Source: Branchiostoma floridae
Taxonomy: Eukaryota; Chordata; Leptocardii; Amphioxiformes; Branchiostomatidae
Length of the DNA: 64,000 bases
Assembly: GCF_000003815.2 (NCBI RefSeq)
Contig: NC_049983.1
Span: 15,143,060 to 15,207,059 of the forward strand
Direction of reading: 5' to 3'
The stretch's first letter is position 1, and the number at the start of each line of letters is the position of its first letter. The translations under genes and the position numbers were made by a program. The notes under the pieces are model-generated. The model saw only the letters and a list, made by a program, of their open reading frames with translations, was not told the DNA's origin and made no database searches. Of the stretch, positions 1-64,000 are shown piece by piece.

Positions 1-154
1 TACTCTCTCTTGCCCTAGTTAGTAGTATACCAAATATATAGTAATAGCCTTAGTTAGCCGCTTGGCCTACACGTAACACTCGTTTGGGGGAGGGTATGGT
101 GAAATATTCTTCAGAACCGGAGTTAACATACTGCGTTCCAACATCTGGAAGTAA

Positions 155-606
155 CACTTACGGAAACATACGATCCTAACGGAAAACATACGATCCTTAC
201 GGAAAACATACCATCCTTACGGAAAACGTACGATCCACTACAAAGTAAAATACGATCCTTGCGGAAATCATACGATCATTACGGAAATCCATACGATCCT
301 TACGGAAATCATACGATCCTTACTAATTTGTTGCCGCCACACCAGGTCGGGCTCTGTTCAGACTAACATCCTTTCTTTACTAGCCTAGCGGTATAAAATA
401 CATCCATGTGTCACCCAATAAGTTAGCACTACGCCGGTAGTGCAGGTGGAAGTTTTAGGGCTTAGCAGAGTGGGATAATCTCGATATCGTTGGAAGAAAT
501 GCAAGTTCCAAGGCCACCATGTTGAATTAGTAAGGATCGTATGATTTCCGTAAGGATCGTATGTTTCTTAGTAGTGAATCGTATGATTTCCGTAAGGATC
601 GGATGA
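155..606. repeat. 20-bp tandem array with inverted partner block
   Basis: About nine degenerate copies of TTACGGAAAACATACGATCC lie at 155-330. The reverse-complement unit, GGATCGTATGATTTCCGTAA, recurs about four times at 530-606. The two blocks face each other across roughly 200 bp of unrelated sequence, so the whole can fold back on itself. Confidence 0.8.
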
Positions 607-1117
607 ATACTTAGGCATCCCTGGTCTTGTAGTTGTATGCTGGAAGAAAACAACTTTCCAACAGACCTGAGTCAGCAATACAGATGTGCCCTATGTGGCA
701 CCGCCATGTAGGGCTGATACCAATTAGAATTTTACCATGGTCGATATTGAGGAGGGCCCCCAAGGAGGGGGGGGGGGGGGGGTACCGACAAAGCTCTAAG
801 CTAAATTCGGGAAAGGCGGGTACGTAATACGCTAAATTATGGACGCTTCATTACGCTCTACGCTAAATTGCGAAGTTTCCAAATGCATTGTGCAAATCTT
901 AATCGTCTTCTGGGTGAATTCCACCGACGGCAGAACACGTGAAGAGGAGATCCAACAACTTGAACTTATAATTCCATCAACAATATTCAAACAGCTACTT
1001 AGCCGATATAAAAGCGCCCGTCTTGCTGGCCAGAGGCGGCGACAGCAAATTTCTTATGTGACGTTATTTTCAGCACTTGTAGCATCGAAAGCGGAGACGC
1101 GACAATCTTAAGGGGCG

Positions 1118-1905
1118 TCCCGGGGGCATGCTCCCCCGGGAATATTGTGAAATCTTGACCCTCTTAAACACTATTTTCTGCATTTTGAAGGGCAAACTTT
1201 GCTCACAGACTATCTATCTATCGGTCGGCCGCAAGGCGGGCGACTGCAAGTCTCCACTGTTTCTTGTCGGCAGCCAGGGTTTTGATCTGCCCCGGTGAAT
1301 CTGCCCCACAGACTAAGCTAAGTTGAATGGCATTTCAATTAGAAATTCACATGGTCTCAGCTTTAAGCTGTTGATGACAACACCCCCAAACATCATTTTC
1401 AGATTTCGAGTGCTGAAACTAGTGAAAGCACGAACTGTCGCAAGGTACGTACGGGAAAATCTTAAAATTTGTACCCTCTGAAACACCATTTTCTGCATTT
1501 TGAGGGACAAATTTTGCTGGCAGACTATATGCTCAATGTAATGACACTTCTGTCATGACGTCAGAGAGAAGTTTTTGAGGGCGACGAGCGCTGGAGAGTC
1601 GTGAGCGCCGGAGGCCCAAGCCGTCGCCCAGAGGCCAAGGCCCGCCCAGAGAAAAAATTGAAATCTTGACCCCCTCAAATGCCATTTCCTGCACATTTTG
1701 CTTGTTTAATAACCAAGTTCGGTAAAGAAATTTCTACTAGTTGGGAGGCGACGGTCCCGCAACATATTTTCACCATGTCCACTGCCGAAGGGGTGAGCCA
1801 ATTGTAAGGAAGGTCCAGCGAAATTTTGAAATCTGGACCCTTTGAAACGCAATTTCATGCCTTTTCACGGGTAAACTAGCTTTGCCGGTAGACTAGTTAA
1901 GTTTA
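1118..1905. repeat. Dispersed repeat, four degenerate copies
   Basis: A perfect palindrome (arms TCCCGGGGGCAT) at 1118-1141 heads the first copy. The following text, close to GAAATCTTGACCCTCT then CATTTTCTGCATTTTGA then GGCAAATTTTGCTGG, recurs near 1149, 1452, 1656 and 1830. No coding content is seen. The family resembles interspersed repeats common in marine invertebrate genomes, but I did not assign a name. Confidence 0.6.
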
Positions 1906-3165
1906 ATGAAATTTTGATTACGCTTTACGAACAATTCATATGAATTACGTTTTACGGTAAAACCCGGTTAGCTTCTACGTAATACGTTAAATTAAAGGGG
2001 CCAATATCGCTCGACGCAAAATTACGCTCTACGTTGAATTCGAGCGTTCCCGCTACGGAGTACGTAGAATTAAAACCGTCGATTACGCTCTACGGAAAAG
2101 GGCTTGCGGGCCCCCATTGAGCGAAGGAGGCCTTAGTACTGTATGCGTGCATTATTCTCCAAGTTGAGGTTGTGTCGGAGCGAGTCGGTAAAAATCCTAC
2201 TAGTATATCTCCGCGACTCAACCCCTGCTTGGAGAATGTGCTGGCATACCAAAACATTTTGACACCATCATCACCGTACGGTCGTCAAATGATTGTACTG
2301 CACTGCAGCCTGTTGTTTTCTCTGAAATACAGCGTGTGGCTGACAAATATTTTGCCACCGTTTCACCACATCAAATCTTGTAGTCTTGTAGGATTTGAAC
2401 CGACATGGCAGAACCTAACTCGCATTACCGATACTTTTTCAAATTTTTCTATCCGCACTATTTTACATCCGCGCCCTGTGGGTTCTTGGGTCGCGGATGG
2501 ATACAGTCACTCTATTCTGCGGTCGGATGTTTTTCAGGACAGCACGGTTGATAGTTTAAACTTTGAGAATTTGAAAACTGTTGCCTGCGTTTATAGAAGC
2601 TCTCATCAGCTTTGTGTAAGTCCCTGGTCCAAGACCATCTTTAAGAAGGTCTCAGGAACCAGTTTATCAGGAAGACGTTGCAGGTAAGTACGAAAAGTTG
2701 TGACTGTAGATTGGAAAGAAAACGCCATGATTATGACTTGTTTTGTCACAAATTTGTGAGGCCCCAGGAGTGTAGCGAAAACTTTTCACCCGACCTTTAA
2801 CCGAACTTGAATCTCGAGCAATGTGTGTAAACAGAACATAGTCATATACTCTCTCTTGCCCGACTTTATCAAATATTTTAGCTCGTTTGGGGGAGGGTAT
2901 GGTACAAAATTCCTCAAAACCGGGGTTTGCTGCGTTCCAACATCTGGTTTCAACGGACACTTTGAGCACGCGTGTGAAGAGTTAGGGGGAAGTTCATTAA
3001 CTATCGCGCAGTTGTAGGGGAAGGGGAGGCTGTTGTTTGCCTTCATTTGTTTATCACCAGGACGTTATTACATCCTTGTTTCATTCAAACTTGGTAGCTG
3101 TTCATTTGTCAGCCAGACAGTCGTGGAACTTATGTCGCACATGAAAATGCAGGAATTGTTTTGTG

Positions 3166-3275
3166 TCTGTGTGTGCGCGCATTCATTTTGTGTGTTGTGT
3201 GATGTGCCTGTGTATGATATGTGTGTGTACATGTGTGTGTGTGTGTGTCGGAGATGTACATGTGTGTGATGTACA
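3166..3275. repeat. GT-rich microsatellite
   Basis: Imperfect (GT)n with interspersed TGCGC and ATGTACATG steps. It has no coding meaning; short frames through it are artefacts of the repeat. Confidence 0.85.
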
Positions 3276-3621
3276 TATGTGATATGAATCTCTGAATCTG
3301 TGTTTCACCGAGGTCGCTCATGTTTGTTTTATTTACTTTGGAACAGACAAGGACAATGTGGCACTGCACACTCAAGTTAGTAACTTATTTTAGCAGTACA
3401 GATAGAAGGTAAAGATATTAATTTCTCTCCCCCACTGAAGTCAGGCACCCATTTTTACACCTGGGTGAAGTGAGGATAGAACATTGGGGCCACGACAGGT
3501 ACTAGTATCTCGAGCCCAACATTTTACCAGTTATGCCAGATTTGCTCATGTTTAAAAGCCATACCAAATTGACTTGTTTCATATGACCTTTGCAGAAGTG
3601 ATTTGGACCATTACTACCATC

Positions 3622-4512
3622 ATGGCAACCAGTGGAATTGGCTCGGATGAAATGGGAAGCTGTTTAGAAGGGGAGTTTGGTGGCAACACTGTGACTGCAA
3701 AACACTACACGTGTGAGGAGTGCAGCAAGCAGCTCAGTTATCCGAGTCTACTGAAAAGACACCTGCGTTCTCACACAAAACCCTACAGGTGTGAGGAGTG
3801 TAGCAAGCAGTTCAGTCAGCTGGATCAGCTAAAGACTCACATACAAACTCACACAGGTCAAAAACCCTACATGTGTGAGCAATGTGGCAAACAGTTCAGT
3901 GAGCTGAGCAGTCTGAAGAAACACATGCGGACTCACACTGGTGAGAAACCATACAGGTGTGAGGAGTGCAACAAGCAGTTCAGTCAGCTGGGCAATCTAA
4001 AGACTCACTTTCGCACTCACACAGGTGAGAAACCCTACAAGTGTGGGGAGTGCAGCAGGCAGTTTACAACCCTAAATCATTTAAAGAGGCACATGCAAAC
4101 TCACACAGGGGAAAAACCCTACAGGTGTGAGGAGTGCAACAAGCAGTTCAGTCATCTGTGCAATTTAAAGAGTCATGTGCGTTATCACACTGGCGAAAAA
4201 CCCTACAGATGTAAGGAGTACAGCAAGCAGTTTAGTCAGCTACATCATCTGAAGTCTCACATGCGTAGTCACACAGGCGAGAAACCCTACAAGTGTGAGG
4301 AGTGCAGCAGGCAGTTCAGTGAGCTGAGCACTCTAAAGAAACACATGCGGACTCACACAGGTGAGAAACCGTACAGATGTGAGGAGTGCAGCAGGCAGTT
4401 CAGTCAGCAGAATGATGTAAAGAGACACATGCAGACTCACACAGGAGAGGAACCCTACAGGTGTGAGGAGTGCAACAAGACTGGATCGACTGGATCGTGT
4501 AAAAAGACATGA
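3622..4512 (+). CDS. C2H2 zinc-finger protein, last finger decayed
   Basis: Predicted nuclear DNA-binding protein of 296 residues in one coding exon. I start at the ATG at 3622 (MATSGIGSDEMG), because a pyrimidine-poor but plausible acceptor TTTGCAG ends at 3595 just upstream, so the earlier ATG at 3574 is probably intronic. Ten tandem Kruppel-type units follow a 32-residue leader. Most linkers are HTGEKPY; the first (SHTKPY) is shortened. Finger 7 reads CKEY where the second zinc cysteine should be, so it cannot bind zinc normally. Finger 10 keeps only its CEEC knuckle and then runs into GSTGSCKKT and a stop. The DNA just past it still resembles finger sequence in another frame, so small deletions probably ended the array. 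This is a lineage-expanded gene type, and the target sequence cannot be predicted here. Confidence 0.85.
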   Translation: MATSGIGSDEMGSCLEGEFGGNTVTAKHYTCEECSKQLSYPSLLKRHLRSHTKPYRCEECSKQFSQLDQLKTHIQTHTGQKPYMCEQCGKQFSELSSLKKHMRTHTGEKPYRCEECNKQFSQLGNLKTHFRTHTGEKPYKCGECSRQFTTLNHLKRHMQTHTGEKPYRCEECNKQFSHLCNLKSHVRYHTGEKPYRCKEYSKQFSQLHHLKSHMRSHTGEKPYKCEECSRQFSELSTLKKHMRTHTGEKPYRCEECSRQFSQQNDVKRHMQTHTGEEPYRCEECNKTGSTGSCKKT

Positions 4513-4932
4513 AGACTCACACTGGGCACAGTTCTTAAAGATGTGAGAACAGAAAGACTCGAGAACTGGTGGTCTGTATGATGCTGATATTCAGAGTCTA
4601 CTGGGCTGCTACAGTGGTCTGGGTGGCGACACCCGACATAAGTCAAGTACATAACTCTATCTGAAGCTTGAAAATACAAAGGAAGAAAACAATGACATTC
4701 TGAAAGTGGAAATATTTGTTTTTTTACCACTAACAGTTTATGATTTAAAATATCAGTCAGTTGGATGTACAGATTCTTCAGGATAAAAAAAAGGGAAAAT
4801 GAAAATAAGAAATAGTTCCGGTCTGCTTCTAGTGTTGTAACAGTTTTTGTTATTTCTGTTCTTTCTGTTTTTATTTAGTTCGCGCCATACAACTGCTAAC
4901 AGTGTAGGACTGAGGTGAGGCTTTTTACTTAC

Positions 4933-5283
4933 CAGGGCTCGAAATACTGGGTGCATGTCACCCAAAATTGGAGCTGTGCACCCAATTATTTTCTGTGGGT
5001 GCACAGGGTGCACCAAAATATTCTTTTTTCATTTATGTATGTAAAGATATCAAACTTTCAAAGAATACTATTACACAGCATATTCTCGGCATCTAAGTGT
5101 TAGAAAGATGATAAAAAATGTCTGTCATGGTACTTGTTTAAGAATTTGATAGCTTGTAACTAAGTTTTATTATTAGGTTATTAGTTGAATGTAAGTGGTG
5201 CACCCCAAAATTTTTTGGTGCACCCAATTTTTTTAACTGGGTGCGCCAGTGCACCTAATCCCAAAAATGGATTTCGAGCCCTG
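4933..5283. mobile_element. MITE, CAGGGCTCGAAAT termini
   Basis: Terminal inverted repeats CAGGGCTCGAAAT and ATTTCGAGCCCTG bound 351 bp that also contains inner inverted GGTGCACC blocks. CTTAC stands directly outside both ends, a likely 5-bp target duplication. No coding capacity. The same termini bound the elements at 26216-26554 and 32182-32690. Confidence 0.8.
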
Positions 5284-5501
5284 CTTACAGACTTACAAAG
5301 TTTCACTATAACTGTTCTTGATTTTCTACTTATTGAAAACAAACGATTTTACATCTTGATTTTGAGACTTATGGATGTACAACATATGTTTGACAGAGCA
5401 CATTTACTATCTAGTGTTGTGAGTTGTTAGCTTTAATTATAACTCCATATTCAGGGAGGCTTGTATAGCTCCCCCTGGCCATGTACTTTTGAGGAATGAT
5501 A

Positions 5502-5507
5502 AATAAA
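5502..5507 (+). terminator. Poly(A) signal of zinc-finger gene
   Basis: AATAAA followed by a T-rich stretch, about 1 kb after the zinc-finger stop codon. Confidence 0.5.
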
Positions 5508-5530
5508 GTTGTATGCAAACATTTGTTTGA

Positions 5531-6599
5531 TAGTTTAGTTTGTTTCTATTTACGAAAGTGTTTTCACAACCATAACAGTTGTTATCTGTATTGTGTTACA
5601 TGCTGCATAGATAAAGCCAGATTTTTACTATTTACTGCCATAAATATATAGCTGTTACTTTGTAATTGTAGTTCTACATTTAACCAGGTAGCATTTCATG
5701 AATTTTTAGCAAAAAGTAGTTCTGTTGTTCTTTGTTTCATTTCAACGTATATGTAGAGACATGTTTGGTCAATTTTGTATATTTACAGTTATCCAAGTTA
5801 CTGATATTTCTGTTTTAGTCTTTGATGTGCTATTGAAGTGACGTCATATTAAAGCAGCTTGGAATAGAAGTGTTTCGCTCTATTACAACAAGACAACAAC
5901 TGGGTAACAATTGAATTAAAGTTCACTGTACCTTAAGGTTACTCCAGTTCTCTTTTCTCTTATGTGGTAAAAAAAAAGATCACCGTTCAACAGAAATGCA
6001 GATCAGGTATCAAAATTGCTTTATGCTTATGCAATATACATGTATGTGCAAAATTCCTGATTTAAATGTTAATAACTAGCCTCCTATGTTGCGTAATGTT
6101 GTATTATATCAATTTCTCATTAGCCATGCATATTAAATGGAGATGTGAATACTTTGTGTATGTTTGAGTATAAAAAAGAGCGTTCAGCACCAAGGACAGG
6201 TCAACAACCCACAACCAATGATTTTTTTGGGTCATGAGGTAAAGGGATGTCTTGCCAGTCATATAACTTCTCTTGATTCATGGATATAAAGCATTTCATA
6301 GCAAACCTGAAGAAGTGAGCACCTCTACATAGGGACCACCTGGCCAATGTGAACACTTTTTTGTGGTCTCTTATATAATTTACCCATTCATACAAGAATT
6401 AAGAATCCTGTCTTCAGTTGTCAGATTTATCGGACTCGAGACACCTGGCAAACATTACACCTATAAGTTGTAATGGTTGATTACCTTATTCGTCACTAGC
6501 CTGATTGAATCTCGCTTATAGCAGCTCGCCCAACATCGGCCGGCCTCTGTGGGGAAGGGCCAGTTACAGCCCCGGACAGCAGAGTTTGTGTTACACAGA
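5531..6599. other. Intergenic DNA between convergent genes
   Basis: AT-rich sequence between the zinc-finger gene and the sialyltransferase. It probably includes the sialyltransferase 3' UTR, but I found no convincing minus-strand poly(A) signal close to the stop codon. Nothing else is recognised. Confidence 0.5.
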
Positions 6600-9500
6600 C
6601 TAATGTACGTCATAACAAGGCTCTGTATGCAGTACCAGTGCCTTCCGCTGGTGGAGCGCCTGCAACGCCCGATACTCTTCAGTCATTTCGTGAGTAGGAT
6701 CGAAGTACCGTTTTTTCATGTGTCCATAGTAGTGGTATTTTATCCTTTGTCCATCTCGGTCCGTTAGAAACGGGTAGAACCCGTACAGGTGTATCTGGTC
6801 GCACAGGCAGGCCGCAACGGTGAATAAGACGTTCCCTGTCGATGGTCGGTTTACCCTGAACTCTGAGTTGTTCCACATCCTGGGAAGGTGAAAGTATGTA
6901 TCTTTTCATATGTAACATTTATAAGTACGTAAATGGTAATGCACAAACGATAAATGCACAATTTTAGTAGCCTCCGTCGTAGACTATCATCATTTATGGG
7001 GCAGGAGGCACTGGTTAGCGATTTTCAACGTTGGCTCGAGCCGGAGCGAACACCTTTCCTCGGCAAACTCTCTTTCCCGGCATAAGAGAACTTAGTCAAC
7101 GTAAAAATCGCGAACCAACACTATCAGCACCCCTCCCCCATAAAATAAAAGCAAGTGTCGCTTGAAGTCTGCGACGGAGACTACAATCTTGTCATCCCGA
7201 TAGATTCTAAGATTGATAGGCAAATGCTGAAACTGTTGTAAATAAATCAAGAAGTTCTAAAACAAGAAATCTTTTAAGAAAAGCTGTGCATTGCCGCGTA
7301 TTTCATGACTGAACTGCTGAGAGCGACACCTAACTTCTTCAGTAGGAAATGCAGCAAAAGGGGATATTGGAAATTTACCTCATTATCATAATTTATGTCA
7401 CATGAATTATTGGCACATTACAACAGGTTTTGTAAAACCTTTTGACCCACAATGAATATGCATTATTTTTCATTACCAAATAAGTTCCTTCTGATGCCAA
7501 TTGTGATATATCTTTATATTAACCTGGTGAGTTAAACCGCTAATTGATTACGCTGGACCCCATACAGTAACATGCTCTAGAAGAAAGTTTTATACTCGCC
7601 TGAATGTACCATGTTCTAACTAGGCATTGTAACTCGCAAAGGAAAGAAGGGCCTTTGGAAGGGCTGGGTTAAAAGGTCCGTCCATTGATCCAACCATGGA
7701 AGAAAGCTGGCATAAGGCATTGCCGCTGGCGCGGCAATGCAAAAAACCTCCAGGGGTGCTATTTTCCAATATAAATGATGACTTCAGGAAGTCAAAATTG
7801 CATGCTACATTATCCTTTACGGAATACACTGCCTGAAGAAGTCCCCAAAATCGGGCTACAGACAATTTCAGGGGCAACAAGAAAATAAAATGTCATTGAT
7901 GCATGAATCTATTGGATATAACACCATCTTAAGTTCTGGAGTTAAGGCACCTGTCATGAAGTACTTACGCCATTATCTTTTCATTTGTGTTCCATGGCGC
8001 GTACGATAACTTGACCGGCAGTTGATATTGAAGTATCACTCTGTTAGTGATCTCCACGTTTGTATATCCTATGGGCGACACAAAGGCAGGGATGTGCAGA
8101 ATCTGGTCCTCGAGGAGACGCAGTCGTTTTACAAACTTCTCTCGTAGGACCGATTCATTTTCAAGGTCTCCTTCGTAGTTGTGCGAGAGAACAGACGGAT
8201 TCATGGTGGTGAAGTTAGACTTTGTCCCCACGTCCTTCTCATAGCCTTCAATTACAGGAAGGTTCGATCTGAACACGAAGTCTGCTGAGTCGATCTGAGG
8301 ACCACAACGGCTGCCTAGCAGGATCCCAGAATTCCCCACGACAGCACAAGACCGGAAGTGCTTGTCAAGAAGGGGTGACGACTCGGGAACTAGGCGGTAG
8401 AATTCTTGGGTTATTTTAGGCTTCTTCCCTCGCCGTTCGAGTTCGTACCTGATGCGTTTTCCTGGGTAGACTTGGGACTTGTTCACGGTGAGGTCTTTGT
8501 TGGGGTTGAAATAGGTCAAAACCCACTTTCTGTATGAAGAGCATTTAAAAGGAGTCAGCAGGAAAGTTCATCTGAGTTGGTCAAATTCAACCTCCTTGGC
8601 AAAATGCACTATGAAGAGGTAAACTACGCCAAATAGCAGTTTCTCAAGGTACTGGTTATGGTTTAACGGTTCAAAGTCATATCCAGTTGCTTGAGAAACT
8701 GCTATTTCACGTATCTTATTACCTGTATGTATAATAATAATTTTGACCGTTTCTAAAATCATATCCATTTGTTTTGAGTAACTGTTACCCCTGTCAAGTA
8801 GAGTTTGTGAATGTCTTGTTTCATTCTGACATTCATTATTGTAAACTTCGTGCTTCTTGTATGTAATTTCCTGCCTACGCAACTTTGGACCCTATCTTAA
8901 CTGTCTTCATGTCGCCAATCTCTGGCACCTGGCCCTTATACCACCTTCGCCCTCACATCCTGTCACTTTAAAGTATTCAAATACTTGTGGACATACACCA
9001 AGACAAGCAGACACTGTTTTCCACACCTTATTCGTTCAACTTCCGTCCTATTGAATGTCGCTTCGCTGGCCTCTGTTGTTCCCGGTGATTTAATCCTGTT
9101 TAAATGCGTAAAACTTGCAAAAAAAGAGTGGTATTGCGATAAAACTTTAAGTGAATAATCACTAACCTCCTTTGCATACTTCGAGCAGGGCGCTGTTTGG
9201 TTAGTTTCCAAGTTGGCTGAGGCTCCCCGATAATGCGAAACTCCTTCCACGGTCAAGTACCTTTCTAGGCAAAGTCACTTCCACGGCAAACTCCCTTTCC
9301 CGGCATTCGAAAACCCTAGCCAACTTTGAAACCAGCCAACCATGAGTCAACCAGCCCCTTCTCCCACGTAAAATAAAAGTCAGCCCCACCCGAAGTCTGC
9401 GAAGGAGGCTATTAAATGACCATGACTACCAACAAAAAATGGAGACAACATCCACATCTATGTACTAGGCACATTCTACAAACACTCATTGAAAACGCAC

Positions 9501-10688
9501 TGAAAGAGATACACAGATCGATGCTACTGAAGTGAAGTGACACGGACTGATATAACATACTTCGCGTAATTCCACCAGGTGTCATTATACCGCCACCTCC
9601 AAAAACGTTGTTATAGAGGCCTTCTCAAGGTTGTCTTCAACACCTAACTATCTGAATTGTATTACATTTAGGATATTTTAACATTAAGTATTCAAGACAA
9701 TCTTGGGAAGACCTCTATACTAACGTTTTTTTTAGTTGGCGGTATTATGCCAACTGGTGGAATTATGATAGTCGATGTTACCCTGGGGGTCCAAACGACA
9801 CCGGTTTTATCAGTTGTAAATAAGAGTTCAGAGGTTAACAAGTTTGACCTTCCAAAATCACGTACCCGCCTGCAATGGGCTGTAGCCGAATCGTCGCGTC
9901 AGGTAGTTGCAGTAATCACACGGAATTAAAAATACACCGATCGGACATCATTAATTAATATAATGATTTCGTTTATGACATCCAAGTCACTGTGTAGGCG
10001 ATTTTTTAAGGGCACTTGGCACAACTTTATCTGCTAACTAGCTGAAGTCAGGGGGCAAGGATAAATTCTGCTTTCTTGACATCAGTCCTGCTCTTCGGAA
10101 AGGTTTACCTTACACACCAAATTAATAAATCTCCAAAAGTAATTTCTAACCCTCTTTTACGAATCCTGCATTCTTCAACTTTCAAGTATTTGATTCACAA
10201 TTGATATATCTCAATGGCCATAGATAACATTTTATCTAAGGGGTCGACAAATCTAACCGCCAACATTCATATTCAGTCTTACGGAACGTTCTGAAACCCT
10301 GTTGATCACCATTAGTATTCCAACAGTCCTTCACCGGTCAGCCCCCGTTTGATAGCCAAAACCTAAAAGTCAGAAAACCCACACTGGGAACATCCTAACG
10401 TATAACCCATTAATTTATCATGCATATGTGGTAACATGGCCAAGTGTCAGACTGAGAACTGTATGCCACAGACACAGTACCATAGTAGTGGAGGCTCTAA
10501 TTTGTAGTGACGAGCAATAGTTAATACTGTTGAACCTACCTGTAGTTCGGAGAAACGTCGGGGTTCCTTCCAGCTGTGCTAACTAGATCGTGGTGAGAAG
10601 GCTTCTGCGTTTTCGTGCTGGTGAAAACGGTAATCCCAAACGCGAACAGTACACCACAGACCATCAGTCGAAAATAAGTCTTTCTCAT
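6600..10688 (-). CDS. ST8Sia-type alpha-2,8-sialyltransferase
   Basis: Golgi type II glycosyltransferase that transfers sialic acid from CMP-sialic acid in alpha-2,8 linkage. Three exons join in phase: 10688-10540, 8529-7969 and 6879-6600, giving 329 residues, a usual family length. Exon 1 encodes a short basic tail and one membrane anchor (YFRLMVCGVLFAFGITVF, about residues 5-22). The large sialylmotif starts at CAVVGNSGILLGS (from residue 111) and continues through DVGTKSNFTTMNPS. The small motif RPSTGNVLFTVAACLCDQIH begins at residue 248. YHYY and the HxxxE very-small motif (H300, E304) follow. Cysteines 111, 125, 263 and 325 match the two conserved disulfides. The arginine-cysteine pair usual at the end of the large motif is FRSN here. 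Which family member it is (II/III/IV/VI-like), and whether it polysialylates, cannot be told from motifs alone. Confidence 0.93.
6968..7183. mobile_element. MITE in sialyltransferase intron 2
   Basis: Imperfect terminal inverted repeats TAGCCTCCGTCGTAGACT and AGTCTGCGACGGAGACTA bound 216 bp. The interior (CGGCAAACTCTCTTTCCCGG, then CCATAAAATAAAAG) closely matches the copy at 9163-9413 in intron 1 of the same gene. Confidence 0.7.
7717..7740. repeat. Perfect short hairpin
   Basis: Arms GCATTGCCGC and GCGGCAATGC around a TGGC loop, in intron 2 of the sialyltransferase. No function is apparent. Confidence 0.7.
8611..8733. repeat. Palindromic repeat, ACGCCAAATAGCA family
   Basis: Left arm ACGCCAAATAGCAGTTTCTC and right arm AAACTGCTATTTCACGT enclose a degenerate core with CATATCCAGTTGCTTGAG. 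Related copies lie at 41108-41505 (split by a SINE), 40629-40672 (remnant) and 58295-58432; one flank also occurs near 11350. Confidence 0.7.
9163..9413. mobile_element. MITE in sialyltransferase intron 1, same family
   Basis: Termini close to TAACCTCCTTTGCATACTTC and GAAGTCTGCGAAGGAGGCTA are inverted. The interior shares CACGGCAAACTCCCTTTCCC and CACGTAAAATAAAAGTCAGC with the element at 6968-7183. Confidence 0.65.
9568..9765. mobile_element. MITE with long inverted arms and TA flanks
   Basis: TAATTCCACCAG and CTGGTGGAATTA bound about 198 bp whose arms (roughly 70 bp each) are imperfect reverse complements, including ATACCGCCA and CTCTATA text on both sides. The TA at each edge suggests a TA-targeting (Tc1/mariner-like) non-autonomous element in sialyltransferase intron 1. 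Confidence 0.65.
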
Positions 10689-13600
10689 GGTGTTGACGTA
10701 CGTTTTAGCGTATGGCTGTTAGTAGACCTGATAGTGTTAGGTCCAGTGTTAAATAGTGTTGTGAAATAAGTCTTCGCTCCCGATCATGCATTATAAAGTG
10801 ATAGTACATACAACAGAGTGTGCAGTACACAAATGGTACGTGTCAGTGCCAACTGAGCCGGTGTACTTCCGGGTTTCTGACTGAAAATGTTCTGATGTAG
10901 AACCTTCTTTTGCCGCTAGAAGGCGCAGCTGCTGGGTCATTCGAATCCAGACACAAGCAACCCCTGGCGGCGAGGATGGATGCAATGTGGGGTCAGATTT
11001 TATTTTATTTGATTTATTCGGCTGTATAGAGAGAAATACAGCCAGATGAAATGTGTAAAAGTCATCCTAATGTATGAAATATAAGAGTCGCCCTAATATG
11101 GGTAATAAATTGGGGGTGTGGGGTTGAGGGGTGTGCGTTGTATTTCACAAGGAATATCTATGTTTGAAATATTCTCCTTATTTGGCTCGTTATTCTATAC
11201 TGTCGCACCCTTAAACACAACGCATAAAAATTTGGTTTTAAGTTTTTATTTCAAGCACACTTTATACAGGCGTTGCCAAAACATTCGGCTTTAAGATACT
11301 GAACAATGCGTTAAATGTCATGTTACCTTTATATAGGTATAGTCTTTGTCAATGAAGGCTAGACATCCGGGTAATAAGATACGTCAATTAACAGTTATTC
11401 AATTTAACTTTTATTAACTTTTATCAGAATGATAAAATATATTTAAACTGAAGTTGAAACCTAAGGAAAAAGTAACAGATCTCACCTCAGCAGCAAATAT
11501 TCTCATTTTCACAACTTTCACACTTCAGAAACCGAGTGCCCTGTCATACTGATAAGTGATATAAATCGCATGACAACAAAATTATTGCTTAAATTTCTAT
11601 TGAAGAAATTCATTCTACCTTACACCATTTCGAAATTCACATGGTCACATCCATTGTTTCAGAAAATGCAACTACTTTCAACAAAAATTCTTGCCTTACG
11701 TGAAGATGTCAAAAGTTGGCAGTTGCCAATGTTTGAATAGACAATGACATCAAGAATTAATGTAATCAGTTCCCCAGGCGTATACCCTTAATGTTGCCTA
11801 TAACATAAAAGTCATCCAAATTGGACCAGTAGAATTTTTTACAGGTGTAATGTTACTGCAATCGGTTTGCCATTTTTTTTAGTTTTATTGCATATTCTTC
11901 GCATGAGGCTACAACAAATCAATTTCATGGTTTTGTAGTACTTAATACAAGTCTAAGAACTCAACATTTAATTGCCTTACAGTAGATATGCCACTTACAT
12001 AAGGATAATAACTTTTAATTTTTGACATGATAAAACTTATGGCCTGGTCACACCGGGCGCAATCGAATTTTGACAATGACTCGTGTTCTATTGGTTCACA
12101 CTATTTCATGTCCAACCACAAGAGCAACATTCTGTAGTCGTGCTACTAATTGATTTGTAATTAAGGATGTACGTTATTAATTATGATTGATATATTGTAA
12201 ACTTTAATGCTACTTTTAGCATACATCTATTTTACGGACAAAAATAAACAACGGTTACAGCAATTCTTTAGTTTCTAAACGTTGAAAACTCACCTCTCCA
12301 CACTGTTCATAAGATTCAAAAGTTTGTCATTTTACAACTTAATTTCTATCATCACTATGTAGTTTTCATTGATATAAAATACATAAACGTACTTGAAACC
12401 TTTCCTTGCATTGTCCATTATATATTACAACACTGCTTAATAATATACCCCAACCCTATATGTAACCCTTAACTCTCTCACAACCCTTAATATGTCCCCA
12501 CAGCCCTACATTCCGGCACCCCTACTTTCGAACAAACGTGTTCCTAACACTAACATATCCCGACAACAAAGTTCAGGTCATTTGGTTCATGCACCAGCAC
12601 ACAAGAGCCAAAAATGTACTTTTCCCCATTAAATGGTCATAAAATCCCAATATTAATCATTTTGTAATTGTGTATGCAAAAAAGCGTGACTGAATTCCTG
12701 TGACCATATATCATGTAGATTATAGGCACATCCACACCAAATATCAGATCATTTGGATTGAAAACCTGGTCACATGAGCCCAAAATATACATTTTAGATC
12801 ATTTTAGGTCTAAAAATGCCCCAAGATGTCTCCATATCTATCTTTATTTAGAATACATTCAACTGCATGTGTGCCAAATTTGGTGCTTTTAGACAAATTT
12901 GCACAATCTTTGAGCCATGCATGCCGCTGGACTAATAAAATTATTTACTAAATACAACTTCCCCCATTATGAGGATGAAAAAAAATACACAATCAATACA
13001 ATATTTCCAACTTTTCACCAGTTGGTAGACCTCCAAAAAACTATATTCCTGTTAAAATCATAGAACCCACTAATCATTAAAGACGTGGGACTTTTTTTCA
13101 GCCATTGCCTCCAAAGAAGAAGTCAAACCTCCCAGTAAACAATGTAGAATCATGTATATAGATAGCTTATTGAAAAAGTTTAAACTTTGTACATGACGTC
13201 ATCTGACGTCTTCCGGATTAGTGCAGCGAATCATTTCATCTGAAGAAGGTCGGAGTGCTCGACCGAAAATTTATGGTGAGTCCCTTCTTTGTGTTGGAAC
13301 AAAGTTTAAACTTTTTCAATATGGAATTTACCAACACAGATGAGCTTTCATTCGGATATATAGATAGCTGTATAGAATAGACACTTTTTACTGTCTGTAC
13401 CCTTGCAGTTCGCCTTTGGGCATGAATTTGCAAATAAATAGATTTAGAAAATAGTGATAGTGGTGTCAGAACGTAGGGATGTGGGAACGTAGGGGTGTCA
13501 GACAGTAGGGATGTCGGAGCATATGGCAGTGGTAACAAAGTTTGCTTCGAACCAGGTTCAAAACTGACCACAAACAATTTCCAAGTTGAGCAGTCTAAGG

Positions 13601-13780
13601 TGCACACGGATTTTTCTTTACAGTAAAATAATAAATCTTACAACAACCTGCTGTCACAAATTACGTTTTGTATTTTTGTTACATATATCTGGCAACAACA
13701 CTGTAAATTAAGAAAATACTTCTGTGTTGCTTAGATAGACAAAATTAAAAACAAAGTCCCATCAACTTATTACGAGTAGT
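10689..13780. other. AT-rich intergenic region
   Basis: No coding exon is seen between the sialyltransferase start codon and the lectin stop codon. A TTATAA at 10791-10796 about 100 bp upstream of the sialyltransferase ATG could be a promoter element, but this is weak. Around 12580-12900 there are decayed related blocks (CAGATCATTTGGATTGAAAA and AGGTCATTTGGTTCATGC) that look like an old repeat. The remainder is featureless to me. Confidence 0.5.
13169..13320. repeat. Inverted-repeat unit with retroelement-like core
   Basis: ATTGAAAAAGTTTAAACTTT at the left and its reverse complement at 13299-13320 flank a core with CTGAAGAAGGTCGGAG and CGACCGAAAATTTATGG. Similar 'CTGAAGAAGGT...' text occurs reversed near 15745-15780, and the GTGTTGGAAnAAAGTTT / CCAACACAGATGAGCTT pair recurs near 44525-44580. 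It resembles ends of Penelope-like retroelements, but no coding part remains. Confidence 0.45.
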
Positions 13781-15331
13781 TTAAAACCTCATTGGTCTAG
13801 CTTTGCAAATGAAACTGAATTCATTGTTGCACCTGATGTCGTTCCATTCTCCTCTTGTCCACCACTTGTTTGGCCATTTCCTACCACTCTGTGGAAATGT
13901 TAGACAAAAAAACTGTTATTTTCTTTTTTTAACACCTCCTTCGTCATTTACAAGGACGGCCATGCCTAAGGATGAAACTATCAAAAGGCCAACAACCTGC
14001 TGTTACATCTTTTTAGTTTTGTTTCACGTTTGGCAAAAATAGTTACCTTGTAAACCAAAAGACTTCTGTATTGCTTCAATAGACAATCTCATCAAATTTG
14101 CCGTAGAAAATATGGTTTTCGACATTTGAACTCGATTTTTATCCATATTTCACAGTTTTTGACGGGTGAACAATTAGTGTTAGTGTTTATATCCTCCATG
14201 TGTGCTTTGTATCCGTAACTGTGATATAATACCTTTACTATTGGGATTGAACCCTAAACAAACATGGAAATATCGGGATGGCATCCTTGGTCTGAGGTGC
14301 AGAAAGGAAGAAACACGTACCCTGGCATACATGCAAACGCACTCTTCCTCTGTAGATAGGATCCAACTGACGTGGTTGTTAGGCTCACCAGGTGCCCAGT
14401 TCATATAGGTGACACCTGACCCATCGGTCCACCAAACCCTTTTTTTACGTCTACGGAGTCCAATCCACACCTCTTTCGTAGGGGCTTAAAGCAAGCAAAA
14501 AAAAAACTTTTTTAAAACAAGAGTTTGAAATATTTGAAGCTTTTGTAGTTTCTATGCATATTTACATAGTTTATTTATGGTATAATATAAAATTCCCATC
14601 ATTTATCATTAATCTGTTTTGCCGCTTTTGCATAAATTATGCAAATCAATCCCTCATTTGCATATTTGTAGTCTGTTTATATACCACCTATCACCAATTA
14701 CATGTGCTACATTTACTGAAGTCTAGTTATGGAAAATAATGGAATTATACAACTTCTAATCAATTATCCAAATCAAGACATCATTTGCATAACATGTATA
14801 TCATTATGAACATCTTTGCCTAAAGGCTGCACTTGCGTTACGCTTGCGTCACTGCGTAGAATATTTTCATTATTTATGCAACTGTACCCTCATTTTGCAT
14901 AATTGGTATTTCATTTTGTATATTTGGTCTAAGCTACGCACATACCCAAAATTATGAAAATCTGAATATCCGTCCTTCCTTTTTATGAGTTGATCTTATG
15001 TGGAATGTTTTTACAAAAATGCCCCTGCAATTCCAATGAATAAATAAAATCTCTAAGAATCATACCATCCAATTGAATGTAGATTGCTAAAGGGCTAAAA
15101 GAAATCTCTAAGAATCATAAAGACATCATTGATGTCAAGGAGCTGCTCATCACCTACATTTCGCGATGAGACTTGTGATGACATTGTTCTCCCTCGAGCT
15201 CGTTATTGACGCCAGACTTCCGTAGTGTCCGCATATAGAGTTTGCGGTGGACCAGCTGACTTCGTTTCTCGAAAACGAGTAGCAGTTGCCGTTGTGTGGG
15301 ATCCACCCATTCCGGCACCTAGGGGCTAGCG
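13781..15331 (-). CDS. C-type lectin domain, three exons
   Basis: Carbohydrate-recognition head of the receptor. Exon 15331-15158 starts in phase 1 directly after the last EGF exon and supplies [17 protein letters not shown], the extra N-terminal disulfide of long-form domains, and [12 protein letters not shown]. Its donor AAAT|GTAGGT keeps phase with exon 14484-14321, which encodes [16 protein letters not shown] and [12 protein letters not shown]. Exon 13888-13781 gives [18 protein letters not shown] and the stop codon. The calcium-site-2 motifs EPN and WND are both intact; by family knowledge these predict mannose/GlcNAc/fucose-type ligands. The conserved acidic residue before the fifth cysteine (EEC) is present, with an extra cysteine two residues later (ECVC). 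The domain is complete and unbroken. Confidence 0.9.
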
Positions 15332-18300
15332 CTGTAACACACGGTATGTGTATTGAGTTAAGGAACACACAAAGTTGTCATTTTCAATAGATAATATATT
15401 CATTTCATCAATCTGCCGACTTTTTTGTAGAATCCACCTTGTGGTGAATTACGCGACGTATATTCTGCAGTAACGTAACAAGCTACGTATCAACAAACTT
15501 CATCTTTGTTTTTTTAAATACCTACCCCCTTACTTAATATCCTAAATATGTACAGCTTCTCGAGTTATTCTGTCAAAAAACTTACAAACAAACAAACCCA
15601 CTTAGACAACCACAGACGGCACCAAAATCTAGCTAAGGTAGTTAAGCTGGACGGAAAGATAGTATCATCAAAGGTTACGTCTGTAGCTATACATTCTAAA
15701 TAAAGATACTAGTTTACACAACCGTTGCTTTATTCTCACCAAGGTTTCGATGGCCGTCTGTCACCTTCTTCAGGGCAAGTCTGACTGGTTCACATTTTGA
15801 AACGTTGGTTTGAATAAAGCAATGATTTTGTAAAAAGAGTCTCTATCCAGGGACGTACCAATCTGATGAAAATATTCATGGATTATACACTTCTACTTCT
15901 GGAAGTACATTATGACAGGCATATTCAATGTCTCTTAAGAAGAACCATTTGAACAAGAACTACGTGTTTCACCCACAAAAGTCCGGAATTATTAGATACA
16001 TGACTTCAGAAAAATACTTACCTTGCTGACAGTTCTGTCCAGNNNNNNNNNNNNNNNNNNNNNNNNNNNNNNNNNNNNNNNNNNNNNNNNNNNNNNNNNN
16101 NNNNNNNNNNNNNNNNNNNNNNNNNNNNNNNNNNNNNNNNNNNNNNNNNNNNNNNNNNNNNNNNNNNNNNNNNNNNNNNNNNNNNNNNNNNNNNNNNNNN
16201 NNNNNNNNNNNNNNNNNNNNNNNNNNNNNNNNNNNNNNNNNNNNNNNNNNNNNNNNNNNNNNNNNNNNNNNNNNNNNNNNNNNNNNNNNNNNNNNNNNNN
16301 NNNNNNNNNNNNNNNNNNNNNNNNNNNNNNNNNNNNNNNNNNNNNNNNNNNNNNNNNNNNNNNNNNNNNNNNNNNNNNNNNNNNNNNNNNNNNNNNNNNN
16401 NNNNNNNNNNNNNNNNNNNNNNNTTATGAGAATAACTTTTATGAGAAAAGACAAAAATATGTGTAAATTTCCTACCATCGTAAAAAGGTAGTTGAAGGAA
16501 AGGCGCTTTATAAGTATACCTTGCTGACAGTTCTGTCCAGTCCATCCAGGTGAGCAGAAACATTTGTAGCCACCATCCATGTTCACACAGGGTCCACGAC
16601 GGCATGGCCTTTTGGCACACTCATTGATGTCTGTGTGACGAAAAAGACATGTACAGTTGCACTTTGCATGTGGGCTTATGGTTAAAGTTTAACTATTAAC
16701 TAGAAAATAACTCACCTTGCTGACAGTTCTGTCCAGTCCATCCAAGTGAGCAGGTACATTTGTAGCCGCCATCTTGGTTCTCACAGCCTCCATGTTGGCA
16801 TGGTTTTATGTTACACTCATCGATGTCTGTGGGACAGCAAAGAGAATTATTGCAGAGTAGCTGACGAAAAGGGATTCGGAACACCTTCCTTCCATACCTA
16901 TGTACAACAGATTCGAAGTTCATATGGTTTGGAAATGCACGCATCTGTGTTTATGAGATGAGGGAAAAGTAAGGGAAGCTTGGTTTTCGAAGTGTATGAA
17001 ATAGCAATTTTCTAAACTGACACACCCTATAGCTAATATAGAACCGATACTGTTAACCTGATTTTTGTGACTGCGCTACCTAAACCAACTCACCTTGGTG
17101 ACAGTTCCGTCCAGTCCATCCAGGGTCGCAGGTACAATTGTAGCCGCCATCTTTGTTCACACAGCGTCCATGTTGGCATGGGTTTTTGGCACACTCGAGC
17201 TCGTCGATGTCTGTATGATAAAAAAAGACATGTACAGTTGTAGTTTGCATCTGGAATAATGGTTAAAATCTAACTATAAAGTAGAAAACAGCTCACCTTG
17301 TTGACAGTTCTGTCCTATCCATCCAGGGTCGCAGGTACATTTGTAGCCGCCATCTTTGTTCTCACAGCGTCCATGTTGGCATGGGGTTTGTGCACACGCA
17401 TCAGTGTCTGAGTAACAACAGAGAGAATTCCTTGTTATTTCAGAGTGGCTAACAAACAGGATACGGAACACCTTCGTTCCATACCTATCTACAACAGATT
17501 CGAAGTTCATATGGATATGCAATGCACTCATCTGTGTTTCTTAGATAAGGGGAAAATAAGGGACTGAGTTTGATTTGTCAAGTGTATAAACTAGCAATTT
17601 TCTAAACTGAAACCCTAATTAAGAAAGAACTGTTGACTTGTTATTTGTAACTACGCTACTTAGAACAGCTCACCTTGCTGACAGTTCTGTCCAGTCCACC
17701 CAGGGGAGCAGGTACATTTGTAGCCACCTCGTCTGTTCACGCAGTGTCCATGTTGGCATGGGTTTTTGGTACACTCATTGATGTCTGTGGGACAACAAAG
17801 AGAATGCAACGCTGGTGTCTGAATAGCTGAGTAAAATGGTTCGAAACACCATATTCTCCATTGCTGTTTACAACAGATTTCTTGTTAACATTGAAATGCA
17901 CTCATCTGTGTTCATTTAGATGTGACAGAAAAGTAAGGAAAGCTTGATTTTTTTAAAGTGAACTCATACATGTAATAGCAATTTTCTACACCGAAACACC
18001 CTTAGAACCTGAACACTGTTAGCTTGATATTTGTGACAACGCTACTTAGAACAACTCACCTCGATTACAGTTCCGCCCAGTCCATCCAGGTGAGCAGGTA
18101 CATTTGTAACGACCTCTTCTGTTCTTACAGAGTCCATGTTTGCATGGGTTTTTGGCACACTCATCGATGTCTGAGGAATGAAAAAGACATGTACAGTTGT
18201 ACTTTGACGTGAACTGATGGTTAAATATTATTACTATTAATTAGAAAACAACTCACCTTGCTGACAGTTCTGTCCAGTCCATCCAGGTGAGCAGGTACAT

Positions 18301-21300
18301 TTGTAGCCGCCATCTTCGTTCACACAGCGTCCGTGTTGGCATGGGTTTTCGGTACACTCATTGACGTCTGTGTGATAAAGAAATAAATGAAACCCATCGT
18401 TAACAAGAAACATAAGGTAAAAATGAAGAAAAAAAAACAATCAGGAGAAATGACAAAAATAAAGTGAATGGCAGCTACGAATAAAAGTAACCTTAACTTA
18501 AAAGTTCATTTGTTGGGTATGTCAATTCTTTTGTGTTGGAAATTACAGTTCAACTTTATCCAGAAAACTCACATTGCTGACAGTTCTGTCCAGCCCATCC
18601 AGGTGAGCAGGTACATTTGTAGCCGCCATCTTTGTTCACACAGCGTCCATGTTGACATGGGTTTTTGGTACATTCATCGATGTCTGTGTGACGAAAAAGA
18701 CATGTACAGTTGCACTTTGCATATGAAGTGATGGTTGAAGTTTATTACTATTAATTAGAAAACAACTCACCTTGCTGACAGTTCTGTCCAGTCCATCCAG
18801 GTGAGCAGGTACATTTGTAGCCGCCATCTTCGTTCACACAGCGTCCGTGTTGGCATGGGTTTTCGGTACACTCATTGACGTCTGTGTGATAAAGAAATAA
18901 ATGAAACCCATCATTAACAAGAAACATAAGGTAAAAATGAAGAAAAAAAAACAATTAGGAGAAATGACAAAAATAAAGTGAATGGCAGCTACGAATAAAA
19001 GTAACATTAACTTAAAAGTTCATTTGTTGGGTATGTCAATTCTTTTGTGTTGGAAATTACAGTTCAACTTTATCCAGAAAACTCACCTTGCTGACAGTTC
19101 TGTCCAGCCCATCCAGGTGAGCAGGTACATTTGTAGCCGCCATCTTTGTTCACACAGCGTCCATGTTGACATGGGTTTTTGGTACATTCATCGATGTCTG
19201 TGTGACGAAAAAGACATGTACAGTTGCACTTTGCATATGAAGTGATGGTTGAAGTTAATTACTATTAACTAGAAAACAACTCACCTTGCTGACAGTTCTG
19301 TCCAGTCCATCCAGGTAAGCATGTACATATGTAGCCACCATCTTTGTTCACACAGCGTCCATGTTGGCATGGTTTCCTGCTACATTCATCGATGTCTGTG
19401 TGATAAAAAAGAAAATTCAATATTAGAAGAATCATACATGTAATGTCGATTGTCTTGAAATTCTAAACAAAAACACCGATAAAAAGCATTTATGAATATA
19501 AATACTTCTTCTATCCAGCACTAAGTAACTTGATACTTGTGACTGAACGACTAGTACCTAAAACAACTCACCCTGCTGACAGTTCTGTCCAGTCCATCCA
19601 TGTGAGCATGTGCATTTGTAGCCGCCATCTTTGTTCACACAGCGTCCATGTTGGCATGGTTTCCTGATACATTCATCGATGTCTGTGCGTCAAAAGAAAG
19701 AGAATGCAATGCTGTTACCCGAACAGCAAGGTATAAAAGGTTCGAAACCCTTTTTTCTCCATCCCTGCTTAAAACAGACGTGGTCTTGAAATAGATTCAT
19801 CTGTGAATAGTAATTGACGGGAAAGTAAAGAAAGTAGTTTCATAAACTCATACAATCATGTAATACTCTGTTCTAAACGAAACAAATGAAAGATGAGTTT
19901 GCCATTTAGCACCAGTAACGTGATATTGTGACTGAAATACCGAAAACAACTCACCTTGCTGACAGTTCTGTCCAGTCCATCCAGGTGAGCAGGTACATTT
20001 GTAGCCGCCATCTTGGTTTCCACAGTGTCCATGTTGGCATGGTTTTATGGTACACTCATTGATGTCTGTGGAACAACAAAAAAGAGAATTATTGCAGAGT
20101 AGCTAACAAAAAGGGATTCGAAACACTTTCCTTCCATACCTATCTCCAACAGATTCGAGGTTCAAAGGGATTTACAATTCACCCATCTGTGTTTGTTAGA
20201 TGGGGTAAGGGAATCTTGTTTTGTCAATTGATGAAATAGCAAACAAGTTTCTAAACCGAAACACCCTGACATAGAACCAACAAAGTTAACTTGTTATTTG
20301 TGATTATTCTACTTAAAACAACTCACCCTGCTGACAGTTCTGTCCAGTCCATCCAGGTGAGCAGGTACATTTGTAGCCGCCATCTTCGTTCTCACAGCGT
20401 CCATGTTGGCATGGTTCTCTGCTACATTTATCGATGTCTGTGCGATAACAAAGAGAATTCAATATTAGAAGAGTCATATATGTAATGTTGATTGTCTTGA
20501 CGTTCTAAGCAAAAAGCATCCATAAAAGGCATTATTGTATATAACATACTTCTTCTATCCAGCACTAAGTAACTTGATACTTCTGACTGAACGACTAGTA
20601 CCTAAAACAACTCACCCTGCTGACAGTTCTGTCCAGTCCATCCATGTGAGCATGTGCATTTGTAGCCGCCATCTTTGTTCACACAGCGTCCATGTTGGCA
20701 TGGTTTCCTGATACATTCATCGATGTCTGTGCGTCAAAAGAAAGAGAATGCAATGCTGTTACCCGAACAGCAAGGTATAAAAGGTTCGAAACCCTTTTTT
20801 CTCCATCCCTGCTTAAAACAGACGTGGTCTTGAAATAGATTCATCTGTGAATAGTAATTGACGGGAAAGTAAAGAAAGTAGTTTCATAAACTCATACAAT
20901 CATGTAATACTCTGTTCTAAACGAAACAAATGAAAGATGAGTTTGCCATTTAGCACCAGTAACGTGATATTGTGACTGAAATACCGAAAACAACTCACCT
21001 TGCTGACAGTTCTGTCCAGTCCATCCAGGTGAGCAGGTACATTTGTAGCCGCCATCTTGGTTTCCACAGTGTCCATGTTGGCATGGTTTTATGGTACACT
21101 CATTGATGTCTGTGGAACAACAAAAAAGAGAATTATTGCAGAGTAGCTAACAAAAAGGGATTCGAAACACTTTCCTTCCATACCTATCTCCAACAGATTC
21201 GAGGTTCAAAGGGATTTACAATTCACCCATCTGTGTTTGTTAGATGGGGTAAGGGAATCTTGTTTTGTCAATTGATGAAATAGCAAACAAGTTTCTAAAC

Positions 21301-24300
21301 CGAAACACCCTGACATAGAACCAACAAAGTTAACTTGTTATTTGTGATTATTCTACTTAAAACAACTCACCTTGCTGACAGTTCTGTCCAGTCCATCCAG
21401 GTGAGCAGGTACATTTGTAGCCGCCATCTTCGTTCTCACAGCGTCCATGTTGGCATGGTTCTCTGCTACATTTATCGATGTCTGTGCGATAACAAAGAGA
21501 ATTCAATATTAGAAGAGTCATACATGTAATGTCGATTGTCTTGACGTTCTAAACAAAAAGCATTCATAAAAGGCATTATTGTATATAACATACTTCTTCT
21601 ACCCAGCTGTAAGTAACTTGATACTTCTGACTGAACGACTAGTACCTAAAACAACTCACCCTGCTGACAGTTCTGTCCAGTCCATCCATGTGAGCATGTA
21701 CATATGTAGCCGCCATCTTTGTTCACACAGCGTCCATGTTGGCATGGATTCCTGATACATTCATCGATGTCTGCGTGTCAAAAAAAGAAAAGAAAAAAGA
21801 ATTCAATACTGTTACTTGAATAGCAAGGTATAAAAGGTTCGAAACCCTTTTTTCTCTATTCCTGCTTAAAACAGACGTCATGTTGGCATGGTCTTGAAAT
21901 GGATTCATCTGTGAATAGTAGTTGACGGGAAAGTACAGGAAGCTTAAGCAGTCTCATAAACTCATACATGTAATACTTTTTTCTAAACGAAACAAGAGAA
22001 AGATGAGTTTGCCATTTAGCACCAGTAACGTTATACTTGTGACTGAAATACCTCAAACAACTCACCTTGCTGACAGTTCTGTCCAGTCCATCCAGGTGAG
22101 CAAGTACATTTGTAGCCGCCATCTTCGTTCACACAGCGTCCATGTTGGCATGGGTTTTTGGCACATTCATCGATGTCTGTGTGACGAAATGTACTGTTGC
22201 ACTTTGCATATGAGCTGATGGTTGAAGTTTATTACTATTAACTAGAAAACAACTCACCTTGCTGACAGTTCTGTCCAGTCCATCCAGGGTCGCAGGTACA
22301 CTTGTAGCCACCATCTTGGTTCTCACAGCTTCCATGCTGGCATGGTGTCCTGGTACACTTGTTGATGTCTGTGAGACATAAAAGGCAAGTAAAATAATAT
22401 TATATACTTTGCAGCTGGACTGACCAAGTCGACAAGAAGTTGGGAAACAGCCTACCTTGCTGACAGTTCTGTCCGGTCCATCCAGGTGAGCAGGTACATT
22501 TGTATCTGCCATTTTGGTTTACACAGCGTCCATGTTGGCATGGTGTTCTGGTACAACCATTGATGTCTGTGTGATGAAGAAAGAAACACCTTCCATACAC
22601 TGAACCCATCAACAAGAAAAATAAGGTAAAATTGATAGGAACAAGTACGAGAAATTATAAAATTCATTTATGCAAAGTGAATGGTAGATAGAAACTTACC
22701 TTAATGAAAGTTCTGAAGTAATGAAATGCTTTATAGAGCGTTTTCCTGACGTTTAGGCCATAATACGACAGTTCAGCATTATTTCGTTTACATCCAAGAA
22801 CCATTATGACAAGAGATTGAATTGGTGTGGCTTGGAAGATTCACTGCTTCGCTACTGAGTGCAAAAACCTTGTTGACATGATAAAGGCTTCAACTATCCT
22901 ACTGTATAATCTCCAAGCAAATCTATCGGTGTCAAGGCAGTATTCAAAGGGCCACCGCAGGCCTGTTGGATAACGGTAACGTTACTGGTTGGTCCTTTGG
23001 ATACTGCGTTGTCACCGATAGATCTGCTTGGAGACCTCTACTGCAGTCCTCCATAAACAAACTCATGCCTGACCTGTTGCTGCAGACATGGCGTTCGTTG
23101 GTTGGATTCCAGGCTGTGACCTGCTGGCATTGGTAAGCACCTCAGTTGACTCCCTCCCCGAAGGCAAAACGAGCGACGTCGAGTAGAAGACAGTCGACTG
23201 AGTCGTAGAGATGTTTTCCTCGTAGAACGTCGTTCCATGTTCGTAGAGCGCCGTTCTATGTTCGAAGAACGTCGTTCTACGTTCTGTAGTAGCCGACTTC
23301 CTAGGCATTGATGATGGGGAGAATGGAGTCGTGCTGACAAGTGCCGAGCCGTTTTCATTGTTGAACGTCGCCACTCTTTGAGAAGAAGACTTCCTCAGTG
23401 GCAACGATGGTGGGGAGTATGGAGTCGTGTTGGCATGGGCCGAGCTGTTTTCATTGTTGAACGTCGTCACTCTTTGAGAAGAAGACTTCTTCAGTGGCAT
23501 CGATGAGGAGGAGTATGGAGTCGTGTTGACATGGGCCGAGCTGTTTTTAATGGTAGGAAACCGATGACTCGGAAACGCTGGTATTTGTTATCTTTGCTAG
23601 GATCATCATGCCATCTTGTTTCCTTGACTCTGGTAGCCTCCTGCAATCACAATTTCATATTCTTGCTTTTCTAACAATGACTTAGAAGCAACTTCAGTCG
23701 AAATAGCCAAGACGAAAAACAGACGGCTTGGAGGCGAACTTGCATCATTGAGTATTTACTGGACCCTAAAACTTTGAGTATTTACTCCCTAAAACTGTAC
23801 CAGATACATACCGTCGGGACTGCCTCTATTTGCAAGCGACTTCCATAGATTGTGTAGAAAGTAGAATGTTGTGACCAAGATACTAGTATGTTCTCTGCCC
23901 TACGTAGCAACTTTGTGTATGGTTGATTGGACGGTACATACACATATAGGTTGGGTTTTTTTTCTGATAAAATCTTCTTGGCTTACCTTACTTTCAGGTT
24001 GGATGTATGCTGACACGGCGACAGCGATGACAGCGGACATTACCACCAGGACTCCACAGCCCAGGATGACCCAGCAAACCTGGCTAGACTTTGCCTTGTT
24101 CCACATTCCCATGGCACTTTCTGTGGTTCAATACAGAACGTACAACAGGGTGCACAAATTGCATTGGTTTATATGACAACAAAGAACGACAATCAGTATG
24201 TCTCTCATGATTTCGTCTGGCTAATTGTTCACTTTAAAATGTCCGAAAACAACGAAATTAATCGCCAAAATGGAGTCATGAGTTTTGTTCTTTCTCATCT

Positions 24301-27300
24301 GTATCCTGCAACCAATCTCAACAATCCTCAACTTTAACTAGGAACAGTTAAATCATGAGTAGAATGCTTTAATTTTAGAACGGTTCACATTAAGATATAC
24401 TATTGATACCTATAAATGCAACAACTGTTCAATGATATGAAGACCAAATATGATAAGATCACAAAATTGAGCAGAAAAAACAATCTATTGATATGATCAA
24501 AGTAATCAGCAGTGATTTTAAAAAATCTTGCTGCGCAAAGAGTCAACAGTTATAAATCATATGTAAATGAACTCATAGTTCCAAACTTCAGTCTGTCATG
24601 CATGGTTTAAGATATAAGCTGGATTGACTTTGACTTGACATTATTTGGATCCACATTTAGCTTGCCAATGTTGCCAGATATTCTGCCTGTAGTCCTCCAC
24701 ATAAAAACACATCAATATACACATAACGGACATGACAGAAAGTATATAAGAAATAAACGCGCTAAAATTACATCAGATGCATCATACATATGTACATTAT
24801 AAACTACAGAGCTAAGACAAAATATAAGTTTATTTAGTAACTGTCATATCAAGTGTTGTGTTCGAGTAGTAAGCCATACGGTAGAGGAAGCGCTTCCTGT
24901 CTCCATTGGTACTAGGTTTTGACTAGTGGTGCGTACCTAAAGCCCGGACTTGGAATTGGACCTAAAAATGTTTAGGTCCAAGTCCAAAAAATCTAAATGT
25001 CCGGACTCAAGTCCGGACTTGCGAAAAGCTATCTGTCACTTATATTCCCTTTTCTTGTTCTAAACCATCTAAAACCTTCCATAGACAGTGAAATTTGCAC
25101 TTGAAAAAGCCAAAAACATTTTGTGTTTACACTGGCTGTATATAATTTGCATGTATTTTTCACATTGCATTTCAGTTCATGCTAACATGCAATTTTATAT
25201 GCACCATCCCCCCTCCCCCTCAAAAAAAACCTTCTAGCGCACATAATACGCGATGATGGGTTCAGGTCCGGACTTATAAGTCCGGACCTGAACCTGAACT
25301 GCTGGACTTGAATCCGGACCTGAACCTGAATATGAGTTTAGGTACGCACCACTAGTTTTGACAGTTTGATGCAGAATTGACTTATTCTGATAACTCTGAA
25401 AAAGGTACACCATCAGTGCAATATCCTAACTATAGTTTCTACCATTGTAACAGTTCTTCAGTACCTTTGAGGCCGACGGCGCTTTTTTCATCCTGCTCTT
25501 CATCTGTATTGTCAGGTTTGTAGTGCGGATCTGAACACGACTCTCCCTTCTGCTCTGGATACACTACCACGTGGTCACCCATGTCCAGTTTGCGAGGAGG
25601 GGGGAGTTTGGGCACTGCAGGTTTCAAACCAGCTGAGTTTAATACCACATCTGTACCACTGGACTCCAGTTCCACATCTTCCTACTTTCGGCCCGCTTCT
25701 TTCGGCCCCATGATACGAGTAGGATCGGAACAAGCCGGAAGCCAATGCTTTGGTAATTTTTTTTGCCAAACTAGACATGTTCATTCAAAAACCGAAAGTA
25801 CAAGATGCCACCAACTCACATGCAAACACATCCTTTCAAAATCAAGGTAAGCGATAAGCAAACAAACAAACAAACAAACAAACGAAGCCGCAAACGTTAT
25901 TGTCGACATTATAAGTACTTTCTTGGTGCAGGTGATAAGACGATTAAATTCCACACCAGTTTTTTTTTTCGTAATTGACAGCGTACTAATGCGACATTGC
26001 TTTGTATTAAGGACGTTTTGAAAACATTGGACATGCTTGTAAATCGCTTTGGTTCTCGTCCAAGCTACCCGGACTAGTAAAACAAAATTATGTACGCTTT
26101 TTTTTGGTCGCACATATAAGGAAAAAATCGTATCTTGTACAGTTGTTGTGCAATAAAGTTATTGGTTTATAATGACATCCAGTGAATATGGTAAAGAAGC
26201 TAAACATTGCACATAGAGGGCTCAAAATAACTTTTTCTGCATACCTGCACTGGTGCAGGTAACACTGAAAGTTACCTGCATCAGACAAACTTTACCTGCA
26301 CCACTCTGAATTTAGGAAGTATAGATCACTAAAATTGTTCAGGAACCATTGCTATATTTTCTTCTATACTCTATAGGTGGTAACAGTCAATGCAGCTAAT
26401 AACAATCCGCATACACCTACATCATATGAAAGTTATGTATAAAACCCAGTACATGGACCAGTGCAGGTTAGTTGCAGGTAGACACCAGAAATACCTGCGC
26501 AGCTCCAATTTTACCTGCACTAACCTGCATATGCAGGGGGTATTTCGAGCCTTGACATAGCTTGGAAATATCACGGGGGCAGGATAGAATGTTGGGCACA
26601 GATCACAGGTGATGGACTGATACAAACCATAAGCTTAGGCCTCGATTCACCGGTCGGATTTTGGGGACATTTTTTATTGATAACTGGATAAGTGCTCTTG
26701 CAATAAAAATTAAAACATCTCCAGCAGAACTGTTTCCTTACTGGATTTTCGCCCATCAAAGTTGAATATTTAAGCGTTATTGTAAATGAGACAACATAAG
26801 TCCGGTATGAGACCTTAAGCTGTTTCTGAAAAGCTGCAGACTAATTTCGACCAAGAGGCAGGACCATAACGTTTGAAGCCACAATGCATATGAAAGCTGA
26901 CCAATCTTGTATAGTTTAGGCAAATCATATTCTACTATACAAGCCAATTGTTTCTTTGCAAAGAGGTGAAGGTGATTCATGGTGCAATAATACGTAATCT
27001 CCAAAGTATATGGGGATTAATATTTGTGCTTTGTGACGGTAAAATTTATTCCCGAAATGTTAACGATAGTTGGGCATACAATTTATGTGCTTGATACTAG
27101 TAATAATAATAATAGTAATGATAATAGTAATAATAATAGTAATAATGATGATGATGATGATAATGATATCAATATATACTTGCATTGAATAGTGGACATA
27201 CCTTCTCTATCTGGTTTGTAGTGCGGATCTGAGCAAGACTCTTCATTCTGTTCTTGACACACCACCACGTGATCTTCCGTGTCCGGTTTGCGAGGAGGGG

Positions 27301-28042
27301 GCAGATCTGGCACCGCACGTTTCAAACCAGAGTTTAAAATCACATTTACACCGCCGGACACTGGGTCTACATCTTCATACTTTCGGCACACCTGCTTGGA
27401 CGCACCTGCAAAGATGCCGTAACCATGCGGGTCCGTGTCTTCGTACTTTCCGTTGGCTTCTTCCTTCTCTTTGTCAGGGTAGCAAGAATTCTTTGGTTTT
27501 GGTGGCAACGGTGGTGGGATATCTTCACCGTCCACATTTCTACCACACTGTTTAGTTGGACCAGAACTCAGTACAGAGATTGTGTTTCCATGCGGATCCG
27601 TGTCTTCGTACATTCTGCTGGCATCTTCATTCTTGCCTACTTCCTCCTTTGCGTTCTCTCTCATGTCAAATTGGCTAGCATTCCTTGGTGGCAACGACGG
27701 TGGGACATTTCTACCGTCCACATTTCTATCGAAATGTTTTGTTAGACCAGAACTCAGTACGATTATGTCCCCATTCGGATCCACATCTTCGTACTGTCTT
27801 GCCGGTAACGGCGGAGGAACATTTCTGCCATCCACATCGGCGCCATCCCGTTTCTTAGGCCCAGGACCCGGCACAAAGATGCTTTCACCATGGGGATCAA
27901 CGTCTTCGTACTTTCCAACCGATTCTTCGTTTCTTCCTTCGCCTTGTTCCTTCCCTTTCCCTTCCATGTGAAGATGGTGAGATGTTCTAGCCGGCAATGG
28001 CAGCAGGTCTCCACTACTGGTCAAACAACACCCTACTTCCAC
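13781..28042 (-). CDS. Type II EGF / C-type lectin transmembrane receptor
   Basis: A large multi-exon gene assembled from splice phase. In transcription order it has a cytoplasmic exon (28042-27202), a membrane exon (24120-23987), a Ser/Thr-rich stalk exon (23640-23074), at least 22 EGF exons (22566-16022) and three lectin exons (15331-15158, 14484-14321, 13888-13781). Nearly all junctions are phase 1, so the EGF exons can be added or lost without shifting the frame. The predicted order is cytoplasmic N-terminus, single membrane segment, extracellular stalk, EGF rod and lectin head, i.e. a type II receptor of well over 1,300 residues. The tail has tyrosine and SH3-type motifs, suggesting signalling. 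The true first exon and start codon were not found, the stalk exon has a frame problem, and one EGF exon runs into a gap. Carbohydrate recognition is inferred from the lectin motifs; an immune role is only a guess. Confidence 0.8.
16022..22566 (-). CDS. Array of 22 one-domain EGF exons
   Basis: Extracellular calcium-binding EGF rod. Exons: 22566-22456, 22368-22258, 22176-22066, 21770-21660, 21481-21371, 21109-20999, 20726-20616, 20437-20327, 20065-19955, 19682-19572, 19395-19285, 19197-19087, 18881-18771, 18683-18573, 18367-18257, 18170-18060, 17784-17674, 17407-17297, 17210-17094, 16826-16716, 16630-16520, and 16042-16022 (cut by the gap). Each is 111 bp (one is 117) and phase 1-1. The pattern is DIDEC-x4-C-x4-C-x8-C-x-C-x8-C with C-x-N-x4-Y-x-C, the calcium-binding and beta-hydroxylation signature. 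The C2-C3 spacing is too short for O-fucose, and the O-glucose serine is absent. Departures include DTDAC, DIDKC, DINGC and DIDELEC starts. Domains differ by few residues, so the array is young. Confidence 0.92.
16043..16423. other. Assembly gap inside the EGF array
   Basis: 381 N. It cuts the EGF exon that begins at 16022 and is long enough to hide one more EGF exon, so the domain count is a minimum. Confidence 0.99.
18237..19264. repeat. 514-bp tandem duplication of two EGF exons
   Basis: 18237-18750 and 18751-19264 are nearly identical through exons and introns, each carrying two EGF exons (18257 and 18573; 18771 and 19087). Only scattered differences are visible, one of them at an exon's last base (18573). 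Confidence 0.85.
19500..21990. repeat. 1,044-bp tandem duplication of three EGF exons
   Basis: Exons at 19572, 19955 and 20327 recur at 20616, 20999 and 21371, each offset by exactly 1,044 bp with almost identical introns. A third, more diverged partial unit begins near 21588 with the exon at 21660. In that unit the intron has an extra CATGTTGGCAT near 21876. Confidence 0.85.
22907..23039. mobile_element. MITE, TAATCTCCAAGCA family
   Basis: TAATCTCCAAGCAAATCTAT at the left and ATAGATCTGCTTGGAGA at the right belong to inverted arms of about 50 bp (shared GGTGnCAAnGCAGTATnCAAAG). Imperfect CTACTGTA / CTACTGCA flank it. It lies within about 35 bp of the stalk exon's donor site. The same family is intact at 32481-32653. 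Confidence 0.75.
23074..23640 (-). CDS. Receptor Ser/Thr-rich stalk exon, frame problem near start
   Basis: The 3' 440 bp read as a Ser/Thr/Asn-rich extracellular stalk with about two and a half copies of a 32-residue repeat ([12 protein letters not shown], then [13 protein letters not shown]), several N-glycosylation sequons and no cysteine, then a degenerate TTFYE / TALYEHG part. The donor ACAG|GTCAGG at 23074 leaves one base, matching the first EGF exon. At the 5' side the good acceptor ATTGCAG (exon from 23640) continues the phase-0 frame of the membrane exon for 49 codons and then meets TGA, while the mucin-like frame is closed upstream by TAA. The first repeat unit is 2 bp longer than the others, which would explain the shift. 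A weak in-frame acceptor (AATACCAG) is an alternative. Confidence 0.6.
23987..24120 (-). CDS. Receptor transmembrane exon
   Basis: Encodes a basic juxtamembrane segment (MWNKAKSSQ) followed by a strong hydrophobic helix ([20 protein letters not shown], then AVSAYIQ). The acceptor CCACAG at the upper end leaves two leading bases, in phase with the tail exon. Positive charges before and none after the helix fit a cytoplasmic N-terminus (type II). An ATG in good context (GCCATGG) lies eight bases into the exon, so a short form could start here. Two overlapping donors are possible: GAAA|GTAAGG (phase 1) and GTAAG|GTAAGC (phase 0). Confidence 0.8.
24924..25354. mobile_element. hAT-like MITE with 8-bp target duplication
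   Basis: Terminal inverted repeats TAGTGGTGCGTACCTAA and TTAGGTACGCACCACTA bound 431 bp rich in GTCCGGACTT-type inner repeats. An exact 8-bp duplication, GTTTTGAC, flanks it (24916-24923 and 25355-25362), as expected of hAT transposition. No transposase. It lies in a receptor intron. Confidence 0.88.
25461..25689 (-). pseudogene. Duplicated tail exon with a stop in its YED motif
   Basis: This segment is a paralogue of the 3' part of the tail exon at 27202. It shares [15 protein letters not shown] and [10 protein letters not shown] with it. In the position of KYEDVDP it reads CGAAAGTAGGAAGATGTG, so the tyrosine codon has become TAG. It continues past HYKPD with an acidic stretch and could end at the phase-1 donor AAAG|GTACTG. 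Either the exon is dead, or an acceptor AG just after the stop (GTAGGAAG|AT) is used and the tyrosine motif is skipped. That acceptor has no pyrimidine tract. The tail exon can splice directly to the membrane exon in phase without it. Confidence 0.6.
26216..26554. mobile_element. MITE with TGCAGGTAA-rich interior
   Basis: Ends GAGGGCTCAAAATA and TATTTCGAGCCTTG are diverged CAGGGCTCGAAATA termini, with ACATA directly outside both ends (5-bp duplication). The interior has inverted CACTGGTGCAGGTAAC / TTACCTGCAC blocks, matching 32182-32690. A fragment of the same text occurs near 28110-28135. Confidence 0.75.
27097..27175. repeat. Trinucleotide-type microsatellite
   Basis: AATAATAATAGTAATGATAATAG-like simple repeat just inside the intron after the tail exon. 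Read on the minus strand it gives a false poly-Ser/Leu tail. Confidence 0.9.
27202..28042 (-). CDS. Receptor cytoplasmic-tail exon with YED and PxxP motifs
   Basis: Open for about 280 codons before the donor GAAG|GTATGT at 27202 (one base left over, phase 1). Five tyrosine motifs ([45 protein letters not shown]) alternate with proline-rich motifs ([40 protein letters not shown]), the last kinds fitting class II SH3 ligands (PxxPx+). The exon thus consists of diverged internal repeats of roughly 40-60 residues. It has no signal peptide or membrane segment, as expected for an intracellular tail. The 5' end is unresolved: the frame reaches upstream past 28042 to a TGA near 28075, and the only in-frame ATG is internal, at 27967. 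Sequence past the donor is an ATT/ATG microsatellite in the intron. Confidence 0.75.
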
Positions 28043-30612
28043 AGGCTGTTTTTCACGGGCAAGTACAGGTCAGGCTTAGGCGGACAGAGAAAATATATGC
28101 ATGCGCAGTTACAATTACCTGCAGTAACCTGCATTAGTTATGGAGGTCTTGAGATATGTTTATACACATGCTTTATCAAATAAGTCTCATGGTGTTTCGT
28201 CTGAAGTAGCTACGCCCACTGACTCATTAGGAATTCTTTCTCAATGAATTCATAATACCAAGAACTATGAATAAGTAGTAGCAGAGACATTTTGCAGAGC
28301 CAGTTTTTAGCATCTAGGACAGAGGTTTGTGTGGAGTAGTTAGATCTGAATAACCTTCAGCACAAAAGATCAGGTCGCTTGCATAGATTACTGGTGTGAG
28401 AGAATGTGTTCGGTCGTCAGCTGTATAACCAAATCTTAATTTGAGAGTAGGAGCATCACAAGCAACGAATACGTTTGTCAGGAGTAAATGGGTCGTTTGT
28501 TTAAGCACGTTCATGCATACATGTATGTTCAAAAATCAAAGGCTTCACTGGGCAATCCGCGATAGAACTGCCATGATACTAGTAGAACTGCGTAACACGT
28601 TACATGTTTTTGTATGTGCCCTTTAATTGCATTCTCCCACGCAGAGGGGACCAATCTGACGTCTTTCCTCTCTGCGTAGGAGGCCTTTATTGAGCCAGAC
28701 TCATATATCTAAGTAGCAACAAACCAGCGATGACAATTTGTTTAGATGTAAAACGGACTGTTTGGCAAAGCTATCTAGATATCTTATCAAAAAGTAGACA
28801 GACAATTTATTGAAGAAAACGAAAAACACACATTGATGAACATTCACATAGCGTTCGACCTAATTCTTGTTACTATACGGGATATTCTAGTCGAATAAGC
28901 TAAAGCTGTATTGGTTGTATTCTTAACATTTAACGCAGACATATTCTTGCACATACAGTAGAGTGCCGCTAGCAAACTTCTCGCAGTCTATAGAGGCCGT
29001 GTCGTCTACTGGTACAATCATTATTTAGACTACAACACAACATATCTCCCGTTTGTGTACTTTCTTGTCATGTTGACCATATCCGAAGAAGAATTTTTTT
29101 CTGAAATCAGGCAAAAATTGATGAGCGCTTAAAATTTACTTGTTGGACCTTATGTGATTCGTCCTTAAAGTTAACGTTACCTTAAAATGTGAAGCTAACA
29201 AAAAGCAGGTGGCCCACATACCAAGAATCATACGGACAAGGCTCCATGCTGTGTTCAGCAATAGACTATTGGATACAATAGTAATCTACTAGTATTTTTA
29301 GGAACTTAACATGTCACGGTACGGTAGTTATATCTGAGTAACTTTCAGCACCAAGGTCAGGTCGCCTGTCTCTGTATAGACTACTGACCTGATTGAATCT
29401 TTTTGGTAGTCGGTTGTATAATCAAACCTTGATTTAAGCATAGAAACTCACAGGCAACGAACACGTTTGTTATGGTTAAAAAAGTCCTTTGTAATACTAG
29501 TATTACATTTGTGCTTAAACTTGACACAATACGTCCGCTTGGTTTTTCTATGTAGGCAGGGTTTCTATTTAATGCAAAGGTACATTTTAGAAAACGTAGA
29601 CACTGTGTATTACTAATTTTGATACAATAGTGCCTTTAGACCCCAGAGTTTTGGCCGTACTTTCAGAAAACTTTCTGAAGGGCCAAACCACTTTGTAGTT
29701 AAGGGGTGGTTACATGTTCATGAATCAAAGGTGGCGCCTGGCAAACCGCGATAGAACTGCCTTGGTAGAACCGCCTATCAAGTTGCATGTGACTCGAAAA
29801 TCGGCCATATCACCTGAGTGTTTGAGCAGTATGCTGTTACATGTGCTGGTAAAGAAATGAATTTATTGCCTTTATCTCCTGTGAAAGAAGCCTCATTTTC
29901 ATGGTTTGAGTCCTTGCACCAATAACTCTCCTCACATGTTCTAACATTACGAAATATTCAAATTGAAACGAACAAACAAATAAACAAACAAACAACCAGG
30001 TAAACACACAGGACGAAAAATATCTTTCAGAACGTACGAACTACTAGTATGATAAAAAATGGAAAGTCTGCATCATACCATATAGTGTCCTTCCAATAGA
30101 GCACAAATATGACAAGCACGTTGCCCCCCTTCATCGTAAATAGAACCGTCCAATTAAACCTGGCGGCCATGTTTGGATAGAGCGCCGCGCCGTGCCGGTG
30201 TCACTGGCTGATTCCACAAATGATTTTATGATTCTGAGTGATTTTAGCAGGATTTTAGGAATGATCGTAACCTCTGATTAATTCTAATGACTAACAGATG
30301 ACGTCATAATCAAACAATAATCACAGGTGAGCCTTTACTTCTTCAGTAAACCTTCTTATGAGCTTATGTAGGAACAAGGACCTTGGCAGGAAGGATCAGG
30401 AAGTAGTCTGATGTCCAAAGTTGACACAATACGTCCACTTTTGAACCAATTCTTGCCTCTGTGAAATTCAAATGTAGTTTACTTTAGAAAACTGTGACAG
30501 TTTGTGTACTGATTTATGAAAGTGGCCTTGAACCCCAGTTTGGCCGTGTCCCAACTTTCTGGTGACCCGACGGAGGGCCATACCACTTGGTAGGTAAGGG
30601 GTGCGCCTTTGC

Positions 30613-30822
30613 TAATCTCCAAGCAGATCCTACGGTGCCATAAGATAGTTTGTTTGTTTGTTTATTTTGAAACACCTGGGTAGCCTATTCAGTGCTAATA
30701 CACTGGTTTTCGATAGGGCCCAGTTTCACATATACATACATGGAAATAAAAAAACAACTTACAGAGAGTATCAAAGCTGGCCAAGGAGTGTAGCCGGCTA
30801 AGGGAGTCAAACCTGCACTGCA
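30613..30822. mobile_element. TAATCTCCAAGCA element split by another insertion
   Basis: TAATCTCCAAGCAGATCC and CATAAGATAG open the element; after about 130 bp beginning with GTTTGTTTGTTTATTTTGAA the family text resumes as AGTATCAAAGCTGGCCAAGG. The GTTT-run suggests the insert is a reverse-oriented retroposon tail. The right arm is missing. Confidence 0.55.
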
Positions 30823-31080
30823 GGTAAGTTTTTATACATAACACACCATGGAACTGGTTGGACCAGTATTTCCCATAGATTGATCTTTAAGACCGAAAGA
30901 CCAATGACTTTTTACAGGATTCCCTATCACCTATATAATGGTACTGTCAATCGTGTACTATTTGCAGGAGTTTTATTTTGCTGTGAGCATGTAACATATT
31001 AAATGAACTAAGACAAATCTAAGAAAGAAAAGGGGGAGTAGTGTGAAATGACAAGAGGGGCTAGTAGAACAGAAAGAAAC

Positions 31081-31195
31081 AATAAATACTGAAATATCCT
31101 GACCAATCCGGAAATCGAACCTGGGCCGTCAGATCACAAACCTATTACCGTAACCAATCGAGCCAAAAGCCTGACAGGCGTTAAGCATGATTGAT
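31081..31195 (-). mobile_element. tRNA-derived SINE fragment
   Basis: On the minus strand TTGGCTCGATTGGTTACGG (A-box-like) is followed at normal spacing by GGTTCGATTTCC (B box). It lacks a foldable full tRNA and stands next to an A/G-rich stretch, so I call it a SINE relic, not a tRNA gene. Confidence 0.6.
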
Positions 31196-31668
31196 TGGCA
31201 CTACTTGAACCCCCACTGTCATGCACACTACTCCCCCTTTTCTTTTCAAGATTCATCCTCAAATCTCCGAGTCCGATATCCCTGTGTGCAGGCACATCTC
31301 CAGCCTGTTAACCACCAGGGTCGGCATGGGAACCAGTGAAATGACACATCGAGTTTATGCTGAATATTGTTGTCTGTTACACAGGGATGTTGTCTGCACA
31401 TTTGCATTGCCATCGAGGTCAATTCGGCTGTCTTGAATCTGGTAGCATAAGGTGCCTTGTGTGTAGAAGAGAGGACAAGATCTGGTAATGTGTACAAAAC
31501 TCTGTACAAAATTGTGAATTAACAAACGTTCATGCTAATTATCAGGCTATAGATTATTGTTACATTGAAACATTGTTAGTTTTCTAAACCAACAATTTGG
31601 AAGCATGAAATGAAGTATGAATGAAATTCTAAACTGTTTAAAGTTTTGTTTCAGAGTGACCGTCTGTA

Positions 31669-34600
31669 ATGGGTGTTGAAGAGAAGACATTAAAGGAGCA
31701 CATCGCCAGATATGTGTTGTCAGGGACGTCATGTGTCTGTGCTGCTATAGGTAGGTCACCTAACTTTGTCTATGGAATCAGCTACTACTACTATACAATT
31801 GTTGGTCTATAGTATATTCAATGTTTGTTTTTAAGATAATTATAGTGTGCGTGGCGTGCTTGCAGTGAGTGTACATGTGTGTGCGTATTTGTATTGTAGC
31901 ATGTCTAATTGTGTATCTGTGTGTGTGAGTGTAGGTGTGTTTGTGTTTATTTGTGTGTGAGTGTATTGTCCTTGCGTAGTGGTCTGCATAGGCTGACTGA
32001 CAGTAGTATGTTTTGTTATGTGTGTTTGTATCTATATAGCTATGCAAGGATTTTATATATTATAACATCCTTGGTATATTTCTTTGTAAATTTGTGTGTT
32101 GAATCTGAATGTACACTACAGTAACAAATATACCAGTATGTGCTATCATATGAAATTTAATGTTTTATTGTAGTTTCAGATCAGGTCTCGAAATACTTTT
32201 TTCTGCATATATACCTGCACTGGTGCAGGTAACATTGAAAATTACCTGCACCAGAGAAATTTTACCTGCACCACTCTGAACTTAAGAATTATGAATCATA
32301 CTAAAATTGTTCAGGAACCATGCATTGCTCTTTTTTTTCTTTCATACTTTATCAATGCAGATAATAACAAATACACATACATGTACATCATAGGACATCT
32401 ATGTATAAAACCCAGTACATGGACCAAATACTCCAGACACCAGAAATACATGGACAGCTCCAATTTTACCCGCACTAACCTAATCTCCAAGCAGATCCTA
32501 CGGTAGCATAAGATAGTATCAAAAGCTGGCAGAGGAGTCAAGCCGGCTTAGGAGTGTGTTTCGCTACATGGCAAATGGACACCTTTTGGCTGACTACACT
32601 CCTTGGCCAGTTTGGTACTATCTTATGCCATTGTAGGATCTGCTTGGAGATTAGCACTAACCTGTATATGCAGTCGGTATTTCAGCCCTGACTGTTGACC
32701 TCCCCCCACAGTGACTAACCCCATAGACGTGATCAAGGTGCGGATGCAGCTGGATAATGAGCTACGGGAAGGCAGGAAGGTCGTCTCTGTGCTACGCGAG
32801 CGCTACTACCAGGGGTTCGTCCGGGGGAGCTTCACTATTGCCAGGGATGAGGGCATCAGGGGACTGTACAAAGGGTATATTGTTCTGCTTTTTATTTTAA
32901 CCATCAAAGTCCAAAGTTTAATTAAATTGCTGATGTAGTGTTATGTACTTATTTTCAAGAGGATACTAAATGTTAGTGGAGTTGGGACTGGAATTTGAGA
33001 ATCACAAGGAATTATCCACAAAGGAAGGTAGCAAGACAGACCTCCCCTCCAGCGTATACCTGGAACATCACCACAGACTGTTGGTCTTAATACACTGTAT
33101 GTCTCATCTACTGATTGAATCAGGAATCTAACCAGTGATCTTTCGATCTCGTGTGTGCTAGTACACCACTCAGCCATGTAAATACAGATGGAACCCTTGT
33201 GAAACCAATGTCAATAATCATGTTGANNNNNNNNNNNNNNNNNNNNNNNNNNNNNNNNNNNNNNNNNNNNNNNNNNNNNNNNNNNNNNNNNNNNNNNNNN
33301 NNNNNNNNNNNNNNNNNNNNNNNNNNTCAGTAAGACATCTGGACCCGCATGTCAGGATTCGCCACAATTTTGTCTTATATATAATGAGGGACAACTCACA
33401 CACTCACTCACTATCTGGTGTGATACATGTGAAGTAGCTTGAGGAATGAATCCACATGAATCTACAATGTAAGTTTTCAATAACCATGTTCTCCCTTGCA
33501 GTGTGTTCCCGTCCATCCTGCGCGAGGCCTCGTACAGCACCATCAGACTGGGGTCGTATGAACCCATGAAGGAGCTGCTGGGGGCCACCGACCCGGCACA
33601 CACCCCGCTCTGGAAGAAAATCATTGCAGGAGCAACCTCAGGTTAGACATGGTGTTAGATGGGAGAGCTCAGAATAAGAGTGGCTTTGGGAAACTCTGTC
33701 TAAACGACAGTGTAGCTATTCCCTTCAGAGCTTTGCACGAAAAAGCAATATTTCTGTGTTCATAGGTTTCGACAAGTTTTCTAAACTTCACATGTCCTAT
33801 CGGGCAAGTACTTACAATAGGGCTAGTGGACTTGTCCAACCCTTTGACAACATTCATATTCTGTTTTACCCTTGCCCAAATTCAAAAACCCAACTGTGTC
33901 CGACTTATGTCACTCTATTCTAAGACCCATTGGCAGCTCCATCGCTACACCACCTGCAATTATAAAAAGCAATATTATATGTCTCCGCTCACAACATTCA
34001 TGTTCTGTTTTAACTTGGCCCTAAATCTAAAACCCAACTGTGTCCAATCTATGTCTATATTGTAGGAGCCATTGGCAACTCTATCACTACACCAACAGCA
34101 ATTAAAAAAGCAATATTATATTTCTCCGCTCACAACATACATGTTCTGTTTTAAGTTGGCCCTAAATAAAAAAATAAAAAAACTGTCCAATCTATGTCTG
34201 TTTCAGGAGCCATAGGCAGCTATATCGCTACACCAACAGCAATTATAAAAAGCAATATTATATTTTTCCGCTTACAACATTCATATTCTGTTTTAACCTA
34301 GCCCAAAATCAAAAACCCAACTGTGTCCAATCTATGTCTGTTCTAGGAGCCATAGGCAGCTCAATCGCTACACCAACAGACCTGGTCAAGGTCCGGCTGC
34401 AGGCTGAGAGAAGACTGCCCTCTGGTGTCCAGCCGCGGTACCGCAGCACCTTCCACGCCTTCAGTGAGATCTGGCACACAGAGGGCCTGCGGGGACTGTA
34501 TCGGGGGATCGGGCCAACCGTGCAGAGGGCAGCCATTCTTACAGCCTCACAGGTGGGACATCAGTTTTTCACAGCTCATGATCAAACTCCTTCTTTCATT

Positions 34601-35957
34601 GCATTGTATGAATTGCCTGTAATATAAAATGTTATACTTTCATTGTAGAATCTCACAAATCAAAACATTAAAACAAAGTATTTGTTTCTTGTCACTTTTT
34701 ACAGGTTAAACCTATCTCGTTAAACTACACAACGGAATTCAAAAGTATGAATGCGACTTGTGTTGTAAGAATGTCTTGAGTTTTGGATTGTACTAAGAAC
34801 TATTCTTAAGACTGCATGACTTACATTTGTAGCTTGCTTGGCTTGCTGAAATGGATGTATAAATAACAGACTGATGCAGTACAGGAAATCAAATTACGAG
34901 TTATTTTTTTGCAGATACCATCGTACGACCACACGAAACATGCCATCTTGAACGCTGGTCTGATGTCGGAAGGTTTTCCGCTGTTCTGCGTGTCGGCCAT
35001 GGTGGCAGGATTCATCACTGCCTTCGTCACCTCACCCGTGGACGTCATCAAGACCAGGATCATGAACCAAGCTTCTAAACGTGAGTCCTGAAAGTCTGGT
35101 AGGGAGATTAACAATGATCAAACTAGGATCAAGCTTCTAAACGTGAGCTCTGAAAGTTTGGTATGGAGACTAGCAGACTTCAACACATGTAGCCAGCCTT
35201 GCATTGTAGTGTGTGTCTTATTAAAAGTCTGGTAGGGAGACTTACATCATCATCATCATCAATTCAAAAATATGATCATGAACCAAGCTTTTAAAAGTTT
35301 GCCCTAGTCTAAGAGACCTGGTGGCAAACTAACAGAAAGGGGTATTTCCAAATTTAGGATTGTTCTACCTTAGATTTAAGTACATGTACCTACCTACTTA
35401 TCACTGTTCACATACATGTACTGTACATGCAATTGCCTTCAACTTGATGTCTTTGAGTTGGAAAATACTGACTCCTTAATTGGACTCAGAGTTATTGAGT
35501 CAGACTACAGCTTGATATCCCATTGTTTTGTTGGTAAGAATTTTCATCTAGTTGCTATCTGATTACAACTGAGGCTCATAACACTCAGAAAAAATATCTT
35601 AACATTCCGATTTTTGTCCATCATAGAAGACAGAATGGGCAAAATTTTTGTCCATCCCCAGCATTAAAATTCCATCAAAGGACGAAAGGATGGATGCTGG
35701 ATAGACCCTGCACTCAGGCTATCATTTAGCAGCCTGAAACATGTTTGTCCTGTTTGTTTTCTCCTGCAGACCTACCTCGTGACCAGTGGCTGTACCGTAG
35801 CTCACTGGACTGCCTGCTGAAGACACTGCGTAGTGAGGGTCTGTTCGGACTATACAAGGGGTTCATCCCCAACTGGATGCGGATCGGTCCCCACACTATC
35901 GTCACATTCCTGATCTTTGAGGAACTGCGAAGACTTATTGGAATGAAAGCCTTGTGA
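31669..35957 (+). CDS. Mitochondrial carrier, UCP4/UCP5/KMCP1-like
   Basis: SLC25-family inner-membrane transporter of 314 residues. Six exons join in phase: 31669-31750, 32712-32874, 33502-33641, 34347-34552, 34915-35080 and 35770-35957 (stop TGA). An in-frame TGA just upstream of the ATG fixes the start. A strong acceptor (TTTGTTTCAG) before it implies a 5' UTR intron. Three carrier repeats show NPIDVIKVRMQ, TPTDLVKVRLQ and SPVDVIKTRIM, each followed downstream by an EG-x-x-GLYKG or GLYRG motif. LREASYSTIRLGSYE, TASQIPSYDHTKH and the RIMNQ / CLLKTLRSEGLFGLYKGF stretch look closest to the UCP4, UCP5 and KMCP1 group. The first repeat starts abruptly, giving a short N-terminus. The substrate cannot be predicted, and uncoupling activity is not implied. 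A gap lies in intron 2 and does not touch coding sequence. Confidence 0.93.
32182..32690. mobile_element. MITE carrying a second MITE
   Basis: Diverged termini CAGGTCTCGAAATA and TATTTCAGCCCTG and the same TGCAGGTAAC interior as 26216-26554. It ends about 20 bp before the acceptor of carrier exon 2. No clear target duplication remains. The element at 32481-32653 sits inside it. Confidence 0.75.
32481..32653. mobile_element. Nested MITE with 9-bp target duplication
   Basis: Inverted arms of about 47 bp start TAATCTCCAAGCAGATCC and end GGATCTGCTTGGAGATTA. The direct repeat GCACTAACC flanks both ends (32472-32480, 32654-32662). A 9-bp duplication with long arms is typical of Mutator-like elements. 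The 173-bp body has no coding capacity. Confidence 0.88.
32985..33178 (-). mobile_element. tRNA-derived SINE
   Basis: On the minus strand ATGGCTGAGTGGTGTACTAG (A-box region) and GGTTAGATTCC (degenerate B box) open a SINE-like body that ends near GGATAATTCCTTGTGA. It lies in carrier intron 2. Confidence 0.55.
33227..33326. other. Assembly gap
   Basis: Exactly 100 N, a conventional size for a gap of unknown length, in carrier intron 2. Confidence 0.99.
33820..34346 (+). repeat. 141-bp tandem repeats carrying copies of exon 4's 5' edge
   Basis: Three upstream copies of the end of intron 3 plus the first ~28 bases of exon 4. The exon-like starts are at 33924, 34066 and 34207, and the real exon starts at 34347 (spacing 142, 141, 140). 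The last two keep an AG acceptor (TATATTGTAG, GTCTGTTTCAG) followed by GAGCCATnGGCA and CTACACCAACA, then diverge into CAATTATAAAAAGCAATA. Confidence 0.9.
35120..35300 (+). repeat. Copies of exon 5's donor edge
   Basis: Text of the exon 5/intron 5 junction (CAAGCTTCTAAAC|GTGAG, then TGAAAGTCTGGTAGGGAGA) recurs as GATCAAGCTTCTAAACGTGA at about 35128 and, decayed, as ATCATGAACCAAGCTTTTAA at about 35275. The first copy retains a usable GTGAG donor. Confidence 0.8.
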
Positions 35958-37820
35958 TTAGGTTGTACACATGTATCAAGAATGAAAAATAGAAGAAAGG
36001 TTAAGAAAATAGAATTTTCAAGCAGTGACTTAATTTTTAAAGGTCAACACATGTACCTCCATCTTGCTGACAGAGTGACCAAGTTCTTGCAAGACTTGCG
36101 TGAAAGGTAAGATGATAAAAAGGGAGGGGGGCTTTGCCCATCATTAACATTTGGCATACCAAGATGCCTATATGACAGTTATGATTTCAAGCTAAGCATG
36201 CTGATGGGTAAGTAGGCTGGTACAATGTATATGTAAGATAATTATACAGTAAATTTAACTATGCAAATCAATGCTCCAAACTTTATGTGCCTTTAACTTT
36301 AGGGTTAGTAAGTAATAGAGATGGAATGTTAATGTCATATATCAATTTCATGAAAAAAATTGACACTGTTTCCAATGCACAGTATACATGTATAAAAAAT
36401 GGTAAATCTTACTTTTATATGTGGTAATGAATATAATATATGCTTGCCATTACATACGTATAGGACATGTACTTAACTGTCTTTCTGAACCTTCCAGCAT
36501 TTTATGTGAATCTGAAGTTTAGGAAGCATGTTTTTTTTACCAAACAACATTTAACAATTATGCTGATAAAGATGTGCTCACTAGTATGTACATGTAATGT
36601 AAATTGGGGAAAAGTTTTTAAAAATTCTGTTGTAATTTTTTGTGTCACACTTTGAATTGTCAGCATGGAATTTTAATCAATGATTTTTATGAAATACCAT
36701 ACAAGGATCTCATACTTTTTAGTCTAGTTAATTACTGTACAACATTTTATTTGTATGATTAGTGTAGTGCACATTGTAGGAGTATGGAATATCATCATTG
36801 TGAAGGAATATACATGTAGTAGCTAGGAAGCTTTTCTTTTTCTTGGAGCTGACTAAAGTATGAGAGGTGTCTAATATCCACTGGTAACTATGTGGGATAT
36901 ATATATTTCTAACTTTTCTGGACACTCATAGACTGATATATTTTTGAATATTATATATTTATGATATTTACTATGGTATTTTAAATGAAGTTGCTAACGC
37001 ACCATTTTACTTGCTATTTATTGCCTTCAAAACTCCAAAATTGGATTTTGCTATTTTCCTCAATCATCCAGATACAGAAGTTCTATCTTGGTGTTTTCCT
37101 GTGTATCTAGTTCTGGGGACAATCATGTACAAAAGTTAATAATAGATATAGCAAAACACTTTGTGCCCTTTCAGTTTTTTTCAGTCTTTGTGCCCTTTAG
37201 TTCATAATGTTGCATACCACTAAATTGCTTAGTAATATATAGAGTGGCTGTATCCAGTTTTACATTTTCTCTTCCAGTGCATTCATTGTTTGAGAGCCCG
37301 TGTTGTTAATTTTCCTTAATTTCATGAAATCTGAACTTCATGAAAATGTAGTACACTTAGTTCATAGGATTGAAATGACCATCTTGTTTGTTAGCAAAGA
37401 AAATTAACAACACGGGCTCTCAGACAATGAAGGCAAATTTCTGTACCGGGGCAAAGGGCCTGCATTGTCTGGGATGCAGCTCTTTCATACTAATGATATG
37501 TGGGCAACATCCCAAAACATATTTTTATCAGACACTCTGTTTGAAATCTCAAATATCTCTTTTCTAAATTTTGCTTGGTAAGTCTGAATTGTGTCAACTT
37601 GGTATTTTCAATCCCTTCAGGACAAAAGTACTACAGTCAGTTTGCAAGTCTCTCAAATAATGACTTTGAATTATCAATCGAATTATGTATCAGAAATGTC
37701 AATATGACATTGTCAAGTAAATAGGTGTTTTACATACTAATAGATATTTACAAATAGCCGTCCTGACTTAAGGAGCTAGTTCTAAATGAACACAAAGACA
37801 AATCATGTTTGGTTTTGAAG
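35958..37820 (+). other. Carrier 3' region
   Basis: AT-rich sequence after the carrier stop, probably 3' UTR then intergenic DNA to the convergent HSP90B1 gene. I found no canonical AATAAA on this strand. It contains the hairpin element at 37282-37431. Confidence 0.5.
37282..37431. mobile_element. Hairpin MITE
   Basis: TTCATTGTTTGAGAGCCCGT (then GTTGTTAATTTTCCTT) is repeated in reverse complement at 37397-37431, giving about 35-bp arms around an AT-rich core of roughly 80 bp. Confidence 0.7.
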
Positions 37821-37826
37821 TACACA

Positions 37827-37832
37827 TTTATT
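37827..37832 (-). terminator. HSP90B1: Poly(A) signal of HSP90B1
   Basis: TTTATT on the plus strand, i.e. AATAAA on the coding strand, about 1.06 kb after the HSP90B1 stop codon. Confidence 0.5.
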
Positions 37833-38887
37833 TTCTTAAGTACTCCAGAAATGTACAAGATTGGGTCTGTGGCAAATTAAATTTATGGAATGCTTTTTTT
37901 CTGGCAGTCTTTTTTTATACCCAACAGCTGCTTGCACCAAAAATTTCCCATCTTATAATTAATTACCCATTCATCCTAAACTAAATATCTTCTTTGACAG
38001 TCTTTATAGAGCAAGGTAACAAGTAAAAACAAAGAATTGTAAACAGAAACACCAACTTAACATTTTCAAAAGTGATCAAAATTAAGGTGGTTTGTGAAAT
38101 TCTTATAACATGTCACAAGATATATTTGTATTTGTCAAAATACATTCTTTTCATCAGTGACAATGTAGTCATGCATTTTCAAATTAATTTTCGAAATGGC
38201 TTCTTGAGTGACCACGAGTTGACGTAGATCTGACACAAGTTACAGGATAAGTAAAGTCGGCATCTCACTGAACCTGTGGTACGTTGGCGTACAGAGCGCT
38301 CAACGAATTGCATCAATAAAAAACATCTTTTTACAGTATAGTCATACTTGTACGTTTTGTATGATATTCAATTTGGAACGCAGTGAAGACACCAACGTAC
38401 TGCAGGCCAGTAATATACCTTTAGGATGGTCACAAACACATGTCCAGTGAAAACCTGAAGTCATCTTTGTTACAGGGTTATGCAACAAGTACCTAAGAAT
38501 GACATCCAGTTTTCTATCTCCCACACAAGTTAGGTGGAAACACATAAAAACATGATGTACACAAAGAATACCACTCCCTGCTTTTTACTATAATTAATTA
38601 ATTTCTCTGTAAAAGACGATGGCATATTCACCAGGATAGTATAAGCTTATTGAAGATTCTTTTTAGCTGCATTTGCACAAATACATTTTGTACGTACCAA
38701 GCTCTGCACAAGACAAATATACTCCAAGCTCCCTACCAGGCTGGTACGAAAAAATATGGTCAAATTCAGTCCATCACAAAATGCCTGACAAAAATACAAA
38801 GCCTGGTTCAATAGCACTAGTACTGTCTCTCTGAATTTTTACATTGTTCAAAAATGTACACAGGATGATGAGCAGGTGTCAGTGGTA

Positions 38888-41800
38888 TCAGAGCTCATCC
38901 TTTACTTCTTCTGTAGCAGCTTCTTCTCCCTAAAAGACAAAAGAAAAACATAAAAATGAGAACATGTAAACATTATTATTAAAAGACTTTTACATGAAAA
39001 CATGTAAATGTAGCTTGTATGTTGACAGAGTAATTCTTCATGTAGCTTGTATGTCCTCTCAATTTTTTCAGTGAGCACTGAACAAATTTCTGGCAAGTTA
39101 TTGATAACCCGTTACTAGTAGATTGATTATAACTAGTCTATCTAGATCTAATCTGTTACTAGACTTGTATACTAGCCACTATTCTTCTTGCAATGGGTCA
39201 AAACAACATGTGCTATTATGATGTCAGCATTATATCAAATCCCCTACCAAGTCTCCATTTTTCGAAGCAAAGTTATTGGAATCATGCTTGTCTTGGTGTG
39301 ATGCGAATATTGCATAGTGGCAGCCCTATATTTTACACAATTTAGATAGACCAGTTTAGTCAGAACCAATATCTTTCCACATCTCCCAATGGCAAAGTTG
39401 CACTCATGACAAAATTGCTCTAAAAAGTACACTTGCCCAATAAAGACTTTCACTTGCCTGGGGCAATCAGGCCAATGGATAAGTAGTTCTCCAACCCTGC
39501 TACATCATAAACATTTTGTTCCACATGTTATTCACTGACCTCAATAACATCCTCATCTCCCCCAGTCTCTTCCTCAGTAGCCTCTTCAGCATCTCCCTCC
39601 TCTGCATCCTCCTCCTCCTCAGCATCTACATCCTCTCCTTCCTCCTCATCACCCTCCTCTTCCTCTTCTTCATCTTCCTCCCATCCCTCAGCCTGTATAA
39701 TACACACATCACACCAATGTTAAAACCCTTAAACTGCCAAGCCCGGATATATCTAGCACACATATACATGCCCTGTGTGCCGCACCCGAATATATCCGGG
39801 ATAGCGTATTCCTCGGAAGTTGCAGCTTTGCACTTGTGTAGCGCACGAACCCCGGACGTTAGGGACTTCAGCTTTGTTTGAGGGTTCCTTTTTGGAGGTC
39901 AGCGGCCAACCCTGGCACTGATAGCATTTGATAGGGCTGAAACTCTTGCAGTTTAAGGGTTAAAACTTCAGAAGAAAAACTCATGGTTTCATTTAGGGTA
40001 GTCCCATATGGGGGCAGTGGATTGTTATCCACTGTGTTTGGGGCACGGTATTGGAAGGCCGAGCCCAACTCTCTCCTTCCATTGCCATTGTACCACTGAA
40101 ACCTGGGTCAATCAGGTACCCTCTACTCCAGAGGGTAGGGACATTGGGCTGTTCCCCACTGTGTCTAGGGCACAATATAGGAAGGTGGGGCCCTTCCCTC
40201 GGCCTGTACAATCACACCAATGTTAAAACTTCAGGAATATATAAGGTAGATGAAGGCAGTCCCATATAGGGGCAGTGGGCTGTTGTCCACTGTGTTGTTG
40301 GCACAGTGTTGGAAGGCATAACCCAACTCTCTCCTTCCACTGTCTTTTACCTATGAAACCATAAAGCATGTGTTTGCCTTGCAGTCGGAAGGTCGAGTCG
40401 TGCCAAAGACTTTAAAAATAGCTGCTTTCTCTGCTTAGCACTCAGCATTTGAGTATGGTAGTTGGACACACAGACCACTGCCAGTGGAAAACACTGTAGC
40501 TGCAGTGATTGCACAACTAACTGGTGCTGTGTGGTCCAGAGCTTCAGAAATGGAGATGGGGGCCGCCTGATACACCAGTTGGTGCCGGAAAGACTTTAAA
40601 TTTTTTTTTAAAGTTTAAAGACCTTACACAAAATAGCAGCTACTCAAGTAACTGGATATGATTTTGGAAACACTTCAGAAGGCATCGACTATGAATCATC
40701 TCTGACATTGAGGAAGCTGGTTCAAGAGCAGGTTTTATACCCTACCTGTGAAATGATATGCAAAGGAAATGAACGCAAATGCTGGATAGACAGTCTTTGT
40801 ATATATCTTTGCATTGAGGTTGACATTCATACTGAGTCTGATGCACAATTTGGTGTGGGAAGGTTTTATACCTGAACACAAATGTTGGATTCTATCAATC
40901 ATTAGACCTTCTTTGTACCTACCTTTGCATTGAGGTCGACGTTCATACTGAGTCTGAGCATGCGCTCGATTCTGTTGGCGAAGTCAGCAGAGTCCTGCAG
41001 CATGAAGCCAGAGCGCAGCACGGCCGTGTCATACAGGACCTGGGCTAGCTCTTTTGTTGTCTGGTCCTCCTGGTCAGTCTGAAGGGACAGGAGAATAGAT
41101 TTGTTGATGAAGGTTAGACTACCGGGTGATAAGATACGCCAAAAAACATTTGCCATGGCTGAGTGGGTAGAGCGCTCGCCTTGAATAGGTCGTGAGTTTA
41201 ATTTGATCCCTGGCCGAGTCATACCAAAGACTTTTAAAATGGTACATGCCGCTTTCTCTGCTTTGCACTCAGTACTAATGAGGAAGAGTATGGGAGTTAA
41301 ACATGTCACTTCCAGTGGACAAGCTTCCTGCTGAAGTGGCTTGCACAAATGAGTGGCCCAAGGGCTAAAGAAATGGCAATGGGCACCACCCGTCTGTTAC
41401 AGATGCACAGGCAACTTAAACTAACTAAACTAAAAGGCAATTACGCAAGCAACTGAATATGATTTTGGAAATTATATCCAGTTGCTTGAGTTACTGCTTT
41501 TTAGAGAAGAGTAGATCATTTTCATAAAGGGCCCTGTTTGGTTTGGCTTGATTCGGATCTCATCATTAGTGATTGAATGATGTAAATCACCATATGGCTG
41601 ATACAAGACGGAGGTTTGCCAGGCCTCCATTTGGGTGATTTGAAGTGAATCACCAACTCCGTGAAAGTCTCTCTAAGTAGCTTGATCAAGATTAAATAAA
41701 GTCTACATAGTTGCATTACGACTAAGACAAAAAGAAGCCACACACGTATACATGGACGTGTGGAGTGATCATACTTACAGCCACTCTATTTTTCAGCTCT

Positions 41801-43349
41801 TGTACCAGTGGATGGTGGGGGTTAAGCTCCAGGGTTTTCTTCTGTGAACCGTAGAAACTGTGGAGAAGACAAATAGAAAATATTAGTGAGGTTTAAAAGT
41901 AAAATGAGCTGAAACTCACCCCATATGACATAAATGGGGTTAGCTTGAGAAGCTTTTAAATTTGGAAATATAGTGTTGTGATAGAAACAATGTGATTGTG
42001 TACAAATGCTGAGAAAATGAGAAACACTATATCCTTAGTTCATCACATACAAAAGTATATGAGCATATTTGTGCAAGAAAGTTTTACGAAATAAGAAAGA
42101 TTAGAAAACGTACATTCTACCAGTGTTCTAGCCAGTCTGAAATTTTTTCCTGGATTTTGAATGGAAATCCTGTTGATGGTGCAATGATATGCTGTTTCCT
42201 TTATGTTGAAGGGCAAATTTTGCTGTTATACTTAGCTTGGTTCAATCAATATCTTTACATGCATCACAGAGGATGGAATGGGCAAAATTTTTGTCTGTCC
42301 CCAGCAGCAAAATTCCGTTAAAGGACGAATGCTGGCTATAATTGGCCTTGCAAGTTTCACACATTTCATAAGGCAATTGCTGTTTTAATTACAAAGAAAA
42401 AGGAAAAAAGAATGTGTCTTACTCTTGACTGCTGTCCTTTGACCTTGCATAAGCCTGGGCCTTCATGATTCTCTCCATGTTTCCTGACCTGCGGGGGAAA
42501 ATATCAAAGGTTACACGATCCGTTGCAGAAGAAATCAGTTCTTTAACCAACACCAAGAACTGAAAACCCAGAGAATACACTTTGAGTAAAGCAATGAAAA
42601 CTTAAAGCAATGAGTTTGAAATTTTGATGCATTTCACAATAGACTTTGGATTTAAACCAACTATGAAAGCTAGCAACATACTTATTAATTAAAGCTTTCC
42701 AGACTCTTTTGGCTTGTGTCCAGACTCTTCTATTCTATATGCTGTATTTCCAGTTATCATTCTATATGCTATATATACCACCTAGCAATTGTACAGGAAT
42801 ACTGTTCTTTTCTTATGAACAAGGTTGAACCTATGATGCATACTTGAGCAGTAGCATTTGCACAATTACCAGCCATAAGAGCTTGCTACCAGGGAACAGG
42901 GGGACTCATTTAGCAATGACTAAGGAATTGAGATGAGTTTTGAAGCATTTTGCTGTGAGACTGGGGGTTGAAACAACCATGCCACCAAGCAATTATTTGT
43001 TCAGGAAAACTTATGAACGATTTGTTCAAATTGTACAGTTCTGGAGTACAGTAGACGCCAGTTAATCACACACTTCTGTCAATTGCAGAAAATCCCCAAA
43101 TCCCATGGTGGTACAGCTTAAGAACTTTGTTGCAAAATTCGGATAATTGCACAAAATGTACTGGAGTGTGCAATTACTACTGTATTTGCATGCTTACCAG
43201 CCGTAAGAGCTTGCCACCAGGGCACAGGGGGACTCGGTGAGCCTCTCGGACAGCCTGGCCTTCTCAATCTGATCCTTCAGTGCACTGTCCTTCAGCCACG
43301 TCAGGAGAGTCTCATACTCCTTTTCCATCTCCTCACGCTGCTCCTTCAC
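38888..43349 (-). CDS. HSP90B1: HSP90B1 exons 16-21: dimerisation domain and KDEL tail
   Basis: C-terminal dimerisation domain. Exon 16 ends in [16 protein letters not shown], exon 17 has [20 protein letters not shown], exon 18 [17 protein letters not shown], and exon 19 [20 protein letters not shown] and [15 protein letters not shown]. Exon 20 (51 codons) is almost wholly acidic ([14 protein letters not shown] onward), and exon 21 (14 codons) ends VKDEL and TGA. The KDEL signal retains the protein in the ER. The acidic tail fits the calcium-binding C-terminus of the family. Confidence 0.95.
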
Positions 43350-46300
43350 CTGGATAGAAGATAAAATAAGTTGAAGTTAAAATATTGGTATGAGTCAGCA
43401 CGTGAAATACATACATGTAGATGACACACAATCGTGTCGGTGCAAATTCAATGTGTGCCCCTTGTGCGAAGCACAAAAGGGGATGATGCTTTGATAGGGG
43501 CATCAACAAATGAGGTCCTATCATCCTTTTTTGGATGTGTGCACCTTATTAGAGATTCACAGTGGAACTACTGCACAAGATACTCCATGAACAAGGTCTC
43601 ATATGAGGTATAATATAGATTTACATCAGCAAGATATACGTCAGCAAGAACCCAAATGTATAAACAGTAATCTTTGTCTTCACACGTCACATGGCACGGA
43701 AAGAAACAATCAGTGTCAAAATTAGTAGTAGTTGCATTTCGAAACTAAGTATTCTATTCTATGTATGCTGTATTTCTTGTCCTTGCAACAAGCCCTTTTG
43801 GCTGAAACTTGGCTGTTGAGAAATCAACCCTTCTACTACATTCCTCACCTTTTCGGACTCGTTGATCTTCAGCCCGTCCTTGGCGACGTTCTGGAACTTC
43901 TTGCCGTCGAACTCGGGCAGGGACTGGATGCAGTACTCATCAACAGGCTCCACCAGGTACAGGACCTCGTAACCCTTCTTCAGGAGACGCTCCACGAACG
44001 GAGAGCTCTCGGCCTGGGGGAGAGGAATACTTGTCAGTCTTTGTTTACAAACAAAAGTGTACATTCTTCACAATTCTGACGAGTTTGCCCACAGATATTG
44101 TGGTACAGGACCTCGTAACCCTTCTCCAGGATTTGCTCCACAAACGGAGAGCTCTCCGCCTGGGAGAGAGGAACGCTCGTCAATCTTTGCTTTCAAACAA
44201 AAGTGTTTACTACATATTCTACACAATACTATGGAGTTTGTCCACGGGTTCCACCAGGTACAGGACCTCGTAACTCTTCTTCAGGAGTCGCTCCACAAAT
44301 GGAGAGCTCTCCGCCTGGGGGAGAGGAACGCTCGTCAATCTTCGCTTTTAAAGAAAAAGTGTACATTCTACTACAGAAAGAAAATGGGTCTGAACAAAAT
44401 GGAAATTATGGCAGTAGCAGCGCAAGACCACGCCCTGTGGAAAAAGTACGTTCACAGAGTTGACCAATGCAACAGCGTTGCGGGAGGATCTAAGGTCGTT
44501 GAAAATTTGATCCATGTATACTTTTGTGTTGGAAGAAAGTTTAGCATTGTACTACGATCACTACCAACACAGATGAGCTTCCATGATATGATTGCTCACC
44601 TCCTTCCTACTGGTGCCTGCCATGAAGAAGATGGCCTCCTGTTTCTCTGTACTATAATTATTACCAACACACATGAGCTTCCATGAGAAATATATGATAG
44701 CTAAAGATGTTCACCTCCTTCCTGCTGGTTCCTGCCATGAAGAAGATGGCCTCCTGCTTCTCCTTCATCCTCTCCACATAGTCTGCCAGCGAGGTGACCT
44801 CCCCCTCAGAGTGGGAGGACTGGAACCGCAGCAGCTTGGCCAGACGGGTACGGTTGGAGTGGTCCTCGATCACTCCCAGCTTGATGCTGGAAAATAGGGG
44901 GGCATTTGTTGGTTCTAATCCCACACAGACCTAATCAACCATTGTGCATGGAAATGCACTTTTCTTCCAATTAAGGCACCATCTGAAATTTGCAGAGGTC
45001 CTGGGATTGAATTCTGACATGCTACTGATGTTGTGCCATTGGGAAACAACCACTGCCACTTAAGCCTCAAAGACTTTGGTACTACCCTTTCTTTACATGT
45101 GTATATGTAAGAACATATCAAAGGCTTTATACAAAATCTTGCAAAAGGTTAAGGACATCTCATTTTTTAGCGCAATCTTCTACGCTAAATTTGCAGGTTG
45201 CTTAAATCATTGTGGTGACTCAAAAGTTCCTTCAAATTGTCAAAAATTTGCTTCTTACAGTCAAACTTTTGTCCTGAAGGGTTAAAGTGATCCCGTGGAA
45301 CAATCAGATGTACCGTCACAACTACAGTGTCCAATCAGATGTTTTGTCACAACTACCATGGGAATCCATACATTGCACATGTAACTCACCTGGTGCTGTA
45401 TTCTTTCCAGAACTTTTCCAGGTACTCTTCGTTATCGATTTTCTTGATCATGTCCAGAGTCTGAGTGAGGATAGTGAGTGGAAAAGAAAGGAGTTGTTAA
45501 CAGTTCGACAAGGCACACCACTAACTTACTTGGTGCTGTACTCTTTCCAGAATCCTTCCAGATAGTCTTCGTCAGCGATCTTCTTGATCATGTCAAGGGT
45601 CTGTGGAGAAAAAGAGACGGGGGGAAAACAAAACCACATTACTGTGGAGGTTTAGAAAATAATTTGGAACAGCAAAAATGCTGCCAAGGACAGCTACCAT
45701 GCTGTTAAAGATGGCTCTCAATCTCATGCTGTACAGGATAGCTATGGAACAGCATGCCGAGCTGAGGACAGCTGGAAGTCAGCTGCTCTAAAGAGGAGAG
45801 AAAGTACCAGAACCATGCAGAATCTGGATAGTTAGTGCAATAACACACAACACAAGTGCAGTTCAATTCTGTACAGATATATAATACAGAAACACCACCA
45901 AACATGAATAGAGAGATTTTAATTTCTTGGAATTTTTTTACATTAATTTTTCTTTTCAAAAACATAGCAAAAACCAAAACAATTAGAGCAACAAGAGCAT
46001 TACCACAAGAGCTCTTACCTTCCTGACCAGCTTCTTCTTGATGACCTTGAGCAGCTTGTGCTGCTGTAGCGTCTCACGAGACACGTTGAGCGGGAGGTCG
46101 TCTGAGTCCACCATGCCCTTGACGAAGGACAGGTACTTGGGCATCATGTCTTGGAAGTCGTCAGTGATGAACACACGTCGCACAAACAGCTTGATGTAGT
46201 CAACCTTCTTACCGTACTCCTGTGGACAAAATATTGCAGCAATTCTAATTTTATTTTTTACATTGGCTGCTTAAAAAAAAGCTCATATTGGACATTTCAT

Positions 46301-47169
46301 CGAACATACATTTGTACATTGACATAAATATCTTCGTTTTTATCAAATCAATAAAAGTGGGGCTTTTTAGTCTTCTTCAACTTGAAAAAAAAAGTCAAAC
46401 CCAAACCCCCAAAAAACATTAGCATGCCTAAGAAAAACAAACAAACAGTAGGTTCTATTGCAGTTATAGCAACGCTCTACATGTANNNNNNNNNNNNNNN
46501 NNNNNNNNNNNNNNNNNNNNNNNNNNNNNNNNNNNNNNNNNNNNNNNNNNNNNNNNNNNNNNNNNNNNNNNNNNNNNNNNNNNNNNNNNNNNNNNNNNNN
46601 NNNNNNNNNNNNNNNNNNNNNNNNNNNNNNNNNNNNNNNNNNNNNNNNNNNNNNNNNNNNNNNNNNNNNNNNNNNNNNNNNNNNNNNNNNNNNNNNNNNN
46701 NNNNNNNNNNNNNNNNNNNNNNNNNNNNNNNNNNNNNNNNNNNNNNNNNNNNNNNNNNNNNNNNNNNNNNNNNNNNNNNNNNNNNNNNNNNNNNNNNNNN
46801 NNNNNNNNNNNNNNNNNNNNNNNNNNNNNNNNNNNNNNNNNNNNNNNNNNNNNNNNNNNNNNNNNNNNNNNNNNNNNNNNNNNNNNNNNNNNNNNNNNNN
46901 NNNNNNNNNNNNNNNNNNNNNNNNNNNNNNNNNNNNNNNNNNNNNNNNNNNNNNNNNNNNNNNNNNNNNNNNNNNNNNNNNNNNNNNNNNNNNNNNNNNN
47001 NNNNNNNNNNNNNNNNNNNNNNNNNNNNNNNNNNNNNNNNNNNNNNNNNNNNNNNNNNNNNNNNNNNNNNNNNNNNNNNNNNNNNNNNNNNNNNNNNNNN
47101 NNNNNNNNNNNNNNNNNNNNNNNNNNNNNNNNNNNNCGCGCCTAATGTGAAGGGGGTATAACCACCAAT

Positions 47170-47203
<34 letters not shown>

Positions 47204-50200
47204 TCTAACTCACATACACACACACAATTTCACACACACACACACACACACACGCATATGTACACACCCTCTCTCTCACACACACCCACACTCACACACA
47301 CTGTCTCTCTTTCTTAAAACAGCCCACAACACACACAAACACTTTCACACATGCGCGCACGCACACACACACACAAGCACACACACACAAACTTGTACAC
47401 ACACACACTCTCTCTTCAAACAGGCCACAGTTTATTACCTGGAACATGTCACGGGGACCAGTCTTGGGTACAAACAGGATGGACCTGAAGGTGACCTCTC
47501 CCTCTGCCACAAAGTGGGTGTGGGCCAGCGGGTCATCCGAGTCCTTGGAGAAGGACTTGTAGAACTCCTTGTATTCCTCCTCTGTAACCTCCTTAGGCCT
47601 GGAACCATGACGATAAGAAATTGCAGGAATGTGAATCAGATCCTGAAATTTCCATTTTTCCTACTGTCCAGAAGTGACCCCAAAAGAAATTCAAACTGTT
47701 CCAAAGTGAGGTTTAATTGTCCCCAACTTTTTTTGCACAGAAAGGCTATTGTTGTACTCTTGTATTATGGCATGACATCTACTATAATTATAATAATAAT
47801 GATACCAAGGACCCTCACTAAGATTCTTTGGGATGATTTTGTGAAAGTAAGTGTAAGACCTACTCATGCTGTAGTTCCACAAATAAATACTCAGACAAGA
47901 TGTGACCAAAAGAAGAAAAAATACTCAAATGCTGTCTTGGTCCTTTTTCAGACTCCCTTCATCTTTTACCCTTTTTGGGATTTGCAAGGTGCACACCAAG
48001 CATGGTCAAACTTTCCTATCAAAGCCCATGACAAAAGCCCAACACAATGCAGAAACTTGTGTGACAACATTAAAAATATCACCTATTATCAAACATTATG
48101 ATGGCAAAGGTATCACATGAAGACACTCACGGCCTGGTCCAGAGGGGCTTGTTCTCGTTCATCAGCTCCCAGTCCCAGGTGGTCTTCTCCACAGACTTGG
48201 TCTTGGGCTTCTTCTCTTCCTCCTCATCATCCTCTTCAACCTGATTGGAGATGAAAAAGAAACGATCAATATCCCGACAAGGCTTTCAAGGAGAACCCCT
48301 AGTCATCTTAAAAATTACTTTTGAAAAAACAACCAAGGCTCCACCCCTCTTGCAATTGTTGACTACAACCTCAGATTTTGAAGCACTGAAATTCCAAGTA
48401 GAACTTGCAGTGGTGGAGGCAGTCTTCTATATACAATGTAATTGCATAGTTCCTGCAATGTTTCACCACTCACCACATTATTCAGGGTTTCTTGCAACTT
48501 CCAAGTTCCATACAAAGTAGATTTTAGTTTAATTTGGCATAAGGAAGTAAACAGAGGCCTTTACTGTGTTTCAAGTCTGCAGTAGAAACAATTCTGTTTG
48601 CTGCAGTAATACAATGGAAGTCCATATTCACCAGCCACCTATAACCTTAGAAACACCTTCAGAATCACTAATGAGATTAGACACTGGTACCTTTCCATCC
48701 TCATCTTCATCCTCTATTTCATCCTCATCCTTGTAAGCATTCAAAGGAAGAACAAAGGAAACACATCTTCATTTTTAAGTTGCAAATGTAAAGGTAATAC
48801 AAATTATCATGCATTTTTATGTTCATAAGTCGCATGGTGTAAGAATCAAAGTCTGAGACATTTTGTGAAAAATATCTAAGTCAGCAAGCATACAGTCAAA
48901 CCTGGTCTACCGACCACCTGTGCATAACGACCCACTGTCCACTACGACCGCCGAAAAGAGGTCCCTTGAATTTTCCCATAGACGTAAGCATTAACATTTC
49001 TGTATATGACGACCACTGTCCATCGCGACCACGACCACCACTAAAGGCGACCGCACGTTACCTAAACACTGCCAAAACGACCGCGGCATGTGATTTTGTC
49101 CCGCTACTTTAATGTTCACGGCGAAAAATGAGCGTTATTGCCACAAATTATTAACCGCTATGGCCCCTCAAGCCCTCCCATAATTTCTCATTACTTCTGG
49201 ATCGGCACTTCACTCTACAAATTTTCGGTGGCTTCGTGATGTGAATCTCAGGCTAAAATGCCATTATATCCAGGGAGCAGACATGAAAGCGTTTAGTTTC
49301 ACCAGGCTTTTCGAAGATAAACTAAAAAAAACGCATTTTCTGTCATAATAAAACATCTGACTCGCTGTTCTTCCCGAGAATATATACGTATTTTTTGTAC
49401 AGCGCGGTTCAGAATCGCGGCGTCTGCAGGTCGGAAATACGCATCTCTGATTGGTTGAAACCACACAAACAACAACAACTGCATGTATAATGCCGGGGAA
49501 TCCCCGGCGATCTCGCGCTCTGATTGGTTGGAGCGGTGCATCATGGGAACTTTGCTGCCAGCTCGACGCCATCTTGTTTCAAAGACTTACGTTTTAAAAC
49601 GCAAAAGAACGCTATTTTCCACGATTACGTAGCACAATCCTAGTTAAAAATGCATAATCCAAAGAACTTTCCGTGGGAAACATGTGTTAATATGTGAATT
49701 TATGGTGTCTCTAGCGTAATTTTGGGTTTCGATGCACCCGTAAAGTGTGCTGAGAGTTAGCGTGGGTTTTCAAAATATACCCCGAAAATAATGTCGCATT
49801 TTTCACGTCACACAAAAACAAAACNNNNNNNNNNNNNNNNNNNNNNNNNNNNNNNNNNNNNNNNNNNNNNNNNNNNNNNNNNNNNNNNNNNNNNNNNNNN
49901 NNNNNNNNNNNNNNNNNNNNNNNNNNNNNNNNNNNNNNNNNNNNNNNNNNNNNNNNNNNNNNNNNNNNNNNNNNNNNNNNNNNNNNNNNNNNNNNNNNNN
50001 NNNNNNNNNNNNNNNNNNNNNNNNNNNNNNNNNNNNNNNNNNNNNNNNNNNNNNNNNNNNNNNNNNNNNNNNNNNNNNNNNNNNNNNNNNNNNNNNNNNN
50101 NNNNNNNNNNNNNNNNNNNNNNNNNNNNNNNNNNNNNNNNNNNNNAGCATTATATAACATCGTGTTATCTTGTAAATAATAAGAAAGACAAATGCGTTTC

Positions 50201-53200
50201 ATGCATAAATTATCGATGTTCTGACTTGTCAGTTTCTTTACTGCCGCCACGTTGTTTTCTATATAAAGACCACCTATGTAAGAAGACCACTTTTGCTGGG
50301 TCCCTTGAGTGGTCTTCATATACAGGTTTGACTGTATATGCTTATTGATACAGACAAAAATTTCACCACATCTGTAAAAACAACATTTGAACTTCATGAT
50401 ATGAAGCTTATAAAAGTGTATTTTGGCAAGCTTAAAACACCAGAATTAATGATGAAAATCACTAACATGGGCTTCAAAACAATGGGTGGGACAGAAAAGA
50501 ACTCAAACCGTAAAACTTTTTTATTTTTCTTTATTTTCTACACTTCGGTTTACTTTCAATACTTTTTATGTTATACTTGTACACTTATGTTGACTTATTT
50601 TTTTCATTGCTTTGTAATCATAAATGGACTCTAGGAAGAATAGATTTTGCGAGTATATTGTAAAGTAGTAGTAATGGTTTATTCTTCTTCCTTCTCTGTA
50701 CAAAAGACACAGTTTCGCAGTGCACAAAACCTATGCACTGAATTGCACTGGTATACAAATGTTGTTCTCTTTTCCATCTCATTACATCATTAAAATTGTA
50801 TTACTGTTATTAACATCTAGCTAGAGTCCATTCCAAGACACCATGAGGGTTTTTAGGCGATATTTATAATTAGTTTGAATTATTTTGAATAAAAGAATAT
50901 CTGAGCCATAATAATTAAATTATTTTTAAAAAATTGACTGAGAAAGTACTCATATATTTGAATTCCTTTGAATATTTTAGAAACATTTTGAAAGTAACTG
51001 TACAAAAATATCTTTATTGAGAATAATTGTGAAACCTTTGTGTGATTATTTGATGTTTACAAATATTTACAAAAAATGGTAAACCTCGCCAAATGGTTAA
51101 ATTAGTTTATTGCCCCCATAAAAGTAAGCCCCATTGTTGTATCTGTATATTTTTACTAAATTTTAGATTTCACTGCTGGGTACTGGTGGATCCTTTGTGG
51201 TGGGCCATTGTTGCATGGCACCCAACCATACTTTGCAAGGATGTGTGAATTGCTATCTTCCCAGCCCACTGAACCATTTACAAAAAATGGTAGAAAATGG
51301 TAAATAATGGTAGAATGCTGTTATCATTATTTAGAAACCATTAGAAGTATCCAATTCCACACGATGAATATTTCCAAAGTTTTACAGGACCAGGGAAATA
51401 TTTATAAAGTTGAAACAGTGTTAGAAATATTTCTGAAGTATCAAATGTCCTAGACATATAATTACAAAACTTTGAAATCAATTCTAAACAATGGCCACAA
51501 ACATCCGCACGGTGTCTTGGAATGGACTCTATACCTATTACATTATTTACACGTGTCTAAAATTATTAAGATAAAGAACTGTTTTTTAACGTACCAATCA
51601 CAAGTACACATTGTAATTTAAAATTTCATTCTGCAAACATTAAAAAGGACATGTTACATTACAATAGTGAATTTGCTTTCTGGCGAACAACTCACAGAGG
51701 TACAGTACTTATTATTTGACAATAGAGGTAGCAGGCTTCTTGTTAAGCAGTGATACCATGTAGGGTATTGGGCTTTGTCTGTACCGTTCAGTCCTTGTTT
51801 TTATCGTGTCCAACTGGGAGCTGTTACGCGTCTTCCTGCCGCTGACTGATTCCCGACGTGGGGGTAGCCAATCGTGGAAGCACTCAGACTGTAGTAGTTT
51901 CCTAGCAAAGGACTCGCAGAGGTAGTCACGTCTTTGGTGCAACGTCGTGAGGCCTAGTGTGTGGCAAGCATCCGCGTAGGTTGTGTAGTGGGTTCCAAGA
52001 ATCGTACGGAATGCTCTACGTTGTATCCTCTCTAGTTGACAACTTTGGGACTGTGTGATACCTGGTTGCCAGACCGGGGCTGCGTACTCACAGGTCGGGC
52101 GGATAAAACTCGTATAATTTGGGGGTTATGCTAAGATGTACTTACCATCTACAGTATAATCTGAATTATACCTCATACGAGACCTTGTTCAGGGAGAGTA
52201 CAATATGCAGTATTCCTGGGAATCGCTAGATGGTGCACAACATACAAAGAAAAGAAAAGCAAAGCATGATGGGACCTCACGTGATGACGCCCCTTCCCAA
52301 TCATCATTGACTGAGTGCGAGAGTAGATAAATAAGTCTGTGCTGTCCATGGGTGGGTAATGTTCACTAAATCCCTGCAGCTGAACATAAGTTACTGAGGG
52401 TGGGAAGATATACCTGAACAAGGTCTCGTATGAGGTATAATTCAGATTATACTGTAGATGGTAAGTACATCTTAGCATAACCCCCAATTATACCTCACTG
52501 ACTCGACCTTGTTCAGGGAGAGTACAATATGCAGACTCCAAAGCTGTATCTGGACAGCACAGGTATCAACTGAAGTATCAGTTATAGTCTAAGAAGGTCA
52601 GTTCTCGTGACCTAATGTCCTACCAGTATAACTGTTAGATAACACTGAGTGCCTGATGAACAAACACTGAAAAAGCATTAATCCTTAGGACTTGGTACAC
52701 ATTGTCCAGTCCCATCAACTTGCCCCCCCCCTTTTCCCAAGGGGAAGGAGCCATCCTCAAGTCACCTTTGAGGAGAAAAACACAAACCTCTTGTTTCCCT
52801 TCATAGAGGGGAGAAACCCATTAGATGAAGTGGCTGATCCTCGTGAAAGAACAGCCTATAACAATAAAATAAATCAATGTTTATTGCACAACAATTGTAA
52901 CGGGTACAATGTACATGTAAGGTAAGGCAATGTATAGCATGAATGTGTTGAACGACTGGGCTAATATAAGAGCGCCCAAGCCATCTATCGACCACAGGAA
53001 ACAATAGCTGAAATTCAAGCTAACTGTGGCTCTAAATAAACCAAAGAGTACCAACATACCAATAATACATTTGAATTGGTGTGGTTCATGCAAAACATGA
53101 AGTCAACTGTGTTAGATTCCTCCGGAATCCCCATAACGTGTGTAACAAACATACTGAACTTGTAACAAGTAGAAGCCTCATCTGTGGCAAAGGCAATCTT

Positions 53201-56200
53201 TACAAATACAATCGAAGTGAGTACCAATTTTGGTAACTCAACATCACATTTTAATGTTTCCAGTCAAGTGGATTGCAGGCTGCCAGAAGCCAGCCTTGTG
53301 AGCCTAAATTGCATGGCTCACTTGTCACCCATCACCTACCGGAAGCTCGGGATAGTGACGTTCAGAAAGGTGTCTGGTAACTTGCATTGTTCCCCAACAC
53401 CTAATTTAACAGTGAACATTTTACACTCACACATGAGTACAGTTCCACCCTTAACGTGTGAACTTGTATATTTCACTAAGAACATAAATAGCAAGAAGTA
53501 CTTGCAATATGTCAATATCAACTGACATCAAGAGTAGCACTGAAGGACAAGGTACATTGTGGGCCTTCGTCATGTTGCGGACACCAGCAAGACTATAAGG
53601 GTTGACATAATACGAAAAACATCACAAGTTTCATCGTATTAATCCCATCATATGGCTCATCATATTGATCACATCACATATCTCATCATATTGATCACAT
53701 CACATATCTCATATTGATCACATCACATGTCTCATCATATTGATCACATCACATGTCTCATCATATTGATCACATCATATGTCTCATCATATTGATCACA
53801 TCATATGCCTCATCATATTGATCACATCACATGTCTCATCATATTGATCACATCACATATGCTTCAGCATACTGACCAGCTGGATAGTATGATAAAAAAC
53901 CCAGATGGTAACAATGCAACAACGTCTATTAAACGTTAGTCTGTGTGCAAAGACTGCACAAGATAATTAAATTGATCTTCTCTGCAATGTCTGCCATGAT
54001 CAGTTTTGATCATGGCTATGTGTAACATGTTCTACAACTCTGTTGTAAGTTACCTGTGAACTTAAAAGGAACACATATTGCGCTACTTCAACACCATGTG
54101 AAGAAGAGGGGCGACGGACGTTTCCGTCCGTAGAAGCGCCAGCAGTAGCTTAACGCTAATAATAAGCCACAAAACATGTACAAAACATAATGTAATTGTA
54201 AGCAAAAATAGTCTGCACAATTTCTCCGCACAACTCAACCATATTAGCGATAGTTGTGGAGACGTATCAAGCTCGGGCAGCGGCGCCAATTCAGAACAAG
54301 AGTTCCGAAACTTGAAGTTCACGTTCATATTGGTACATGTAGCCAAGGCGTTTTGCCCCTTGACTTCAGATTACCGCTGTACACGTAACCAAGTAACTAC
54401 TGGTGTAAAATTAGCAGCCAGAAAGGTAGCTAAGTTAATGTAAGGCGGCAGAATTGCGTGCTCGAGGCCCCTCCTCAAAAACAGGGCCACCGATTTCCCG
54501 AAAAATATGAATGGAACATCGGGGGGCGTTCATGCCGACAAGATAAAAAGCGGGTTGGTTTTAAGGTCTTTTAATACCCATGACACCACTGAACGTTACG
54601 CTGATAGTGGACTTTCAGTCGGATTCAACCAATGTGATGTTCCCGATAACGTATAACGTGTAAAAAACAGGTCTATAGCTGAGCCTGGAACGTAAATTAT
54701 GGCGGCCAATATGTTACCAGCACGTTCCAATGACCTTTTGACCCTTAATGGGGTCCTCTAGCGATTTAACAAGAATCGCACTTCTGATACAACATTAGCC
54801 ATCGGTATTTATAAACATCCGACTAAGTGCTTGTAGATTCGGTAAGTCTACTGGCAAGAATAGCAGGTTTCACACCTGCATACGAGGTATTGAACGTCTA
54901 CAATATTCGAACGGTAGTGTCCTTGATTGGATCAAGGATAAGTTACCTGATTGGCTACCTCAATAGTCCCTGCTCTGGTGACTGGGAATCCCCGCCAGCC
55001 CAGGACGAGCACGTGGCGAGCAACTGTATACAATGCTCAGATGGTCGGCATATAATAGTTAATCAACCAGTTAAAGAACGTGGTTAATATTTTCTTCATC
55101 CTAAAACAACAGGAAGAAGACAACGTTCCGGTGTCAAACACCAACATGCTAAGAATGATGAGGATACTTCCAAGCCGAGCGATGTGGACGCAAGGCTAAA
55201 CAGTGTATAACTGACAAGTGTCTGCCATGTTCAGACTATATTGTCTGTTTGCACTATAATGAACACAACAAAACTCCATTGTCGGCTCTTGTGATAAGGC
55301 CGCGCCGAACAGCAAAAAGGTAAACAATCGTTTTAACCGTAGTAAGTAGGTAAACACAACAATGTTACCTGAAGTTCCGTGAAGCACACAGAGCTCCTTC
55401 TTCCCATCTTCTGGAACATACTTACCAGGAAGAAGTAGAATCATAAGAATGCTCCGCAACCACGCCCGGGACGGTCAATCCTGAGTGAGCGGAGTTCGGA
55501 GGAATACCGCCGACCATTTGCCGACAACATTCGCAATGTTTGCATTGTTTGCATAACAATGGTTTATTAGAAAGGACACGTGTTCCTCGTATAGAACAAT
55601 ATTCTATCAAGACTACCAAAAACATGTTAGACTCGTCAACATGAACATGTTAAATCTTGTTGTCTAAGTAACAACAAAGAGCCAGACGTTGAACATACAT
55701 GTGTATTTAACTACGTGCGTGACCAGTCACACAACGTCCAAGACGAATTCAATTTCGTCAATTGTCTTTGTGGAGCATTCTTCATGATAATGCTAATTAC
55801 GGACACACATTTCTAGTATGGCTAAGTAATTGATAACTTTATTGCCATAAAAAAGCTTCCCTCAGGGACAAGCTTTAACATAAGCTCCCAATATTTTATT
55901 CACCTGGAGCTTCTCTTGTCAGACAACTGCGACGTATCATAGTCAGCAGAAGAAGAAGGGGAGGCCCCTTTCTGTGCCGATTGACGTCTTTCCTAAGTCA
56001 ACCGCTCATAAAACGACTTTAAATTATGGGTTAAACTGCTGGACGCTCCTCCTAGACGAGCGTAGAATGCAACGGCAACATGCCTAACAGCGTGTTCAAC
56101 ATGGAAGCTTATCCGAGCAACCATAACGGAGCGACCGGAGCCCGTAATCTACTTACAGTTCCATTGAGATGTCGATTACCCCGACCGGCCCACGTGGCAC

Positions 56201-59200
56201 GGCGGCTGCCGCTCCTTCTGAATATGGATGGGGCCACGAGAACAGTCTTCCACCGTTCTCGAATCTTTAGCGTCACCTGGCGCAAAGAACGTGGGGTATT
56301 ACCTCAATTCTCCGAAAGGGCCAGTGCCTCAACCTCGGGCACCATGGCCATAGCGGCCGTCTGTGGCTGCGCTATCCTCCAGGTTTTTCGGCCTGGTGCG
56401 CCGATAATGCCAGCTCCGTGTAAGGCACAAGGTATGACGGCCGTCTGTATACGTAGCCTCGCCGATAACCTCCAGGTTCTACGGCATGCTTGGCCCGAAT
56501 TCTTCCCGTGCATGTTGCGCCGAAAGGGCCTTTTGGTCCTTCCCAGCGCCTGGCAAGCCTTGAGCGCTAAGCTCGACCGCCAGTACCGATAGTAGCCCGC
56601 CGATAGGGGCTTTTCACCCTTCCCGGTCTTACGGCCTGCTGCGACGATAGTAGCCGACCGATAGGGGCTTACCCTATCGGCGGCATGGTGCGCCGAAAGT
56701 GGTTCTTCTCGTAGCTCCACCACTTGATAATTTTCCAACAACGAAAAACTGAGTCACTACCGGATCATACCGGAGCAAACTCGATGCGTGCACCTTGCGC
56801 GAAGCACAAAAGGAAATGATGATTGGGAAGGGGCGTCATCACGTGAGGTCCCATCATGCTTTGCTTTTCTTTTCTTTGTATGTTGTGCACCATCTAGCGA
56901 TTCCCAGGAATACTGCATATTGTACTCTCCCTGAACAAGGTCGAGTCAGTGAGGTATAAATGGTGACAAGGTCATCTCTAGTTACTCCGAATGATTTGAG
57001 TCTCCTCAGGAAGAACAATCTCTGATTCCCTTTCTTGGCCATATTGTCGACCTGGGTATTCCATTTCAGATCGTCTTGTAGATGTAGACCCAGGAGTTTA
57101 GCTACTTTGACTTGTACCAAGGGATAGTTATCAATTTTGAGTGAGGGTAAAAAGTCTAATGGAGATCAAAATTAACAAACAAAAACAAAAGTTGGAGAGA
57201 GTATTGCACCACACACTAATGTACATGTGTATATACATGTGTATCTACAAGCAATAACCTAACAATGTCTTAAGCAATCTCACCTTAGCATCCTCATCCT
57301 CCTCTTCTTCCTTCTTCTCCTCATCTGCCTCTTCCTCAGCCTCTTCATCATCGATGGGCTCCTCCACTGTCTCTGTCTGCAGGGGGGAGGGTGTTAAAGT
57401 CAAACTTAAAGCTTGAGTTAAGGGTTGTCCCATAGCCTTTTTGAGGCTGTAACTCAGTTTCAGTGTAAGGCAGTGGGTGGTTATCCACCTGGGTTGAGTG
57501 AGAAAAGTTGTGTAATATGCCTTTTTAAAAGCAGTACATCAGTGAAATGTCTGGGGACTCCCTAGCCATCTGTGTTTTGCACAAAACACTAACCATTATG
57601 CCAATGCGACACGGCAATGATGTCTGCCCAATCTTTAGAGATTGTCAGATAATTACAGGGCCCAAGCCCTGTACTGTGATAGGGTAAATTTCCAGCGTAA
57701 ATCCCTGACGGTATCTGAATTCAGCAACCATCTGGGGATTAACAAATGTGGATGAAGCTCTCCTCACAGAAAAGTATTAACGAGAATTCTGTTACTGTCC
57801 CAAGAATTTGTTGTTGTTGACCTATTGTAAGATTAATGTATAGCAGAATAAAATAAGTATAAAGACTAGAGTGCACCTACCTTGCTAGTCCATAGGTAGA
57901 TGGGGAAGTTGATGAACTGGGAGTACTTCCGCACCAGCTCCTTGATGGTGTGGGGCTCCAGGAAGTCCTGAGCTTCTTCCTTCAAGTGCAAGCTGGAAAA
58001 AATACAACAGACTTTTAATGGCCAGTACCATCGGTACATCAAATGATCGGAATCTGTTGTTTTGTGCAATATTCTGCAAGAACTTTGAGTAAGAAAAATA
58101 GTAAAAGTTAAATCTCTACATTTTCCTCCAGTGATCATTCTGAAGCCTTACTTAATTATGTACCTTTACCTTAAAATAATACCAAGTGCATCATTATCAT
58201 GTCTTAAAAAATTGGAACTGTACACAAACTTTTTTTGGCTGTGGGTGCACCTAAACCTGCAAATATTAATGCACCTAAAATGTTATCTGTGTACGTCAAT
58301 GAAGGTTAGAAATCCGGGTAATAACATACGCCAAACAGCAATAACTCCAGCACCTGAATATGATTATGGAATAGGATTTTTCAAAATCATATCCAGTTGC
58401 TTGAGTAATTGCTATTTGACATATATTATCTGAGTGCCTACCATTGTCTTCCGAGACAGATGAATGTCAACAACAACAACCTACATACTATATTTATGTA
58501 TCTGTGCCTTGACCTTAAACTTGTAAACCTGAACTGCAGCATTTTAATCCTGGATACTGACCTGACAGTGGTTCCCTTGCCCAGGGTGTTAACTTGTTAA
58601 ACCTGAACTGTAACCTTATAAACGTTTAGTCCTGGTTACTGACCTGACAGTGGTTCCCTTGCCCAGGGTGTTAACTTGTTAAACCTGAACTGTAACCTTA
58701 TAAACGTTTAGTCCTGGTTACTGACCTGACAGTGGTTCCCCTGCCCAGGGTGTTAACTTGTTAAACCTGAACTGTAACCTTATAAACTTTTAATCCTGGT
58801 TACTGACCTGACAGTGGTTCCCCTGCCCAGGGTGTTTCCTCGTGGATCCTCCACCACACTGAAGGAGCCGGCATCAGACTCCCAGATGTGCTGGATGTCA
58901 TCGTTGTTCTTACTGGTCACCACAACACGGTCAGACACTGCGAACAAAGAGGATCAGTAACGTTTCTACAGATTCTTACTGGTCACCACAACACGGTCAG
59001 ACACTGCGAACAAAGAGGAACAACAAAGTTACTACAGATTCTTACTGGTCACCACAACACAGTCAGACACTGGAAATCATAGAAAACATTAGTTGTTTTT
59101 TTCTAACTACAGATTCAGCTACATAACATCTGACCGTACTGGTCACCACAACACAGTCAGACACTGGGAACCAGAGGAAACATTAGTCAACTACAGATTC

Positions 59201-62200
59201 AGCTAAACAACATTGTTATTCTTACTGGTCATCACGCAACATGCATGTCAACTACAGATTTGGAACTGCTTCAAGAACAAATAAGAACTAGCAAGCGAAC
59301 TCAAACTGTGGATAACAACACAGATAGACCAACTTGCTTAGGATTTGGCATCGCAGGTCATAGGTCTAACAAATGTTATCCGGGACAGAAACGTCTGGAA
59401 AGAGGTCTTTAGACTAGAGGGGGGACTTGGCCCAGGTAATTACTAACTGCCTAAAATGCTTATAGTAAACTGCTGAAAATAATAAGATAAACACAGCAGA
59501 CTTACCCAGGAAGGAGGAGTAGAAGCCCACACCAAACTGGCCAATCAGAGCGCTCTGTTCCTCGGCCGTGCCCTCTGCCAGTTTGTTGAGGAACTCACTG
59601 GTGCCAGACCGGGCGATAGTGCCCAGGTTGTTCACCAGCTCACTCTTGGTCATGCCGATTCCAGTGTCCGTAACGTGCAGGACGCCGTTCTCTTTGTCTG
59701 CCTGTAGGTGTGACAGTATCGATAATAAATAATTTGTCAATTTTCTTTAGAAAACATCATTGTAATTATGTTTAAGGTTAGGCATTCAGGATTGAAATGA
59801 AAGACAGTATATCTTTTATTGCATCTATACAACTGGACAATATTTTTTCTTCATCAGTTTGGCATAATGCGTCATTGGGTGTGAAAACATCAGAAGCAAG
59901 TATGTACACCAACACCTTTCTACATACTTAGATATTAAGAGAGTTCTTACCTTGATTTTGATGGTCAGTTCTTCATTTGTTGATAAAACCTCCTTGTCGG
60001 TAAGTGAGAGGAAGCGAATCTTGTCCAGAGCATCGGAGGAGTTGGAGATCAACTCACGAAGGAAGATCTGGAACACAACAAAAGTGAAAAAAAAATTAAT
60101 CATTGCCGTAAGGCAACAGTGTCTTCAAACCTGGAAAAAAGTGTAGATATTTGGTATGCCTGTAACAACTTGATAACTATGTTACCAGTAGTGCATGGGT
60201 TTTAAAAGAAGAGATGAAATGTTTAAGATATGGTTTGCTTGTTTGAACCTTTATCTATTCACGAGAATTTCTATTCCGGCCTGCAGGCTGCTTTTCATTG
60301 AGGTCATGAGAGAGGTAATGGTCAGATAAAATATAACAGAGATACAGATTACATCGAGTCCTAATAAATCCATCAACATATATCACTACATAAACATGGT
60401 ATGAAACATTAGTAGAGCAAAAGCTCAGTATTGGAAAAAGTCTTGTTACCTCCTTGTTCTTGTAGAGGGAGTTGATGATGAGTTTCATCATACGGCTGAC
60501 TTCTGCCTGAAACTCGTGTTTTTCTGCCCGATCTCTCATTTCTTTAATTTGCGCCACGTTTAGTCCGTCCAACTTGATGGCCTCTTCTTCCCTGAAAATT
60601 GCATTTCAAAGATATGACTTTAAAAAATCGACAAAATGATATCAAAGAAACTAGACATATCAATTTGCAAGTAAACAGTTACTGCACAGAGGAAAAATCT
60701 CATGATTTCCATCTACTGAAAAAAGATCAGTTTGGAAAAGGTTAAATGCATTTAGATTACAATAGATTGTCTTGAATTATGGCAGCACTTACTGTCTAAT
60801 CAACAAGTAACATCAATGCATCAAAACTCTTAAGGGCTAAATTGGCACTTAACAGAAGCTCTAAAAATGTTTCAACCAAAATTATCAGATCTTTGGGTCA
60901 AAATTTTAGCCCAAGGCACATGTCAAGCATGCTAAATATTCATAAAACACCTTGTGGGTCTTCTGCAATGCGTTATTTAAAATATATGGAGACTGTATTA
61001 TTTTAGCTTGCAAAACTTGTTTAAAGTTTTAATTTGCAATACCTGACAACATTCTGCAAATTGCAGACATTGATATCTTAATGGAATAATGGATTGCTAT
61101 AGCTGGATTTCTCTTTTTCCTTTTACCCTCTCTGGTATGTTTATTATAAAAGTACTGTTACTCTTTATAAGTAATTCTGTAAAATATGTCCTTTGTAACT
61201 CATTGAGAGGCAGGAACAAATGTCCCTGACCCATAGAAATATCAAGTACTCCCACAATACAATTGTTACAAGTACATGTTTAGGACCAAATATGGAAATG
61301 TAACAATCATCGATCGATCACTGAGCCGCATCATAGACAAAATGAGAACCGAGGTCAAATCCTGGTGATGTGGCATTTCAGCAAACATATAGATATACAC
61401 TGGTGATAGTCATGTATCCACAACATCATGTATTTATGCTTACACTATTGTACATGTTTCGATATCCTTGATGGCAAAAACATTACCTTTGCTACAGTTA
61501 TGTCAGTCTTCAACAAAGTTACCTAAAGTGGTAAGATCAAACTTAAAACTTCTTTCACCCATTCTAGACTTCTTCTGTTTCAAAGTCTGCAACTGAAACG
61601 CCCCCTGCAGTTCCAAAGAATGCTGCATGAGGGCTCCTTCCAGACCACAAGAACTGCCTACCAACCAAAAATCGTGCCCACAGCTTGTCCAGGAGATACA
61701 ATTAAAACCGGAAGTTCCACTGCACTACCACAGAAACCCACTAGGGGAGCAGAAAACCACTAGGGGAGCAAAGTCTCATCAAGACTTACATACCAAACAA
61801 ATATGAGGACAATATCCAGGCCACACAGACACTCTCACAAATGCTGTCAAAATCATTAACTTTTTGGCAGAGGGGTTAATCAGATTGAAGTGCCAAAGGC
61901 CATTACTTTAAAACCTGATCTCCAAGCAGATATTTGGGTGGACTTAAGTGAACAATATTGAACAAAGCTTCCATTTTTTCATGGAGGGAACAATATATGA
62001 CTACTGTAAATGCAGAAATGTTTGCGGTGGATTAATGTTCGCGGTTTTCGCGGTGACCACTTCACCGCGAATTTAAAACCACCCTGAACATTTTTCTATT
62101 ATGATATTAGATTGCAGTCTATGGTGTTACCGTGAACTTAAATCCACAGCAAAAAGTCCCTTTTCCAGCGGCCGCAAAATTAAATCCCCGCGAACTTAAA

Positions 62201-63394
62201 TACATTTACAGTAGCTTAAAAGGCATAAGTTACCTCTTAACGGCTTCGTCGTCAGTCCTGGACCCCTCTGCGTGGTCGCCAATGTCATCTTCAACTGTGG
62301 CATCGGCATCATCATCAGCATACACTGTAGCTGTGGGGTGGGGGCAAGGAGGAAAAATATTAGAACTGAGAAAACTGAAGAAGTATTTGATTTTCCTGCT
62401 GCGTTGGTCCCTGAGTGAGAGAGGACCCTGACACAAGGATGGAAGGCAGTTGGCTAGTCTTCACACTGACTGCACTTCCAAGCGTCTCTGTCCAGCGGGT
62501 TCAAAAGTTGGCAAGGCCGTACACATTTGAATTACAGAGATTTTGATTAACTGCCCTTGAGCATAAAACTCAGTTTTGTACACTAGGTGCAAGCCGACTA
62601 AGACCAGACTGATACAGTAGCAGAACTATTCTTGATATTTTAAAGTGTGGTGGGTTCTTTTATGGCTATTACAAACGCAGGCCCTTCGGCTTGATGTCCC
62701 ATCTGAGAGGACCTCCCTAACCTTAGCTAGGTTCTCATTTTCACCTGAGTCGGGTGAGGAAATATGTGTTTAGTGCCTATCCCAAGGGTTTAGCACTGGG
62801 GCCTTCTTGGGACTTCTACCCAAAACCTTTAGGATTTACGTCAATAGCAAGAGTAACTACCTTTGATCTGGTTGCCATGCATTTATTTTCAGATCGAACT
62901 AATTTGTCATTTCTCGAAGGTGAGACTTGATTGATTATGAAATTTTGCACACAAAACGGTTTATCAAGTGCTATAAAATCAACCAGTTTTTTCTTAATTT
63001 GAAATGTTATGTAACTCAAACATCGAAAAGGTAAAGAGGTATTTTACGGCAAGGAGGGAGGTTCAAAACAACACGACTTTCATCTGATATTACCTGCTGC
63101 AGCTGCAGGAAAAATCCGAACTGGCAACTCTAGGTGTAAAAACCGCATTCTACACAACATTTCGACACAAGTACTGATTCATACTTTTCGGAAACAAACA
63201 GTGAGAAGAAAAATTTAAAGGAACTTTTGTTTTAGAACCGGTACTGCATTCACGCCCCCCTCCCTCTCGAAAACACACACGTGGGGATTTTACATCGAAT
63301 TTCCCTCATAAAATCGTGTTGTAAAATCTTGCAATAGCTTACCTGTAGCCAGAACCAAGCACAGCACTCCGAAGAGCCAATATTTTCCCGACAT
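38888..63394 (-). CDS. HSP90B1: HSP90B1 / GRP94 / endoplasmin
   Basis: ER-lumenal HSP90 chaperone that folds secreted and membrane client proteins with ATP. Twenty-one exons join in phase with consensus splice sites: 63394-63343, 62330-62234, 60591-60450, 60067-59951, 59701-59506, 58937-58808, 57992-57881, 57376-57284, 48729-48691, 48240-48131, 47598-47439, 46219-46019, 45600-45530 (or 45460-45390), 44886-44715, 44013-43849, 43349-43198, 42488-42423, 41857-41779, 41078-40923, 39692-39540, 38929-38888. They sum to 2,505 bases, 834 residues, slightly longer than vertebrate GRP94. A signal peptide at the start and KDEL at the end fix its compartment. Intron 8 (about 8.55 kb) is swollen by transposons. 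Exon 13 exists in two versions. The gaps at 46486-47136 and 49825-50145 fall in introns, so the coding model is complete. Confidence 0.96.
40191..40231. repeat. Copy of HSP90B1 exon 20 acceptor edge
   Basis: CCTCGGCCTGTACAATCACA and ACCAATGTTAAAACTT repeat the junction at 39684-39725 (end of intron 19 and first bases of exon 20). It lies in the same intron, inside a duplicated block that also repeats GTCCCATATnGGGGCAGTGG. Confidence 0.7.
40372..40628 (+). mobile_element. SINE-like element, degenerate
   Basis: Shares GTCGTGCCAAAGACTTTAAA, GCTTTCTCTGCTTAGCACTC and a later GCCGCCTGATACACC with the better-preserved SINE at 41147-41430. The promoter boxes are decayed. It is followed by a remnant of the ACGCCAAATAGCA palindrome at 40629-40672. 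Confidence 0.55.
40807..40841. repeat. Copy of HSP90B1 exon 19 donor edge
   Basis: CTTTGCATTGAGGTTGACAT and TCATACTGAGTCTGA repeat the last 35 bases of exon 19 (40923-40957), with the donor GT lost. It is in intron 19. Confidence 0.8.
41108..41505 (+). mobile_element. tRNA-derived SINE inserted in a palindromic repeat
   Basis: GGTTAGACTACCGGGTGATA and AGATACGCCAAA (41108-41144) is the left arm of the palindromic family; the core and right arm resume at about 41431 (GGCAATTACGCAAGCAACTG, then CATATCC-type text). Between them is a SINE with ATGGCTGAGTGGGTAGAGCG (A box) and TTTGATCCC (B-box end) and an (AACT)n tail. It lies in HSP90B1 intron 18. Confidence 0.65.
42870..42909. repeat. Copy of HSP90B1 exon 16 donor edge
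   Basis: CAGCCATAAGAGCTTGCTAC and CAGGGAACAGGGGGACTCA copy exon 16's last 40 bases (43198 upward), together with the adjoining intronic GTAAT donor position. It lies in intron 16. Confidence 0.8.
43460..43611. mobile_element. Fragment related to the TATA-flanked element family
   Basis: GCGAAGCACAAAAGGGGATG and the right end TGAACAAGGTCTCATATGAG followed by GTATAA match the ends of the elements at 52171-52435 and 52493-56954. No matching left end was found. Confidence 0.55.
43849..48240 (-). CDS. HSP90B1: HSP90B1 exons 10-15: middle domain
   Basis: Client- and ATP-gamma-phosphate-contacting middle domain. Exon 10 contains [17 protein letters not shown], exon 11 [18 protein letters not shown], and exon 12 [20 protein letters not shown] and [20 protein letters not shown], which includes the conserved catalytic-loop arginine (SRETLQQ). 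Exon 13 is one of two alternatives. Exon 14 has [20 protein letters not shown] and [11 protein letters not shown], and exon 15 [20 protein letters not shown] and [18 protein letters not shown]. Lengths and junction phases match throughout; no residue-level defects are seen. Confidence 0.95.
44099..44314. repeat. Two truncated copies of HSP90B1 exon 15 acceptor edge
   Basis: Sequences ending at 44160 and 44314 repeat the first 50-70 bases of exon 15 with an AG acceptor (coding-strand TCCCAG|GCGGAGAGCTCTCC) and the adjoining intron (CAAACAAAAGTGT text). Neither copy reaches a donor. In the second, [18 protein letters not shown] is still readable. Confidence 0.88.
44600..44647. repeat. Copy of HSP90B1 exon 14 donor edge
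   Basis: CTCCTTCCTACTGGTGCCTG and CCATGAAGAAGATGGCCTCC copy the last ~48 bases of exon 14 together with a GTGAG donor (CTCAC on the plus strand). The adjoining CCAACACAnATGAGCTTCCATGA is duplicated as well. Confidence 0.88.
45390..45460 (-). CDS. HSP90B1: HSP90B1 exon 13, version A (second copy)
   Basis: 71-bp exon with the same phases, acceptor CTCACTCAG and donor CCAG|GTGAGT. It encodes [20 protein letters not shown] and YST, giving Ser at the split codon. By my count 59 of 71 bases match version B; four to five residues differ, including two charge changes. Using both exons together (142 bp) would shift the frame, so they should be mutually exclusive. Confidence 0.88.
45530..45600 (-). 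CDS. HSP90B1: HSP90B1 exon 13, version B (first in transcript order)
   Basis: 71-bp exon, phase 0 in and phase 2 out, with acceptor CTCCACAG and donor CCAA|GTAAGT. It encodes [20 protein letters not shown] and then YST, with the split codon giving Asn when joined to exon 14. This version is closer to the usual GRP94 sequence (IAD, and N before IKLG). It is followed after 69 bp by the second version. Confidence 0.9.
46486..47136. other. Assembly gap
   Basis: 651 N in HSP90B1 intron 11, next to a CA microsatellite. Flanking exons join in phase, so no coding loss is expected. Confidence 0.99.
47171..47420. repeat. CA-rich microsatellite
   Basis: Imperfect (CA)n with CTCT and CATGCGCGCACG steps, running up to about 20 bp before the exon 11 donor side. 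Confidence 0.95.
48691..57376 (-). CDS. HSP90B1: HSP90B1 exons 8-9: charged linker
   Basis: Exon 57376-57284 (31 codons, [20 protein letters not shown] onward) and the microexon 48729-48691 (13 codons, [13 protein letters not shown]) encode the acidic linker between the ATPase and middle domains. The next exon begins with more acidic residues and then [11 protein letters not shown]. Both exons are phase 0-0, so either could be skipped without a frameshift and linker length may vary. They are separated by about 8.55 kb of transposon-filled intron. Confidence 0.88.
48893..50334. mobile_element. DNA transposon, CAGTCAAACCTG termini, gap inside
   Basis: CAGTCAAACCTG (48893-48904) and CAGGTTTGACTG (50323-50334) face inward, with TA just outside each end. 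Inner arms share GACCACC and GGTCCCTTGA-type text. The centre holds a 321-base gap and a promoter-like stretch. Length is about 1.44 kb plus the uncertainty of the gap. No transposase frame is visible. It lies in HSP90B1 intron 8. Confidence 0.75.
49825..50145. other. Assembly gap
   Basis: 321 N inside the transposon in HSP90B1 intron 8. Confidence 0.99.
50822..51531. mobile_element. AT-rich MITE with TAGAGTCCATTCC termini
   Basis: TAGAGTCCATTCCAAGACAC and its complement GTGTCTTGGAATGGACTCTA bound about 710 bp. The TA at the edges suggests TA target duplication. The interior is AT-rich and non-coding, with repeated AAATGGTA text. Confidence 0.78.
51712..52112 (-). pseudogene. LINE reverse transcriptase C-terminal fragment, 3' part
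   Basis: Minus-strand frame reads [34 protein letters not shown]-like [22 protein letters not shown] and [12 protein letters not shown], then a stop. This is the thumb/C-terminal region of a non-LTR retrotransposon ORF2. It is broken at a TATA (52113-52116) by inserted transposons; the preceding codons resume at 56955. Confidence 0.82.
52117..52488. mobile_element. Palindromic MITE C, TATA-flanked, split by element A
   Basis: Arms of about 52 bp start ATTTGGGGGTTATGCTAAG and end CTTAGCATAACCCCCAAT and are nearly perfect complements. TATA lies at 52113-52116 and 52489-52492. Without the inner element it would be only about 103 bp, almost pure palindrome. Element A occupies its centre. Confidence 0.8.
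52171..52435. mobile_element. MITE A, TATA-flanked, nested in C
   Basis: 23-bp inverted termini (CCTCATACGAGACCTTG on the left) with TATA directly outside both (52167-52170, 52436-52439). Its left 140 bp match the right end of the 4.46-kb element B (GGGAGAGTACAATATGCAG, AATCGCTAGATGGTGCAC, ACGTGATGACGCCCCTTCC), so A looks like a deletion derivative of that family. Confidence 0.85.
53645..53868. repeat. 26-bp satellite inside element B
   Basis: About eight and a half copies of TCATATTGATCACATCACAT plus TGTCTCA, with one copy short by 3 bp. Each unit has TGATCA sites. Confidence 0.92.
56080..56745. other. GC-rich block of unknown origin in element B
   Basis: Base composition differs sharply from the AT-rich flanks. 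Frames are open on both strands (plus 56080-56592, minus 56304-56741) with no recognisable domain. Short direct repeats recur: GACGGCCGTCTGT / GGCCGTCTGT, CCTCCAGGTT, GCGCCGAAAG and CCGATAGGGGCTT. High GC alone can open frames, so I do not call a gene. Confidence 0.4.
56955..57158 (-). pseudogene. LINE reverse transcriptase fragment, 5' part
   Basis: Reads [20 protein letters not shown], then [20 protein letters not shown] and [11 protein letters not shown], which precedes the IRP-EYAAPVW block in such proteins. The catalytic core further upstream is missing, so the LINE was already truncated or decayed before the insertions split it. Confidence 0.8.
57881..63394 (-). CDS. HSP90B1: HSP90B1 exons 1-7: signal peptide and ATPase domain
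   Basis: Residues 1-22 form the signal peptide ([18 protein letters not shown], cleavage expected after VYA). An acidic pre-N region ([19 protein letters not shown]) follows. The GHKL ATP-binding domain starts at [20 protein letters not shown]. It shows the HSP90 signature ([12 protein letters not shown]), the catalytic glutamate and magnesium-binding asparagine in [10 protein letters not shown], the nucleotide-binding aspartate in VTDTGIGM, the lid ([13 protein letters not shown]) and the glycine-rich [10 protein letters not shown]. The GRP94-typical lid-adjacent insert ([11 protein letters not shown]) is present. Exon 6 (58937-58808) encodes [20 protein letters not shown] and is bordered on both sides by tandem copies of its own edges. 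Exon 7 ends with [15 protein letters not shown]. Every expected motif is intact. Confidence 0.95.
58295..58432. repeat. Palindromic repeat, ACGCCAAACAGCA copy
   Basis: GTCAATGAAGGTTAGAAATC and ATACGCCAAACAGCAATAAC open the unit; AATCATATCCAGTTGCTTGA and GTAATTGCTATTTGACATA close it. It is the fullest copy of this family here, in HSP90B1 intron 6. Confidence 0.75.
58552..58834. repeat. 82-bp tandem copies of exon 6 donor edge
   Basis: The junction text TGACCTGACAGTGGTTCCC and GCCCAGGGTGTT, i.e. the donor and the last ~26 bases of HSP90B1 exon 6, recurs at 58561, 58643 and 58725 before the real edge at 58807, exactly 82 bp apart, with intronic TTAACTTGTTAAACCTGAAC between. Confidence 0.92.
58905..59250. 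repeat. Tandem copies of exon 6 acceptor edge
   Basis: TTCTTACTGGTCACCACAAC and ACGGTCAGACACTG, i.e. the first ~32 bases of exon 6 plus its acceptor, recurs at about 58973, 59039, 59138 and (partly) 59218 after the real edge ending at 58937. Spacing is about 65-100 bp. Several copies keep CTG, i.e. an AG acceptor on the coding strand. Confidence 0.9.
62002..62213. mobile_element. MITE with TACTGTAAATG termini
   Basis: TACTGTAAATGCAGAAATGT at the left and TACATTTACAGTA at the right bound 212 bp with characteristic TTCGCGGTTTTCGCGG and CACCGCGAATTT text. It lies in HSP90B1 intron 2. Confidence 0.8.
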
Positions 63395-64000
63395 GGTGAC
63401 TGTTTTCGTCAGAATATCTCTTTAAAAAGAGAAAAAGACGTCAAACTCTCACAAGTCGAAAATATCGTCTGACACTGACTGAGGAAACCCGAACGGGGAA
63501 TACCTCACCGTCAGCCAATCAGCGCGCACCACGCTTACACACGTGACTACGCTTGAACCAATCAGCGCTGTCCAACACACAACCCCGCACGCCCAGAGCG
63601 TGGCTGGCGCTGATTGGCTGCGTGAACCCGGAAGTGGATAGCAATGTGGTGAAAAGAGAGAGCTTTCTACTAATCCTCGAGCAGATGCAGGGTTTAATAT
63701 GTTTTGCGCATTTTTAAAGCACCCCCCCCCCCCCTTTTCCCCAGGTCTTTTTGGAGGTCTGAGCCTTTATGTTATGTTATCTTATTACTAGCAAGACTAG
63801 AAAAGCACACCATACCTTGCATAGGACTATAAATCAAAAGCTCCTTGCATAGGGGCAGAAACATTCTGGTGACCTCCCCTATTGAAAAGTCACAGTATGA
63901 ATGATCGACATGACGATAGCGGTCGCTTCAATGGGAAGAACAAGAAGAAAATGTTGCCAAAACAATCGTGAAATAGGCCGGACCGATCAAAAATAAACGT
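63395..64000. other. HSP90B1 promoter and upstream DNA
   Basis: 5' UTR and promoter, then unannotated DNA with a run of 14 C at 63722-63735 and a TAATCCTCGAGCAGATGCAGG stretch that resembles a decayed TAATCTCCAAGCA element. No other gene is seen before the window edge. Confidence 0.5.
63515..63617. promoter_or_regulatory. HSP90B1: Cluster of ER stress elements upstream of HSP90B1
   Basis: Two exact ERSE sequences (CCAAT-N9-CCACG): 63515-63533 on the plus strand and 63599-63617 on the minus strand. A third, near-match (CCAAT-N9-CCAAC) is at 63558-63576. They lie 121-223 bp upstream of the start codon. ERSEs bind NF-Y at CCAAT and ATF6/XBP1 at CCACG and induce ER chaperones, including mammalian GRP94, in the unfolded protein response. 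A CACGTGAC at about 63539 lies between them. All three CCAAT boxes share CCAATCAGCGC. Confidence 0.88.

Follow-up and report, generated by a model that had tools for sequence, protein, structure and literature searches.

The window analyzed here is a 64,000-nt stretch of Branchiostoma floridae contig NC_049983.1, and on its minus strand, from ~62.3 to 38.9 kb (62331–38895), lies a gene for the HSP90 family member GRP94 (HSP90B1, endoplasmin). A tblastn search with an approximate human GRP94 query finds stretches of similarity along this minus-strand gene. The peptide of exons 12, 13A, and 14 has endoplasmin chains as its best matches in the PDB (E 2.8e-40), the Pfam HSP90 domain is matched by both GRP94 exons tested (2/2), and an open frame at 38902 ends with a C-terminal KDEL and stop. 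Judged by its sequence, the gene is GRP94/HSP90B1: its HSP90 family sequence is closest to endoplasmin, and it carries the KDEL C terminus. The exon list comprises the exons between the first and the last one, with the acidic-linker stretch (57.9–48.2 kb) standing outside the exon model; the number 13 is hence a label taken over from the original prediction, and exon numbering is relative. Two assembly gaps (46486–47136 and 49825–50145) fall within introns of the gene. Elsewhere in the window, a 318-codon open frame on the plus strand (3556–4509) contains seven to nine C2H2 zinc-finger stretches according to Pfam, with tandem repeats spaced 84 bp; an open frame on the minus strand (7968–8567) matches the sialyltransferase family GT29 (Pfam); and a large tandem array of many ~130-bp repeats and higher-order repeats (16518–22586) stands beside an assembly gap (16043–16423).

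Within the GRP94 gene, exon 13 is present twice. Reading along the minus strand, the upstream exon ("exon 12," 46019–46219), which belongs to the HSP90 domain and ends in phase 0, is followed by intron 12 (45601–46018, 418 nt) with its pyrimidine-rich acceptor, exon 13A (45530–45600), a GT-AG intron of 69 nt (45461–45529), exon 13B (45390–45460), intron 13 (44887–45389, 503 nt), and the downstream exon ("exon 14," 44715–44886). Both copies measure 71 nt, which gives a repeat period of 140 nt, and they differ at 12 of the 71 positions without a single indel (59/71 identical, 83%; blastn E 4e-18). With a z of 17 against 500 plain shuffles, this similarity is far above chance. The two copies, their spacing, and their divergence had been predicted before and are found as described, the strand being the minus strand. 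Directly downstream of 13B, the intron contains two 25-nt direct repeats (88%) that lie 31 nt apart (45301–45356).

Each copy encodes 23 codons plus 2 nt, is entered in phase 0 and left in phase 2, is open throughout, and is flanked by AG and GT; both can be aligned to GRP94 chains of the PDB. The split codon reads AA|C (Asn) in 13A and AG|C (Ser) in 13B, and each copy joins exons 12 and 14 in frame. A message that contains both copies, on the contrary, is shifted in frame and runs into a stop at the fourth codon past the A–B split codon, whereas a message that skips both copies and joins exon 12 to exon 14 stops 26 codons past exon 12. Phases, frames, the split codon, and the frameshift upon joint inclusion thereby all bear out what had been proposed. 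In length, phase, similarity, absence of an in-frame stop, and GT-AG borders, the pair shows the sequence properties of mutually exclusive exons, and the premature stop upon joint inclusion is the property of their frame-shift class.

The splice sites are less uniform. Here, sites were scored with approximate consensus frequencies, which allows for a ranking only. The donor of 13B (CAG|GTGAGT) ranks first of the 17 donors scored in the gene and the acceptor of 13A first of the 15 acceptors, whereas the donor of 13A ranks 7th of 17 and the acceptor of 13B only 12th of 15. The suggestion that both copies bear strong splice sites is thus right for one site of each copy and too generous for the other. 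With so weak an acceptor, 13B may see little use.

None of the 15 modeled introns is shorter than the one between the copies (the others range from 249 to 9640 nt, and the longest may hide linker exons). The intron between the copies contains three matches to the branch-point consensus yUnAy. Two of these are 14 and 5 nt away from the 3′ end, a distance too short for a functional branch point. Hence, the third match—TTAAC, whose A is at +33 from the donor and 36 nt from the 3′ end (window position 45497)—would be the sole usable one. In papers on mutually exclusive exons, the minimum distance between donor and branch point is put at ~50 nt (PMC7969005 and PMC5740500). The predicted branch point at +33 of the 69-nt intron, a 5-base match, would be below this <50-nt threshold of the steric class. 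In the human survey, 57 of 629 mutually exclusive clusters (9%) show potential steric interference and 377 of 629 (60%) hold exons not divisible by three (PMC5740500). By sequence, the exon 13 pair fits the frame-shift class and, with the predicted branch point, would fit the steric class as well. The closest parallel is OGDH, whose exons 4a and 4b are likewise tandem duplicates around a restricted intron, with human branch points 25–41 nt from the donor (PMC7969005, PMC5740500) as compared with the 33 nt predicted here. However, this vertebrate case concerns another gene, and its branch points were mapped experimentally, whereas the geometry in GRP94 is a sequence prediction. The same distinction applies to the human clusters in general: the exon 13 pair has the sequence properties by which such clusters are predicted, but those clusters were validated by junction reads (PMC5740500), and the GRP94 pair is a candidate.

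Two other routes to mutual exclusion were considered. Competing RNA secondary structure finds no support in a 401-nt fold around the exon 13 pair, computed for the single sequence, which is not more stable than its shuffles (z +1.37; 94 of 100 shuffles equal or exceed its stability). Incompatibility of U2- and U12-type introns is set aside as well: all 15 of the 15 modeled introns are GT-AG, as judged by their dinucleotides rather than by a U12 model.

The pair does not stand alone within its gene, a context that the original prediction of a mutually exclusive pair was missing. Amphioxus genes are known to bear so-called mirages—minisatellite-like tandem repeats that span exon–intron boundaries—in the genes of Adh3, globin, troponin C, and PGBD5 (PMC3087553, PMC3902484). 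Splicing is said to be undisturbed by these mirages, which have been put forward as material from which new introns and exons could be built (PMC3087553). Besides exon 13, tandem copies of exon parts are found at six exon edges of the GRP94 gene, all on the minus strand: a partial copy of the exon 14 3′ end with its donor (44593–44647, 93% identical); two partial copies of the exon 15 5′ end with its acceptor (44086–44369, the true exon starting at 44013); a partial copy of the exon 16 3′ end (42856–42914); a partial copy of the 3′ end of a later exon (40787–40841, true end 40923); units of ~73 bp that repeat the 3′ end of the exon ending at 58808 (58518–58836); and units of ~66 bp that repeat the 5′ end of the exon starting at 58937 (58907–59235). 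The last two are the most regular arrays. Local repeats in the gene merge into ten clusters, each counted over the full span of its copies. Seven of these ten, exon 13 included, cover a modeled exon edge, whereas random placement puts a mean of 3.27 on exon edges (p = 0.0165, 20,000 placements). Detection bias may account for some of this excess, given that each such repeat has a conserved exon as one partner, and the modeled exons used for the count are those between the first and the last. Another set of three tandem ~130-bp units in the gene (39997–40360) does not overlap any modeled exon.

At exon 15, the copies result in three tandem acceptors (43940–44369). Inspection by eye shows that translation through the first copy hits a stop, whereas the second lacks what follows in the true exon; choosing a wrong acceptor should thus truncate GRP94. 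A combinatorial array, in which exons 14 and 15 would be duplicated in addition to exon 13, was rejected: these copies are partial, and by eye, reading through them leads to stops or out of frame.

Exon 13 shares several features with these mirages and departs from them in others. Copies elsewhere in the gene are spaced by 66–155 nt (in one case 328 nt), and the 140-nt period of exon 13 falls within this range. It is also similar to the unit of the published BflGb6 mirage, which measures 150–160 bp with 81–100% identity (PMC3087553). As in Adh3, the globins BflGb6 and BflGb9, TnC, and PGBD5 (PMC3087553, PMC3902484), the tandem copies span splice sites, and both exon–intron boundaries are included in the repeat. 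Unlike mirages, however, the copy of exon 13 is whole and bears both splice sites—it is the sole whole-exon copy detected in the GRP94 gene—and similarity has been lost in its intronic part but retained in the exon. In 11 mirage rows of the gene (several of them overlapping; the two that represent exon 13 are left out), exon parts are 89–100% and intron parts 75–96% identical. For the exon 13 pair, intron and exon parts are not repeated alike: the alignment extends over just 11 intronic positions next to the exon (10 of them identical), and otherwise the flanking introns show no similarity above that of shuffled sequence (z 0.04 upstream and −0.64 downstream against 500 plain shuffles). Judged by these alignments, the pair would at most be an aged or matured mirage. 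Since its identity of 83% is below that of the mirage exon parts, the pair appears not to be younger than these.

We consider it probable that the exon 13 pair originated from a mirage-type duplication and has turned into a pair of mutually exclusive exons. A short tandem duplication with a period of 140 nt would have happened to take in the whole of exon 13, which was possible because this exon is short. Selection would then have retained both copies, with splicing using one at a time. The predicted 13B branch point is so near to the 13A donor that U1 and U2 would be unable to assemble together on the 69-nt intron, and this clash is proposed to keep 13A and 13B from being joined. Any messages that contain both copies or neither would be expected to be destroyed by nonsense-mediated decay owing to their early stops. 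The outcome would be two GRP94 proteins that are five residues apart in one segment of the middle domain. Sequence properties, branch-point geometry, and signs of purifying selection thus side with the mutually exclusive arrangement first put forward, to which the mirages of the gene add a likely origin. The same mirages also bring in the main rival, since published mirages are reported to be splicing-neutral.

According to this rival, a single copy is spliced—more likely 13A—while the other, a mirage copy still open by luck, goes unused. It draws on the exon-edge copies at the six other places in the gene, on the published mirages that are without effect on the mRNA (PMC3087553, PMC3902484), and on 13B itself, with its weaker acceptor and its less usual residues Asn10 and Ser24. 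Yet the other copies in the gene are partial, whereas the exon 13 pair, though not younger, is without stop or indel and has its splice dinucleotides intact. The pattern of differences points the same way. Of the ten codons that differ between the copies, five encode the same residue and five a different one; of the 12 nucleotide differences, five fall in silent codons and seven in changed ones, three of these in codon 16. Estimates of dN/dS are 0.107/0.845 (NG86), 0.129/0.408 (YN00), and 0.119/0.814 (maximum likelihood), all three below one, to be read with the reservation that only 24 codons enter and that dS estimates vary two-fold.

If all 12 changes are placed randomly in one copy, the probability of a copy that is open with at most five amino acid changes is 0.008–0.009. 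If one copy is constrained and the other free until 12 differences have accumulated, an open copy with at most five changes is found in 4–6% of simulated runs, and in 2.4–3.2% if the splice dinucleotides are also required to be intact. Adding 0.19 indels per substitution—the ratio of 28 gap events to 145 mismatches in the mirage rows—lowers this to 0.2–0.45% (about 0.2–0.5%), and the simulated probability of the unused-copy state hence varies with the indel rate, from 0.2 to 3.2%. When constraint acts on both copies, at most five amino acid changes occur in 87%, 54%, and 29% of runs at omega values of 0.1, 0.2, and 0.3. Both copies thus show signs of purifying selection, and the evidence that both are used is good but not conclusive. 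At the same time, 13B has Asn10 in place of the Asp shared by 13A and all five compared sequences, and Ser24 in place of the Asn of GRP94 and Hsp90-alpha; these departures could reflect relaxed constraint on 13B. Taken together, an unused second copy is unlikely, though it deserves to be kept in mind.

It is improbable that the joining of 13A and 13B, or the skipping of both, serves as a poison switch to reduce GRP94 via nonsense-mediated decay. An intron of 69 nt is of a possible length, and the joined message does stop at the fourth codon past the split codon; however, with its A at +33, the predicted branch point would be closer to the donor than the reported steric limit allows, and a pure poison exon needs no conserved amino acid sequence, whereas both copies look constrained. 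Least probable of all is an assembly artefact that placed two alleles or overlapping contig ends in tandem: amphioxus genomes are highly heterozygous and the gap at 46486–47136 is nearby, but a difference of 17% in a coding exon next to nonaligning introns is the reverse of an allelic pattern, and no gap separates 13A from 13B. With exons alike and introns unlike, a plain assembly duplicate is unlikely, as first suggested, and tandem copies in the lancelet PGBD5 gene were, according to their authors, backed by resequencing (PMC3902484).

Tandem exon duplication with exclusive use has a precedent in a chordate lineage in exons IIIb and IIIc of FGFR, which are regulated by Esrp and predate the split of the three chordate subphyla (PMC5703972). 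For GRP94 itself, the titles and abstract openings of the matches listed—a set with most of the subscription literature outside of it—contain no mutually exclusive exon, and an annotated isoform is possible; the term HSP90 is absent from the main text of the human survey (PMC5740500). Receptors chaperoned by GRP94 include TLRs, integrins, LRP6, and IGF1R. If the mutually exclusive reading of exon 13 is true, a switch of a middle-domain exon would provide two natural GRP94 forms for direct comparison. To our knowledge, GRP94 has been treated as a protein of a single form. The pair would then also provide a concrete example of an amphioxus mirage that gave rise to a functional alternative exon while partial copies persist in the same gene. 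Going further, one might speculate that a splicing-neutral mirage has matured into a functional pair whose two GRP94 forms are chosen by tissue or by ER stress and differ in their preference for clients or regulators; this we regard as possible but rather doubtful, and any effect of the A/B difference on clients or cofactors is a guess.

The five residue changes from 13A to 13B are Ala9Asp, Asp10Asn, Asp12Glu, Gly16Lys, and Asn24Ser, and the net charge of the encoded segment goes from −3 to −2. This segment of the middle domain aligns without gaps to dog and human GRP94. In a gapless alignment by hand, 13A is nearer to vertebrate GRP94, with which it shares A9, D10, and N24, whereas 13B resembles other family members: Lys16 is found in Hsp90-alpha and TRAP1, Glu12 in Hsp90-alpha, HtpG, and TRAP1, and Asp9 in HtpG. 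From these residues, the ancestral copy might be either 13A, with its residues as in vertebrate GRP94, or 13B, with its residues as in Hsp90-alpha, TRAP1, and HtpG.

Human N481 (YNDTFW) falls within the exon 13 segment, its position being derived from an alignment with the approximate human sequence. It is described as one of five facultative glycosylation sites, and GRP94 that is hyperglycosylated at such sites as unable to fold (PMC7617332). A glycosylation switch between 13A and 13B was nevertheless rejected: the N481 sequon is lost in both copies (YLEGFW or YLEKFW), so the choice between A and B does not toggle this site. Across the whole gene, again in comparison with the approximate human sequence and with human sites numbered as in PMC7617332, the constitutive site N217 (NDT) has become NDD and N62 is lost along with N481, whereas N107, N445, N502, and the SRT pseudosubstrate motif are kept.
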